From the NCBI RefSeq assembly GCF_023634065.1, contig NZ_JALKCV010000004.1:1-64000 (forward strand): DNA of 64,000 nt. Direction: 5' to 3'. A program made the position numbers and the translations under genes. Origin of the DNA: Microbulbifer litoralis. Lineage in GTDB: Bacteria; Pseudomonadota; Gammaproteobacteria; Pseudomonadales; Cellvibrionaceae. Shown in pieces: positions 1-64,000 of the stretch (positions within the stretch are counted from its first letter, which is position 1; every line of letters starts with the position of its first letter). The notes under the pieces are model-generated. The model was not told where the DNA came from. It was given only the letters and a program-made list of their open reading frames with translations, and did no database searches.

Positions 1-3000
1 TTGAATAGTTCGGTGGCATAGCACCAGGTCAGTTCCAATCCTCGCTCCGAGGGCTTGGCGTACAGCGTCAGGTCATAGTTAACATTGAACGGCGGACTGG
101 CCTCGCCTTCCCTTCCCCCATCTTGGAGGCCGACGATATCACTGTCCGAATACACTAGGTTCAGCACCAACTGGAACAAAGGACTATAACTGCTGTTGCG
201 TTCCGGGTTGAGCGTATGTACCAACACCTCGAACGGCATGTCGAAATGCGCCTGGTCTTCGAGGGTCTTCTTGCGTACCGCGACGAGATGCTCGAGGAAG
301 GAGTGCTCACCACGAACCTCACTGCGTACCACGCCGGTGTCCACGAATGCGCCAATCAGATGGCGCGTATCGGGATGCTCGCGATTGGCAGTGGCTGTCC
401 CCAGCACGATATCGCACTGCCCGGACCAGCGTGCAAGAAACGCCGAGAAGAGTGCTTGCAGACCGGCAAACAGTGTCGCCTTGTGATTGAGGAACAGCAT
501 AGACAACGGCTTGTGCTGTGCCGGGGCGATAAGTTGCCAGTGATAAGCGCCCGCTGAACTCGGGTTCGCCGGGCGTGGATAGTCCAGCGGCAACCCATGC
601 ACTAGCGGCAGCTCGTCGAGGCGCTGCATCCAGTATGCTTCCAGTGTCGGAAGCCTTTCCTGCAGGACCTGGCGTTGCCAGGCCGAATAATCGCGGTACT
701 GGATCGGCAAAGAAGGCAACTCAATAGGCTGCCCTTGTGACAATGCCCGGCAGGCCGCCCGAACCTCCTCCGCCAACTGTTCGTTGGACCAGGCATCTGA
801 CACGATGTGATGCAGATTGACCAGCAGTTGACCGGAATCCGGCAGCTTGATCAGCGTAGCCCTGATGAGCGGGCCGTTGCCCAAGTCATGCTCCAGTTCA
901 TCCTCCGCCTCCAGCAGTGCATCCAGTCGTCGCGCTCGCTCTCTGCTGTCGTTGTCTCGCAGGTCTACCGTCTGCAATGGGCAGTGACCCTGCGCATGGA
1001 CCAGCTGCCACAGGCCGTCGGCATATTCGAAGCTTGTCCGCAGTGCCTCGTGCCGCGCTACTACGTTGTCCAGCGCCTGCCTAACGACATCTTGGCTGTA
1101 ATCAACGGGTAGCTCAATGCGCATCACGATATTGAATCGCTTTCCGCTCTCGCTCAGATTGTCAACCAGCCAGAATTTACTCTGGCTATAGGACGCGGGA
1201 AAGCGGGTCACGCCGTTCGATGCACGAGCATCCGCTGCCGGGACAGGCACGGATGTGATGCGAGAAACACTGTCGGGCACAAGGGGCGAACGGATCTGCT
1301 CGGCAATATCTCTGAAGCGCGAGTAATCAAGGATATCTCGCACCTGCAACATGCAACCGAACAACTCGTACAGCCGGCTGCGCAGCTGCATCGCGATCAG
1401 CGAATGACCGCCGAGTTCGAAAAAGCAGCTGTCTGCACCAATGGAATGCGCCGGCACGCCCAACAGCGATGACCAGACCTCGGCCAGCCTGAGTTCCACT
1501 TCGCCAACGGGGGCCCGATCTGCATCCGCGTCGGCGGCGGTCGCGTGTACAGGCAGATTCAGTAAGGATTTCCGGTCGAGTTTGCCATGGCGTGTCATCG
1601 GCCAGTTTCGGAGACTGTTGTAACGTGCCGGATGCATATAGGGCGGCAGCTGGTCCCGCAGTGCCTGCCTCACACTTTCTGCCAACGCCTCGGGCTCACC
1701 GCCGGAAGCATCCGCAGGCGGAATCAGATAGGCCAACAGTTGCTGGGTCTGGTGGCTGAATATCACCCGGACGTCATCGACCAGGCTGGTCGCCAGAATC
1801 GCCTGCTCTACTTCACCTGCCTCTACCCGATAGCCGCGCACCTTCACCTGACTGTCCCGGCGCCCCACGAATTGCAAACGCCCGTCGTCCAACCATCGCA
1901 CGAAGTCGCCGGTACGATAGAGACGATTGCCCGTATGTGGTGGGAAGGGACTGTCGACGAAGGCTGCGCGAGTCTGGGCCTCTGCGCCAAGATAGCCGCG
2001 CGCAACGCAGTCGCCTCCTATGTAAAGTTCGCCCACGCTACCGTGCGGAAGCAGCGAACGCCTCTTCCCCAACACGTAGGCGGAACAGCCCGGCATTGGC
2101 TGGCCAATAGTGACCTGTCGTCCGTCAAGCAAGTCAAAAGCGCAGTTGACTGTTGTCTCGGTCGGCCCGTATGCATTGAGTACCTTACGGTTAAAGCGCG
2201 TGCAGTACTCGGTCAGTCGCTCCAGCGCTCGCGGGGAGGTATCGTCGCCGCCTATGATCAGATGTGGCGCATACTCGCCCTGCGATATACCTTCAATCAA
2301 TGCTACAGCAAGCGGTGGCGTGGTCTTGAATATGCGCACCCGATGCTGCTCGATAAGGCGTTGGATTTCAGCCGGTTCCATCATCTGCTTCGCCGACAGA
2401 ACCACAACTCGGGTACCGGAGCACAGCAACGCCAGGCCAATCAATACGGGGTCGAATGTGAACGCGTGGTTGATTAACCAGCTCTCCGGCATCTCTACTC
2501 CCAAGGCCTCGCACTGCCGCGCAAAGCCTGGCACGAAACCGGCGAACTGGCGATGCTCCACCATGACGCCCTTCGGGCAGCCCGTGGAGCCAGAGGTATA
2601 GACCACGTACATCAACTGGTCGGCGTGTGCGTCGCAGCCGATGTCCTCTTCTTCCGGCTCAAAGGCAAGAGCCTGCGCCAAGCCTAGCACCGTCAACTGG
2701 CCAGATTGCACGTGACCCCATACAGAGGGATCGGCACAAAGCAGCAACGCCGGCCTGGAATCTTCAAGAATCATGCGATTGCGCGCTAGCGATGCCTCGC
2801 CCTCCAGGCAGACGAAAGCGCTGGCGGTCTTCAGCACGCCCAGCATTGAGGCGATCGTCGAGATACTGCGCGGTCCGTGCAGGGCGACCAGAAACTCACC
2901 GTCGCCACGCATCCCAGGGCAGACCGCGTGGATTGCCGCCGCGATCCGCCGTACCCGCGCAGCCAACTCCGCGAAAGTTACCGACTCATACTCGTCCACT

Positions 3001-4523
3001 GCGGCAACCCGGTCCGGCGTGCGCCGGGCCTGTACATCAAACCGGGCAATCAACGACTGGAACTGCGTCGGCTCGGCAGCCTCGCCTTGCCCAAGTGCCA
3101 ACAGCTTTGCCCCCTCAGCTGCACCGAGCATTGGCAATGCATAGATGTTCTGGTCCGGGTCGACAATAGCGGACTCAGCGAGCTGGAAAAGATGTCGCTG
3201 CAGGGTGGCGATCCAGGCGGCCTCGAACAGGTCGGCGTTGTAGTTGAAATGAAATTCGATGCTGTCGTCGCCGGTCTCGACCACGTATAGCGTCAAGTCG
3301 TATTTGGCCTGCTCGGACACCACCACCTCGAACCCGCCGCGGCCAGCGCCGCCATGTGTCGTACCGTCAATCATGTTGAGCATGATCTGGAAAAGTGGCG
3401 GGGCATGGCTGGCCCGCTCCTTGTGCAACTCGTTCACCAGCGAGATGAATGGGACATCGCCATTGATCATGGCTGCAATACTCGCTTCGCGGACTGCGGC
3501 TACGAGTTCGGTGAAACTCAAGTCTTCGTGGCAATCTATGCGCAATACCACAGGGTCTGCGAACTGCCCGACCAGACTTTCCAGTGCAGCACCACTGCCA
3601 TCAGCGCTGGTACGTTTACCGAATGGTACGCCGATAACCACATCCGTGCTGTTGGCATGGCGGGCAATCAACACAGAAAACAGGGCATGGACGACATTGA
3701 ACAGCGAAGTGCCAAACGATGCAGACAACGCCCTGAGTCGACACGACAGATCCCGGCGAAACACCGCGGAATGCATGCCGCCACGATGTCCCAGTCCTTT
3801 GCGTCGGGTGGCATTCACGGGGAGGCCGTGTACCGCGGGCAAGTCGTCTAGATGGTCACGCCAGTAATTCAACTGACACTGGAACTCCTGTCCCTTGATC
3901 TGCGATTCCTGTGCACGACAATAGTCAAAATAACTCATTGACAGTGGAGGAAGGCCGCAGGGGCGCTGCGCTGCAAACGCCTCGTAAAGCGCGTCGAACT
4001 CACGTTCAAACACTGTCATCGACTGTGCATCGAAACAGATATGGTGAACCGACAACACGAGCACGCTGCGTTGCTCACCCACCATGAGGTGTTCGATTCT
4101 GAGCATCGGTCCAGTGGCGAGATCGAAAGGATCCGTTTGCGCAAGGGACAGGCGTTCCGCGAGATGCAACTGCTGTTGTTCCGGATCCAGCTCGTCCAGC
4201 TTCAGTCGAACCCAGGGGACCACGACATCGGTGAGCAGATCCTGCTTCAGCACGCCTTCGACGATACGGAATCGTACCCTCAATGCGGTATGGCGGCGGA
4301 CAATCTCGTCGACAGCTCTGCGTGCGGCTTCATCGTCGAGAGAATGCTCGAAATGGCGCGAATAGACCAGATTGTAGAGATCCTGCTCACCGTCCAACTG
4401 GCTGTGGATCCATATGCCATGCTGCTGAGCAGATGCGGTAATACCTGCGTCATCTTCGGTGGTGTCGGACGATTCTGATTTATGAAAAAGCGCAAACGGG
4501 TTTTCAAGCATATAGCTAAACAT
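1..4523 (-). CDS. Non-ribosomal peptide synthetase, C-A-PCP-C, 3' end beyond window
   Basis: Reading the minus strand from ATG at 4523 gives one uninterrupted frame of about 1,507 codons to the window edge. Domain order: condensation domain 1 (about residues 25-460) with HHICFDA near residue 160, adenylation domain (about 480-990), peptidyl carrier domain with LGGHSL and its phosphopantetheine serine near residue 1041, then condensation domain 2 from about 1095 with HHIVSDA near 1238, nearly complete at the edge. The A domain shows TSGSTGCPKG near 643, YGPTETT, YRTGD, a VKVRGYRVE core and the catalytic lysine in HGKLDRKSL. Both C domains have alanine instead of glycine after the motif aspartate. 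A tentative pocket read from aligned positions starts D-P-I; I do not assign a substrate. Starting with a C domain means it either accepts an upstream acyl or peptidyl group or N-acylates its first residue. An in-frame ATG at 4511 is an alternative start. The product is unknown. Confidence 0.95.
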   Translation of the reverse strand, partial: MFSYMLENPFALFHKSESSDTTEDDAGITASAQQHGIWIHSQLDGEQDLYNLVYSRHFEHSLDDEAARRAVDEIVRRHTALRVRFRIVEGVLKQDLLTDVVVPWVRLKLDELDPEQQQLHLAERLSLAQTDPFDLATGPMLRIEHLMVGEQRSVLVLSVHHICFDAQSMTVFEREFDALYEAFAAQRPCGLPPLSMSYFDYCRAQESQIKGQEFQCQLNYWRDHLDDLPAVHGLPVNATRRKGLGHRGGMHSAVFRRDLSCRLRALSASFGTSLFNVVHALFSVLIARHANSTDVVIGVPFGKRTSADGSGAALESLVGQFADPVVLRIDCHEDLSFTELVAAVREASIAAMINGDVPFISLVNELHKERASHAPPLFQIMLNMIDGTTHGGAGRGGFEVVVSEQAKYDLTLYVVETGDDSIEFHFNYNADLFEAAWIATLQRHLFQLAESAIVDPDQNIYALPMLGAAEGAKLLALGQGEAAEPTQFQSLIARFDVQARRTPDRVAAVDEYESVTFAELAARVRRIAAAIHAVCPGMRGDGEFLVALHGPRSISTIASMLGVLKTASAFVCLEGEASLARNRMILEDSRPALLLCADPSVWGHVQSGQLTVLGLAQALAFEPEEEDIGCDAHADQLMYVVYTSGSTGCPKGVMVEHRQFAGFVPGFARQCEALGVEMPESWLINHAFTFDPVLIGLALLCSGTRVVVLSAKQMMEPAEIQRLIEQHRVRIFKTTPPLAVALIEGISQGEYAPHLIIGGDDTSPRALERLTEYCTRFNRKVLNAYGPTETTVNCAFDLLDGRQVTIGQPMPGCSAYVLGKRRSLLPHGSVGELYIGGDCVARGYLGAEAQTRAAFVDSPFPPHTGNRLYRTGDFVRWLDDGRLQFVGRRDSQVKVRGYRVEAGEVEQAILATSLVDDVRVIFSHQTQQLLAYLIPPADASGGEPEALAESVRQALRDQLPPYMHPARYNSLRNWPMTRHGKLDRKSLLNLPVHATAADADADRAPVGEVELRLAEVWSSLLGVPAHSIGADSCFFELGGHSLIAMQLRSRLYELFGCMLQVRDILDYSRFRDIAEQIRSPLVPDSVSRITSVPVPAADARASNGVTRFPASYSQSKFWLVDNLSESGKRFNIVMRIELPVDYSQDVVRQALDNVVARHEALRTSFEYADGLWQLVHAQGHCPLQTVDLRDNDSRERARRLDALLEAEDELEHDLGNGPLIRATLIKLPDSGQLLVNLHHIVSDAWSNEQLAEEVRAACRALSQGQPIELPSLPIQYRDYSAWQRQVLQERLPTLEAYWMQRLDELPLVHGLPLDYPRPANPSSAGAYHWQLIAPAQHKPLSMLFLNHKATLFAGLQALFSAFLARWSGQCDIVLGTATANREHPDTRHLIGAFVDTGVVRSEVRGEHSFLEHLVAVRKKTLEDQAHFDMPFEVLVHTLNPERNSSYSPLFQLVLNLVYSDSDIVGLQDGGREGEASPPFNVNYDLTLYAKPSERGLELTWCYATELF

Positions 4524-5434
4524 CCCTGTTATCCTGACGCATACGCGAACGCCGCCATTCCATTAAGACGAACTATTCCGTTGTCTCCCAGCGGCACTGG
4601 CCCACTGGACTATTTCAACAATAATGAAGAGGCATTACTGTCGAGGTCAGAAGCTTCGGCATTGAGACTGCTTGTCCGAACCTTCCCAATCGCATGGCAA
4701 ATGTGTTCTGCAAATAAAGAGGATCGATAGCTTCGAGTTAACTTGAAGCCACAGGGAAGAGCTGTCCACTACTACCTATCACTGCAGTCACAGAAGTAAC
4801 GGTTCAGTACATTGCAGAATATTCAACAGGTATTAAGCCCTGACCCATGACATGCTGAACACGAAACTCTCTTCCAAGGAATAGGGTTGGCTGTGTGCAG
4901 GCAGGTGGCGCCCAGCAATCGAAAGCTGGTTCGCGGTGTTAGAGGTGAGAATCGAGAGAAACCAACAAGCACAAAAAAAGAGACTGTGCGTGAAAAAAAA
5001 TGCTGCGAATGCATGAATTCCCCAAACTTCAATATTATCAAAATTATTCGAGTAGACGAAATACCAAAACTCGCGCCTTCCTATCTGAGACATTAATGGA
5101 TAATCAAACCACAAATCAAATGATATTTTTACTGTGACAAGATATAACGAGAAGAAATTCGCGCCAATTTTAGGCCATGAAGGAAACCACCCAAAGGTCC
5201 TTACCATTTTTCCTGTCATATATGGCGATGGCTCTATAAGCTGGCTGTAATCCCAGCGATACCTGCGACGGCAGCATCAAGAAAATACTACCAATTAATC
5301 CCGGCCATTTACCAACCCTCCTTGAGCTATGAAGTAAACATCCGCATTCTAAGAATGCGGATGTTTACTTAATTTTCAAGATAGTTTGACAATGCGACCG
5401 TTCTTGTCTGAGTATTTCGAATACTAATGCAGTA
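4524..5434. other. AT-rich intergenic region without a convincing gene
   Basis: About 900 bp between the NRPS start and the hypE remnant. The NRPS promoter must lie at its left side. Base composition is visibly more AT-rich than either flank, which fits foreign DNA or an old junction. Short reading frames exist on both strands (the longest is 4833-5219 minus), but none resembles a known family. The only clear structure is the perfect palindrome at 5332-5370. Confidence 0.6.
5332..5370. repeat. Perfect 39-bp palindrome, 19-bp arms, 1-nt loop
   Basis: Arms 5332-5350 and 5352-5370 are exact reverse complements around a single A at 5351. The plus strand is followed by an AATTTTC stretch, so it could act as a weak intrinsic terminator rightward. 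On the minus strand no T-run follows. It lies 65 bp beyond the end of the hypE remnant. It could also be an operator or the scar of a mobile element. Confidence 0.8.
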
Positions 5435-5768
5435 TCAACAGATACGTGGCAGTTGCTCACCAGGAAGACGGTGGAGTATACGTTCCAATCCCAGGGTGGT
5501 TCGAAGCGTTACTTCTGGTATATTTGCGCTGCTAACAACACCAATGACCTGACTTGATTCACAACACTTGCTCCTCTTAAGCACAGCGACTGCGAGTTCA
5601 GCCTGCTGGGGTGCTACCAGAGCAATAAAACGCCCTTCACTGGCTACATACAGCGGATCAAGTCCCAGCAACTCACAGGCACCCCGCACCGGTTCGCAGA
5701 CTGGAATTTTTGACTCCGATACCATGAATTTCATCTGTGCGTTTTCAGCCAGCTTTACCAGTGCGGTG
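5435..5768 (-). pseudogene. hypE: hypE remnant: C-terminal fragment of hydrogenase maturation protein HypE
   Basis: The frame reads [11 protein letters not shown], then SKIPV, then RGACELLGLDPLYVASEG and ends in GEQLPRIC. This is the C-terminal third of HypE, including the family's terminal PRIC motif, whose cysteine carries the thiocarboxamide/cyano group destined for the NiFe-hydrogenase Fe centre. The N-terminal ATP-binding part is absent: upstream the sequence turns directly into the 3' end of a groEL remnant in another frame. No other hydrogenase gene is in the window. The methionine at 5734 lies inside the conserved domain and is not a genuine start. A functional short protein is unlikely. 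Confidence 0.85.
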
Positions 5769-6414
5769 GCTGAGCGGCATCCTCTCCTCCCCTTCCGGGA
5801 GGACCGCGATCATCGCCGCGGTGGTAATCATCAGCCCCGCGATCGAGGAGGCGTTCTGTAGTGCGGAGTGCGCCACCTTGGCAGGATCGATTATGCCCAT
5901 TTCGATCAGGTTGCCGTATTGCTCTGTCTGTGCGTTATAGCCATAGTTTCCCTTGCGCTTTCGCCGAATCCCGGTGTCTTCACCGCCGCGGTATGCATGG
6001 TGCCGCGCATGGCATTGACCACCAATGTTGCCAGCGCTTCGCCCTCGATATCTTCGGCGATAAACAGCAGAGGCTACAGCGAGATCTATCCATAGGATTC
6101 ATTCCCGAAACCACTGCCTTGAACCCCTCCTGCATGATGGCCTGGGCCAGCACCGTGGCGGTGGTGGTGCCATCACCGGCCACTTCGGAGGTCTTGGCAG
6201 CGACCTCCTTCAGCATCTGTGCGCCCATGCTCTGGAACTTGTCTTCCAGTTCGACCTCCCGGGCAATGGACACGCCGCCCTTGGTGATCACGGGAGCGCC
6301 GTAGCTCTTTTCGATGATGACATTGCGGCCCTTGGGGCCGAGGGTGGCCTTGACTGCGCCGGTGATAATCTTCGTGTGGGCGTCGGTTCCGAATCTGATT
6401 TCCCTGGCTGGCAT
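5744..6414 (-). pseudogene. groEL: groEL remnant with two internal deletions
   Basis: From ATG 6414 the sequence is a good GroEL N-terminus: [18 protein letters not shown], then [13 protein letters not shown], ending at MNPMD near 6088 (about residue 110). It then jumps, with a frame change and an in-frame TAG, to the apical-domain segment [20 protein letters not shown] (from 6073, about residue 260 of intact GroEL). That segment is joined in frame near 5943 to the C-terminal segment YNAQTEQYG...[16 protein letters not shown]. About 150 and about 180 residues are missing at the two junctions. The last codons run out of frame into the hypE fragment. No groES is nearby. It cannot encode a chaperonin. 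The conservation of the surviving pieces suggests recent loss. Confidence 0.9.
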
Positions 6415-6518
6415 GATCGCACTCTATGGATTTTGGCTGGCCATTGATCCGCAGGGTGCACCGGTAAGCATGCGCCGTGACGGTACCCCCTGTCCGGGCC
6501 GGGTAGTTGCCTGTGTCT

Positions 6519-6971
6519 TTACTGAATGGAAATCCGCTTGGGCTTGGAAACTTCGCGCTTGCCGATTGTCAGGGTCAGGACGCCATTCTCGCCTTTGGCG
6601 GAGATGTTTTCCGGGTCGGCGGTCTCTGGCAAATTAAAGCGACGATAGAACATGCCATGGGAGCATTCGCTACGCATATAGCCCTCTTTTTTCTCTTCCT
6701 TTTCCCACCTGCGTTCGCCTCGGATAACCAGGTTACCGTTATCCAAAGTGATATCGATGTCCTTTGGATCCACACCCGGAATGTCGGCCTTGACCAGGAA
6801 CTGGTTATCTTCTTCGATCACATCGACAGATGGAGCCCACTCACGGCTCGCCATTTCGCCTTCCTCATCAAAAAGGGACGGCCATCGCTCGCCCATGCTG
6901 CGGGTCAACTGGTCGAAATCTTCCTGGAAACGGTGCCATAGGTCGGTAGGTCTTCTGGCTGGAACTTTCAT
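6519..6971 (-). CDS. Small heat-shock protein, Hsp20/alpha-crystallin family
   Basis: 150 residues, the usual size for bacterial class A/IbpA-like small heat-shock proteins. An N-terminal arm with DLWHRFQEDFDQL is followed by the alpha-crystallin domain from about residue 45 (SVDVIEEDNQFLVKADIPGV). The conserved late motif GVLTLTI and the C-terminal KRISIQ, an I-x-I anchor, are present. It is an ATP-independent holdase that binds unfolding cytoplasmic proteins for later refolding by DnaK/ClpB. It lies 128 bp downstream of the glucan synthase on the same strand and next to the dead groEL, so it was probably part of the same stress module. The frame is intact. Confidence 0.93.
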   Translation of the reverse strand: MKVPARRPTDLWHRFQEDFDQLTRSMGERWPSLFDEEGEMASREWAPSVDVIEEDNQFLVKADIPGVDPKDIDITLDNGNLVIRGERRWEKEEKKEGYMRSECSHGMFYRRFNLPETADPENISAKGENGVLTLTIGKREVSKPKRISIQ

Positions 6972-7099
6972 ACTTTCCTCTCATGATCGGTGACAGAATG
7001 CGCCGCAGATCGGCGCAAATGGACAGGAAAATTATAGCGGGATAATTGGAAATCTGACGATCCGACCTACGCCAGAATGGGCCTGTATTGTCTGAACTC

Positions 7100-10000
7100 T
7101 CACGCACTTTTGAATATCCATTGCACGCGATGGCATTTGCCGTCGTCGACCAGTGTAACGCGATCGCCTTCAATCGATTGACCATCTACCGTCAGTGTCT
7201 CGATTTCGCGGCAGCCCCCGCCGGAGTTGTACACCTCAATATCGTAGCGGCTGCTCCGGAAGCGCAGCGATAAACGGAACTCGCTCCAGGATTCCGGCAG
7301 ACAGGGTTTTATCTCCAGGGCGTTACCATCGAGGATTCTCGCCCCCAGCAAGGCTTCGAGTGCCCCGCGATATAGCCATCCGGAAGCACCGGAATACCAG
7401 GTCCAACCGCCGCGGCCAACGTGAGGTGGCACGCCGTACACATCGCCGGCTAACACATAGGGTTCGGTGCGGTAGCGCTGTACACCGGCACCGGTCTCGG
7501 TGTGCGTGATCGGGTTCAACAGGTTGAACAGGTGCCATGCGCGTTCGTTGTGGCCCAAGCCGGCGGCCGCCCAGACTGCCCAGGTGGCGGCGTGGGTGTA
7601 CTGGCCGCCGTTTTCGCGGATGCCCGGCGGGTAACCCTTGATGTAGCCGGGATCCTTCTTGGTCCGGTCGAAGGCTGGCTTCAACAGCAGTATCTGCCGG
7701 GCGTCTTCATTCACCAGATGTTCGTAGGCCGAGTGGATTGCCTCACGTGCCCTTTCGGTCGGCACCTGCTGGGACAAGACCGACCAGGTCTGTGCGATCA
7801 GATCAATCTGGCACTCATCGCTCTCCCGGGAACCGATCGGGGTACCGTCATCGTAGTAGGCGCGCCGATACCAGGCGCCGTCCCAACCATTTTTTTCCAC
7901 CTGCTGGCGAAAGTTGTCCCCCAGTTCCCGATAGTAGTCGGCCAGCGCCCGATCACCGATGTAATCGCACAGCGGCGCCATGTCGCGGCATACGCGCAGC
8001 AGAAACCAGCCCATCCATACGCTTTCGCCGCGCCCGGTGGTACTGATGCGGTTGAAGCCATCGTTCCAGTCGCCGTTGCCGATCACCGGCAATCCGTGCG
8101 GCCCCACGGCGCTGGCGCGCTCGATCGCGCGGCAGCAGTGTTCGTAGAGAGAGCCGGATTCATCGGCGGTATCAAATTCCGCGTAGCGCTCGTGCTCATC
8201 CCGCGCCAGTGGCGCGCCCTGCAGGTAGCTAACCGGTTCGTTCAGGATGCCGTAGTCACCGGTGGTGCGGATATACTGTGCTGTGACCAAAGGCAGCCAC
8301 AGCAAGTCATCGGAACATCGGGTGCGCACACCGCGCAGCGGTTCCTCGTGCCACCAGTGCAATACATCACCATCCTGAAACTGGCGCGAGGCCGCCCGCA
8401 GTATATGGTCGCGGGTCCATTCGGGATGAGTCCACAACAGTGCCTGTACGTCCTGCAACTGGTCGCGAAAGCCGAAGGCGCCGCTGGATTGGTAAAATCC
8501 GCTGCGGCCCCACAGGCGACAGGCCAACGTCTGGTATGGCAGCCAGCGGTTAACCAGGATTTCCGTCGCCTTGTCCGGTACCGCAATCTGCACGCTGCCG
8601 AGATAGTCTTCCCAGAACTGCTCGAAGATCTCGCGGGCCTGTTCGGCTTTTTCAGGGGCACGGAACTGCTTCGCCAGCTCCAGCGCCTGTGTGCGGTCAC
8701 TGCCCTCGCCCATCACAAAATAGACCTGCTGGGTTTCACCGACACCCAGGTCGATATGAACCTGGTAAGCGGCACAGGGGTCGCCACCGCACTGCACCCG
8801 CCCGGACAGCCCGATGCGGAACAGGGCCTCGGGCGCGGCCAGACCGCCCGCCCTGCCGAGGAATTCGTGACGGTCGGTGGTCAGTCCGTGTGGCGGCAGA
8901 CTGGCGGTCAGGAAGGCGACGCCGGGGTTGGCGTCGGGCACAAACGCGTTGCGAGCCAGCAAGGCATTGCTATCGGATTCGAATTCACACACCAGGTAGG
9001 GCCAACTGGCCGCGCGCACCAGCCCCTGGACCCACTCCACGTAGTAAGTGGCGGTGAGGCGCCGCGGTCTGTCCCAGCAGTTTTTCAGCGTCAGGCGCGC
9101 GATTTTTACCGGTGCCTCCCGGTCCGCATAAAAGCGCAACGCTTGCTCCAGACCATGGCTGTTGTGGCGAAATTCACTGTAGCCGGCGCCATGGCGTACC
9201 TGGCAGGCGGCCGCGGCCGGGCGCGGCGCCGGTGTCGGCGTCCAGACTTCGGCCGTCTCTTCGTCGCGCAGGTAAAGCACTTCGCCGCTGGGATCGCGCA
9301 CCGGGTCGTTGTTCCAGGCCGTCAGCCGGTGCTCGCCGCTGTTGCCGCTCCAGGTACAGCAGGAACCGCCTTCGGAAACCAGGCAGCCGAAGCCCGGGTT
9401 GGCAATCACATTGACCCACGGGGCCGGCGGGCGCTGCCCCGGCTCCAGGTGCAGGATGTATTCGCGGCCATCCGCGGAGAAACCGCCGAGACCATTGTCG
9501 AACAGCAGATCCGCCGGGCGCTGCAGTTCCGGTGTCGACTGTGAGACGCCCTCGTCCGGGCGCACCGGTACAAACGGCGGCAGCGGCTGTAGCTGTGACT
9601 GCAGGCTGGCAGCGCCGCGCTCGAGCTGGGTCGCAACCGAGCCGGCATCGGAATCCAGTACCACCCGGGCCGCAGCCAGCAAGCGGATACGCTCGACCCC
9701 GGGCAGTTCCTGCCCCGGTACCATGATGACCGAGCCGGCCAGCTTGCGCAGCGTGCGGCCGCGGATATCGTCGATCATTTCCTGCAGGCGGTCGCGGGTC
9801 TGCTGGGCATAGCCGGCGGATTCCTCGTCGATGATTACCAGGTCCACCGGCAGACCGCGGCCGCACCAGAGTGTATGCGCCTGCAGGATCGGCTCGGCAA
9901 AGCCGATATCCTGCTCCTCGCGGATCTGCACCAGCAGTATCGGGTTGTCGCCGGAGATGCCGCGGCTCCAGAGACCGGGCTGGATATGACGGCTACGGGC

Positions 10001-13000
10001 GAGGACGCGGGAAGGCGCCCGCAGGCCGCTGACCGGTGCCAGCACTGCCGAAAGCAGGTCTGTCATCCAGCGCATGTCGCCGGCGGCAATATGCAGATTG
10101 CGCAACTCCTGCTCCGATTGCATCCGCGCCAGGTCAAACACCCAGTGGGCCTTGGGCCGCGAGTGGTAGTAGCGCAGCGTCGACAACAGTTCGCGCCGGG
10201 ATTTACTCACACCGGTCAGGTAGAGGATTTCGATTTCCGATTGCGGCGCTACTGTCACCTCCAGGGCCGAGGCGATCACCGGGTCGAGCACCGGGCCGGT
10301 AGTACCGGTGAATCCGGCCAGGCCGTCCTGCAGCGCCTGCGGCCTCGCCGGGGATCCGCCGCGGCCCAGGAAGCGGCTGCGGTCGGTTTCCCAGGCCAGC
10401 TTATGCCAGATTCCCGGCTGTCCAACCACGCAGTGGGCAAGGTAAATGGGCTTTTCATTGCTGCCGCGGGGCCTGCGCCGATACAGCATCACCTGTTCTT
10501 CGGCCAGGTACTGGCTTTCCACAAACAGTTTGGCGAAAGCCGGGTGTCGCTGGTCTTCGCGCTCCGGTGCCAATACCACCTCGGCAAAATCGGCCAGCAG
10601 CAGATGGCGCTTCCGATCGCTCTCGTTCTTGATGACCAGGCGCCGTACCTGGACATCGTGTTGCGAACTGACCGCCGTGTGCAAACGGCAGAACAGGTCC
10701 GATTCGCGGCGCTGCAATTCCACCCCCTGGGGGGAAAAGTTCGCCTTGCAACGGCGGGCATCGCCGCCGCAAGGTGCCAGACCGACGGAGAAAAGTTCGC
10801 CACTCTCCAGGTCGCGCACATAACTCCAGTGGCCCCACTGGTGGCGGGTGGGATCCGGCTGCCAGCGGGTGACAGCAATATTGTCCCAATGGCAGCCACC
10901 GGCGCCATCGGCCGCCTGCACCAGGGTCAGATGACCGTTGGACAGCAGGTTGTATTGCGGGAAGGGACGCTGCAATTCGGCCCACCAACTCTCCAGTGCC
11001 ACTTCCGCATGGAAGCTACGCATCACACCGGGGCGCTTCCACGGCCTGAGTGCGGGCGGTGCCGCGGGCAGGCGCTCATACAGCAGCGGTGACAGGCCCG
11101 CCACACGCACGTCGCTGTGAAAACGCCGCAACATGATATCGCCGTGCAGGAAATTGTTCAGGGCCAGCAGGATCATGCCCTGGTGGTGGCTCATATAGGA
11201 GCGCACCGTGCGCGCCCGGCGCGGGGCCGGTTTGGCAGTGCGACCGAAATCGATCGCCTCGTAGAGACCGAAACGGCCATAACCGCCGTGGGCACGCAAC
11301 TGACGCAAATTTTCCATCACCGCGGAAGCCGCGAAAGGCAGTGCCATCATCGATGCGTAAGGGGCAACCACGATGCGATCACCCAGGTCGCGACGAAAAC
11401 CGATTCCCGGAACCCCGAAGGCGCGGTATTGGTAGTGCAGGTGGCTGTCCAGTTCATAGTAGCCGGACTCGGCAATCCCCCAGGGCAGACCGAAACCGCC
11501 GGTAAATTCCCGGTGTACATCGATGGCATTGCGGCAGGCGCGGCCGATCAGGCTGTTGTGCGGCGTTTCCATCAGCAGCCGCGGCATCAGGTATTCGAAC
11601 AGTGTTGCGCTCCAGGACATCAGCATTACCCGGTGATGCAACCGCCTGAAAGGGCGCTCCAGGTGGCGCCAATGGCGCGCGGGTATATCGCCCTTGGCAA
11701 TGGCCAGGAAACCGGTCAGGCGGGATTCGGAGGCCAGCAGGTCGTAATAATTGGGATCCAGCGCCGCGTCGGTAACGTTGTAGCCGATATGGAACAGGTG
11801 GCGATCCGGGTCATAGAGAAAGGCGAAATCCATTTCCTCCACCCACTGGCGTGCGCGGGTCGCAAGCCGCATCAGCTCGCCACTATAGTCATCCGCCTTC
11901 CGGCGCGCCGTTTCGAGTGCATCGCCGAGTTTGTCATTCCAGGCCCGGGTGTCATCACGTTGGTCTTCCGGCACGGTATCGAGGGCACCCCGCAATTCTG
12001 AAAGCCTGCGCTCCGCCTGGGCGCAGGTCTCTTTCAGGGTCGCCAGTGTGACAGGTGCCCGCAGCAGTGCCACCAGGGACTGGAAGGCCTGCGCCAGCGG
12101 GGCCCGCTCCTGCAGATAAGCCGCGGGTGGGGATTGGATCAATCTCTGCCACGGTTCCAGGCTTTCCTGATAGCGGCGCGCTGCAACCGACTGCCGGTGC
12201 AGTTCATCGAGCCAGTGCCGCAGGCGCGCGAGTGCCTCGGCACTGAAATTCCTGTCATCCTGTTCAATCAGTTCCAGCACCTGCGCCTGAAGTGCCGGCA
12301 CTTCCCGCTCAAAGAGCGCATCGATGAGCTCCCACCAGAGCCCCTGCTCCGCTTCCTGTTCGAGCCGCTGGCGCAGCTGTCGGATCGCGCCGATGACCGC
12401 AGCGGTTTCCGCCGGGGTTTCCGTCGGTTCCGGCGTGCCCAGGGTTGCCGCCACCACATCGAGGGTGTCAAAAATTCCCTGTACCAGTTGTCGGCCACTG
12501 AACGGCGTGACGCGCAGTGCTTCCAGTGCCTGCGCCAGCGTCAGCAGGCTGCCGGCCAGGTTACCGCTGTCAACGGTGGAGACATAGCGTGGATTGAGCG
12601 GATGCAGCTCACGGGTTTCGTACCAGTTGAGAAAGTGGCCACGATAGCGCTCCAGACCGCGCATGCGCTCGAGCGTATTATCCAGTCGAGCCAATAGCAG
12701 CGACAAGTCCAGATAACCAAAGTCGTAGGCGCTGACAATGGCCAGCAGGCCCAGGCCGATGTTGGTGGGAGAAGTGCGCCGCGCTAGTACTGCCAGGGGT
12801 TCCTCCTGGTAGTTGTCCGGCGGCAACCAGTGGTCATCCGGCCCCATGAAATGCTCAAAGAAGAACCAGGTTCGCCGAGCCAGCATCCTCAGTTCCCGGC
12901 GGTCCTCCTCGGTGAGCACGGGTTCCTCGACTGGCTTGGGGCGATTGATGTGGTGAATCAGTTGCGGTGCGAAAAGCCAGGCCAGCAACAAGGGAGCAGC

Positions 13001-15730
13001 GGCCAGCAGGTTCCCGGGGGCTGTGGCAAGCAATATCAGGGTCGCCAGCGCTGCCACCGCCGGCGAGACCCACAATTGTCGCCAGCTTCCGTAGGCGCTC
13101 AGGCCAGCGCCCACGGTGCGGTTTACATGGGCGGCCGAAGTCCACTCCAGCAGTCGTCGGTGTGAGATGGTCAGCCGGTAAAGGGTGCGCGCAACCGCGT
13201 CCAGTGCGTTGATTGCCTGACTCGGCAGTAGCGCCAATGTCAAAAGCCAGTGCAGGGAACGCTGTTTCAGCGCTGCCGGGCTGCCACGCAAGTGCCGGTG
13301 AGCGCGTCGCAGGTCGGCGATACTGCGCCACAGTAATGACAGCAGGTCCACCCACACCGGTGCTGCGGACAACAGCAGCAGCCCCAGTGTCCAGGCCCAG
13401 GCGCTGCCGGGCAGCCAACCGCTCCAGGCAAGCAGGAACAGCAACAACAGGCTGGGTGCTTCAAGACTGCGACGGAGATTATCGGCAATCTTCCAGCGGT
13501 GGATCGGCGGGAGCGGATTCAGTACCTTGCTACCCGCGGCTACTGGCACTCGCTTGCGCAACCAGGGGAGCAGTTGCCAGTCGCCGCGGATCCAGCGGTG
13601 ATTGCGCCGCAAAAGGGCGAAAACATTGGGCGGGTACTGCTCGTAGAATATCGTATCCGATACCAGTGCCGCGCCGCCGATTGCGCCCTCCAGCAGGTCG
13701 TGGCTCAGGATGGCATTGTCCGGCAGTTGACCGGCCAACGTGCGGGAGAAGACCTCGGGATCGTAGATCCCCTTACCGGCAAAAATTGCCTCGCCGAACA
13801 GATCCTGATACGCGTCAGAGACCGCATGGGTATAGAGGTCCACGCTGCGGTCACCGGCGAAGATCTCGCTGAAGACAGTCTCTTCGGAAGACGACGGATC
13901 GGTTTCCAGGCGCGGTTGCAGAAAGCCGTAGCCGGAAACCACCCGTTCCCGATCTTCCCCGGATTCCGCGCGATTGAGCGGATGCGCAATGGTGCCGATC
14001 AAGCACCGAGCCGTCCCGGGGGGCATCTGGCTATCGGCATCCAGGGTAATGACGTAGCGGATATCATTCAGTAGTGTCCGATCACCGAAAGTGTGTACAA
14101 AGCCGGTCTCTTCGTCGCCTTCGAGCAGCCGGTTAAATTCGATCAACTTGCCACGCTTCCGCTCCCAACCCATCCAACAGTTTTCCGCCGGATTCCACAG
14201 GCGTTCCCGGTGCAGGAGCAGGAAAGGTGCCCTGCCCTCGCTGTCGGCATAGCGTCTGTTCAATGCCTCAATCGCGCCGCGCGTGTGGTGCAGCAGGCCT
14301 TTATCTACGGATAGACTGCGGGAATCGGCATCGGAAAAGTCACTCAACACTGCATAGATCAGGTTATCCTCATCGTTGTTGAGGAAGTTCATCTCCAGGG
14401 TTTCGAGAACCTTCTGTACGTCTTCCAGGTCGGCGAACAACACCGGCATAACGACTGCGGTGCGATACTCGCCCGGAATTCCCTGCTCCAAATCGAGTTT
14501 GGGAAGCTTGCGCGGTGGCAGACTGTGGGTGATCAGGCCGTTGACCAACGCCAATGCCATTCCCACGAGCGGCACAGCAGCAACAGCCACCACCAGCAGT
14601 GCGAGAGCGGGATTGGTGCCGCCTGCCAGCAGACACACAAGAAATGCAATCGCCAGTGGGACAGAAAATGCCGTCAACGCGGAAAAATAGACGCGCGATG
14701 CCCGTTGCAGTATCCATTTGTGGAGTCGTTCGGTGTTGCCCGGCCGATAGTGCAGCACCCCTTCAAGCGCCTGTTGTCCCTCGCCCACCAGGTAGTAGCC
14801 GACATGTCGCGCACGGTCGCCCCTCCCTTGTTGTTCGCTTAAGTCAATCGCATGCTGGGCCACCTGGTGTTCGCTGCAGTTGCTGCCACGTGCCAGCCTT
14901 TCGACAACCCCCCGGTACCAGTCCCGGGTTTCAAAGTCCATATTGCGGTAAGCACCCGCAGGATCCGTTTCCAGTATTGCCTGCACGTGGCTCAGGGACT
15001 CCACGAATCCTGGCCAGTCGTACGTACGCAGCTCGCGCAGGCTGATTATGATACTGGCAATGCCGACTCCGGCAGCTTCGTCGCTATCTTCCTCGCCCTC
15101 ATGCTCTTCCCTTATCCGGGCAGCAAGCGCTTCTTCGGCCAGGTCTACCAGCCTCTCCAGCAAGCCCAGTCGCATCAGTGCGGGCAGAGCCCAGAGCTCG
15201 CCGGTGGTCAATGTGGTTTCGCTCTGGTATATGCCTACCAGATTCTGTACCGATTCCATATCCAGCGGCTGCATGACCCGACCGACAAGCACGTCCGCCA
15301 GACATCGGGATCGCAGATCCGTAGTGCCATTCTCGTCCACCACTTTGGGCAATTGCCGGAGATAACTCGGCGGCAGGGATTCCCGCACGAGCTCCAGCGC
15401 CTCCTGGACAACGTGGCGGTTGTCCAGAAGCCACTCTTCGCTACGATTGCCCTTTTCACCGGCCTCGACCCGCTCCGAGAGTCGTTGATAGACACCTTCG
15501 AAATAGTGTTCCAGCTGTCCAAGCTGTGAGCGGAGCGGGTATCGGGGCCGAGTGTTGAGGAAATGCCGGTGGCGTTGTGCGAGCGTGGCAATATCCCGCT
15601 GACGTTGTAGCTCGTCCCGGGTTGCGTCCGGATTGTCCGCTTCCAGCGTCACGCCCTGTGAGTGTTTTTTGCGACGCAAAAAACCGTGCCCGCGAATGCC
15701 CGGGAGCATTTTCCAACGTCGTAGTTTCAT
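7100..15730 (-). CDS. ndvB: Cyclic beta-1,2-glucan synthase, NdvB/ChvB-type (GT84-GH94)
   Basis: 2,876 residues, the normal giant size of this inner-membrane enzyme. Order: a cytoplasmic N-terminal region; hydrophobic segments around residues 345-400; a GT84 glycosyltransferase region with TLDADSQMPPG near 560, carrying the DxD-type nucleotide-sugar site; a second membrane cluster around 770-950; a glycoamylase-like domain with HHQGMILLAL near 1513; beta-sandwich modules; and a C-terminal GH94 phosphorylase-like (alpha/alpha)6 domain with GNGDWNDGFN near 2550 and ECQIDLIAQTW near 2640. In the family, UDP-glucose is polymerised into beta-1,2-glucan, which is length-controlled and cyclised, then exported to the periplasm as an osmotic and envelope-stress glucan. 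The start ATG overlaps the upstream usp stop (ATGA), so the two are translationally coupled. No truncation is visible. Confidence 0.93.
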   Translation of the reverse strand: MKLRRWKMLPGIRGHGFLRRKKHSQGVTLEADNPDATRDELQRQRDIATLAQRHRHFLNTRPRYPLRSQLGQLEHYFEGVYQRLSERVEAGEKGNRSEEWLLDNRHVVQEALELVRESLPPSYLRQLPKVVDENGTTDLRSRCLADVLVGRVMQPLDMESVQNLVGIYQSETTLTTGELWALPALMRLGLLERLVDLAEEALAARIREEHEGEEDSDEAAGVGIASIIISLRELRTYDWPGFVESLSHVQAILETDPAGAYRNMDFETRDWYRGVVERLARGSNCSEHQVAQHAIDLSEQQGRGDRARHVGYYLVGEGQQALEGVLHYRPGNTERLHKWILQRASRVYFSALTAFSVPLAIAFLVCLLAGGTNPALALLVVAVAAVPLVGMALALVNGLITHSLPPRKLPKLDLEQGIPGEYRTAVVMPVLFADLEDVQKVLETLEMNFLNNDEDNLIYAVLSDFSDADSRSLSVDKGLLHHTRGAIEALNRRYADSEGRAPFLLLHRERLWNPAENCWMGWERKRGKLIEFNRLLEGDEETGFVHTFGDRTLLNDIRYVITLDADSQMPPGTARCLIGTIAHPLNRAESGEDRERVVSGYGFLQPRLETDPSSSEETVFSEIFAGDRSVDLYTHAVSDAYQDLFGEAIFAGKGIYDPEVFSRTLAGQLPDNAILSHDLLEGAIGGAALVSDTIFYEQYPPNVFALLRRNHRWIRGDWQLLPWLRKRVPVAAGSKVLNPLPPIHRWKIADNLRRSLEAPSLLLLFLLAWSGWLPGSAWAWTLGLLLLSAAPVWVDLLSLLWRSIADLRRAHRHLRGSPAALKQRSLHWLLTLALLPSQAINALDAVARTLYRLTISHRRLLEWTSAAHVNRTVGAGLSAYGSWRQLWVSPAVAALATLILLATAPGNLLAAAPLLLAWLFAPQLIHHINRPKPVEEPVLTEEDRRELRMLARRTWFFFEHFMGPDDHWLPPDNYQEEPLAVLARRTSPTNIGLGLLAIVSAYDFGYLDLSLLLARLDNTLERMRGLERYRGHFLNWYETRELHPLNPRYVSTVDSGNLAGSLLTLAQALEALRVTPFSGRQLVQGIFDTLDVVAATLGTPEPTETPAETAAVIGAIRQLRQRLEQEAEQGLWWELIDALFEREVPALQAQVLELIEQDDRNFSAEALARLRHWLDELHRQSVAARRYQESLEPWQRLIQSPPAAYLQERAPLAQAFQSLVALLRAPVTLATLKETCAQAERRLSELRGALDTVPEDQRDDTRAWNDKLGDALETARRKADDYSGELMRLATRARQWVEEMDFAFLYDPDRHLFHIGYNVTDAALDPNYYDLLASESRLTGFLAIAKGDIPARHWRHLERPFRRLHHRVMLMSWSATLFEYLMPRLLMETPHNSLIGRACRNAIDVHREFTGGFGLPWGIAESGYYELDSHLHYQYRAFGVPGIGFRRDLGDRIVVAPYASMMALPFAASAVMENLRQLRAHGGYGRFGLYEAIDFGRTAKPAPRRARTVRSYMSHHQGMILLALNNFLHGDIMLRRFHSDVRVAGLSPLLYERLPAAPPALRPWKRPGVMRSFHAEVALESWWAELQRPFPQYNLLSNGHLTLVQAADGAGGCHWDNIAVTRWQPDPTRHQWGHWSYVRDLESGELFSVGLAPCGGDARRCKANFSPQGVELQRRESDLFCRLHTAVSSQHDVQVRRLVIKNESDRKRHLLLADFAEVVLAPEREDQRHPAFAKLFVESQYLAEEQVMLYRRRPRGSNEKPIYLAHCVVGQPGIWHKLAWETDRSRFLGRGGSPARPQALQDGLAGFTGTTGPVLDPVIASALEVTVAPQSEIEILYLTGVSKSRRELLSTLRYYHSRPKAHWVFDLARMQSEQELRNLHIAAGDMRWMTDLLSAVLAPVSGLRAPSRVLARSRHIQPGLWSRGISGDNPILLVQIREEQDIGFAEPILQAHTLWCGRGLPVDLVIIDEESAGYAQQTRDRLQEMIDDIRGRTLRKLAGSVIMVPGQELPGVERIRLLAAARVVLDSDAGSVATQLERGAASLQSQLQPLPPFVPVRPDEGVSQSTPELQRPADLLFDNGLGGFSADGREYILHLEPGQRPPAPWVNVIANPGFGCLVSEGGSCCTWSGNSGEHRLTAWNNDPVRDPSGEVLYLRDEETAEVWTPTPAPRPAAAACQVRHGAGYSEFRHNSHGLEQALRFYADREAPVKIARLTLKNCWDRPRRLTATYYVEWVQGLVRAASWPYLVCEFESDSNALLARNAFVPDANPGVAFLTASLPPHGLTTDRHEFLGRAGGLAAPEALFRIGLSGRVQCGGDPCAAYQVHIDLGVGETQQVYFVMGEGSDRTQALELAKQFRAPEKAEQAREIFEQFWEDYLGSVQIAVPDKATEILVNRWLPYQTLACRLWGRSGFYQSSGAFGFRDQLQDVQALLWTHPEWTRDHILRAASRQFQDGDVLHWWHEEPLRGVRTRCSDDLLWLPLVTAQYIRTTGDYGILNEPVSYLQGAPLARDEHERYAEFDTADESGSLYEHCCRAIERASAVGPHGLPVIGNGDWNDGFNRISTTGRGESVWMGWFLLRVCRDMAPLCDYIGDRALADYYRELGDNFRQQVEKNGWDGAWYRRAYYDDGTPIGSRESDECQIDLIAQTWSVLSQQVPTERAREAIHSAYEHLVNEDARQILLLKPAFDRTKKDPGYIKGYPPGIRENGGQYTHAATWAVWAAAGLGHNERAWHLFNLLNPITHTETGAGVQRYRTEPYVLAGDVYGVPPHVGRGGWTWYSGASGWLYRGALEALLGARILDGNALEIKPCLPESWSEFRLSLRFRSSRYDIEVYNSGGGCREIETLTVDGQSIEGDRVTLVDDGKCHRVQWIFKSA

Positions 15731-16716
15731 CGATGGGTAGAGTTATCTTCCGGCAGTGTGGGATGGCGTATCTGGCAGAATTCGGCCCCGGAGCGCAGAG
15801 CCTGTAACTGGCTTTCCGGCAGGTCCTGAAAGACCAGAACCGGCCTTTCGCTGTGACAGGTCACTGTGTGGCACAAGGTCCCGGTAAACTGTTCGGCGCC
15901 CGTCTGCCAATCGTGGGCACTCATTGCGATAAGGTCTACCTGTTCCCGATCCGCCGTCGCGTAGATTCGTTCAGCGACATTCTGGTCCACCATCAGAAGC
16001 GGCCGTATCTCAATTCCATTTCTCAGCTGGCGGGCCATCTCTTCCAGGTATGCCTCCGCGGCTCGCCGATTGCATTCGACAAACTTTTCCCGCGTGGCGT
16101 GCTCCTCTCGGGTAATGGGCATACGGCGCGGCATTTCAGGCACGGCAATTACCTGCAGTAGGATCAGTTCTGCGGCCTGCCCCCGCAACATGGAGGCGAC
16201 TTGGCATGCCACCCACTCGGAGCGTGGCGAACCGTCCATTGACACCAGCACCCGCCGGTAGGCGGCCCCATTCGTAGCTGCCGATGCCTGACCGGGACGC
16301 ACGACCATAAAGGAGCACCCAGCACCGCTGAAAACCTTGTGTGCAGTGCTGCCGAAGTCAAAGCGACTGGGCCCGCCCCGTCCGAAAGCGGTAAAAACAA
16401 TCAGGTCAATATTGTGGTCTTCGCAGAATTCGACGATCTGTTCGGCCGGGCGCCCCTCGACGATTGACAGCGTTACCGGAATGTTCCGTTCGGAAATGCC
16501 TTCGGCCAGATGATTCAAGTAACTGCGCAACTCCGCGCGGCGCAACCGCCAATCCACAGGATCAATGCTGTGCCCGGCGGCATGGGCTTGCGACTTCTGT
16601 ACATGTAGAAGATGAATTTCCGCGCCGCCCGCATGGGCAATTGCCTCCGCATGGGCAATGGCTTCCTCCGCGACGGTGGAGCCATCGAGAGGCAACAGGA
16701 TATGTTTGAACGACAT
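15727..16716 (-). CDS. Tandem-domain universal stress protein (UspA family)
   Basis: 329 residues with two Usp domains. Domain 1 starts FKHILLPLDGSTVAEEAIAH; domain 2 starts near residue 153 with YRRVLVSMDGSPRSEWVACQ. Domain 1 ends with a GSTAHKVFSGAGCSFMVVRP stretch, close to the ATP-binding G-2x-G-9x-G-S/T signature. Tandem Usps of this length resemble UspE. They are soluble stress-survival proteins, often induced by hypoxia or stationary phase. The gene overlaps ndvB by four bases and probably leads a usp-ndvB operon. Its promoter should lie in the 215-bp gap shared divergently with the ppsA remnant. No obvious FNR-type TTGAT-N4-ATCAA site was seen there. Confidence 0.92.
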   Translation of the reverse strand: MSFKHILLPLDGSTVAEEAIAHAEAIAHAGGAEIHLLHVQKSQAHAAGHSIDPVDWRLRRAELRSYLNHLAEGISERNIPVTLSIVEGRPAEQIVEFCEDHNIDLIVFTAFGRGGPSRFDFGSTAHKVFSGAGCSFMVVRPGQASAATNGAAYRRVLVSMDGSPRSEWVACQVASMLRGQAAELILLQVIAVPEMPRRMPITREEHATREKFVECNRRAAEAYLEEMARQLRNGIEIRPLLMVDQNVAERIYATADREQVDLIAMSAHDWQTGAEQFTGTLCHTVTCHSERPVLVFQDLPESQLQALRSGAEFCQIRHPTLPEDNSTHR

Positions 16717-16931
16717 GCGTTAATCCCTGGCTGATCGGGTTGGCGCAAATCTGCAATTCTTGGCCGACAAGGACAGTGGTGCCTTATTTTATCGAACGCA
16801 GTCTCGCGTTTTCCTAATATTTCGAGACATTCAGTAACACGCGCATAGATTAGCTCAGCTATGGTCAAGAATACTAACGCGCGCTCCAGCTCAGGTTGAA
16901 TGCAGAGTCAATTTTAGCGAGATCATACGCA

Positions 16932-17985
16932 ATGGGTGACCGTCCCTATATTCACTGGCTCGAGGAAATAAGCCTGGATGATATCGCCGACGTCGGTGGA
17001 AAATCTGCATCTTTGGGTGAAATGTACCAGTCTCTGGTGCCCCGGGGAATCCGTATTCCCAAGGGATTTGCGGTTTCGGTCGAGGCCTACCGCGATCTTC
17101 TCGACCAGGCCAATGCGTGGAAGCCTCTGCGTGAATTACTGCGGTATTATGCCGGGTCAAGTGACGGCCAGGAGATCAGGGCTGCTGAAAAAGCGTGCAC
17201 CCTCATCTACGAGGCGGAGCTACCGGACGAACTGGATAGAGAAATCGTCAGTTCCTACGTCGCGCTTTGTGAGCAGTATGGTCCACTGCTTCGCGTTGCG
17301 GTTCGAAGATCCGCCACAGCAGAGGACCTGCCCGATGCCATCTTTTCCGGTCAGTACGACAGGTTCCTCAATATCGGCGACAAGGAAGGTCTGCTCGATG
17401 CCTGTCGAAGTTGCTTCGCCTCCCTGTTCACGGAGCGGGCTATCAGCTACCGGGAACATCACGGACTCGATCATTTCAAGGTCTATCTGGCCATCGTGGT
17501 AATGAAGATGGTGCGCGCGGATCTGGCCGCCAGTGGTGTTATGTTTACGCTGGCATGGAAAACGGCTATCGCGACGTGATATTCATCAATTCTGCCTTCG
17601 GTCTGGGAGACAGCATTGTCCAGGGCGCGGGAATTCGGTATTCCCGCCGTAGTGGGTATTGGCGATCAGAGTCAACTGAAAGACGGCGAGACGGTGACCC
17701 TTCCAGCGAACTGACACAGCTTGTACTCGGTGTCGATCGGGATTCCGATATTGTCGCCTCTGATTTCGATGAACGGGACCCGGGCGTGCCCGAGATGTTG
17801 CGCCTGGCGGTCGAGGTCGTGCACAACCAGGGGATACCGGCGGGGATCTGTGGTGAGGCCCCATCGAATTATCCCGAGGCGGCCGAGTACCTGGTACAGC
17901 TCGGGATCGACTCCATCAACCTGAGCTCGGATGCGCTATTGCGAACGACTGAAAAGGTTTCCGCTATCGCGCGCGGCCGGCATCC
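16932..17985 (+). pseudogene. ppsA: ppsA remnant: phosphoenolpyruvate synthase with frameshift and two deletions
   Basis: From ATG 16932 about 200 residues match the PEP synthase N-terminus: DVGGKSASLGEMY, RIPKGFAVSVEAY, VRRSATAEDLPDAIFSGQYD, MVRADLAASGVMFT. A one-base loss near 17549 shifts the frame, and the next frame continues with NGYRDVIFINSAFGLGDSIV. The central region is then deleted. A third frame carries the phosphohistidine-domain tail (FGIPAVVGIGDQSQLKDGE, about 17630-17708). A second deletion joins this to the C-terminal catalytic end SELTQLVLGVDRDS...PAGICGEAPSNYPEAAEYL (17706-17985). The intact enzyme is about 800 residues and makes PEP from pyruvate and ATP; this copy lacks the phospho-carrier histidine region and cannot work. 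Confidence 0.88.
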
Positions 17986-18066
17986 GGGCATGAGAAACGG
18001 AACCATTGAGTATGACTATACAGCGGCCTGCTCCAGCGGCAGGCCGGCTGTATTGAGGGACATTAT

Positions 18067-18477
18067 ATGCATCCAACCACCTGGTATTCAAAACTGGCGA
18101 AATCCGCTGCACGCTTCTGCGGGCGCCCGCGGATATTTGTCGCAGCACTGGGAATCATCCTGCTATGGGCGGTTTCTGGCCCACTATTCTCCTTCAGCAA
18201 TACCTGGCAGCTGATTATCAATACGGTTACCACCACAGTGACTTTCCTGATGGTATTTCTGATCCAAAACACTCAGAACCGGGATACCGAGGCGATCCAG
18301 ATCAAACTGGACGAGCTGATTCGTGCCACGCGGGGGGCGCACAATGCGTTGCTCGATCTGGAGGAACTCGATGAAAACAATCTTCAGGAATTCCTGCTTC
18401 GCTACGAACGCCTGGCGACCGTGGCCAGGGACGAGCTCGCGCGCGGTCAGCAGGATACCGGAACACCAGAGCCCTGA
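18067..18477 (+). CDS. Low-affinity iron permease (Fet4)-family small membrane protein
   Basis: 136 residues. Two transmembrane segments (about residues 23-42 and 46-66) are followed by QNTQNRDTEAIQIKLDELIR and an acidic helical tail. The QN(T/R)xxRDxxAxxxKLDELI pattern is the signature I associate with the PF04120 (Fet4-like) family in bacteria. The name comes from the yeast low-affinity iron transporter; bacterial members are one-repeat proteins of unproven transport activity. A GAGGGA ribosome-binding site lies 6-7 bases before the ATG. Upstream, 18024-18046 can form a GC-rich hairpin (GGCCTGC / GCAGGCC) that may end the ppsA remnant transcript. Confidence 0.8.
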   Translation: MHPTTWYSKLAKSAARFCGRPRIFVAALGIILLWAVSGPLFSFSNTWQLIINTVTTTVTFLMVFLIQNTQNRDTEAIQIKLDELIRATRGAHNALLDLEELDENNLQEFLLRYERLATVARDELARGQQDTGTPEP

Positions 18478-18781
18478 GTCACTGGAGCAGGTTCGGGAAG
18501 AGCTCGGCACGGACTCCGCGGCAAGGCGGACGGACATCAGGTAAATGTAAATGGCGCTTCCTGTCGTTTTTGCTCGTGTCTGCGTCTGTGGCATCCGTTT
18601 ACGCAACTTTTGGGTAACTGGCCCGGCAACACTAGGTGAAAACACCATGATTCGACCAGCAGAGCGTATTCCGGCATGCCCCCAGAGACGATTTCAAAGC
18701 CGACAGCGCGCGCCAGCCGCCATTGGCCCATACTTTAGCAAGAAATTCCGGAAACAGTGATTATTTTATGGGAAGGCTGCT
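18478..18781. other. Intergenic, nothing recognised
   Basis: 304 bp between the Fet4-like gene and the cyclic-nucleotide-binding gene. Short frames here show no family resemblance. The sequence becomes AT-rich just before 18782 (GTGATTATTTTATGG), which may be the promoter or leader of the next gene. Confidence 0.5.
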
Positions 18782-19270
18782 GTGCGACAGCTAGATGGTG
18801 ATTTTTTACTGGACGAAGTTGGTATCGAGCATTTCAAGGATGCTGCAGCATTCGGCGCCTTGACCGACGAGGCGATCACTTATCTTATAAAGAAAGGACG
18901 TATTCACGCCTTGCACAAAGGCGAAACATTGGTCAGGGCCGGAGAGCCCTCGGGTTCTTTTTTTATTGTTCTCAGAGGTTCACTGGGCTACTACCAGGCA
19001 CTGAACAATCACGTCGAGCATATATACGACTTCCATTTCGGAGAGGCCATAGGTTTCGTCAGCATGATCGCGTTGACGCCCTGGCCCGGAACGACGATAG
19101 CAGCCAGCGAGAGCCATATACTGGAGGTGGATACCAACCTGTTTTATACCATGCATTGCGAGATGCCATTGGACTTTGGCGTACTGCTGATCAACTTGTC
19201 CCGGGAGCTGGCGCGAAGGATCCTGGATCTTATCCAGACGGTGGCGGAACAGAGAAGGAACAACCGCTGA
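18782..19270 (+). CDS. Cyclic-nucleotide-binding (CRP-like sensor) domain protein without HTH
   Basis: 162 residues, essentially one cNMP-binding beta-roll. It shows GRIHALHKGETLVRAGEP, SFFIVLRGSLGYY and FHFGEAIGFVSMIA, the last corresponding to the phosphate-binding cassette. In cAMP binders that cassette is usually FGE(I/L)AL followed by an arginine; here no arginine follows, so ligand binding is uncertain. After the roll one helix (INLSRELARRILDLIQTVAE) ends the protein, and the DNA-binding HTH of CRP/FNR regulators is absent. It may signal by protein contact. A GTG start at 18782 is used here; there is no better in-frame ATG nearby. It sits in the stress island between the ppsA and ATPase remnants. 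Confidence 0.78.
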   Translation: MRQLDGDFLLDEVGIEHFKDAAAFGALTDEAITYLIKKGRIHALHKGETLVRAGEPSGSFFIVLRGSLGYYQALNNHVEHIYDFHFGEAIGFVSMIALTPWPGTTIAASESHILEVDTNLFYTMHCEMPLDFGVLLINLSRELARRILDLIQTVAEQRRNNR

Positions 19271-19341
19271 GAGTGTCGGCCACAAAGATAGGTTTGGCCG
19301 TCGCTATTGGTCTTCAGCGCGCGACGCAGTGGTGGTAACCG

Positions 19342-19434
19342 GGCACAGCGAATCATGGCTACCGGGCCGTGCACTTCGGCGATGACTCCGATCGGTTCCA
19401 CTGTGCCTTCGATGTTCGGGTTGCTTTGAGCCAC
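19342..19434 (-). pseudogene. Possible N-terminal remnant of an alternative F1 ATPase beta subunit
   Basis: About 31 residues from ATG 19434 read IGVIAEVHGPVAMIRCARLP, then PLRRALKT. The pattern G-x-(I/V)-x-x-V-x-G-P-V-x-x-x-x-x-x-x-LPP-(I/L) is the start of the F-type ATPase beta subunit beta-barrel domain. After this the frame loses similarity and runs antisense into the preceding gene. Alternative (N-type) ATPase operons are accessory clusters in marine bacteria, so a fragment here would fit the other remnants. The match is short, so this call is tentative. Confidence 0.4.
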
Positions 19435-19458
19435 GGATTTTTCCCGCAGGACCGGTAA

Positions 19459-20457
19459 CTACAGCAATAGCCGCTCTAGCAGGTCCAGGCAGCGGCAGGC
19501 GTATCCGTACTCGTTGTCGTACCACACCTGAACCTTGGCCAGGTTTCCCTGACTGCGGGTAGAGAGACCGTGCACGATGCCTGAATGGGGATCGCCGATA
19601 ATATCGGAAGAAACCAGCTCCTCCTCGCTATAGGCGAGGATACCGCGCATCTTGCCGTCGGCGGCGGCCTTGAGCACGGCATTGATCTGTGCCGCATCGG
19701 CACTGTTTTTCAGCTGCACGCAAATATCTGTCAGCGAGCCGTCCGCCACCGGTACCCGGACTGCCAGTGCACTGAGGCGATCCTTGAGTTGCGGCATCAC
19801 GGTGATGGTGGCGGCATCGGCACCTGTGCCGGTGGGAATCATATTGATGGCCGCTGCGCGGCCGCGAATGTTCTTGCTCGCGGGCAGGTCCACCACGCTC
19901 TGGCTGGCCGTGTAGGCGTGAATGGTGGTGACATTGGCCTGCTCTATACCGAAATTGTCGTCCAGTACTTTCAGCGGCGGTGCCAGGGAGTTGGTGGTAC
20001 AGGAGGCGTTGGAAATGACATGGTGCAGGTCCGGTTGAAAATCTGTCTCATTGACGCCCATTACCAGGGTGATGTCCGCGTCGGCGGCCGGCGCACTGAT
20101 CAGTACACGACTGGCACCGGCTTGCAGATGTTTTGCTGCTTCGGCGCGTCTGGTGAAGCGTCCGCTGCAATCAACTACGAGATCAATACGCTCTTCATCC
20201 CAGGGCAGTTTCTCCGGGTTCATCTCGGAAAACAGTGAGAGTTCCAGGTTTTCGATGTAGAGACGACTCTGCTCGATAGAGATGTCACGATTTAACCTGC
20301 CATGTATCGAGTCGTATTTCAGTAGATAGAGCAGGTTTTCCGTCGACATCGGCTCGTTGGCCGCTACCAAAGTGAAGTGCTTGTACCCACCTTGTAGATA
20401 GCGGCGTAATAATAATCGGCCAATACGACCGAGCCCATTGATGGCTACGCGTTTCAT
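19459..20457 (-). CDS. gap: Type I glyceraldehyde-3-phosphate dehydrogenase
   Basis: 332 residues from ATG 20457 (MKRVAINGLGRIGRLLLRRY). A longer frame to 20523 lacks family similarity. It has an N-terminal Rossmann fold with GLGRIGR, the catalytic cysteine in SNASCTTNSLAP near residue 152, the histidine in IHAYTASQSVVD, and a C-terminal VQVWYDNEYGY motif. It oxidises glyceraldehyde 3-phosphate to 1,3-bisphosphoglycerate with NAD(P). The SQSVVD segment differs from the common TQ/DQ variants, and it may be an accessory isozyme or an erythrose-4-phosphate dehydrogenase relative. It is the right-hand intact gene of the stress island. No phosphoglycerate kinase or other glycolytic gene adjoins it. 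Confidence 0.9.
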   Translation of the reverse strand: MKRVAINGLGRIGRLLLRRYLQGGYKHFTLVAANEPMSTENLLYLLKYDSIHGRLNRDISIEQSRLYIENLELSLFSEMNPEKLPWDEERIDLVVDCSGRFTRRAEAAKHLQAGASRVLISAPAADADITLVMGVNETDFQPDLHHVISNASCTTNSLAPPLKVLDDNFGIEQANVTTIHAYTASQSVVDLPASKNIRGRAAAINMIPTGTGADAATITVMPQLKDRLSALAVRVPVADGSLTDICVQLKNSADAAQINAVLKAAADGKMRGILAYSEEELVSSDIIGDPHSGIVHGLSTRSQGNLAKVQVWYDNEYGYACRCLDLLERLLL

Positions 20458-20580
20458 GACTCTCGGTACCGTTAGTTTGCCTCTTTCAAGGATAGAAATT
20501 ATGTAGCTATTTGCTGGGAACACCGGATCCAGATCGCGCCTTGAAAATTTTTCTCCAGTTTGTAGTCCAGCGTATACAAA

Positions 20581-20600
20581 AAGGGCGCCGTAGCGCCCTT
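20581..20600 (-). terminator. Intrinsic terminator after ompW
   Basis: AAGGGCGC and GCGCCCTT are exact complements around a CGTA loop, followed on the minus strand by TTTGT. It lies 22 bp beyond the ompW stop and ends that leftward transcript before gap. Confidence 0.85.
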
Positions 20601-20622
20601 GCGTCGATCCTCTCGACCAGGC

Positions 20623-21468
20623 TCACAAATTGAATTTGTAGCCTACACCGATATTGAAAGTCCAGGGATCGTAGCGGTAGTCACCGGAGTAATCCAGGAT
20701 CCGGGTATCGCCGGTGCCATCCGGATCGGCAGTGACATTGAAGCCGATCTCGGTCTCGGAGTCGGTGTAAATGGCGGCGGCATTGACCAGCCAGTTACTG
20801 TCGCGCCCAAAGACCCAGTCCGCGCCTATCTGCCAGGTGTGGCCCCAGGAATAGCCGACGTTGAACCTCCCATCCAGTCCCAGCTCGTCCACAATGGCCT
20901 GGTCCTCCGGGCTCAGGTGGTTGAACAGGGTAAAGCGCTGTTTGCGATAGTCGGAGTAATTGATACCGACACCGATATACGGCTGGAACTGGCAAGTGGG
21001 ATCCAGCGGATACCAGTTGACAGTGGCCGCGGAGATTTCCGGCTCGAAACGGCCGATGCGGACACCGGATACATCGAAGGGCGCAATCCGCTCGCGATGG
21101 CCGTGGCGAAGGCCGCGATGCTCGCTGCCGCGGGTATAGCTCAGTTCGAGGCCCCAGTGATCAATCGGCATCCACATGCCGGTGATATTCCAACCCCACT
21201 CGCTCTTCGGGTTGACCGTCGCACGGAAAGCATCCCCGTAGATGGGATCCACTGTCGAATTGGCGAGATCGGTAAAGCCGTTGGCCAGGGTAATCCGATC
21301 CGACATCGGATCGATGTAGGAGCCACCGATCCGGACGACGGCGGTGCCTGCACCATAGATCTTGTCGGGTGCTGCCGGCATCGGAGCGGGATATCCCGAG
21401 CCGCCGGCAAGAACGGCCATTGAACAACTGGACATGATGAGTCCGACGATAGTCCTAGATAATTTCAC
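20623..21468 (-). CDS. ompW: OmpW-family outer membrane protein
   Basis: 281 residues with a signal peptide (MKLSRTIVGLIMSSCSMAVLA) and then a small beta-barrel. Recognisable OmpW features are an early VRIGGSYIDPMSD strand, WGWNITGMWMPIDHWGLELSY, the INWYP-like strand VNWYPLDPTCQFQPYIGVGINYS, and the end VGYKFNL. It is longer than the E. coli protein (about 212 residues), with longer loops. OmpW forms an 8-stranded barrel with a hydrophobic channel linked to small hydrophobic molecules, osmotic stress and colicin entry. The terminal residue is Leu, not the usual Phe. Transcribed alone, with its own terminator at 20581. Confidence 0.88.
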   Translation of the reverse strand: MKLSRTIVGLIMSSCSMAVLAGGSGYPAPMPAAPDKIYGAGTAVVRIGGSYIDPMSDRITLANGFTDLANSTVDPIYGDAFRATVNPKSEWGWNITGMWMPIDHWGLELSYTRGSEHRGLRHGHRERIAPFDVSGVRIGRFEPEISAATVNWYPLDPTCQFQPYIGVGINYSDYRKQRFTLFNHLSPEDQAIVDELGLDGRFNVGYSWGHTWQIGADWVFGRDSNWLVNAAAIYTDSETEIGFNVTADPDGTGDTRILDYSGDYRYDPWTFNIGVGYKFNL

Positions 21469-21866
21469 AACAAAAAACTCCCTTTCTGGACATCTTGACG
21501 GGATACCGGGCCGGGCCTTCCACTGGCAACTGGAGAGGTAGCCGTTGGATCAACTCCGACGATCGGCCAAACCGGGACACCTATACGACCGTGGCTTTCC
21601 AAGACAGATGTCGCCGAAATCAATGGAGAGTCATTTAGGTCTAAAAATCTGCGCTTCGGCAAGCCATCGACCTGTACAAAAAATGCACCGGTAACCAACA
21701 GTCTAGTAATGAATTGGTTTTTGTAAAAAAATACCGGCACGCTTCAAACACAAAAACCTCCCAATACCGGAACAGTGGGAACTGTTGCGCCAATGGAGGG
21801 AGGAGGAGGTAAGGCGACAGAGAAAGTGCCACCGGGAGATTGCCCCCCGGAGAATGGCGTCTGTTT
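21469..21866. other. Intergenic, presumed ompW promoter region
   Basis: About 400 bp between the hydrolase stop and the ompW start, both on the minus strand. No coding frame with family similarity is present. An AT-rich stretch near 21700-21735 (GTAATGAATTGG, then TTTTTGTAAAAAAATA) could hold the ompW promoter. No clear FNR site was recognised. Confidence 0.5.
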
Positions 21867-22844
21867 TCAATGATCGTTCGCGGCCTGCAGGAAGTCCGGG
21901 ATGCGTTTTTCAAGCCAGTATTCCGGGCGCCACAGGCTGCCGCTGATAAACCCCACGTGTCCACCGTGTTTGCTGACGGCCAGTTCCACGGCGGGACTGA
22001 CTTCCGAGGGCGCGGGAATTGCCGAGGGGCAGATGAAAGGATCGTCCTCTGCGTGAATGATTAATGTCGGGCGCGCGATTTTCCCCAGAAGTGGCTTGCT
22101 GGATGCGCGCGTGTAGTAGTCATCCACATCGCGAAAGCCGTGCAGAGGGGCGGTGAAAGCGTTATCGAAATGCCGGAAACTGCTGAAGTTGCGCGGCTCG
22201 TTGAGGTTGGGCATTGCGTCGGCCAAAGCTACGTCGCGCGCCTTCTGCTGCAGGCTGGCCTTCAGGCTCTTCAGCAGGTGGCGCTGGTAGAAGCGCGACA
22301 GGCCGGTATTGATCCGGCGACTGCACGCGTGCAGGTCCATGGGAGCGGAAACCGCAACGGCAGCAGCGAGTGGACTGCTCTCACCGTCCTCGCCCAACCA
22401 TTTGAGCAGTACATTACCGCCGAGGGAGTAGCCAACTGCCATCATCGGCGTGTTCGGCAACTGCCTCGCAAGTTCGCCCGCCAACCAGCGCGGATCGTCG
22501 CTGTCGCCGCTGTGGTAGGCGCGCAGCAGTTTATTCGGAATACCGCCACAGCCGCGGAAGTGCATTACCGCGACCTGGAAATGGCGTTGCATCAATATAT
22601 CCATCAATCCCTGGGCATAGGGCGAGGTGACTGAACCCTCCAGCCCGTGCAGAATCAGTACCAGCGGGCGCTCGGGGTCGTCCTCCAGTGGCGCCGGCAG
22701 GTGCAGCCCCAGGCGGTCGCCATCGAGGGTGTAATACCACTGGCATTCCGTGGCAATCCAGGGCCTGGGGCGGTCGAAACGGGAGAAAATGGTCTGAAGG
22801 TGGCAGTTGCCCAGACCTATGGCGGGCGCGAACTTCTCGGTCAT
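21867..22844 (-). CDS. YheT-family alpha/beta hydrolase
   Basis: 325 residues from ATG 22844 (MTEKFAPAIGLGNCHLQTIF); 24 further upstream codons lack similarity. Family hallmarks: GLGNCHLQT near the start, LHGLEGS (oxyanion region), HFRGCGG, the nucleophile elbow GYSLGGN with the catalytic serine, an acid in HAEDDPF, and a histidine in KHGGHVGFI. This matches the UPF0017/YheT group of monomeric hydrolases, related to eukaryotic ABHD1/3 esterases. Its substrate is unknown, plausibly short-chain or phospholipid-derived esters. It appears monocistronic on the minus strand. Confidence 0.9.
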   Translation of the reverse strand: MTEKFAPAIGLGNCHLQTIFSRFDRPRPWIATECQWYYTLDGDRLGLHLPAPLEDDPERPLVLILHGLEGSVTSPYAQGLMDILMQRHFQVAVMHFRGCGGIPNKLLRAYHSGDSDDPRWLAGELARQLPNTPMMAVGYSLGGNVLLKWLGEDGESSPLAAAVAVSAPMDLHACSRRINTGLSRFYQRHLLKSLKASLQQKARDVALADAMPNLNEPRNFSSFRHFDNAFTAPLHGFRDVDDYYTRASSKPLLGKIARPTLIIHAEDDPFICPSAIPAPSEVSPAVELAVSKHGGHVGFISGSLWRPEYWLEKRIPDFLQAANDH

Positions 22845-23009
22845 GCGTCGGATCCAGCTGGTTGAGCAGGCACCATACTGGCTTTGGCAGGAAAACTGAA
22901 GAGGCGCCCCTCCCACCCAGCCCCGAGCTTAGCCAACTATATCAATTGCGCCATCAGTCGTGCCGCTGCAGCAGCTACAGCGGCGCAACCAACCAGCAAC
23001 ATGATATCA

Positions 23010-24419
23010 CTAAAGCGTATACAGATAGGCCACCAGGTCCTTTTTCTCCTGCTCGGTCAGCTGTGTACCCAGTACGATATTGAAGAATTCCACGGTATCG
23101 TCGAGGGTCATCAGGCGTCCGTCGTGCAGGTAGGGTGGCGAATCCTTGATGCCGCGCAGGGGAAAGGTCTTGATCGGTCCATCGGCACTGGCGAGGCGAC
23201 CATTGATCATCTTCGGCTTGAAAAAGCGCTCGGCGCGCAGGTTGTGCATCAGGTTGTCGGTAAAATACGGCGGCGCGTGACATTCCGCGCACTGACCCTT
23301 ACCAAAGAATACCTCCTCGCCACGCAGCTCCTGCTCGCTGGCCTTGCTCTTGTCGAGACGCCCGAGCAGGTTCAGCTTTGGTGCCGGGGGGAAATCGAAC
23401 AGGGCCTGGACTTCACCCATAAAATGGACCTGGCTCCCCCGCTCCAGGATATTGACGCCCTTCTTGGTGGCAATCACCGGATCGCCGTCGAAATAGGCCG
23501 CGCGCTGTTCAAACTCGGTAAAGTCCTCGACACTTTTCAGGGCGCGCTGGGATCCGAACAGGCGCTGGATATTGACGCCGCGCAGCGTGGGCGTATCGAT
23601 CCGGTGCCGGTGTTTCTGCGGGCGGATATCTCCCACCAGGTGGGTGGCCGCATTGGTATGGCCGTTGACGTGGCAGTCCAGGCAGGACACGCCCATGCTC
23701 GGTTTGAGCGAGCGCCGGTCCCAGGTGGCATTGAACTGCTGTTGGGGAAAAGGCGTCAGCAGCAGGCGCATTCCCTCCAGTTGTTTGGGGTTCAGTATGC
23801 CGTTGAACAGGTCGAAGAAATTCGTCAGCGTAACCACCTTGCCCTGGGAAACGTCCCCCAGGTCGGGTCGCGTGGTCAGGTAGATCGGGGGCGGGAACTC
23901 CGGCAGGAATGTGTCCGGCAGTACGAAATCCAGATCAAAGCGGGTCAGGTCGCGGTTTTCCTGTTCCTTGATGGCGTCGATATGAAACTGTGGGAACAGC
24001 ATACCGCCTTCATTGTGGTTCGGGTGCGGCAGTGGATAGAAACCCTCCGGCCAGAGGCCCTTGCTCTTTATCTCGGCCGGGGACATGGCCGCCAGTGACT
24101 CCCAGCTGGCGTCGTCGGGCAATCTGACCCGAACACCTCCCTGCACCGCCTTGCCGCCACTCATGGTGACGCCTTTTATCGGCTTGTTGGACAGGTCGTA
24201 GCGCTCGTTCAACAGCGCTTCGTGGCGTTTCAGGATATCCGGCTTCTCGTTGCGCATCCTTTTCAGGGTGGTGTCGAAGCTCTCCCTATCCACCACCGGC
24301 ATGTAACTGCTGGGTGGGGCGTTATCCTGTGCGAATACCGGTCCCGACAATATGAGAGATATACAAAGGGTGCGGGCCCAGGTTACAAATGTGGTATCTG
24401 CTGACATAGACTCCTCCAC
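23010..24419 (-). CDS. Periplasmic di-heme cytochrome c, MauG/CcpA-like
   Basis: 469 residues with an N-terminal signal peptide (SLILSGPVFAQDNA) and two CxxCH haem-c sites: CLDCH near residue 243 and CAECH near 378. Each lies in a cytochrome-c fold; the second is followed by FPLRGIKDSPPYLHDGRLMTLDDTV, strongly reminiscent of bacterial di-haem peroxidases where a late Met or His ligands haem. HDGR-x-x-x-LxDTVEFF is typical of that group. It probably acts in the periplasm as a peroxidase or electron-transfer protein; peroxidase activity is inferred. MEES or MSAD are alternative starts. A 180-bp gap separates it from the upstream DUF411 gene. Confidence 0.85.
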   Translation of the reverse strand: MEESMSADTTFVTWARTLCISLILSGPVFAQDNAPPSSYMPVVDRESFDTTLKRMRNEKPDILKRHEALLNERYDLSNKPIKGVTMSGGKAVQGGVRVRLPDDASWESLAAMSPAEIKSKGLWPEGFYPLPHPNHNEGGMLFPQFHIDAIKEQENRDLTRFDLDFVLPDTFLPEFPPPIYLTTRPDLGDVSQGKVVTLTNFFDLFNGILNPKQLEGMRLLLTPFPQQQFNATWDRRSLKPSMGVSCLDCHVNGHTNAATHLVGDIRPQKHRHRIDTPTLRGVNIQRLFGSQRALKSVEDFTEFEQRAAYFDGDPVIATKKGVNILERGSQVHFMGEVQALFDFPPAPKLNLLGRLDKSKASEQELRGEEVFFGKGQCAECHAPPYFTDNLMHNLRAERFFKPKMINGRLASADGPIKTFPLRGIKDSPPYLHDGRLMTLDDTVEFFNIVLGTQLTEQEKKDLVAYLYTL

Positions 24420-24597
24420 ATGGCTGTTGTTGTTGAATCGGGCATCACAAGCGCAAGGAAAGGCGCTACAGCTGCGAGCGACTAGAACTTAATAGAACAG
24501 GCCGGTGGAGTTCGCCAATACAATCAGTCTCTGGCGGTAATAGATTCTGGCTAAGAGGAATACGGTGATAACCGCATTTTAAATAGTGATTCTGATG

Positions 24598-25146
24598 CTA
24601 TTGCGATTCGGGTTTTTCGACTCGTGCGTAGAAGCGGTAATCGCCGCCACGCATCAACAGGTAGATATTGTAGGGTTTGAAATCCTTACCCTCGTACATA
24701 CCGGGGCTTCCCTTCGGCATACCGGGAACCGTCAGGCCGTAGCTGCCCTCCGGCGGATTGCCGAGGTACTTGCGGATAAAGCGCGCGGGGACATGGCCCT
24801 CGAATACATATTTGCCATCGAGCACCGCGGTATGGCAGCTGTGCATTCCCTCGGGAATAGCCCACTGGCCCTTGATTTCACTCATGTTGGTGGCATTGTC
24901 GACTTCGGTCTCAATACCTTCGCGATTCAGGTGGGCGATCCATTTCTTGCAGCAGAAGCAGAAAGGCCCCTTGTGTACCAACAGAGGTTCAGCCAAGCCC
25001 GCTTCGCGACTCCCGCCGCTCCTGGCATTGGCGGGCTGCACCTCTTCCGCCCGGGAATGCAGGGAGCCCAGGGAGAGGATCAACGACAGCAGTAGCAGTA
25101 GATCAGTCGGCCTGCGCATAGTGAATCGCATAGTGCTGTTTTGCAT
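24598..25146 (-). CDS. DUF411 metal-binding secreted protein
   Basis: Up to 182 residues. An N-terminal signal peptide (RRPTDLLLLLSLILSLGSLHSRA) is followed by the DUF411 domain with PFCFCCKKWIAHL, a variant of the usual P-x-C-x-C-C-x-x-W, and MHSCHTAVLDGKYVFEGHVP. The close cysteine cluster suggests copper or another soft-metal binding in the periplasm. Its 5' end overlaps the egtD stop by 17-44 bases depending on the ATG chosen (25119, 25131 or 25146), so it is probably co-transcribed with egtB and egtD. A thiol/metal protein downstream of ergothioneine genes is plausible redox company, but a functional link is inference. Confidence 0.88.
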   Translation of the reverse strand: MQNSTMRFTMRRPTDLLLLLSLILSLGSLHSRAEEVQPANARSGGSREAGLAEPLLVHKGPFCFCCKKWIAHLNREGIETEVDNATNMSEIKGQWAIPEGMHSCHTAVLDGKYVFEGHVPARFIRKYLGNPPEGSYGLTVPGMPKGSPGMYEGKDFKPYNIYLLMRGGDYRFYARVEKPESQ

Positions 25147-26065
25147 CGCTCCAGTGGGTCAGCGGGGAAAACCCGGCGTCCCGGAGCAGGTCGGAGAAGC
25201 CGGCGAGGGAGTACTTGTGGCTGTTTTCCGTGTGTATGGTTTCCCCCTCGCGGAAGGCAATCCGCTGGCCAGCAATGTTCACCGCCTGTGCCCTGAGGCT
25301 GACCAGGTGCATTTCGACTCGCTGGCGCAGGGTATGGTAGAAGCTGCGGTGGGCGAAGAGCGCCAGATCGAAATTCGCATCCAGCTCCCGGTTGATCCGG
25401 ACCAGCAGATTCTTGTTGAACCTCTCCGTGACATGGGCGCTGTCGTGGTACGCCCGCTCCAGTATCACGGAGTCCTTGACCAGGTCGGTACCAATCAACA
25501 GGCCGTCGCCGGGTTCCAATCGGGACCGGAAGCTGCACAACAGTGCCCGGGCCTGCTGTGGGTCGAAATTGCCAATGGTGGAGCCGGGGAAAAAGATCAC
25601 CCGCCTGGCGCAGGGGAAGGCAGCGGTGGTCGGCCAGCAGTCCCCGCGGGTAAAATCGCCAATGGCGGCTTCGACCGACAGGCCTGGCAGCTGCTGCTCA
25701 ATTTCGGCTTTGGCCGCGAGCAGTATCTCGGGTGAAATATCGATGGGAATATAGGCCGCCGGCTCTTGCAGCTGTGCCAAAAGGGGCCGGACTTTCTCGC
25801 AGTTTCCCGCCCCCGGTTCGATAATTGCCGCCCCCGGGCCGATATACCGGGCCATTTCCACCAGGTATTGCCCGAAAATGCCCGCCTCGGTCCGGGTCAC
25901 ATAGTAGTCATCCAGCTCGCAGATCTGCTCGAACAGTCGCGACCCGGTTTCGTCGTAGAGGTATTTACACGGCAGGCATTTCTGTTCCCGACGCAGGCCT
26001 TCCAATACGTCGTCGCGGAATGGCGTATCCGCAAATTTTTCCTCGCCAACCGGCGAAAGTGCCAT
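25103..26065 (-). CDS. egtD: L-histidine N-alpha-methyltransferase (ergothioneine synthesis)
   Basis: 320 residues from ATG 26065, two bases after the egtB stop. The longer frame to 26203 overlaps egtB and lacks similarity. EgtD features: PCKYLYDETGSRLFEQIC, DDYYVTRTEAGIF, the SAM-binding IEPGAGNCEKVRPLL, IPIDISPEIL and IFFPGSTIGNF. It trimethylates the alpha-amino group of histidine to hercynine using three SAM, the first step toward the thiol antioxidant ergothioneine. It follows egtB on the same strand and is almost certainly in one operon with it. Confidence 0.95.
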   Translation of the reverse strand: MALSPVGEEKFADTPFRDDVLEGLRREQKCLPCKYLYDETGSRLFEQICELDDYYVTRTEAGIFGQYLVEMARYIGPGAAIIEPGAGNCEKVRPLLAQLQEPAAYIPIDISPEILLAAKAEIEQQLPGLSVEAAIGDFTRGDCWPTTAAFPCARRVIFFPGSTIGNFDPQQARALLCSFRSRLEPGDGLLIGTDLVKDSVILERAYHDSAHVTERFNKNLLVRINRELDANFDLALFAHRSFYHTLRQRVEMHLVSLRAQAVNIAGQRIAFREGETIHTENSHKYSLAGFSDLLRDAGFSPLTHWSDAKQHYAIHYAQAD

Positions 26066-26067
26066 AT

Positions 26068-27360
26068 TCACACTGCGTCTCCTGCCAAACGGATTCCGGT
26101 AAACTGCCACGCCTGGTGCGGGTAGAAGAAATTGCGGTAGCTCATACGGATATGATCCGCCGGCGTCACACAGGAGCCACCGCGCAGAACCTTCTGGTTG
26201 CACATGAACTTGCCATTGTACTCACCCACTGCGTCGTCGCTGGCACGGAAGCCCGGATAGGGCTCGTAGGCGCTGGAAGTCCACTCCCAGAGATCGCCGA
26301 GAAACTGGGTTTCACCCGCCGCCGCGGCGGCGGGCCGAAAGAGGCGTTTTTCCAACAGGTTGGCACCGGCCAATTGATCGGGCCGGCGCAGCAGGCAGGC
26401 GGCCACTTCCCACTCGAATTCAGTGGCCAGCCGACGGCCGGCCCAGGTGGCAAAGGCATCGGCCTCATAGAAATTCAGGTGGCAGGCGGGTTCCGCTCCC
26501 CGCAGCGGCTGCAATCCGGCGAGCGTAAACTGGTACCAGTACCCTTCCCTTTCCCGCCAGTAGAGAGGATGCCGGGCTCCCGCTTTCTGCAGCCACGACC
26601 AGCCGTCGGAAAGCCAGAGCCGCGGTTCGCGGTAACCGCCGTCCTGGATAAACTCCAGGTATTCACTGTTGCTCACCAGGCGCGAGGCAATACGGAAATC
26701 CCCCAGCAACTGGCGATGAGCAGGACTTTCGTTGTCGAAATAAAAGTGCTCGCCTTCGCTGCCGATACTGTAGATACCGCCGGCGATATCCAGCCAGCGC
26801 ATTTCTCCGGGGAAGGAATCCCCGTCGTCGGTATCGTCTTCGCTGTTGCAGTAAGCCGGTGCAATAGGGTTGATGGAGAAGGCGTGCTTGATGTCCGTCA
26901 GCAGCAATTCCTGGTGTTGCTGCTCGTGGTTGAGGCCCAGCGTCAGCAGGTATTCCAGCTCCGGCCTCCAGTGAGGTGCGGACAGGAGCTCCGCCATATG
27001 GCGATCGATACTGTCCCGGTAGGCGAATACGGTGTCCAGGTCCGGCCGGGACAGAAGCCCCCGCTGCGGCCTGCTGAAGGGCGTGCCGAGACTGTTGTAA
27101 TAGGAGTTGAAGAGTTGCTGGAACGCCGGATCAAACTGCCGATAGCCGGTCAGGTGGGGGCGCAGCAGGAAGGTTTCAAAAAACCAGCTGGTGTGGGCCA
27201 GGTGCCACTTGCCGGGGCTGGCATCCGGCATCGACTGCAGCTGCAGGTCTTCCGCGGAAAGCGGGTCCACCAACTGCTCGGTCTCTCCCCGGATTCGCCT
27301 GTAGCGCGCGAGGAGTTCTGCACGGACTTCGGTGTCTACCTCTCCCGCCAGTAATACCAT
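26068..27360 (-). CDS. egtB: Ergothioneine biosynthesis protein EgtB (hercynine oxygenase)
   Basis: 430 residues. An N-terminal DinB-like four-helix domain carries KWHLAHTSWFFETF and GLNHEQQHQELLL, which supply the three iron-binding histidines. The C-terminal half is a formylglycine-generating-enzyme-like (SUMF1) domain with NFYEADAFATWAGRRLATE, GDLWEWTSSAY and KVLRGGSCVT. EgtB uses iron and O2 to couple hercynine to cysteine or gamma-glutamylcysteine as a sulfoxide. No egtA, egtC or egtE is adjacent. The ovothiol enzyme OvoA shares this fold but carries a fused methyltransferase, which is lacking here, and egtD next door favours ergothioneine. Confidence 0.95.
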   Translation of the reverse strand: MVLLAGEVDTEVRAELLARYRRIRGETEQLVDPLSAEDLQLQSMPDASPGKWHLAHTSWFFETFLLRPHLTGYRQFDPAFQQLFNSYYNSLGTPFSRPQRGLLSRPDLDTVFAYRDSIDRHMAELLSAPHWRPELEYLLTLGLNHEQQHQELLLTDIKHAFSINPIAPAYCNSEDDTDDGDSFPGEMRWLDIAGGIYSIGSEGEHFYFDNESPAHRQLLGDFRIASRLVSNSEYLEFIQDGGYREPRLWLSDGWSWLQKAGARHPLYWREREGYWYQFTLAGLQPLRGAEPACHLNFYEADAFATWAGRRLATEFEWEVAACLLRRPDQLAGANLLEKRLFRPAAAAAGETQFLGDLWEWTSSAYEPYPGFRASDDAVGEYNGKFMCNQKVLRGGSCVTPADHIRMSYRNFFYPHQAWQFTGIRLAGDAV

Positions 27361-27535
27361 GGCACTTGCCGACTGCGTTGCATTTCAACTGATGATACGC
27401 AGTTTTGGTGGGATTCCCATGAAATTGCCAGTGGCCCGGGACTAATTGGCGGCAATTTTTCCTTCTTGGCAAGGCGGCCGGGTCTCTGTCCGGGGCCAGC
27501 CGAAGGATTCCGTCGGGAGCCGCGACCTGCATCAC

Positions 27536-27563
27536 AAAAAGGGCCGACGGTGCCGACCCTTTT
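27536..27563 (-). terminator. Intrinsic terminator after TonB receptor
   Basis: On the minus strand AAGGGTCGGC pairs with GTCGGCCCTT (two G-T wobbles) and is followed by TTTGTG. It starts about 20 bp past the receptor stop and separates it from egtB. Confidence 0.8.
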
Positions 27564-27585
27564 GTTGCCTGCTGTCGTAAACGAC

Positions 27586-30201
27586 CTAGAAACGCACGGT
27601 AAAATCGGCACCGTACATGCGAGGCATGAAACGCCACGCGGGGCTGGCGCCGATGGCGGCACCGGTGCCGCCGTAACCACCGGCGATCTCCTCGTCGCTG
27701 GCATTCTGTACCCACAGGGCCGCGGAGTAGCGGTCGGAGGCACTGTTCCAGCCGGCGCGCAGGTTCAGCAACTGGTAGTCGTCGATGACGCGGGTCGGGT
27801 CGCTGATGGAGCCGATACGCTCGTCGGTCCAGTTGTAGTCCGCACGCAGTACAAAGTCCGAGCCGGAGTTCATCGGGATGGTGTACTCGGCCAGGATATT
27901 GAACTTGTTCTCCGGGGTGGAGACGCGCGGCTGGCCTACACGGGAGTCTTCCTCTTCCGTTTCACCGATCGCCTCGATGATCTGGTAGCGGGTGTACTCG
28001 GTATCCAGGTAGGAGTAGTTACCGGCGATAAACAGGTTGTCGGTGGCGGCCCACTGCAACTCGATTTCGGCACCCTGGCCTTCGGCATCGGCATTGCGCA
28101 GGTAGTAGTTGGGGATGGGCGCACCCACCAGGTCCAGCTGCTGCAGGTTGTCGTACTCGTAGCTGAAGACAGATGCGTTGAACTTCACGCGGTTGTCGAA
28201 CAGGCTGCTTTTCAGGCCCAGCTCCAGGTTGACCACGTCTTCCTGGTCAAAGGACGGGTCGATGCCCGGCGCGGCGCTGAAACTGTTGAAGCCGCCGGCC
28301 TTGAAGCCGTCCGCCAGCGAGATGAAGGTCATTACGTCATCGTTCCAGCGGTAATCCAGCACGATACGGCCGGACACGTCACTCCAGGAGTCGTCGAGTT
28401 CCTGGTACAGATCGGCAATACCGTTATTGTTGAACGCCATGCCGAAACGCTGTGCTGGAATACAGACCGGGCTTTCGGTGCTCTCACAGGAGGCGACCGA
28501 CGGCAGCGGCAATTGCGCAATAACGCTGCCATCTTCTCCGTAGACGTCGACCATTCCACCGGCCAGTGCGACGGGCAATGTATTCTGGTAGGAACTCTCG
28601 ATGGTGAAGTCCTTCTCGTCGGCGGTGTAGCGTGCGCCGACGGTCAGGTCCATCTTATCGGTCAGGCTCCAGGTAACGTCGCCGTAAATGGCTGCGGAGC
28701 GGTAGTCACCGGTATTGGTTACCGTCTCGTTCCAGGGCGTATCGGCCATCACCCAAGGGGCGATGCCCGCCATCAGTTGCTGGATCATCTGGTCGCGATC
28801 CAGCATGCTGGCGTTGATAAAGTCCGGGGCCCCGAACATCGCCAGCAGTTGATCGGCCTGGCCGGACTGTACCATCAGGTCGTAAACAAATGACGCTACC
28901 GCGGAGCCTTCCGGCATGGTCGGGATGGCCCCGGCCGCCATGGCGGCCCGCAATTGGGCGGCCTGGTCTTCCTGCTCGGTGGTGGAGAGGTCGGCAAAGG
29001 CGGGGTTGGCTTTCACACCTTCGTAAACGGCAAACGACTCCAGCGAACCGGATGTGAAGTAGGCGTCGGTGTCATGCTCCAGTTCCTCGCGGGAATAGGA
29101 AGCGCCGACAGTCCACTTCAGGGTGTCACTGGCACCGTTCAGGCGGAATTCCTGCGAGAACTGGGTCTGGTCGTCGAAGTTCGCGGAACCGAACATATAG
29201 TTCGGGTTGGCGGTACCGTCCTCATCCTGCTGCAGGTGCGCATCGAAACCGCGGTAAGCGGTGATGGAGGTGAAAGTGAAGTCCTCGAAATCGCTGGTAA
29301 CCGTCAGCGAGGATCCCCAGGAATCGCGGTCCTCAATGGTAGGCGTATCCAGGGCGTAGTCGCCGAAGACATCGGTGCCGCCGTCCATTTGCTGCAGGGT
29401 CGGGACGATCGAGGTGCGCAGCGCGCTGCCCTGGTCCATAACGCCGTAGTCGGCGCGCCAGAGAACCTCAGTATCGGCGCTGGGTTCCCACAGCAGCGAG
29501 GCGCGGTAGGTCTGGGTATCCTGGTTGCCGGCCTCGAAACCGCCGGCCAGGTTGTCCGCATAGGAGTCGCGGCGGTTGGTGGACGCGGTAAAACGGCCGT
29601 ACAAATTTTCGGACAGCTGGCGGTTCAGTATCAGGTCTGACGACTGGCGGCCGTAATTGCCGGCGGTCAGGCTCAGTTCCGTGGTGTCGTCCGCCTGGGG
29701 TTTCCTGGAAATGATATGGATGGCGCCGCCGGTGGCATTGCGGCCAAACAGGGTGCCCTGCGGGCCTTTCAGCACCTCCACCCGCTCGATATCTGCCAGC
29801 GGCACCTCGGCGCCGGCGCCGCGGCCGGTGTAGACGCCGTCCACATAGACGGCCACTGCCGGGTCGGAGCCGACGGTGAAATCGCCGGTCTGGATACCGC
29901 GAATGCTGTAGGTCGGCTGCAGTGGCGTATCGTTGTTCATCTCGACGCCGGGGGTAAATTTACCCAGGTCGGTAAGGTTCTTTACGCCCATGGCCTTCAT
30001 GTTGTCGCCGGTAAAGGCGGAGATGGCAATGGGGACATCCTGGAGGTTTTCCGAGCGTTTCTGCGCGGTTACCACCACCTCCTCGATTTCAGCCGCCGTG
30101 GTAGTCGTGGCACTGAGCGCTGTGGCAAAGGCAATGGCACCGGAGAGAATGGACAGGGTGAAATGCCGGGTTTTCCCGGTCTGATCGGCGTCGTGAATCA
30201 T
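27586..30201 (-). CDS. TonB-dependent outer membrane receptor
   Basis: 871 residues from ATG 30201, which has a GAGGA ribosome-binding site four to five bases upstream; an ATG at 30243 is in frame but poorly placed. A signal peptide is followed by the TonB box EEVVVTAQKR, a plug domain with FTPGVEMNNDTP, YSIRGIQTGDF and VEVLKGPQGTLFGRNATGGA, then a long beta-barrel ending MYGADFTVRF. It takes up a ligand with energy from TonB-ExbBD. The NLQDVPIAISAF pattern is shared with many marine and sphingomonad receptors for carbohydrates or aromatics, not classic siderophores; the ligand is unknown. It is divergent from the acylase gene with about 290 bp between. Confidence 0.92.
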   Translation of the reverse strand: MIHDADQTGKTRHFTLSILSGAIAFATALSATTTTAAEIEEVVVTAQKRSENLQDVPIAISAFTGDNMKAMGVKNLTDLGKFTPGVEMNNDTPLQPTYSIRGIQTGDFTVGSDPAVAVYVDGVYTGRGAGAEVPLADIERVEVLKGPQGTLFGRNATGGAIHIISRKPQADDTTELSLTAGNYGRQSSDLILNRQLSENLYGRFTASTNRRDSYADNLAGGFEAGNQDTQTYRASLLWEPSADTEVLWRADYGVMDQGSALRTSIVPTLQQMDGGTDVFGDYALDTPTIEDRDSWGSSLTVTSDFEDFTFTSITAYRGFDAHLQQDEDGTANPNYMFGSANFDDQTQFSQEFRLNGASDTLKWTVGASYSREELEHDTDAYFTSGSLESFAVYEGVKANPAFADLSTTEQEDQAAQLRAAMAAGAIPTMPEGSAVASFVYDLMVQSGQADQLLAMFGAPDFINASMLDRDQMIQQLMAGIAPWVMADTPWNETVTNTGDYRSAAIYGDVTWSLTDKMDLTVGARYTADEKDFTIESSYQNTLPVALAGGMVDVYGEDGSVIAQLPLPSVASCESTESPVCIPAQRFGMAFNNNGIADLYQELDDSWSDVSGRIVLDYRWNDDVMTFISLADGFKAGGFNSFSAAPGIDPSFDQEDVVNLELGLKSSLFDNRVKFNASVFSYEYDNLQQLDLVGAPIPNYYLRNADAEGQGAEIELQWAATDNLFIAGNYSYLDTEYTRYQIIEAIGETEEEDSRVGQPRVSTPENKFNILAEYTIPMNSGSDFVLRADYNWTDERIGSISDPTRVIDDYQLLNLRAGWNSASDRYSAALWVQNASDEEIAGGYGGTGAAIGASPAWRFMPRMYGADFTVRF

Positions 30202-30492
30202 CGCGTCCTCGCGTTTGTTGTTATAGAAAAGCGTGATGTTCAATGGATTTATTTTTTGTTATTGGGCGCCATCTTACGATTCAACCGGCAGATTGGAAAC
30301 CCTGTTATGACTTTTTTCCGATGACTGGTCAGTTCTAAGGGGCGTCTAATTCATTTTCGAGACTGTAATGGCATTCTGTTCCACTTAAAATCCAAATTTG
30401 TGACCAGAGCTTGTCCTCGGGTAACTATTTTGGTGCAAATCGACGCTGTTAAACTCACGATCTGTACCAATGACAATAATGACAAAGCGAAA

Positions 30493-32856
30493 ATGACCAT
30501 GTCCCGACAATCGTCCATTCCCCGCCTGATTTTACGCCTGTTGCCGGGGGCCGCGGCACTCGTGTTGATTGCGCTGGTGGCCGCCTGGATCTGGCTGCGC
30601 CAGAGTCTGCCGATTCTGGAAGGCGACCTGGAGACGGGCGTGTTACAGGTGCCGGCGACCATCCGCCGCGATACCCGGGGCGTGGCACTGATCGAATCGG
30701 AAAGCCGCGACAGCAGCGCCTTTGCGCTGGGCTTCCTGCACGCCCAGGAGCGCTTCTTCCAGATGGACCTGCTGCGGCGCAATTCCGCCGGGGAGCTTTC
30801 GGCGTTGGTGGGCAATGCGGCGTTGAAACACGATCGCCGCGTGCGGGTGCACCAGTTCCGGCAGCGGGCGGAGCGCAATGTGGCCGCCCTGCCCCGCGCC
30901 CAGCGGCAACTGCTGAGCCGGTATGTCGAGGGGGTGAACTACGGCCTAGAACAGCTCGGCGCAAAACCCTGGGAGTATGCCCTGCTCGGCACCGAACCAC
31001 AGCCCTGGACCGCCGCGGACAGCATGCTGACCATCTTCAGTATGTACCTGACCCTGCAGAGTCCCAACGGCAAATATGAATTTCGGGACACCGCGCTGGC
31101 GGACCTGTTGCCGGAGGACCTCTACCATTTCTTCTTTCCCGCTGGCGGCAGCTGGGATGCACCGCTAATCGGGAAAGCCCGCGGTCCGGTGACCCTGCCA
31201 CAGACGAATATCGCCTCACTGCTGGAGGCGGACCAGTCGCTCGCCTACCAACCCATGGCCAGTGAAGATCATATCGTCGGTAGCAATAACTGGGTTGTCG
31301 GCGGCGCCCTGACCGAACACGGTGCGGCCATAGTCGCCGATGATATGCACCTGGGCCTGAACGTACCCAACATCTGGTACCGGGCCGCCTGGAAAATCCC
31401 CGGAACCGAACGCTACCTGCGTGGCGCCACCCTGCCGGGCGGCCCCATCGCCGTGGTGGGCAGCAACGGCAAGGTAGCCTGGGGCTTCACCAACACCGGC
31501 GGCGACTGGAGCGACCTGATCCCGCTGGAATTGAACGAAGACGGTAGCCAGTACCGCACGCCCGACGGCTGGCGTGCATTTGAGAGCGCCGAGGAGACCA
31601 TTGCGGTCAAGGGCGCCGCCCCGGAAACACTGGCGGTGCGCAAAACCATCTGGGGGCCGGTGGTCGCCGAAGATCACAACGGCAGGCCCCTGGCCTACCG
31701 CTGGGTCGCGCACGATGTCGAGGGCGGCAACCTGAATCTGCTGCGTATGGAAACAGTGGAGACCGCCAGGGAAGCGCTGGATCTCGGCCCGACACTGGGC
31801 ATTCCGCACCAGAACCTGGTGGTGGGCGACAGCCGGGGCCATATCGGCTGGACCGTCGGCGGCGCCATTCCGCGACGGGTAGGGTTTGACGGCAGTCGTT
31901 CCGTTTCCTGGGCCGATGGCGACAACTACTGGGACGGCTATCTGTCGGTGGATGAGCAGCCCCGGGTATACGACCCGCCTTCCCACCGTATCTGGACGGC
32001 GAACGCCCGCACCATGGATGGGGAATTCCTGCGCATCATGGGCAACCAGGGCTACGCCCTGGGCGCACGCCAGCAGCAGATTCGCGACGACCTGTTCAGG
32101 CGCGACCAATTCAGCGAACAGGATCTGCTGGATATCCAGCTCGACGACCGCGCCGTCTTCCTGCAGCGTTGGCAGCAGCACCTGCTGGCATTACTTGCGG
32201 GCAGGGATTCCTATCGCGATATACGCGCTCAGGTCGAAAACTGGGGCGCGCGCGCCAACGCGGATTCTGTCGGCTACCGCATCGTGCGGAACTACCGCCT
32301 GAAATTCATGGAATACGCCACCGCGCCACTGCTGACCTATATGCGGGGCTTTGATAAGGACTTTTCGCTGGGCTCGGTGAACCGCCAGATCGAATACGCC
32401 ATCTGGGAGATGGCCAGCCGCGAGCCCGAAAACCTGCGCAACCCGGAGTTCGAATCCTGGCAGTCCCTGAAATTGTCGGCGCTGGATGAAGTGCTGGCGA
32501 AGATGGCTGAGGGCGGCCTGCCACTGGCGGAGCAGACCTGGGGCGAACAGAATACCGCAGAGATTCGCCACCCCCTGGGCCGCGCGCTATCCGCGGTCAA
32601 CTGGTTTACCGCAATGCCGGCAGAACCGCTTTCCGGCGATACCCATATGCCGCGTGTCCAGTCGCCGGACAGCGGCGCTTCCGAGCGCATGGTGGTGGCA
32701 CCGGGTCGCGAGGAGAACGCCATCTTCCATATGGCCACCGGACAGAGCGCACACCCGCTGTCGCCCTTTTTCGGCAACGGCCATGAGGATTGGGTAAAGG
32801 GTAATCCCTCGCCGATGGCGGAGGGGGAGACCCGTTACGAAATCCAGCTCCGATAG
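30493..32856 (+). CDS. Penicillin-acylase-family Ntn hydrolase (possible AHL or peptide acylase)
   Basis: 787 residues from ATG 30493 (MTMSRQSS...); ATG 30499 is an alternative. An N-terminal hydrophobic segment anchors or exports it. The alpha-chain part has VALIESESRDSSAFALGFLHAQERFFQMDL. The autocatalytic cleavage site is G/SNNWVVGG, with the nucleophile serine near residue 264. The beta chain then has VGSNGKVAWGFTNTGGDWSDL. The family cleaves amides with acyl side chains, including beta-lactams and N-acyl-homoserine lactones, in the periplasm. Divergence from a TonB receptor suggests uptake and cleavage of one substrate class. The stop codon is part of the palindromic repeat 32854-32914. 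Confidence 0.92.
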   Translation: MTMSRQSSIPRLILRLLPGAAALVLIALVAAWIWLRQSLPILEGDLETGVLQVPATIRRDTRGVALIESESRDSSAFALGFLHAQERFFQMDLLRRNSAGELSALVGNAALKHDRRVRVHQFRQRAERNVAALPRAQRQLLSRYVEGVNYGLEQLGAKPWEYALLGTEPQPWTAADSMLTIFSMYLTLQSPNGKYEFRDTALADLLPEDLYHFFFPAGGSWDAPLIGKARGPVTLPQTNIASLLEADQSLAYQPMASEDHIVGSNNWVVGGALTEHGAAIVADDMHLGLNVPNIWYRAAWKIPGTERYLRGATLPGGPIAVVGSNGKVAWGFTNTGGDWSDLIPLELNEDGSQYRTPDGWRAFESAEETIAVKGAAPETLAVRKTIWGPVVAEDHNGRPLAYRWVAHDVEGGNLNLLRMETVETAREALDLGPTLGIPHQNLVVGDSRGHIGWTVGGAIPRRVGFDGSRSVSWADGDNYWDGYLSVDEQPRVYDPPSHRIWTANARTMDGEFLRIMGNQGYALGARQQQIRDDLFRRDQFSEQDLLDIQLDDRAVFLQRWQQHLLALLAGRDSYRDIRAQVENWGARANADSVGYRIVRNYRLKFMEYATAPLLTYMRGFDKDFSLGSVNRQIEYAIWEMASREPENLRNPEFESWQSLKLSALDEVLAKMAEGGLPLAEQTWGEQNTAEIRHPLGRALSAVNWFTAMPAEPLSGDTHMPRVQSPDSGASERMVVAPGREENAIFHMATGQSAHPLSPFFGNGHEDWVKGNPSPMAEGETRYEIQLR

Positions 32857-32914
32857 CCCGGATATTGCATCAGGGGGCGCGATCATCGTGGCCCCTGGTG
32901 AAATATCCGGGCTA
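32854..32914. repeat. Palindromic intergenic repeat, copy 1 of 2
   Basis: Arms 32854-32876 and 32892-32914 (23 nt, two mismatches) surround a 15-nt loop. The left arm begins with the acylase stop TAG; the right arm ends with the SDR stop in mirror orientation. The core CCCGGATATT...CAGG is repeated at 34872-34934. It probably works as a bidirectional terminator for two convergent genes and belongs to a REP-like family. Confidence 0.85.
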
Positions 32915-33676
32915 GAGGAAGAAGCCACCCGAGACTTCGATCCGTTGCCCGTTGAGCCAGCGACTATCTTCGGACAAGAGCGAGGTAATGAAAAGCCCGA
33001 TGTCATCGGCCACGCCAGCTCTTCCCAGAGAGGTATTGGCGGTGACAAATTCCTGAACCTCCGGGACATCGCGCACCGCCCCGCCAAAGAAATCTGTGGC
33101 AACCGGACCTGGAGCGATCGTATTCACCGAAATACCACGCGGCCCAAGTTCCACTGCCATATAGCGCGTTAGCACTTCAAGGGCTCCCTTCATCGAGGCA
33201 TAGGCGGCACTTCCAGCATTGGCGTGGCGTGTCATGCTGGTGGATACATTGACGATGCGGCCACCATCCTTGAGCAGCGGCAAGAGTTTTTGCGTAAGGA
33301 ACAGGACGCTCTTGAAGTGAATATTCGAGAGGCGATCGAAGTCGGCTTCGGTGATTTCCCCGAACGGGGCCGGCGCATGGACCCCGGCATTGTTGACGAG
33401 AAAGTCGAACCGATCGGTATTCCAAGTCGTTGCGAGAGCCTGCTGCACGGCAGCGACGAATTCGTCTATCCCGGCAATGTGGTTGGCATCGTAGGGCAGT
33501 GCGACGGCGCGGCGATCAATTGAGTGGCACTCTTCGACGAGGGCCTGCGCCGCCGCTTCGCTCGTCTGGTAGGTCACGATGACATCGACGCCACGACGCG
33601 CCAGATGCAGTGCAGTGTTCCGGCCAAGCCCGCGGCTTCCGCCGGTGATGAGCGCAATTTTGGGATTGTTAGGCAT
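32912..33676 (-). CDS. Short-chain dehydrogenase/reductase
   Basis: 254 residues from ATG 33676. Classical SDR features: TGGSRGLG cofactor loop near residue 11, NNAG near 90, a VNVSTSMTRH serine region, YASMK with the catalytic tyrosine and lysine, and GRAGVADDIGLFITSLLSEDS with a GQRIEVSGGFF end. The family reduces or oxidises carbonyl/alcohol groups with NAD(P). Divergent transcription from an AraC regulator 130 bp away suggests it is that regulator's target. Its substrate is unknown. Upstream codons to 34000 overlap the AraC gene and are not coding. Confidence 0.93.
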   Translation of the reverse strand: MPNNPKIALITGGSRGLGRNTALHLARRGVDVIVTYQTSEAAAQALVEECHSIDRRAVALPYDANHIAGIDEFVAAVQQALATTWNTDRFDFLVNNAGVHAPAPFGEITEADFDRLSNIHFKSVLFLTQKLLPLLKDGGRIVNVSTSMTRHANAGSAAYASMKGALEVLTRYMAVELGPRGISVNTIAPGPVATDFFGGAVRDVPEVQEFVTANTSLGRAGVADDIGLFITSLLSEDSRWLNGQRIEVSGGFFL

Positions 33677-33805
33677 GATTGCTGATCCGCTCAGTTGTTG
33701 GAGGAATGGGGATAATCCTACGAACCGGTGTCTGTCGCTTGTCGGTGAGTGCGATTTTTTTGCCAAATACTGCCAATTGCAAGAAGATGCGTTAAAGGAG
33801 GCGGA

Positions 33806-34714
33806 ATGCTCACCGATCTGAAAAATGCCCTGAAGCGCTATCTGTCTCACCGGGATCAAGGTTTTGGCATCTTCCAAACGCCGGTTCCAGGCATGGTGAT
33901 TGGCCGCGCAGCAGCGCAGAAATTGCCTGACTACGCCATCTATCGCCCCGCACTGGGTGTTGTCGTCGAGGGAGCCAAGCAGGTTTGGCTCGGCGAACAA
34001 GTGCTTGATTATGCCGAGGGCGAGGCGCTGCTGGTCAGCGTGTCTCTCCTCGCCAAGGGCGTGATTACGCGTGCCAGTGTCAAGCGGCCGTTCCTTGGTA
34101 TTTCCGTCGAGCTGGACGTGGCGGTATTGCGCGAAGTGGCGGCCATGCTCGATCCCGTCGAGGAAAAGACCGCCTCTGCCAACACGGGATTATCTGTCCA
34201 CGTGTTGGGACCGGAGATTATCGATTGCCTGACGCGGCTGGCGCGTTTGCTCGAGACGCCGGATTCGCTATCGGTCCTCTATCCGGGTCTGCTGCGGGAA
34301 CTGAGCTTTTGGCTACTCAAGGGGGATACCGGGGCGGAACTTCGTGCTCTTGTCAGGCCAGACGGCGCTTCCAGCCGTATAGAGCGGGCTTTGGCAATTC
34401 TGCGCAGGGACTTTGCGACAGCCATGCGGGTGGAGGATCTGGCTGCGGCAGCCGGAATGAGCCTTACCTCGTTCCATCGTCACTTCAAGGCGCTGACGCG
34501 GGTCACGCCCATCCAGTACCAGAAGCAGTTGCGCCTCGTGGAGGCCAGACGAATTCTTGATGCCGGGGCCGACAATGTCACCGGCACAGCCTTTGCAGTG
34601 GGTTATGAAAGTGCGGCCCAGTTTTCCCGTGACTATGCGCGTTTCTATGGCCTACCCCCGAAACGGGACACTCTATCGAGGCGCCTTGGACTAACCTCGA
34701 AAAGGTCACACTAG
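33806..34714 (+). CDS. AraC-family transcriptional regulator
   Basis: 302 residues from ATG 33806, which has an excellent AAAGGAGG ribosome-binding site; in-frame upstream codons to 33749 lack it. The N-terminal AraC_N-type sensor domain (VIGRAAAQKLPDYAIYRPAL, VVVEGAKQVWLGE) is followed by two helix-turn-helix motifs: MRVEDLAAAAGMSLTSFHRH and NVTGTAFAVGYESAAQFSRD. It probably activates the divergent SDR gene in response to a small molecule. The stop codon lies in the left end of the 164-bp inverted-repeat element, so the last few residues may have been set by that insertion. Confidence 0.93.
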   Translation: MLTDLKNALKRYLSHRDQGFGIFQTPVPGMVIGRAAAQKLPDYAIYRPALGVVVEGAKQVWLGEQVLDYAEGEALLVSVSLLAKGVITRASVKRPFLGISVELDVAVLREVAAMLDPVEEKTASANTGLSVHVLGPEIIDCLTRLARLLETPDSLSVLYPGLLRELSFWLLKGDTGAELRALVRPDGASSRIERALAILRRDFATAMRVEDLAAAAGMSLTSFHRHFKALTRVTPIQYQKQLRLVEARRILDAGADNVTGTAFAVGYESAAQFSRDYARFYGLPPKRDTLSRRLGLTSKRSH

Positions 34715-34874
34715 TAGTCCATACGGAAAGTTGTGTAGCTGTTCGCTTCGCCAAAGCGTCCAGCTCTGCGTTGAGAAAGCCTAAAATAGAACCACTATTC
34801 CTACGCTTTCTCGCCTTGATCTGAACACTTTGGCTGTGTTCCTTAGTGACCGAACTTTCCGCATGGACCACTAG
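34711..34874. mobile_element. MITE-like near-palindromic element flanked by CTAG
   Basis: The outer arms 34711-34732 and 34853-34874 match over 22 nt with two transitions. The interior also folds on itself: CCAAAG/CTTTGG, GAGAAAGC/GCTTTCTC and AATAG/CTATT around about 34795. The whole element is one long imperfect hairpin with no coding capacity. CTAG at both ends could be a 4-bp target duplication, the type and sequence (YTAR) made by IS5-group transposases. No transposase gene is in the window, so mobilisation would need one elsewhere. Confidence 0.7.
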
Positions 34875-34934
34875 CCCGGATATTTCACCAGGCCGCTTAG
34901 TATTCAGCGTACGCCTGGTGAAATACCCGGATCA
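34872..34934. repeat. Palindromic intergenic repeat, copy 2 of 2
   Basis: Arms 34872-34893 and 34913-34934 (22 nt, four transitions that would be G-U compatible in RNA on one strand) with a 19-nt loop. The arm AGCCCGGATATTTCACCAGG matches the right arm of copy 1 at 32892-32914. It abuts the MITE-like element, sharing its last TAG. Together copies 1 and 2 bracket the SDR/AraC pair. Confidence 0.8.
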
Positions 34935-35058
34935 ACCGGGTACCCATTGCTCGCGATCTCCTGTCGGCCCCGCGCTTCCCCCTCCACCACACCCGCCCTC
35001 CCGGCCGCTGCCCATTCCCGGCTCAAGGGTCGGCACGATTGTTTACAGATAGGCCAAT

Positions 35059-35077
35059 GTAAATGATAATGCTTCGC
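35059..35077 (+). promoter_or_regulatory. Probable Fur box upstream of the TonB receptor operon
   Basis: GTAAATGATAATGCTTCGC matches the 19-bp Fur consensus at 13 positions, including the central AATGATAAT block. It lies about 30 bp before the receptor start, where a bound repressor would block transcription. It predicts iron-repressed expression of the four genes downstream. Confidence 0.65.
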
Positions 35078-35107
35078 CTTACGCTTAATTAAAAGGAAGT
35101 AATCCCG

Positions 35108-37069
35108 ATGCAATGCCTGCTGAAACCCGCTACCTACCTCAGCCCCCTGGCCCTGACCACCGCTCTCGCTCCCGGCGGCGCCCTGGCCGAAACCGCTGAA
35201 AGGAAAGAAAACGAAGAACTGACGGAAGAAGTGGTCGTCATCGGTCAGCCGGTAGACAGCCTGCTCGACGCCGGGGACCTGAACCGCAGGCAGGCCAATG
35301 ACCTGGACGATATTTTCTCTGGCGTGACATCGGTGCTAGTCGGCGGCTCTGTCGGCGCCGCGCAGAAAATCTACGTACGCAACCTGGGTGAGGACACATT
35401 GAATATCAGTGTGGACGGAGCCACCCAATCCGGTGTCACCTATCACCACACCGGCCGCATCACCATTGAGCCGGAGTTGCTGAAACAGGTACATGTCCAG
35501 GTCGGCGCCGGCGATGCCACCAGCGGCCCGGGCGCACTGGGCGGCGCAATCAAGTTCGAAACCAAGGACCCGGACGATCTGCTGGGCGATGAGAATCTGG
35601 GCGCACTGCTGAAAACCGGTTACTTCTCCAACAGCGAAGGGACCAAGAACAGTGCAACGGTGTACGGCCGCTTCAATGACACCTTTGGTGCCATGGGCAG
35701 CTTCGTGAATTCCGACCAGGACAATATGGAAGACGGCAACGGCGATGAGCTCACCGGCAGCAACTCGAAGCAGGAACTGTCATTCCTCAAGCTGGTGGGA
35801 GATTTCGAGAGTGGCCACAAGGCCAGCCTGAGCCACGAGAAGCTGGCCGAGGAAGGCCTGAAACTGCAACGCCCGGAATGGAGCGAAGGACCGCGCAACC
35901 CGCTGCGCCGTCTCGAATTCGATCGCGCGACCAGCACACTGAAATACGAGTGGGACAAACCGGACAGCGGCTTGGTCTCTGTCAGCACCAGCCTGTACCG
36001 GACCGATTTCGAAATCTACCGCCCCTCGGACAACTACATGAGCTCGGTGGAAACCACCGGCTTCACCATCGGCAATACCAGTGAAGTGGCGAGCCACACT
36101 GTCCAATACGGTATCGACTACCGCGATGACGAGGTCCTCGCCGGCGAGGCGGGCGCTGCCGACCCTTTCCTGGAAACCAGTGAAGTCCTGGGTTTCTTCG
36201 TGCAGGACGACTATCGGCCCACCGACAGGCTGCTGCTGACCTTCGGCACACGTTTCGATGACTTCGAGGCCGAGGACAAGGAGGGCAATCGCTTTGCCGA
36301 AGACGGTTTCAGCCCCAACCTGGGCTTTTCCTACAGCGCCACCAACAGCCTGACATTCAGCGGCGGCTATGCAGAATCGCTGCGCGGTGTGGAAACCAAT
36401 GACGGGTTCAAGCTGTTCGGCACCACCAATGACCCGGATCTCGAAGCCGAGCGCGCAAAGAACTTCGAGCTGGGTGTGGATTACGAAATCGGTCGTTTCC
36501 TGCTTTCCGCCGGTCTGCACGATACCACCATCGAAGATGCCATCGGCAATGCGGTGCCCTGGTCCAGGCACTACGAAAACCTCGGCGACCTGGAATCCGA
36601 AGGTTACACACTCGGCTTCGCTTACCGGGGCGAGCGCCTTTTCTCCAAGTGGAGTTTTCTCGATACCAGCGCCGAGATCGACGGCGAGGAGCTGACCCGC
36701 TACTCCTATGGATATCTGGGTACTTCGACCGGGGATACGTTGAACATCGATACCTCCTATCGGCTGACGTCCACGCTGGATATCGGCTGGATCGCCACTG
36801 TCGTGCAGGACAGGAACGATATCTACGTGGAATCTGCCGGGGCGGCAATCGATAAGCCGGGCTACGATGTGCACGACATCTACGCGCACTGGCAACCGGG
36901 TGCGGTGGATGGGCTGAGCCTGACGCTGACGGTAAAGAACCTGCTGGACGACCAGTACCTGGATCACGGCAGTGTGGAGGATTTCCGCAGTGTCTACCCC
37001 GGCTCCGGCATCATCGGCTACCCGGCGCCCGGTCGGGATCTTCGCCTGAGTATCGGCATGCGCCTCTGA
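35108..37069 (+). CDS. TonB-dependent receptor, probably for an iron chelate or haem
   Basis: 653 residues, the size of siderophore/haem receptors. A signal peptide ends at GGALA, then the TonB box TEEVVVIGQ, a plug with IYVRNLGEDTLNISVDGATQ and GAGDATSGPGALGGAIKFET, and a beta-barrel with the late NLLDDQYLDHGS signature, ending LRLSIGMRL. The ribosome-binding site is AAGGAAG. A Fur-like box sits just upstream, and the three following genes are of types repeatedly found beside ferri-siderophore receptors, so iron uptake is likely. The plug motif GAGDATSGPGALGGA resembles haem or HmuR-type receptors, but the haem ligands are not certain. Confidence 0.92.
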   Translation: MQCLLKPATYLSPLALTTALAPGGALAETAERKENEELTEEVVVIGQPVDSLLDAGDLNRRQANDLDDIFSGVTSVLVGGSVGAAQKIYVRNLGEDTLNISVDGATQSGVTYHHTGRITIEPELLKQVHVQVGAGDATSGPGALGGAIKFETKDPDDLLGDENLGALLKTGYFSNSEGTKNSATVYGRFNDTFGAMGSFVNSDQDNMEDGNGDELTGSNSKQELSFLKLVGDFESGHKASLSHEKLAEEGLKLQRPEWSEGPRNPLRRLEFDRATSTLKYEWDKPDSGLVSVSTSLYRTDFEIYRPSDNYMSSVETTGFTIGNTSEVASHTVQYGIDYRDDEVLAGEAGAADPFLETSEVLGFFVQDDYRPTDRLLLTFGTRFDDFEAEDKEGNRFAEDGFSPNLGFSYSATNSLTFSGGYAESLRGVETNDGFKLFGTTNDPDLEAERAKNFELGVDYEIGRFLLSAGLHDTTIEDAIGNAVPWSRHYENLGDLESEGYTLGFAYRGERLFSKWSFLDTSAEIDGEELTRYSYGYLGTSTGDTLNIDTSYRLTSTLDIGWIATVVQDRNDIYVESAGAAIDKPGYDVHDIYAHWQPGAVDGLSLTLTVKNLLDDQYLDHGSVEDFRSVYPGSGIIGYPAPGRDLRLSIGMRL

Positions 37070-37144
37070 GCACCGGCGGTACCCGAAATCGATAGCGCGG
37101 TGGTCCCTGCCCCGCGCTTTTCCATTGCTTCCCGGGAGATACGC

Positions 37145-37453
37145 ATGCCGGCCCGATTGCCGCATACGCCTTTACCGCTGGATATCATATCCCGCTGCCT
37201 GGCCGCGCTGGCGGGCGGCTACGCCCTCAGTATCGCCCTGCCCCTGTTGCTCGCCCTGCTGCTGGCAGTCGATCGCGCGCAGACTACCCTGGTGGCCCTG
37301 CTGTTCAGCTTCACTGTCTATACGGCTGCGTTCTTGTGGACCTTCTGCGCCCGGACGCACTGGCGGGCCTGGATTGGCCTGCTGCTCCCTGCCCTCGGCT
37401 GCGGCGCCATCGACGCGCTGATACTGTCGCTGCGAGCGGGAGGGCAGGTATGA
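37145..37453 (+). CDS. DUF3649-type small membrane protein of iron-uptake operon
   Basis: 102 residues from ATG 37145. Three hydrophobic helices (CLAALAGGYALSIALPLLLA; LVALLFSFTVYTAAFLWTF; AWIGLLLPALGCGAIDALIL). The size, topology and position between a TonB receptor and a PepSY protein match the DUF3649 group, conserved in iron-acquisition loci. Its biochemical role is unknown; it may assist the adjacent inner-membrane reductase. The stop overlaps the next start by four bases (ATGA), showing translational coupling. Confidence 0.78.
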   Translation: MPARLPHTPLPLDIISRCLAALAGGYALSIALPLLLALLLAVDRAQTTLVALLFSFTVYTAAFLWTFCARTHWRAWIGLLLPALGCGAIDALILSLRAGGQV

Positions 37454-39087
37454 AGACGAGGTTTCGCGCTGCCATGGCGCAGCTGCATCGCTGGGCCGGG
37501 ATCCTGTTCAGCGCGATGATGTTCTTTATTTTCCTCACCGGAACCGTCGGCTACTTCCACTACGAAATCGACCGCTGGATGGAACCAGAGCGGCCACTGG
37601 CAATGGACCGCCAGGCCAGTGCGAGCGATCCGACACAAACGATTTTCAGCGCACCCTCTGCCGGCGGCCGTATCACCGTCACCCAGGCGGAGCTGGTGGA
37701 GCTGGGGTTCAGGCGCCTGCACGCACTGGCAATCCAGGATGCCATCTGGTGGGGCGTGATCCTGCCCACCGGGCGAAACGGCAATACCTGGATCGAATGG
37801 CAACCACCCCGGCGGCCCGATGGGCATCGACCGGAGCGGCGCGCGGAATACCTGTCGTTCGCGGACGGCGAGCCGCAATGGATCCGGCCCCGTCACACAG
37901 GCGGGGGCGAGGCACTCTATCGCCTTCACTGGAAACTGCACTACCTGCCGGAAACCGCGGCCTACTGGATTGTGGGGCTGTGCACCCTGCTGATGCTGGT
38001 GGGCCTGGTTAGCGGTGTCATCATTCACCGGAAAATCTTCCGCGATTTTTTCACACTGCGGCTGTTCAGGAGCTCCCGCTCCTGGCTCGACCTGCACAAT
38101 ATCACCAGCGTGATGTCACTGCCGTTTCAGCTGATGATCGTCTACAGCGGACTGATCTTTTTCGCTGTCACTTTTATGACCCCGATCGTAACCGCCCAGT
38201 ATGGTGAAGACGGGGCCCGTACCTTTTACAGGGAAGCGTTTCCCGAGGCAGAAGCGGAGCCGAAAACCGGCACGCCGGCGCACATGGTCCCGGTGGTTCC
38301 GCTGCTGCATGCGGCACAGGCCGAGACCAAAACCAGTATCGGACAACTGTATCTGCTCTACCCCGGCGACAAAAATGCGCGCCTGTCTTTCTACCTGCCG
38401 GAGACCACGCCGGGTCACTATCGGGGCAAACCGCACAAGATCCTGTACCGAGCCAGCACCGGCGAACGGCTCGAGGGTGGCAACCAGCTCTACGGTGGCG
38501 CCGCGTCCGTGGAGAAAACGCTGATCGCCCTGCACGAGGGGCTGTTCGCCGATTGGCGACTGCGCTGGCTCTACATCTTCAGCGGTCTGCTCGGTGTCGG
38601 TATGATCGGCACCGGTGCCATCTACTGGCTCAGGAAGCGGCAGGCAAGAGACCGACAATCCTTCGCTGCCGTGGAGCGTTTCTACGCAGCGGTCCTTGTC
38701 GGGCTTCCCATCGGTATCGCGGCCTATTTCTGTGCAAATCGCCTGATTCCCGCCCACTGGTCCGAACGGGCCGACTGGGAGATGCACTGCCTGTTCCTGG
38801 CCTGGATGCTGACCTTTGCCTACACCTGGCTGCGCCCGCTGGAGAGAATCTGGCGGGGACTGCTCCTACTGGCGGCGACGGCCTGGAGTCTTGTGCCGTT
38901 GGTCAATGCCGTGACCAGCAACCGGCACCTGGGAATCAGCCTGGCCAATGGCGACCGGGTGCTGGCGGGTTTCGATCTGTCGGCAATCGCCGTCGCGATC
39001 GCCTTCGGCCTTTTGGCAATCTATGGCTACCGGCGAGCCTACCGCTCGAACGGAATCGGTAGTCGCGCCGTCGCGGCGGAGGGATAG
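37450..39087 (+). CDS. PepSY-associated transmembrane protein, likely ferri-siderophore reductase type
   Basis: 545 residues from ATG 37450. The first helix follows QLHRWAGILFSAMMFFIFLTG, the usual PepSY_TM start with a membrane histidine. A large periplasmic region has LHWKLHYLP before further helices, LHNITSVMSLPFQLMIVYSG carries another histidine, and the C-terminus has several additional helices. Such proteins, for example FpvG of Pseudomonas, are inner-membrane haem-binding reductases thought to release iron from siderophores in the periplasm. The position in a Fur-box operon fits. Electron donor and substrate are not shown by the sequence. Confidence 0.85.
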   Translation: MKTRFRAAMAQLHRWAGILFSAMMFFIFLTGTVGYFHYEIDRWMEPERPLAMDRQASASDPTQTIFSAPSAGGRITVTQAELVELGFRRLHALAIQDAIWWGVILPTGRNGNTWIEWQPPRRPDGHRPERRAEYLSFADGEPQWIRPRHTGGGEALYRLHWKLHYLPETAAYWIVGLCTLLMLVGLVSGVIIHRKIFRDFFTLRLFRSSRSWLDLHNITSVMSLPFQLMIVYSGLIFFAVTFMTPIVTAQYGEDGARTFYREAFPEAEAEPKTGTPAHMVPVVPLLHAAQAETKTSIGQLYLLYPGDKNARLSFYLPETTPGHYRGKPHKILYRASTGERLEGGNQLYGGAASVEKTLIALHEGLFADWRLRWLYIFSGLLGVGMIGTGAIYWLRKRQARDRQSFAAVERFYAAVLVGLPIGIAAYFCANRLIPAHWSERADWEMHCLFLAWMLTFAYTWLRPLERIWRGLLLLAATAWSLVPLVNAVTSNRHLGISLANGDRVLAGFDLSAIAVAIAFGLLAIYGYRRAYRSNGIGSRAVAAEG

Positions 39088-39088
39088 G

Positions 39089-39433
39089 ATGCTTTCGGTT
39101 TTTGTTTCCCTGTTGTTCGCCCAGTTGCTGCTGGCGCTCTCGATGGCGCGACACGCACCGCTGACCCAGCGGCTGGTGCAACCGGCGGCCCCTTACGAAA
39201 GGTTGAAAAGGGGGACGCGCTTGTCGGGATTCGGGCTGCTGCTGCTTTCCCTGGTAGTGGCGGTCCTCGATTCGGGCCCCGGCCTCGGCATTACCTGGTG
39301 GCTGGGGTTGTTTCCATTGAGCGGGATGATCGTTGTGATTCTTCTTGAGCACGGGCAGCCACGATCACGGGTCGTCGTTCCCGGCCGGGACAGCGAACCG
39401 GTATCAGGCCGTCTCGTCGAGGATTGCGAATGA
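39089..39433 (+). CDS. DUF3325-type small membrane protein
   Basis: 114 residues from ATG 39089, one base after the PepSY stop. Three hydrophobic segments are visible (VFVSLLFAQLLLALSMARH; LSGFGLLLLSLVVAVLD; WWLGLFPLSGMIVVILL). This is the third companion gene of the DUF3649-PepSY-DUF3325 trio seen beside siderophore receptors. It is probably an accessory subunit of the inner-membrane reductase. Its last 30 bases overlap antisense with the end of the next, convergent gene. Confidence 0.75.
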   Translation: MLSVFVSLLFAQLLLALSMARHAPLTQRLVQPAAPYERLKRGTRLSGFGLLLLSLVVAVLDSGPGLGITWWLGLFPLSGMIVVILLEHGQPRSRVVVPGRDSEPVSGRLVEDCE

Positions 39434-39667
39434 CAGGAAGGAAGTCAGCAGCCCCAGGGCGAGCACGACTGGTAGCAGCGGGAAACACAACATCAGTAGC
39501 GATGCGCCGATCCACAGGTTTTTGACCCAGCTTTTCTTTAGCCGGTAGTCCCGGGTGTAGCGACGCGTGTGGTCGTCTTGCGGATCCGGGATACAGATTT
39601 CATGTTCCTGCGGCTGAAATGCCCGCACCAACAAAGTGCAATAGAACCGGATCAACGCCAAAAACAT
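39404..39667 (-). CDS. Conserved small two-helix membrane protein, unknown function
   Basis: 87 residues from ATG 39667, the first ATG in the frame (only a TTG lies upstream at 39685). The N-terminus is MFLALIRFYCTLL. A charged middle (PDPQDDHTRRYTRDYRLKKS) precedes a hydrophobic hairpin: WIGASLLMLCFPLLPVVLAL, then GLLTSFLSFAILDE. The regular amphipathic/hydrophobic design and the basic residue before the helices suggest a real inner-membrane protein. It overlaps the 3' end of the iron operon by 30 bases in convergent orientation. I do not recognise a named family. Confidence 0.6.
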   Translation of the reverse strand: MFLALIRFYCTLLVRAFQPQEHEICIPDPQDDHTRRYTRDYRLKKSWVKNLWIGASLLMLCFPLLPVVLALGLLTSFLSFAILDETA

Positions 39668-39777
39668 GTCGTGCACCACTCGCAAACGTCTTTTGCAGTA
39701 TAGATGCTTGCATGGGAGAGACCCGGGTGCAGGGTGGACAGCGGCGCCGGGAGTGCCGTTGACTGTGGAGTGGATCT

Positions 39778-41166
39778 CTACTGGCTGTCGCGATACCAGC
39801 TCAGCTTTGTGTGCAGGCTCACAACGCCGCCGATAATCGTCAATGCCGGCGCTTCGACTTTCTCGTCCACCGCCAGTTGCGGCAGGCTGGTCAGGTCGCC
39901 GACCACGACGCGCTGTTCGCGGGTGGTGCCCTTTTCCACCAGCGCCGCGGGTGTCCCGGGTGACAAGCCGTGCATCATCAATTGCGCGCAGATGGTCGAC
40001 AGGCCGGTCAGGCCCATATAAAACACCAGCGTCTCACCCGGTACCGCCAGCTCTTTCCACGGCAACCGCAGTTCGCCCTCTTTCAGGTGGCCGGTAATGA
40101 AGCGCACCGACTGGGCGTAGTCGCGGTGGGTCAGTGGAATGCCGGCGTAGGTGGAGCAGCCGGAAGCGGCGGTGATGCCGGGCACCACCTGGAACGGGAT
40201 GCCGGCCTCGGCGATGCGGTCTATCTCCTCGCCGCCGCGGCCGAAAATGAATGGATCGCCGCCCTTCAGGCGCAGCACCTTCTTGCCCTCCCGCGCCAGG
40301 TCCACCAGTAGCTGGTTGATATCGTCCTGGGGCACCGAGTGGAATTCCTTCTTCTTGCCCACGTAGATACGATCCGCGTCGCGACGGACCAGGTCCAGCA
40401 CCTCGGTTGAAACCAGGCGGTCGTAGAGCACCACGTCTGCCTGCTGCATCAACCGCAAGGCGCGGAAGGTGAGCAGGTCCGGATCGCCGGGGCCGCCGCC
40501 GACCAGGTAGACCTCGCCTCCCGGTGCCGGGCTGCCCTGCCACTGCTCCAGTGCCTGCAGCAGCGCCTTTTCCCCCTCCCCGATTTTGCCGGCTTCCACC
40601 TTGCCGGCCACCGGGCCGTCGAATACCCACTGCCAGAAGTCCTTGCGCCGCGCTTCCGGCAACGCCTTCTTCACCCTGTCGCGCATCCGCGCGGCCAGTT
40701 CCGCCAGCGAGGCGATCCCGGGCGACAGCAGCACTTCGAGCTGCGCGCGGATCCGGCGCGCCAGCACCGGTGCCGCGCCGCCGCTGCTGATGCCGATGGA
40801 AATCGGCCCGCGCTCGACAATCGCCGGGAAGGTAAAGGTGCACAGCGCCGGGGAATCCACCACATTGACCGGCAGGCGCCGGGCCTTCGCATCGCGGGAA
40901 ACCGCGGCGTTTACCTGCTCGTCCCCGGTGGCGGCTATTACCAGTTCGGCGCCATCGAGGAAGTCCTCGTGGTAGCGGGAACGGAAATACTCGCCGCTGC
41001 TGTCTTCCACCAGCTGGCGGAGTTCATCGGTAATTTCCGGGGAGATCACCAGCAGGCGCGCGCCGGCCCTGTGCAACAGGCGCGCCTTGCGGGTGGCGAT
41101 GGCACCGCCGCCTATCAGCAGGCAGGGGCGGTCTTTGAGATCAAAGGCGAGTGGTAGGTAGCGCAA
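39778..41166 (-). CDS. cysG: Sirohaem synthase (CysG trifunctional)
   Basis: 462 residues. The N-terminal precorrin-2 dehydrogenase/ferrochelatase part has [16 protein letters not shown] and [20 protein letters not shown]. The C-terminal uroporphyrinogen III methyltransferase part has [26 protein letters not shown]-type [24 protein letters not shown] and [20 protein letters not shown]. It makes sirohaem, the cofactor of sulfite and nitrite reductases, from uroporphyrinogen III. It is last in the minus-strand run ftsK-lolA-rarA-crcB-serS-cysG, 81 bp after serS, an order seen in related gammaproteobacteria. Confidence 0.96.
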
Positions 41167-41247
41167 GGTTGGGGCTTATTGTTTCAGTAGTTTTTGTTTA
41201 AGGGGCAACTTCTCGCTCCTGCTGCCAGTAAGCGAGTTCCGAGACAA

Positions 41248-42585
<1,338 letters not shown>

Positions 42586-42960
42586 TTAAAAAAACTTCAT
42601 TAACAGCGCCACGGTGGTGGCGGTGGCGCCGAGGCACAGTACCAGGCTGAGAGCCACATAGGTCAGCGCCGTCAGGGGCTGGCCATTGTGCCACAAGATC
42701 AGGGTATCCAGCGAGAAGGTGGAAAAGGTGGTCAGCGCACCGCAGAGCCCGGTCATCAGCATCAGGCGGATTTCCTCACCCAGCATGGCGCGCTGGGCGA
42801 TCAGCACATAGGCGATACCGATCAGGCAGGAGCCGACGACATTGACGATCAGGGTGCCCAGCGGGAACTTGCCGTTGAACACCGGGTGTGCCCAGAGGGT
42901 GACCAGGTGCCGAAGGATTGCCCCGACGGCGCCACCGAGCGCTATTGCCAACCATTGCAT
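42586..42960 (-). CDS. crcB: Fluoride exporter CrcB/Fluc
   Basis: 124 residues with four transmembrane helices. Family motifs: GGAVGAILRHLVT near the start, GTLIVNVVGSCLIG with the pore asparagine, and GLCGALTTFSTFSLDTL with the Phe/Thr-Ser track and central Na+ site. It is a dual-topology dimeric fluoride channel that protects the cell from fluoride. I saw no clear fluoride riboswitch in the 77-bp gap from rarA, so it is probably expressed constitutively with its neighbours. Confidence 0.95.
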   Translation of the reverse strand: MQWLAIALGGAVGAILRHLVTLWAHPVFNGKFPLGTLIVNVVGSCLIGIAYVLIAQRAMLGEEIRLMLMTGLCGALTTFSTFSLDTLILWHNGQPLTALTYVALSLVLCLGATATTVALLMKFF

Positions 42961-43037
42961 GCTGTTTCAATTACCAATGACTTATCAAAGACGGACCAAT
43001 TGTGCCCGACTGAGACTCATTGTTCATCGAAAATTGC

Positions 43038-44384
43038 CTATCGATCATCGGATTCATAGCGCTGCCGGTCGCTCTCGCGATTGAGCTGGCGCAGCCGTTC
43101 CAGCTTTTCGCCGATCTTCAGTTCCAGGCCCCGGGGGACCGGCTGGTAGTAGCGACGCCCGGCGATTTCCTGCGGAAAGTAGTTCTCACCGGCGGCGAAG
43201 GCGTCCGGCTCGTCGTGGGCGTAGCGGTACTCGGCGCCGTGGGCCATGCTTTTCGCCAGCTTGGTGGGCGCGTTGCGCAGGTGGATGGGAACGTCGTAAC
43301 TGGGGTCGCGGCGTACGTCCGCCAGTACCCGGTTGTAGGCGCTGTAGACAGCGTTGCTCTTGGCCGCCACCGCCAGGTAGGCGATCGCCTGGGCGATGGC
43401 GAGTTCACCCTCGGGGCTGCCCAGGCGCTCCTGCACGTCCCAGGCCTGCAGCGCCAGTTGCAGTGCGCGCGGATCGGCGTTGCCGATGTCCTCGCTGGCC
43501 ATGCGCACCGCGCGGCGGGCGATATACAGCGGGTCGCAACCGCCGTCGAGCATGCGTGCGAACCAGTAGAGGGCCGCATCCGGATCCGAGCCGCGCACCG
43601 ATTTGTGCATGGCGGAAATCTGGTCGTAGAAGTAGTCGCCGCCCTTGTCGAAGCGGCGCACGTCGGCGCTCAGCACCTCGGCCAGTACATCGTCGTCGAT
43701 TACCAGCCGGTCGCCCTCTTCCCGGGACAGGTCACAGGCGATTTCCAGCAGGTTCAGCGCACCGCGGGCATCGCCGTCCGCGGCGCGGGCGATCTTGGCC
43801 AGCACACCGTCGGCGATATCGAACTGCCGCTGCCGGAGTTCGTCGTCGGTCTCCAGCGCACGCTCCAGCAGGCCCAGCAACTCTTCCTCGGACAGGCTGC
43901 GCAACAGGTAGACGCGGCAACGGGACAGCAGCGCGTTGTTGAGCTCGAAGGCCGGGTTTTCGGTGGTGGCGCCGACGAAGGTCACGGTGCCCTCTTCCAC
44001 ATACGGCAGGAAGGCATCCTGCTGCGCCTTGTTGAAACGGTGCACCTCATCCACGAACAGGATGGTGCCGCGGCCGGACTGGACGTTGTGCTGTTCCGCT
44101 TCCGCCACCGCCTGGCGAATTTCCTTTACCCCGGCGAGCACTGCAGACAGGGTTGCGAAGCGCGCATCGCACTCCTGCGCCAGCAGCCGCGCGAAGGTGG
44201 TCTTGCCCACGCCGGGCGGGCCCCAGAGCACCATCGAGTGCAACTGGCCGCGCTCCACCGCCTCGCGCAGCGGTTTTCCCGGGCCCAATAAATGCGTCTG
44301 GCCCATATACTGGGCCAGGGATTCGGGCCGCATGCGTGCGGCCAGCGGCTGGTGTGTCGGCGTGGACTGAAACAGGTCACTCAT
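43038..44384 (-). CDS. rarA: Replication-associated recombination protein A (RarA/MgsA)
   Basis: 448 residues of the clamp-loader-like AAA+ family. Walker [16 protein letters not shown] and Walker [17 protein letters not shown] are present, together with sensor-1 [11 protein letters not shown] and the tetramerisation region near [20 protein letters not shown]. It acts at stalled replication forks with SSB. The start overlaps the lolA stop by eight bases, indicating coupling, the usual lolA-rarA arrangement. Confidence 0.96.
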
Positions 44385-44988
44385 CTTTGATAACGTCGGT
44401 CCCGGCGGGCGGATCGAATTTGAACAGGGCGGCGGAGAGTTCCGGATTGGCCTTCATGCCACTGAACTCGATCTCGGTGGTCTGGCCCATGCTGTCGCGC
44501 ACGGTCATCGTCGACGGCATACCGTCCTTGCCGAAGCGAATCTCCATGCGCTTGAACGGCGCCTTGGCGCGTTTCGGTGTCAGGTGAAAGGCGCCCTTCT
44601 CGCTGCTGACGTTGAACGAGCTGCGGATTTCCTCGACCTTGCCCCCCAACAGCAGCGCCGGGGTTTCCTTCATGCGGTCGTCCACCGGGCGGATGGTGAC
44701 CTGCTCCAGGTCCGGGTCGTAGAGCCACAGTTGCCTGTTGTCGGTGACCAGCAGTTGCGGAAAAGGCTCGCCGGTCTTCCAGCGCAGTTTGCCCGGGCGC
44801 TGCACGGAAAAGTTGCCGCTGCTTTTCTGTAGCACTTCACCGCGCTCATCGGTGAGGGTCTGCTGGAAATCTCCGGACAGGGATTCCAGCGGTTGCAGCA
44901 GTTTGCTCAATTCATCGGTGGCATCGGCCCAGGTGGTGCCGGCCAGCACGCCCAGGGCCAGCAGTGCGGTGCGCAGGAGGTTTTTCAT
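44377..44988 (-). CDS. lolA: Outer-membrane lipoprotein carrier LolA
   Basis: 203 residues with a signal peptide ([18 protein letters not shown]). Family features: [35 protein letters not shown] and the late [15 protein letters not shown]. It shuttles lipoproteins across the periplasm from LolCDE to LolB. It lies between ftsK (108 bp upstream) and rarA (8-base overlap), the conserved ftsK-lolA-rarA order. Confidence 0.95.
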
Positions 44989-45096
44989 AACGGGATCCAG
45001 TCTGGGGGATTTCCTATAAGGCTAGCTGCGGCGCGGTGAACAGTCGCTGAACCGGGGCTGTTCCCGCTGCCTTCGCCCGCCCGCCTTGGTCAATGA

Positions 45097-47436
45097 TCAC
45101 GCGGGCGGCGGCGCCAGTACCTCGCGGTTGCCGTTGTGGCCGGCCGGGGACACGACGCCGGCGGCTTCCATGGCGTCGATAATACGCGCGGCGCGATTGT
45201 AGCCGATGCGCAACTGGCGCTGTACCGACGAGATGGAGGCCTTGCGGGACTTGGTGACAAAGGCCACCGCCTCGTCGTAGAGCGCGTCGGTTTCCGGATC
45301 GTCGCCGTCCTCGCCCTCGGTCTGCATGCCCGGTACCGGAATGCTGTTGTTGCTGTCGTCGACGATGCCATCGATATAGTCGGGCTCGCCGCGGCGGCTC
45401 CAGTCGGCCACCACCTTGTGCACCTCGTGGTCGTCGACAAAGGCGCCGTGCACCCGCACCGGCACGCCGCTGCCCGGCGGCAGGTAGAGCATGTCGCCGT
45501 GGCCCAGCAACTGCTCGGCACCGCCCTGGTCGAGAATCGTGCGCGAATCCACCTTGGAGGACACCTGGAAGGCGATCCGCGTCGGCACATTGGCCTTGAT
45601 CAGGCCGGTGATCACATCCACGGACGGCCGCTGGGTGGCCAACAGCAGGTGGATGCCGGCGGCGCGGGCCTTCTGCGCGATTCGCGCGATCAATTGCTCG
45701 ACCTTCTTGCCGACGATCATCATCATGTCGGCGAACTCGTCGATGACCACTACGATGGCCGGCAGCGGCTCCAGCTCCGACGCCGTCTGCTCCTCCTCCG
45801 GCACGCTGGACATCGGGTCCGGCTGCCACAGCGGGTCTTTCAATGGCTCGCCGGCGTCGCGGGCCTCGCGCACCTTGCGGTTGAAACCGGCCAGGTTGCG
45901 CACGCCCATGGCCGCCATCAACTTGTAGCGACGCTCCATTTCGCCCACGCACCAGCGCAGGCCGTTGGCGGCGTCGTTCATGTCCGTGATCACCGGCGTC
46001 AGCAGGTGCGGAATGCCCTCGTAGACCGACAGCTCCAGCATTTTCGGGTCCACCAGGATCAGGCGCACCTCTTCCGGCGTCGACTTGTACAGCAGCGACA
46101 GCAACATGACGTTGATGCCCACGGATTTACCCGAGCCGGTGGTGCCGGCCACCAGCAGGTGCGGCATCTTGGCCAGGTCGGCCACCATCGGCTGGCCGGA
46201 GATATCGTGGCCCAAGGCCAGGGTCAGGCGGGACTTGGCGTTGTCGTAGACGTCTGCATTGAGCACCTCGGTCAGGCGCACCATCTGCCGGTTTTCGTTG
46301 GGAATCTCGATACCCACCACGGACTTGCCCGGGATCACCTCCACCACACGCACGCTGATCACGGCCAGCGAGCGGGCCAGGTCCTTCGCCAGGTTGGTGA
46401 TCTTGCTGACTTTCACCCCCGCTGCCGGCTGGATCTCGAAGCGGGTGACCACCGGGCCCGGCAGCACCGAAACCACTTCCGCGACCACACCGAAGTCCTT
46501 GAGCTTCAGCTCCAGCAGGCGGGACAGCGCCTCGAGCGACTCCCGCGAGAAGCCGTCCTTCTTGTTCTTGTCCGGCGGGTCCAGCAACTCCAACGGCGGC
46601 AGTGTGCCGGTCACCGGCCCCTTGAACAATTCGCCCTGCTTCTCCTTGGCGGCGCGCGGGCTCTGCTTGGGCTTGGGCGGCGCCGGCTCTATTTTGGGTG
46701 GCAGGCGCTTTGCGCTGCGCTGCTTTTCCTCTTCCACCGCGGCCTTGCGCACCACCACGGCTTCCCGCGCGGCGCGATTTTCCACACGCTGGTGGCGGGC
46801 CCGTTCCAGGCGGTTCCCCAGCCAGCCGAAGAAGCCGAGGATGTTGCGGCCAATGGCATCGGCCAGCTTGAGCCAGGAGAGGCCGGTAAACACGGTGATA
46901 CCGATCGCAAACAGCGCCAGCAGCAGGATAGTGGCGCCGACATAACCGAGGCTGCCCTCGGTCGCCGAGGAGACCGCCGCGCCGATAATGCCGCCGTTGG
47001 AGAAAGGCAGCGGATCCGCGGCCTGGGCAAAACAGAGAGTGGCGATGGCGGCGCCGGTCACCAGCAGCAACGCCAGGCCGAATACGCGCAGTGCAAACAG
47101 CGGACCGTGAAAACGGGCGTTGCGGTCGCGCAGGATGCGGACGGCGCGCCAGCCGATCAGCAGCGGGAACACATAGGCCATCCAACCCAGCAGGGACAGG
47201 CAGACATCCGCCAGCCAGGCGCCGGTGGGGCCGATGGCATTGTGCACATCGCCACCCCGCCCGGTATGGGACCAGCCCGGATCGAGGGCGTCGTAGCTCA
47301 TCAGGCTGATGGCGAGCAGCAGCGCACCCGCCAGCAGCGCGATCAGCATCCCCTCCCGCAACAGGCGCGCGATCAGGGATTCGGGCAGGCCGCCGGTTTC
47401 GTCGTCGGCATTGTCGGTTGCGCTATCGGCCTTCAA
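45097..47436 (-). CDS. ftsK: DNA translocase FtsK
   Basis: 779 residues. Four N-terminal transmembrane segments (about residues 30-195) place it at the division septum. A short basic/proline linker follows, then a RecA-like motor with the Walker [10 protein letters not shown] near residue 430 and Walker [13 protein letters not shown]. The C-terminal winged-helix gamma domain ([20 protein letters not shown]) reads KOPS sites. It pumps chromosome termini apart and activates XerCD at dif. It is shorter than the 1,329-residue E. coli protein because the linker is short, as in Pseudomonas. Confidence 0.97.
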
Positions 47437-48777
<1,341 letters not shown>

Positions 48778-48780
48778 TTT

Positions 48781-48822
48781 CGGGACTCGGGACTCGGGAC
48801 TCGGGACTCGGGACTCGGGACT
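48781..48822. repeat. Tandem heptamer CGGGACT x6
   Basis: Six exact head-to-tail copies of CGGGACT starting four bases after the trxB stop. Seven-base units can change copy number by slipped-strand mispairing. It is non-coding here, so any effect would be on trxB mRNA 3' structure. Confidence 0.9.
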
Positions 48823-48826
48823 CTAA

Positions 48827-48882
48827 GCAGGGTGCGCCGGTGCACATCGGTCCAGCCAGCGGTGCGCACGGCGCACCCTACG
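48827..48882. repeat. Dispersed GTAGGGTGCGCCGTGCGCACC repeat with degenerate partner
   Basis: The 22-nt block CGGTGCGCACGGCGCACCCTAC at 48860-48881 is repeated exactly at 56547-56568. A degenerate inverted partner (GCAGGGTGCGCC, then GGTGCAC) lies to its left from 48827. At the second site the inverted pair is nearly perfect. Confidence 0.8.
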
Positions 48883-48919
48883 TCGCTGCTCGCAGATGGA
48901 TAGAGAACGGGGCCCGATC

Positions 48920-48948
48920 CGTTCGCCTGCAAGCAGGCTCCTACGGCC
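48920..48948. repeat. REP-like hairpin (GTAGGAGCCTGCTTGCAGGCGA type)
   Basis: GTTCGCCTGCAAGCAGGCTC followed by CTACGGCC contains the hairpin GCCTGC-AA-GCAGGC. On the other strand it reads GTAGGAGCCTGCTTGCAGGC, very close to the REP sequences common in Pseudomonas intergenic regions. Only one copy was seen in this window. Confidence 0.7.
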
Positions 48949-48984
48949 CCGGCTCGGAAGAACACTGAAGCTCAATGTGAAGGT

Positions 48985-49090
48985 CCCGCTACCGATGGCA
49001 TTCTGCGGGACCGTATGAGACAGGGATGTCGATTACGAGCGTACAAGGATGTATTCACAGCGTGTCCCGCAGAATGCCATCGATAGCGGG
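48985..49090. repeat. Constant-core inverted repeat, copy A
   Basis: Arms 48985-49011 and 49064-49090 are 27 nt with one mismatch around a 52-nt spacer. The right part of the spacer (49042-49069, TACAAGGATGTATTCACAGC onward) matches copy B at 60083-60110 with three transitions over 28 nt, whereas the arms of A and B are unrelated. It lies between trxB and aat, ending 36 bp before the aat start. Confidence 0.85.
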
Positions 49091-49125
49091 GCCGCCCCAC
49101 AACCCGCTTATCAGCACGCCAACCC

Positions 49126-49845
49126 ATGACCGGAACCAACGACGGCCACCTGACCCTCCTCGATCCGGAAACGGTCGAATTTCCGCCCACCCGGCTCGCC
49201 CTGAAGGAGCCCGACGGACTGCTGGCCATCGGCGGCGACCTGACGCCCGACTGGCTGCTGGCGGCCTACCGCCGCGGTATTTTCCCCTGGTACGCCGACG
49301 ACCAGCCGATCCTCTGGTGGAGCCCCTCCCCCCGCTGCGTGGTACTGCCGGACCGGTTCCGTATCGGCCGCACCATGCGCAAGGTCCTGCGCAGGGGGGA
49401 CTTCCGGGTCACTTTTGATCGCGCATTCGACCGTGTGATCGAAGCCTGCCGGGCGCCGAGGGACGAGCAGGAAGGCACCTGGATCACCGACGAGATGACC
49501 GACGCCTACCGGGAGATGCACCGCCTGGGCCACGCCCACTCGGTGGAGGTGTGGCAGCGGGAACAACTGGTCGGCGGCCTCTACGGCATCGCCATCGGGC
49601 GCGTCTTCTTCGGCGAATCCATGTTCCACCGCGTCACAGATGCGTCCAAAGTCGCTTTTGTGCATCTGGTCCGGCAGTTAGAATTGTGGGGCTGCCCGAT
49701 GATCGACTGCCAGGTGACCAACCCCCACCTGAGCAGCCTGGGGGCGGTGGAGGTATCTCGCGAGGATTTCGAGCGCGAGCTCAGGGCCGGCGTGCGGATG
49801 CCGGCTTTTGCGAAGCCGTGGGAACTGACCTGGAGCTATGGGTAA
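49126..49845 (+). CDS. aat: Leucyl/phenylalanyl-tRNA--protein transferase
   Basis: 239 residues. Motifs: FPPTRLALKEPDGLLAIGGD, AYRRGIFPWYADDQPILWWS, and GGLYGIAIGRVFFGESMFHR with the conserved SMF region, then NPHLSSLGAVEVSREDF. It adds Leu or Phe from charged tRNA to N-terminal Lys/Arg, creating ClpS-recognised N-degrons. Its stop overlaps the bpt start by eight bases. Confidence 0.96.
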   Translation: MTGTNDGHLTLLDPETVEFPPTRLALKEPDGLLAIGGDLTPDWLLAAYRRGIFPWYADDQPILWWSPSPRCVVLPDRFRIGRTMRKVLRRGDFRVTFDRAFDRVIEACRAPRDEQEGTWITDEMTDAYREMHRLGHAHSVEVWQREQLVGGLYGIAIGRVFFGESMFHRVTDASKVAFVHLVRQLELWGCPMIDCQVTNPHLSSLGAVEVSREDFERELRAGVRMPAFAKPWELTWSYG

Positions 49846-50557
49846 ATACTCTCAACTGGATTCGGTGCGCCTGCTGGCCACCCTGCCCCACCCCTGCGGC
49901 TACCTGCCGGACCGGGAGGCGACCACCGTATTCGTCGACCCGCAGACCCCCATAGACCAGCGCCTCTACAGCCGCCTGTCGGAGCTGGGCTTCCGCCGCA
50001 GCGGCAGCTACCTCTACCGGCCCCAGTGCGCCACCTGCAACGCCTGCGTGCCGGCGCGCATCCCGGTCGGCCTGTTCGTACCCGACCGGAATCAGCGCCG
50101 CTGCTGGCGGCGCAACCGGGACCTGGATATCTTCCACGTGGAAGACATCGATACCGACGAGCACTACGAGCTGTACGCCCGTTACATCGAGCGGCGCCAT
50201 GCCGACGGCGAAATGTACCCGCCCAGCCGCGACCAGTACCGCAACTTCCTGAATGCCGCCTGGGGCAGCACCCGCTATATCGAATTCCGCGCGCGCGGCC
50301 GCCTGGTGGCCGTGGCGGTGACCGACCTGCTCACCGCCGGGCTGTCCGCGATCTATACTTTTTTCGATCCGGACGAGGACAGGCGGAGCCTCGGAAGCTA
50401 CTGCATCCTCTACCAGATCGAATGGGCGCGCCGCCTGGGCCTGCCCAGCCTGTACCTGGGATACTGGATCGAGGCATGCCAGAAGATGGCCTACAAAACC
50501 CAGTTCAAGCCCACGGAGCTGTTGCAGGACAGCCGCTGGGCCCTGAAACGCCCCTGA
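49838..50557 (+). CDS. bpt: Aspartate/glutamate leucyltransferase (Bpt; Ate1-related)
   Basis: 239 residues. The N-terminal domain has [20 protein letters not shown] and [17 protein letters not shown], the CxxCxxC-type cluster of R-transferases; the C-terminal GNAT-like part has [39 protein letters not shown]. Bacterial Bpt adds Leu to N-terminal Asp/Glu, unlike eukaryotic Ate1, which adds Arg. It is coupled to aat and completes secondary and tertiary N-degron handling. The distinction from an Ate-type enzyme rests on gammaproteobacterial orthology. Confidence 0.94.
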
Positions 50558-50705
50558 CCCGGGCCGCAACCGGCCCAAACTTTGCTCTCCTGTGGCTTTT
50601 CGTGCAAAATGCTCGCCCGTCGCGCCGCGGCCCCCACTTATTCGGGACGAGTGCCGGGCACTGAAGATCAGAACAAGTCACAAGTTATTTGAAGGTTACT
50701 GCCGC

Positions 50706-50924
50706 ATGGCAAAAGACGATTACATTGAAATGGAAGGTGAGGTGATCGACACCCTGCCAAATACCACTTTCCGCGTAAAGCTGGAAAACGGACACGTGGT
50801 GATCGCGCATATCTCCGGAAAAATGCGCAAGAACTACATTCGCATCCTCACCGGCGACAAGGTCAAGGTAGAGCTGACTCCCTACGACCTGACCAAGGGC
50901 CGCATCACCTATCGCGCCCGCTAG
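50706..50924 (+). CDS. infA: Translation initiation factor IF-1
   Basis: 72 residues, exactly the family length: [20 protein letters not shown] and [20 protein letters not shown], an OB fold ending YRAR. It binds the 30S A site and assists IF-2 and IF-3. It is the third gene of the rightward aat-bpt-infA group, followed by a strong terminator shared with convergent clpA. Confidence 0.98.
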
Positions 50925-50968
50925 CCAGGCCGGCGCCGGATGCCCGGCGCGCCGACGACCGCAGAACG

Positions 50969-50997
50969 AAAAAGGCCACCGCTGGGGTGGCCTTTTT
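50969..50997. terminator. Bidirectional terminator infA / clpA
   Basis: AAAAAGGCCACC pairs perfectly with GGTGGCCTTTTT around a five-base loop. The A and T runs serve both directions, ending infA from the left and clpA from the right. Confidence 0.95.
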
Positions 50998-51017
50998 CGT
51001 TTCCTTGTCCCGCGGCA

Positions 51018-53297
51018 CTAAGCTGGCACGGCGGTTTTTATCGCCAGCTCGTCGTTCTCGATCGTGACCGCTACGCGGCCGCCCTCCTCCGCCAGGTCGC
51101 CGAACAGTACCGCCTCTGCCAGCGGCTTGCGCAGCTTGTCGCGGATCAGGCGCGCCATCGGGCGGGCTCCCATTTTCTCGTCGTAGCCGTGCACCGCCAG
51201 CCATTCGCGGGCCTCGCCGTCCACCTCCAGGGTTACGTGGGATTCGTCCAGCTGCGCCTGCAGCTCGACCACGAACTTGTCCACCACCGTTTTGACCACT
51301 TCCAGGTCCAGCGAGCCGAACTGGATGATACTGTCGAGACGGTTGCGGAACTCCGGGGTAAACATCTTCTTGATCTCCTCCATGCCGTCGCTGGAGTGAT
51401 CCTGGGTCGTAAAGCCAATCGAGCGGCGGCTCATCAGCTCGGCGCCGGCATTGGTGGTCATGATCATGATCACGTTGCGGAAATCCGCCTTGCGGCCGTT
51501 GTTGTCGGTCAGGGTACCGTGATCCATGACCTGCAACAGCAGGTTGAAGACCTCCGGGTGCGCCTTCTCGATCTCATCGAGCAGCACCACGCTGTGGGGG
51601 TGCTTGGTGACCGAATCGGTCAGCAGGCCGCCCTGGTCGAAGCCCACGTAGCCCGGGGGCGCCCCGATCAGGCGCGATACCGTGTGGCGTTCCATGTACT
51701 CGGACATATCGAAGCGGATCAGCTCGATACCCATGACTTTCGCCAGCTGGCGACACAGCTCGGTCTTGCCGACGCCGGTGGGCCCGGCGAACAGGAAGGA
51801 GCCGATGGGCTTCTCCTCGGCGCCGAGACCGGCGCGGCTCAGCTTGATGGCCGTGCTCAGGGCGCCGATGGCGTCGTCCTGGCCAAAGACCACCATCTTC
51901 AGGTTGTCGTCGAGCCTCGCAAGCTGCTGCTTGTCGGAAGCGGACACACTCTTGGCCGGGATGCGGGCCATCTTGGCGATGACCGTCTCTATCTCGGTCA
52001 CGCCGACAGTCTCCACGCGCTCCTCTTCCGGCAACAGTGCCTGGAAGGCGCCGGCCTCATCGATGACGTCGATGGCCTTGTCCGGCAGGAAGCGTTCGGT
52101 GATATGGCGACTGGCGAGCTGCGCTGCGGCCTCCAGGGCGGCATCGGTATAGCGGACCTTGTGGTGATCCTCGAAACAGCTCTTCAGCCCCTGCAGGATC
52201 TGCACCGTTTCCTCCACCGATGGCTCGTTGACGTCGATCTTCTGGAAACGACGCGACAAGGCCCGATCCTTCTCGAAAATACCGCGATATTCGGTAAATG
52301 TGGTGGAACCGATACAACGCAGCTGGCCGCTGGACAGCAGCGGCTTCAGCAGGTTGGAGGCGTCCATGACTCCGCCGGATGCGGCGCCGGCGCCGATGAT
52401 GGTGTGGATCTCATCGATAAACAGCACCGCCTGTTCACGCTTCCGAAGCTCCGCCAGCAACGCCTTGAAGCGTTTCTCGAAATCGCCGCGGTACTTGGTG
52501 CCCGCCAGCAGCGAACCCAGGTCCAGCGAGTAGATGGTGCTGTTGCGCAGCGGCTCGGGCACCTCCTCGTCGACGATGCGCCGCGCCAGGCCCTCGGCGA
52601 TGGCGGTTTTGCCCACACCGGACTCGCCCACCAGCAGCGGGTTGTTCTTGCGCCGGCGCGCCAGCACCTGGGTGACCCGCTCCACTTCCGGGGCGCGCCC
52701 CACCAATGGGTCGATGCGGCCCAGTATGGCCTCCTGGTTCAGGTTGGTCGCGTAGCTCTCGAGCGGATCCGAGCCGCCCGGTTCGGCGCCGGTACCGATA
52801 TCCTCGTCCGTCTGTTCCGGCGCCGGCTCCGGATTGTGGTGGTGGTTGTTGCCGCTGGAGCCGACGCGGGAAATACCGTGGGTGATATAGTTGACTACGT
52901 CGATCCGGGCGACACTCTGCTGTTTCAGGTAGTAGACCGCCTGGCTCTCCTGCTCGCAGAAGATCGCTACCAGTACGTTGGCTCCGGTCACCTCTTTCTT
53001 GCCGGAGGACTGGACGTGGAATACGGCCCGTTGCAGCACACGCTGGAAACCCAGGGTCGGCTGGGTCTCCCGATCGGTGTCTGCCTCGGGAATCAGGGGG
53101 GTTGTGGAATCGACAAATTCCAGCAGTTCGCGGCGCAGCGCACTGAGATCCGCGCCACAGGCGTGCAGAACGTCCGCGGCGGACTCATTGTCCAGAAGCG
53201 CCAGCAACAGGTGCTCCACTGTCATGAATTCGTGACGTTTCGCGCGGGCACCCTTGAACGCCAGATTGAGCGTTACCTCTAAATCCTTGCTGAGCAT
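51018..53297 (-). CDS. clpA: ATP-dependent Clp protease ATPase subunit ClpA
   Basis: 759 residues. The N-domain ([34 protein letters not shown]) docks ClpS. AAA+ module 1 has [20 protein letters not shown], and module 2 has [20 protein letters not shown] with [20 protein letters not shown]. An IGF-type loop for ClpP binding (IGFTTQD) is visible. It unfolds N-degron and other substrates into ClpP. It lies 107 bp downstream of clpS on the same strand. Confidence 0.97.
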
Positions 53298-53421
53298 CTA
53301 AACCTCAAAGCCTAAATCGCCAATTTCACCCGCCAATGCCACTGGTCGGCGCGCGCCGGAAGACGGCGTCTTTGACGTGCCTGAATCCTTTCAGACGACG
53401 GGACCCTTTTTACATGCAGCA

Positions 53422-53802
53422 TCAATCATCTTCGCTTTCATCCGCTTCTATCTCACACAGCAAGGGGTGCTGGTGGTCCCTGGCGAACTGATTGACCTGA
53501 GCGGCCTTTGTCTCCGCTATATCTCGAGTATAGACACCGCAGATCGCTTTTCCCTGCGTGTGTACCTGTAACATCAGTTGGGTGGCGCGCTCTCGATTGA
53601 CACCGAAAAACATCTCCAGCGTCTCCACGACAAAATCCATGGGCGTGTAGTCGTCATTGAGCATCACCACCTTGTACATCGGTGGGCGCTTCAGTTTCGG
53701 GCGGGCCTCCTCCAGGGCCAGGTCCCCATCCGCATCGTCCGGGTACAGCTGGTCATCCTCGATGCCGTTTGAGTGTAGTTTAATGGCCAATGAAATACCC
53801 AT
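53422..53802 (-). CDS. clpS: ClpA adaptor ClpS
   Basis: 126 residues from ATG 53802; a TTG four codons upstream is in frame. The flexible N-terminal tail (about 40 residues) is followed by the core [20 protein letters not shown] and the helix [19 protein letters not shown], ending in an acidic tail. The NDDYT motif and pocket residues bind N-terminal Leu, Phe, Trp and Tyr and hand the substrate to ClpA. It is upstream of clpA and about 3 kb from aat-bpt. Confidence 0.97.
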
Positions 53803-54089
53803 AGCGTTTATCAATGAGCTTATAGATTGTCAGGCGACACGGAAGCCGTGCCGCTCGTCGAGCGTTTTCACAAGCCGGCTATTGTAACCTTATTTGCCCG
53901 GCGGCACAGCGTGCGCCAGGGCCCCTTGACATCCGCGGGGCAGTTAGCTACAAGAGGAGGTGCCCGGCTCATCAAAAGCCAAATCGCATGCAGGAAAGCA
54001 GTCGATTAATTTGCACTAAAGCGCATATAACAATAAATATTCTGTAAGGCGGCCAGCAGTCGCCCCGGCAATTTTAGAGGGAGTTCGCC

Positions 54090-54386
54090 ATGCCTACCGG
54101 TACCGTCAAGTGGTTTAATAACGCCAAGGGATATGGATTTATTCTTGCGGATGAAGGGGGTGAAGATCTGTTCGCGCACTATTCCGCGATTCAGATGGAA
54201 GGTTATCGGACATTGAAGGCCGGCCAGCAGGTCACCTTCGATATCATCAAGGGCGAGAAAGGCTATCACGCAGCCAACATCGTCGCCGGCAGCACGGTAT
54301 CCGGATCTTCCGGCGCATCCAAACCTGCCCCGGAGCCCGGCAAGACCCAGTCGCAACGCGAGAAAGAAGCCGAAGCGCTGGATTAG
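54090..54386 (+). CDS. cspD: Cold-shock-domain protein, CspD-like
   Basis: 98 residues with a GAGGGAG ribosome-binding site. The cold-shock OB fold has KWFNNAKGYGFI (RNP1) and DLFAHYSAIQ (RNP2), ending near residue 68 with KGYHAANIV. A low-complexity tail of about 30 residues (SGSSGASKPAPEPGKTQSQR) extends it. CspD of E. coli binds single-stranded DNA in stationary phase and inhibits replication. Divergent position beside clpS is the conserved CspD context. Confidence 0.92.
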   Translation: MPTGTVKWFNNAKGYGFILADEGGEDLFAHYSAIQMEGYRTLKAGQQVTFDIIKGEKGYHAANIVAGSTVSGSSGASKPAPEPGKTQSQREKEAEALD

Positions 54387-54473
54387 TCGCCGCGACCGGC
54401 CGAGCACAGACTGGCGGGCCCAGGCAGCCGCCACCGCTGCCCTGCACCCGTTTCCATAAAACCCGGCTTCCAC

Positions 54474-54510
54474 AAAAAAGCCCCGCATCGGGAAGATGCG
54501 GGGCTTTTTT
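54474..54510. terminator. Bidirectional terminator cspD / icd
   Basis: A perfect 16-bp stem AAAAAAGCCCCGCATC / GATGCGGGGCTTTTTT with a five-base loop. It ends the convergent cspD and icd transcripts. Confidence 0.95.
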
Positions 54511-54558
54511 GTGATGCCGGCATTCCGGCGGGCGGGCCGCCGGAACGCAAAACCGGGA

Positions 54559-55809
<1,251 letters not shown>

Positions 55810-55923
55810 ATTGCTTAAACTCCCAAAACTTTGTGACTATTTCGGTCGGGTGGTGAAAAATCGGCGGGATTATATCAGCATCGATCGACTTTTGTAGTTG
55901 GATTACACGTATCCATTTCAGTT

Positions 55924-56505
55924 ATGCCCAGCATCATTCTCCTCAATAAACCTTACGGCGTCCTGAGCCAGTTTACCGACGACCGCGGCCGCCCCACCCT
56001 GGCGGACCATATTCGCTGCAAGGGTTTCTACGCCGCCGGGCGCCTGGATTCCGACTCCGAGGGCCTGTTACTGCTGACCGACGACGGCGCCCTGCAACAC
56101 CAGATCAGCCATCCACGGCAGAAACTGCCAAAAACCTACTGGGTACAGGTGGAGGGCGAGATCGGCCCCGGGGCGCTGGCGAAACTGCGCCGGGGCGTAT
56201 CATTGAAGGATGGCGTGACGGCGCCGGCCAGGGCCCGCTCCCTGCCCGCCCCCGACATCTGGCCGCGTGTGCCGCCGGTGCGCGAGCGCAAGTCGGTCGC
56301 CACCTCCTGGCTGGAGCTGACCATCCGCGAGGGACGCAATCGCCAGGTACGGCGCATGACGGCAGCGGTGGGCTTCCCCACACTGCGGCTGATTCGCACG
56401 GCGATCGGCAACTGGCGCCTCGGAGACCTGGCACCTGGAGAACAGCGGATCGAGGAGGTATTCGCGGCCCCGACCCGGACTGCTCGCAACCGCCGACGCC
56501 GTTGA
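55924..56505 (+). CDS. rluE: 23S rRNA pseudouridine(2457) synthase RluE-type
   Basis: 193 residues with no S4 domain. It opens with [15 protein letters not shown], and the catalytic aspartate sits in [17 protein letters not shown], followed by [10 protein letters not shown] and [13 protein letters not shown]. This small RsuA-family architecture matches RluE, which modifies U2457 of 23S rRNA. Site specificity is inferred. An inverted GTAGGG repeat follows at 56547. Confidence 0.9.
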
Positions 56506-56546
56506 GTGGTTGCCGGACGTTATCCAAACCCCTGCCCTGTTCGGCT

Positions 56547-56603
56547 CGGTGCGCACGGCGCACCCTACCGGCATGAAGGATGTAGGGGGCGCCGTGCGCA
56601 CCG
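56547..56603. repeat. Inverted repeat of dispersed CGGTGCGCACGGCGCACCCTAC element
   Basis: Arms 56547-56568 and 56582-56603 are 22 nt with one mismatch and a 13-nt loop (CGGCATGAAGGAT). The left arm is identical to 48860-48881 between trxB and aat. It lies between rluE and mnmA. Confidence 0.85.
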
Positions 56604-56729
56604 GCCAGGCGTCGCGACGACCCCCGCAGTACCATTCCGGGCCCCAAGCTCACTTAAGCTATAACGGAAGTCCGAACCGGTCTTGGTCCCCGGGGCCATT
56701 CGCGGGTAAAATTCGCCCCCATTTTATAA

Positions 56730-57914
<1,185 letters not shown>

Positions 57915-57938
57915 TACCAGATTATCTAGGGAGTGACT

Positions 57939-59964
<2,026 letters not shown>

Positions 59965-59977
59965 TCCGTTTGTCGAG

Positions 59978-59995
59978 CCGGGCGCTTGCGCCCGG
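59978..59995 (+). terminator. Hairpin after purB
   Basis: CCGGGCGC and GCGCCCGG pair perfectly around TT, 14 bp past the purB stop, followed by TTCCTC. The T-run is poor, so termination may be partial. Confidence 0.6.
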
Positions 59996-60028
59996 TTCCT
60001 CTGAAGGCGGTTGGGGCCCTGTGCCCGG

Positions 60029-60130
60029 CCGGGAGGGGCGCCATTTTTCGACTGTCTGCGAGAGGGACCTCGCGGACAAGCCTACAGGGATGTATTTACG
60101 GCGTGTCCCGAAAAGTGGCGCCCCTCCCGG
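60029..60130. repeat. Constant-core inverted repeat, copy B
   Basis: Arms 60029-60050 and 60109-60130 are 22 nt with one mismatch around a 58-nt spacer. The spacer's right side (60083-60110, TACAGGGATGTATTTACGGC onward) matches copy A at 49042-49069. The arms differ entirely from copy A. It lies between purB and the cupin gene. Confidence 0.85.
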
Positions 60131-60185
60131 TCAACACGTCTGTGACCCAGCATACATACTCCCATTCCAGTTCAGGTACTGCACT

Positions 60186-61340
60186 GTGGCACTCCCTCTG
60201 ACACACCTCGGCGCCATGCCGGTGACCGAATTCCTGCGCGACTACTGGCAGCAGAAGCCCCTGCTGATCCGCAACGCTTTTCCCGATTTCGAATCGCCCA
60301 TCTCCGGCGAGGAACTGGCTGGCATGGCCCTGGAGGAATCGGTGGAGTCGCGCCTGGTACTGGAAAACGGTGACGACGGCCCCTGGCAGCTGCGCAACGG
60401 CCCCTTTACCGAGGAGGATTTCCTGTCCCTGCCGCGCAGCCACTGGACGCTGCTGGTGCAGGCCGTGGACCAGTGGCTGTCGGAGGTGGCGGAGCTGAAG
60501 CAGTATTTCCGCTTCCTGCCCGACTGGCGGCTCGACGACGTCATGCTCAGCTACGCCGCCGACAAAGGCAGTGTGGGTCCGCATTTCGACTATTACGATG
60601 TGTTCCTGCTGCAGGCGGAAGGCAAACGCCGGTGGCACCAGGGTCCCAAAGTCGATGAAAGCAGCCCGCGGGTCGAAGGCACCCCGCTCAATATCCTGAA
60701 GGACTTCGAGACCGAAAACAGCTGGCTGCTGGAGCCGGGCGATATACTCTACCTGCCGCCGCAGTACAGCCACTGGGGCATTGCCGAGGGTGGCTGTACC
60801 ACTATCTCGATCGGCTTCCGCGCGCCTTCGGCCCGCACCATCCTGGAGGACCTGGCGGCCGAGCTGGCCATGGGATTGCCGGAGCACCTCCGCTACAGCG
60901 ACCCGGGCCTCCAGCCCGCCCAGTCGCCTGCGGAGATTGACGCCACCTCGGTGGAGCGACTGCGAACACAGATCGGCAGCTGGCTCCAGCAGCCACAGAA
61001 TATCGCCCAGTGGTTTGGTGCCGTCATGACCGAAGCCAAGTACCCGGATACGGTGGCGCTGGATGCCGGCAGCGCGTCGGACTGGCGGCAGCAATTGGCG
61101 GAAGGCGGTCGGCTGGTGCTGAACCCGGCATCGCGCTGCGCCTTCTGTCGCGAGCCACAGACCCTGTTTGCCGACGGCGAATCCTTCCCGGCGCCCCTGC
61201 CCTTCGCGGAAAAATTCTGCGACACTCACGCCATCGCACAGTGCGATATCGAGCGGTTCCCCGAACTGGCGGGGCGCGACGGCCCCATCGAGCAACTCGT
61301 CGCCCAGGGAACCCTGATCTATCCACCGGAGGATTTCTGA
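60186..61340 (+). CDS. roxA: Cupin/JmjC 2-oxoglutarate oxygenase, RoxA/YcfD-type ribosomal L16 hydroxylase
   Basis: 384 residues from GTG 60186, the first start near the conserved beginning LTHLGAMPVTEFLRDYWQQK. The JmjC fold supplies the iron-binding H-x-D in GSVGPHFDYYDVFLLQAEGK, then RRWHQGP and a late histidine in LYLPPQYSHWGIAEG. C-terminal dimerisation and winged-helix regions follow. In E. coli, YcfD (RoxA) hydroxylates Arg81 of ribosomal protein L16. The promoter region contains the copy B inverted repeat. Confidence 0.9.
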   Translation: MALPLTHLGAMPVTEFLRDYWQQKPLLIRNAFPDFESPISGEELAGMALEESVESRLVLENGDDGPWQLRNGPFTEEDFLSLPRSHWTLLVQAVDQWLSEVAELKQYFRFLPDWRLDDVMLSYAADKGSVGPHFDYYDVFLLQAEGKRRWHQGPKVDESSPRVEGTPLNILKDFETENSWLLEPGDILYLPPQYSHWGIAEGGCTTISIGFRAPSARTILEDLAAELAMGLPEHLRYSDPGLQPAQSPAEIDATSVERLRTQIGSWLQQPQNIAQWFGAVMTEAKYPDTVALDAGSASDWRQQLAEGGRLVLNPASRCAFCREPQTLFADGESFPAPLPFAEKFCDTHAIAQCDIERFPELAGRDGPIEQLVAQGTLIYPPEDF

Positions 61341-61342
61341 GC

Positions 61343-61765
61343 GTGGCCCTGGAGATTCGAACGGCCGACTGGCATCGCGATCGGGAGGCCATTCGTCGCG
61401 TGCGGGATACCGTCTTCATCGGCGAACAGGGTGTCGACCCGGCGATAGAATGGGATGAGTCAGACGATACGGCACAGCACTTCCTGATTCTGCGCGACGG
61501 CGAGGCCGTGGCCACCGGCCGGCTGGCCACAAGTGGCAAGATCGGCCGCATGGCGGTACTGCAGGGCGAGCGCGGAAGCGGTCTCGGGCTGCGCCTGCTG
61601 GAGCGGATCTGCAGCCACGCGCGCGAGCGGGGTTTTGCCCGGGTCACCCTGCATGCCCAGCGCCATGCGGAGGGTTTCTACCGGCAGGCCGGCTTTGTCG
61701 CCGGGGGAGAACCGTTTGTGGAAGCCGGTATCGCGCATATCCGGATGGTGCGCGATTTTGACTGA
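61343..61765 (+). CDS. GNAT-family N-acetyltransferase
   Basis: 140 residues from GTG 61343, two bases after the cupin stop. A GNAT fold with RVRDTVFIGEQGVDPAIEWD, VATGRLATSGKIGRMAVLQG, the acetyl-CoA loop RGSGLGLRLLERICSHARER and GFYRQAGFV. The FIGEQGV...EWD pattern is like the ElaA/YjcF subgroup. It overlaps the next gene by eight bases, forming a small operon with roxA. Confidence 0.9.
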   Translation: MALEIRTADWHRDREAIRRVRDTVFIGEQGVDPAIEWDESDDTAQHFLILRDGEAVATGRLATSGKIGRMAVLQGERGSGLGLRLLERICSHARERGFARVTLHAQRHAEGFYRQAGFVAGGEPFVEAGIAHIRMVRDFD

Positions 61766-62249
61766 GAACAGCCGCCAATCGACTGTGTTGAACAGTCTGC
61801 AAGACTTCCGTACCGCTTTAATCGAACTGGCATTCGAAAGTCACCGCGAACTCTGCGTTTTTTCCGAACAGCTGGCGCACCCCCTGTATCACGATCGGGA
61901 CGTCGCCGAGGCTCTGTCCGCATTTGCGCGCAGCGGCCGCCAGGCGCAGATGCGCATCCTGGTGCGCGATACCGAACCCATGCTGCGCCGCTTTCACCGG
62001 CTGCGCGAGCTGGTGCAGAGACTCAGTTCCCGCATCGAACTGCGCCGTGTCCAGGCCACGGTGGACACACCAGACTGGGAGTTTGTCGTCTCCGACGGTC
62101 GCCGCGCCCTCTTCTGCGACGACCGGGACCAGTGGTTGGGCAGCTACGATGCGGACAACCCGGTCAGGGCCGCCAGGCTGGAGGAAGCCTTCCGGCAGGA
62201 CTGGTCCCTGGGCGCGACCGATCCCAACCTGCGCCGCCTGCAGCTCTGA
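61758..62249 (+). CDS. Conserved hypothetical protein, PLD-like/DUF7931 type
   Basis: 163 residues if TTG 61758 is the start; GTG 61785 is an alternative. The sequence has FESHRELCVFSEQLAHPLYH, then ALSAFARSGRQAQMRILVRD, RRFHRLRELVQRLSSRIELR, DWEFVVSDGRRALFCDDRDQ, and ARLEEAFRQDWSLGATDPNL. The layout resembles one phospholipase-D-like half-domain without the HxK catalytic motif, as in a family usually found after a GNAT gene in gammaproteobacteria. The function is unknown. It overlaps the GNAT gene and is probably co-translated. Confidence 0.8.
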   Translation: MTENSRQSTVLNSLQDFRTALIELAFESHRELCVFSEQLAHPLYHDRDVAEALSAFARSGRQAQMRILVRDTEPMLRRFHRLRELVQRLSSRIELRRVQATVDTPDWEFVVSDGRRALFCDDRDQWLGSYDADNPVRAARLEEAFRQDWSLGATDPNLRRLQL

Positions 62250-62272
62250 CGTCTCATCGCGGCCGCCCGGGC

Positions 62273-63793
62273 TCAGGCGGCGGCCCTGAACCGATCATCC
62301 GGGAACACGCGGACGCCCTCGCTGCGCTCGATCACCTCGACCTCGATACCCCGCGTGTCTGCGGTGGCGATAAAATCCGCAATGAGCTCGCCCACATCGT
62401 GATTGATATAGACGCAGTTCCGCTTGTCCAGGATCACGTGGGCATTGTGCGGTATCTCGCTGAGCTCCTTGCGGATGGCACCCTTGTTGAGGAATGTCAC
62501 TTCTTCCGCCAATTGCAGATTGATACGCGCGCGGTTGTCCGGCTCGGTATCCTGCTTTTTGTGCAGGAAGTGGGAATTGAGATAATTGCGGCGCAGCAGT
62601 GCAAAAATGGCCGCCGCCATGCCCAGCCCCACCCCGGTCAGCAGGTCGGCCAGCACCACACCGAGCACGGTGACAATAAACGGCAGGAACTGCTCCGGGC
62701 CGCTATCCCACATCTTCCGGAACAGCACCGGCTTGGCGAGCTTGTATCCGGTCAGTATCAGCACCGCGGCCAGCACACCCAGCGGGATCATATTCAACCA
62801 GCCGGGAAGCGTGGCGACACACACCAGCAGCAACACACCGTGGAAGATGGTGGACGCCTTCGAGCGCGCGCCGGTCTGCAGGTTGACCGAGCTGCGCACA
62901 ATCACCTGGGTAACCGGCAGCCCGCCCACCAGCCCGGAAAAGGAGTTGCCGACGCCCTGCGCCACCAGTTCGCGGTTGGTGGGCGTGGTGCGTTTCAGCG
63001 GATCCATCTTGTCGATCGCCTCGACGCTGAGCAGCGTCTCCAGGCTCGCGACCACCGCGATGGTGACCGCGGTGGTCCACACGGCCGGGTTATCGATCTG
63101 GGAAAAATCCGGCAAAGTGAACAGGCCGATAAATTCGTCCAAACCGGATGCCACCGGCACGCTCACCAGCTGGCTTTCGAGCAGTCGCAGGTTATCAAAC
63201 TGATTGAACAGGAACGCCAGCGCCACTGCCGAACCGACCGCGAGCACCGGCCCGGGGATGGCGGCAGCCCACTTCAAGCGCCTGACCAGCGGCGTCTCCC
63301 AGGCGATCAGCAGCCCCAGAGACAGCAGGAAAATCACCAGCACACCGGGGTGAATGTTCGACAGTATTTCCCCCGCACCCGCGGTATCGCCCAACCCGAG
63401 CGCATAGGGAATCTGCTTCAACACAATAATCAGGCCGATACCGGTCAGCATGCCGGTAATGACGGAGGAGGGAAAGAAATAGCCCAGGATGCCCGCCCTC
63501 AGCAATCCGAGCACAATCTGCAGCAGACCGCCGATCAGCACCGCCAGCAGGAACACGTCAAAGGCGCCGAGCCCCTCGATGGCGCTCAGGACGATCACCG
63601 TCAGGCCGGCGGCGGGGCCCGAAACCCCCAGCGCGGAACGGCTGACGGCCCCAACAACGACGCCACCGACAATACCCGCAATCAGGCCGGAAAACAGTGG
63701 CGCACCCGAGGCCAGTGCCACCCCGAGGCACAGTGGCAGGGCCACAAAAAACACCACGATACTCGCGGGTATATCTTTCTTGAGATCGTTCAT
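62273..63793 (-). CDS. SulP-family anion transporter with STAS domain
   Basis: 506 residues from ATG 63793 (MNDLKKDIPASIVVFFVALP); upstream codons to 63832 are less likely. About ten or more transmembrane segments form the SLC26-type core with GSAVALAFLFNQFD and GMLTGIGLIIVLKQIPYALG. A C-terminal STAS domain contains NLQLAEEVTFLNKGAIRKEL and VILDKRNCVYINHDVGELIA. Relatives transport sulfate, bicarbonate or C4-dicarboxylates; LCLGVALASGAPLFSGLIAG is typical of the short bicarbonate/sulfate group. The substrate is not decided by the sequence, and no carbonic anhydrase is in the window. Confidence 0.92.
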   Translation of the reverse strand: MNDLKKDIPASIVVFFVALPLCLGVALASGAPLFSGLIAGIVGGVVVGAVSRSALGVSGPAAGLTVIVLSAIEGLGAFDVFLLAVLIGGLLQIVLGLLRAGILGYFFPSSVITGMLTGIGLIIVLKQIPYALGLGDTAGAGEILSNIHPGVLVIFLLSLGLLIAWETPLVRRLKWAAAIPGPVLAVGSAVALAFLFNQFDNLRLLESQLVSVPVASGLDEFIGLFTLPDFSQIDNPAVWTTAVTIAVVASLETLLSVEAIDKMDPLKRTTPTNRELVAQGVGNSFSGLVGGLPVTQVIVRSSVNLQTGARSKASTIFHGVLLLVCVATLPGWLNMIPLGVLAAVLILTGYKLAKPVLFRKMWDSGPEQFLPFIVTVLGVVLADLLTGVGLGMAAAIFALLRRNYLNSHFLHKKQDTEPDNRARINLQLAEEVTFLNKGAIRKELSEIPHNAHVILDKRNCVYINHDVGELIADFIATADTRGIEVEVIERSEGVRVFPDDRFRAAA

Positions 63794-64000
63794 GCTTATC
63801 AAGGACCAACTCCTGCAATACCGATTAGTCACGACAGTCCAGTCGACAGCTGTGGCCGGGGGCCACTCGCGCAGGCGGCGAGGTTACACAAGCAAACTTT
63901 CAGCAACCTTTCAGGCAGAAAATAAATGAATGCTTAAATTGTCAGGTATGTGTCAGCACGATGGTGTAGTCTTGCCCACCGAATTTCGCCGGTAAGTCAT
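63794..64000. other. Upstream region of the SulP gene
   Basis: About 200 bp at the window edge. It contains an AT-rich stretch near 63905-63945 that could be a promoter. No gene is visible. Confidence 0.4.

Follow-up and report, generated by a model that had tools for sequence, protein, structure and literature searches.

A 15.0-kb block in Microbulbifer litoralis as a probable eroded form of a larger Microbulbifer island, with stress genes retained

Why do open stress genes alternate with fragments of other genes over a 15.0-kb block of the Microbulbifer litoralis genome, and of what larger arrangement are those fragments the residue? The window, that is, the whole 64,000-nt stretch analysed, is the start of contig C4 (389 kb) in a 4.99-Mb genome whose 40-contig draft assembly is rated 100% complete (G000 hereafter, other G-numbers being Microbulbifer congeners). 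A first-pass annotation had placed a decaying stress island at 5435..20457, and these coordinates coincide with the island ends delimited here, namely a hypE remnant and gap. The interleaving of intact and remnant genes that it described was likewise confirmed, all named items being located at the place given (Table 1). Further left, the candidate that window 1-4500 is decayed DNA was rejected, since 1-4523 is a single open NRPS-like ORF that runs off the contig start. No tRNA was detected in the 64-kb window, no direct repeats >31 nt in window 1-24000, and no mobility gene families among the scanned proteins, which are a subset of the window ORFs with the contig end as left flank.

Table 1. 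Features of the island in window coordinates, with strand and supporting match.
Feature	State	Position	Strand	Support
hypE remnant	C-terminal 111 aa and stop	5435..5770 (coding 5438-5770)	-	TIGR02124
groEL2 remnant, piece 3	M. hainanensis groEL2 nt 1417-1603	5774..5960	-	blastn 83%/187 nt
groEL2 remnant, piece 2	M. hainanensis groEL2 nt 736-848	5961..6073	-	blastn 83%/113 nt
groEL2 remnant, piece 1	M. hainanensis groEL2 nt 1-346, internal gaps 18 nt	6087..6414	-	blastn 77%
hsp20	open	6519-6971	-	PF00011, E 4.8e-26
ndvB-like cyclic glucan synthase gene	open, 2876 aa	7100-15730	-	PF06165, PF17167, PF10091
usp	open	15727-16716	-	PF00582
ppsA remnant, piece 1	aa 1-219, terminated by frame change	16896..17552	+	60-66% to 6 congeners
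ppsA remnant, piece 2	aa 221-244	17558..17629	+	tblastn
ppsA remnant, piece 3	aa 445-471	17625..17702	+	congener comparison
ppsA remnant, piece 4	aa 722-812	17702..17974	+	75-80% to 5 congeners
Fet4-like low-affinity iron permease gene	open	18067-18477	+	PF04120, E 2.2e-48
cNMP (cyclic-nucleotide)-binding protein gene	open	18782-19270	+	PF00027
atpD remnant, N-type ATPase beta	N-terminal 40-60 aa	19267..19443	-	44-63% to 6 congeners
gap, type I GAPDH	open, outer island end on atpD side	19459-20457	-	TIGR01534
Six junctions	two inside groEL, groEL-hypE, two inside ppsA, atpD-cNMP			

The identification of hypE, groEL and ppsA as remnants was borne out by blastn, tblastn and profile matches, the corresponding genes being open in congeners. 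The hypE remnant covers TIGR02124 profile positions 222-332 of 332 (E 4.9e-29), is 50-60% identical to hypE in 5 congeners, and has a stop position common to G011. Directly joined to it is groEL2 piece 3; the three groEL2 pieces correspond approximately to residues 1-115, 246-286 and 454-534, with a PF00118 stretch (E 5.9e-20) in piece 1, and one complete groEL is still present in the genome (C2:534043-535542). Taking a full-length PpsA of ~820 aa as reference, ppsA piece 1 covers PF01326 positions 3-189/328 and piece 4 reaches 67% identity to G022 across a longer stretch, while a second ppsA elsewhere in the genome (C4:90051-92366) is 49% identical to the G011 island copy. The remnant ends, described earlier as highly similar, are indeed similar, but with 44-87% protein identity to relatives this wording was generous. 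Loss of hydrogenase maturation was also correctly recognised but incompletely so, since the hydrogenase structural genes are gone too: the [NiFe] hydrogenase large subunit (PF00374) gave 0 matches across the M. litoralis genome, 17 of 24 congeners being positive.

The junction between ppsA pieces 2 and 3 falls within GGCGCGG (7 nt), a word whose donor copies were found, among the two relatives compared, at the left site in M. hainanensis and at the right site in G011. Sharing of at least 7 bases at a random junction occurred in ~0.04% of simulated cases, but with six junctions to choose from and donor copies that come from different relatives, the word amounts to a hint. The other junctions display no clear repeat at this divergence, and microhomology as a general deletion mechanism was dropped, the 7-nt word being confined to this one junction.

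What had been listed as a possible ATPase beta fragment is a real piece of an N-type ATPase beta subunit, according to congener matches with E-values down to 2e-14 (8.6e-9 in a separate comparison). The proposed loss of interior or 5' segments does not apply to atpD, whose 3' part is missing instead. A further atpD query match, antisense to the cNMP gene, was an artefact of an over-long query. The adjacent gap scores 380.6 bits against TIGR01534, above its cut-off of 367.2, and its orthologs in G005, G022, G040 and G043 are 68-76% identical, three of them lying near an N-type ATPase, at 83-99 bp from atpD in G040 and G043 and at ~1.2 kb, with one predicted ORF between, in G022. The pfkB-linked gap found in G002, G015 and G017 was rejected as its equivalent, being a different gene with only 42-44% identity.

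Among the open genes, hsp20 has counterparts with 85-87% identity in M. hainanensis, G015 and G040, the Fet4-like protein is 85% identical to that of G011, and the cNMP-binding protein is 70-74% identical to those of G013, G040 and M. hainanensis and 59% to that of G022. The "tandem usp" of the first-pass annotation does comprise two Usp stretches (PF00582), but both are held by a single gene, an ortholog of which is present in 17 of the 30 congeners searched. NdvB/Cgs cyclic beta-1,2-glucan synthases are ~2800 aa long and combine Glycoamylase and GH94 domains. The window protein contains PF10091, PF06165 (two stretches) and PF17167, in agreement with this domain definition, and is predicted to be a cyclic beta-1,2-glucan synthase-like protein; full-length or nearly full-length NdvB, with 69-76% identity, occurs in 13 of 24 congeners. 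No P-type ATPase remnants were found in 18480-18780 at E 0.01 with the proteins of 7 congeners as queries.

The parent locus in congeners comprises gap, an N-type ATPase operon, a P-type ATPase, ppsA, a two-domain usp, ndvB, a [NiFe] hydrogenase and hypA-F-D-E, to which fet4, cNMP, hsp20 or groEL2 are added in some of them. It extends over about 34-36 kb in G011, G017 and G043, the last with 33.9 kb (283426-317318) in the order gap-atpD...atpG-P-ATPase-ppsA-usp-ndvB-k17-hydB...hypE, and M. hainanensis L030 displays cNMP-P-ATPase-ppsA-usp-ndvB-hsp20-groEL2-k17-hydB...hypF, where its locus stops. The islands of G043, G011, G017, G013, G015 and M. hainanensis L030 resemble the window in families and in order around usp-ndvB, with hypE at one end as in the window and gap near atpD at the other (G022, G040, G043). 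On the contrary, the window is without the hydrogenase, the P-type ATPase and most of the N-ATPase, and holds scraps of groEL2, ppsA, hypE and atpD. Since every window gene family together is found in no single relative examined, the ancestral state must be treated as a composite. The distance from the island to a gene designated k6 is 9-17 kb in G002, G015 and G043.

The hydrogenase subunits of G011 match a maturation protease model and the sulfhydrogenase models for beta, gamma, delta and alpha, in the latter case with scores under the curated cut-offs. The closest known system is the tetrameric NAD(P)-linked [NiFe] hydrogenase/sulfhydrogenase of group 3b, of which the hypE scrap alone remains in the window. 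The N-type ATPase operon is reportedly attributed to Dibrova et al. 2010. Beta and epsilon lead the G011 operon, followed by a, c, b, alpha and gamma, consistent with the order given in a published account, which has atpD and atpC first (PMC5376962), whereas the window is without the complete operon and only the first 40-60 atpD codons remain.

These features are best explained, with a probability of roughly 0.87, by the M. litoralis block being an eroded form of the ~34-36 kb Microbulbifer island in which stress genes were retained. In relatives, the island surrounds a usp-ndvB core with genes for an additional ATPase of the N type, for P-type cation ATPase(s), for an additional PEP synthase and for a sulfhydrogenase-like [NiFe] hydrogenase and the proteins that mature it; some species add hsp20, groEL2, gap and the genes for the cNMP-binding and Fet4-like proteins. 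Several deletions, one perhaps at a short direct repeat, would have stripped M. litoralis of the second chaperonin and of the greater part of the energy genes; ppsA additionally suffered a frame change, and usp, ndvB, hsp20, fet4, cNMP and gap stayed under purifying selection. The order of the loss events, and disuse as the cause of loss, are what we infer from this comparison, and the retained genes may act as a stress kit that does not depend on the hydrogenase. The core of the earlier interpretation, a stress/energy module reduced by segmental deletion and retained in part, is well supported by the open order in congeners, the genome-wide absence of the hydrogenase and the constraint on open genes; its word "acquired" stands only within the genus, as detailed below.

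Selection patterns concur with retention of some genes. Window pairs of ndvB, usp, fet4, cNMP and gap exhibit dN/dS of 0.04-0.15 wherever dS could be estimated, dS being saturated in hsp20 pairs and in many pairs overall. Expressed relative to the mean of two references, window-branch dN is 0.77 for ndvB, 0.78 for usp, 0.92 for hsp20, 0.69 for fet4, 0.94 for cNMP and 0.99 for gap, hence 0.7-1.0x in 6 of 6 open genes. The remnants gave 2.23 and 2.26 for ppsA pieces 1 and 4, 2.80 for groEL piece 1, 1.61 for hypE and 2.45 for atpD, hence 1.6-2.8x in 5 of the 6 pieces measured, groEL piece 3 not being accelerated (0.74); these ratios cover 6 of 9 remnant pieces (groEL piece 2 and ppsA pieces 2 and 3 left out) and are noisy because the pieces are short (50-208 codons). 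The earlier proposal that some genes are kept under selection is supported, the open genes evolving under constraint.

Could the island have been inherited purely vertically in the genus, decaying in place and never being transferred? This is unlikely, even though the locus occurs in many congeners, as the NdvB and usp counts above indicate, and lies within about 4 kb of k6 in G000 as well as in G005, G011 and G017. In trees built from one set of 10 taxa, a grouping of G000 with G011 is rejected by six nearby core proteins (AU 3.2e-55), whereas usp+ndvB reject that of G000 with G040 (AU 8.7e-8) and join G000 to G011. Moreover, the first-pass annotation had named the same arrangement in close relatives as a refutation of its own proposal, which did not come about: G016, closest to G000 in the core genes compared, is without NdvB and usp orthologs. 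Because the core-gene and usp-ndvB trees conflict, usp-ndvB has probably moved within Microbulbifer, the test covering usp+ndvB among the island genes; the conflict might also stem from paralogy combined with differential loss. The word acquired is supported only as regards movement within the genus, the locus being common in Microbulbifer. Tetranucleotide distance is greater than in any of 37 background windows at 1-7.5 kb and at 15-25 kb but not over ndvB, and the excess extends to genes outside the island; with so mixed a signal, a foreign origin was no longer argued from composition.

An assembly or binning artefact, in which reads of an intact island collapsed into short pieces, might be suspected in a 40-contig draft with the window beginning at a contig end. 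It is nevertheless very improbable, given that the six junctions are distributed over three gene blocks 5-20 kb inside a 389-kb contig, that replacement changes have accumulated in excess in most measured remnants, with a frame change in ppsA as well, and that the hydrogenase large subunit is nowhere in a genome rated 100% complete. It is hardly credible that the pieces are functional new short proteins under selection, for although the 227-aa PpsA N-terminal and 144-aa GroEL N-terminal ORFs are open and start where the relatives' proteins start, the former ends within its ATP-binding domain (positions 3-189 of 328), both continue into tails in another frame, and replacement change is 2-3x faster than in relatives.

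Erosion of the island with partial retention is of a kind already known and is clear, ordinary gene decay. The study of Kuo and Ochman 2010 (PMC2916853) describes the removal of disabled bacterial genes by deletion, in agreement with the window, which differs from what is described there in being a single clustered case in one strain with neighbouring genes preserved. No published description of this gene set was found in the literature searched. The locus offers a snapshot of a multi-gene island midway through removal with open relatives existing for the lost parts, and therefore allows one to ask which genes are given up early and which remain under constraint. It also highlights a recurrent set, N-type ATPase, [NiFe] hydrogenase, second PEP synthase and usp-ndvB, for whose joint role no test was found in the literature searched, and marks usp-ndvB as a part that deserves a test of its own.

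A wider reading, tentative and on balance doubtful, would regard the island as one low-energy survival kit (hydrogenase, the second copies of ATPase, PEP synthase and chaperonin, and stress genes) that is passed among Microbulbifer species and trimmed time and again to a usp-ndvB core; usp and ndvB (with hsp20, cNMP and gap) would then form a stress unit that can be separated from the energy genes and persists after their loss. Opposed to it are congeners that keep the hydrogenase without NdvB or usp, e.g. G010, G012, G018 and G021. It would fit the decay scraps of ppsA in G005, fet4 in G001 and an acetyltransferase in G015, as well as the island groEL of G015, which is interrupted by a stop codon; in-frame stops in relatives' hydD, hypE and others were read as over-extended starts and excluded from the decay count. 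It would also fit the usp-ndvB pair being present in 19 of 42 loci outside Microbulbifer with enough upstream DNA.

Genes and gene remnants alternate along the island, which lies in the window, the first 64,000 bases of a 389 kb contig (C4). The genome, rated 100% complete, comprises 40 contigs and 4,990,775 bases. From left to right, a non-ribosomal peptide synthetase (NRPS)-like ORF is followed by a hypE remnant, three groEL pieces, hsp20, ndvB and usp, and then by four ppsA pieces, a Fet4-like gene, a cNMP-binding gene, an atpD remnant, gap, an OmpW-family gene and the gene k6. The limits set by the first-pass annotation, 5435 to 20457, extend between the hypE stop and the gap start and, judged by gene order in relatives, coincide with both ends of the parent island. 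A DNA search of the strain's own genome with positions 5300-7100 listed no further copy of the palindrome included in the table.

Features at the left margin of the island
Feature	Coordinates	Strand	Remarks
NRPS-like ORF	1-4523	minus	open at contig start; best NCBIfam PRK05691 (non-ribosomal peptide/polyketide synthase), E 4.7e-241
Orphan 128-aa ORF	4833-5219	minus	no Pfam match at E 0.01; no homolog among clustered congener-locus ORFs
Near-perfect 45-bp palindrome	5329-5373		22-nt arms, 95% complementary, 1-nt spacer; just outside hypE remnant

The same families occur in a shared order in relatives within Microbulbifer. The island of G043 (283426-317318) opens with gap and atpD to atpG, continues with a P-type ATPase, ppsA, usp and ndvB, and after ndvB has an acetyltransferase (k17), hydrogenase genes accompanied by a cNMP-binding gene, and then hypA, hypF, hypD and hypE; G011, G017 and G013 share this outline. 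Verification of the families on G011 and G002 proteins indicated an ATPase operon led by beta and epsilon, two P-type ATPases, and a tetrameric sulfhydrogenase-like [NiFe] hydrogenase with maturation protease, HypF and HypD. One of the P-type ATPases, encoded in the G011 island at L166:14135-16414 (minus strand), carries a C-terminal hemerythrin domain. Both hsp20 and groEL2 follow ndvB in M. hainanensis and G015, while G040 and G001 have hsp20 without groEL2, and G002 has groEL2 without a detected hsp20. The full set of the window's gene families was found in none of the relatives examined; G015 and G040 are near it. The juxtaposition of gap and atpD in the window is accounted for by relatives, since gap orthologs adjoin atpD in G040 and G043 (83-99 bp) or stand near it in G022 (~1.2 kb, with one predicted ORF between). 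In G040 this gap-ATPase part lies ~57 kb away from the remaining island, and G005 has the gap ortholog with N-type AtpD absent.

Against this arrangement, the remnants are resolved as separate retained pieces. Relative to the 1623-nt groEL2 of M. hainanensis, nucleotides 1-346 (internal gaps totalling 18 nt), 736-848 and 1417-1603 are kept, the third piece running directly into a hypE remnant that consists of the final 111 residues and the stop. Residues 1-219, 221-244, 445-471 and 722-812 of ~820 are left of ppsA, and the junction of its second and third pieces carries GGCGCGG, a word that M. hainanensis has at the left donor site and G011 at the right one (two relatives). Only ~40-60 N-terminal residues of atpD persist, abutting the cNMP-binding gene shortly past its stop codon, so that the latter gene is complete.

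The open genes are constrained, with dN/dS values of 0.04-0.15 in the window pairs for ndvB, usp, fet4, the cNMP-binding gene and gap; for hsp20, dS was saturated in both pairs. For the six open genes, three-taxon estimates put dN on the window branch at 0.69-0.99 of the reference-branch mean. Among the six of nine remnant pieces evaluated, the corresponding ratios were 2.23 and 2.26 for ppsA pieces 1 and 4, 2.80 for groEL piece 1, 1.61 for hypE and 2.45 for atpD; groEL piece 3 was not accelerated (0.74). Because this excess is modest, it suggests that much of the remnants' divergence arose while the genes were functional, decay occupying the later part of the lineage; near-saturation of synonymous sites makes this dating rough.

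Island order in congeners, remnant pieces and constrained open genes together bear out the first-pass proposal of a module reduced by segmental deletion and partly retained. It is a real and well-resolved case of island erosion with part conserved, of a kind of event already known, deletion having been described as removing young pseudogenes (Kuo and Ochman 2010, PMC2916853). No description of the island gene set was found in the literature searched, and the terms "hydrogenase" and "universal stress" are absent from the main text of a Microbulbifer comparative paper (PMC12388028).

Congeners were sampled as a first set of 24 genomes and a wider sample of 30. The catalytic hydrogenase family PF00374, matched in 17 of 24 congeners, gave no match in a search of the strain's own genome. 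N-type AtpD is present in 13 of 30 (81-100% to G011), the strain having a fragment only, and island PpsA in 11 of 24 (74-100% to G011), here reduced to fragments. Since the genome retains a separate PpsA (C4:90051-92366) and one complete GroEL, the losses of ppsA and groEL concerned second copies, which may have made them cheap.

The same annotation had called the module acquired, which holds in part. With six core proteins from the locus's k6 side (k6, k13, k27, k28, k29 and k43; 2634 columns, ten genomes), the strain groups with G040, and grouping with G011 is rejected (log-likelihood difference 421, AU 3.2e-55). On the contrary, usp and ndvB (3195 columns, same ten genomes) place it with G011 and reject G040 (difference 244, AU 8.7e-8). 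The simplest reading of these conflicting trees is that usp-ndvB would have been exchanged within the genus; paralogy followed by losses is a possible source of the same conflict. G016, sister of the strain in an 11-taxon core tree and represented there by two of the six core proteins, yielded no NdvB ortholog, usp ortholog or PF00374 match in the congener genome searches. Composition gives a mixed signal on acquisition: the tetranucleotide distance exceeds that of all 37 background windows at 1-7.5 kb and 15-25 kb but not across ndvB, and the excess extends to genes beyond the island. The window contains no tRNA, and no mobility family was found among its scanned proteins.

Searching named genomes with the window's NdvB retained at least 74 loci; 12 among the matches listed are from Microbulbifer, with identities of 68-77% that exceed those of every other genus listed. 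Elsewhere in the strain's genome (C1:385661-387760), the C-terminal part of NdvB has a second match, a distant one at 29%. Among the matches listed, 62 non-Microbulbifer loci were checked. Upstream sequence reaches 1.5 kb or more in 42 of them, and in 19 of these 42 a same-strand Usp gene lies no more than 1.6 kb before the match; thus, the usp-ndvB pair is wider than the island. Usp stands directly upstream of the ndvB-like gene in, for example, loci L039, L044, L046, L052 and L074, and the 19 loci include Anaerolineae, Myxococcales and Salinisphaera.

That this pair always outlasts the rest is disfavored, since several congeners (e.g., G010, G012, G018 and G021) retain the hydrogenase family without NdvB or usp orthologs. 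Single homology passes detected partial island genes in other congeners, namely a 34-residue stretch of ppsA in G005, the initial 38 residues of fet4 in G001 and, in G015, the last 40 residues of the acetyltransferase. One such pass also showed a single in-frame TAG in the G015 island groEL (C1:480729-482237), which may mark the onset of the same loss.
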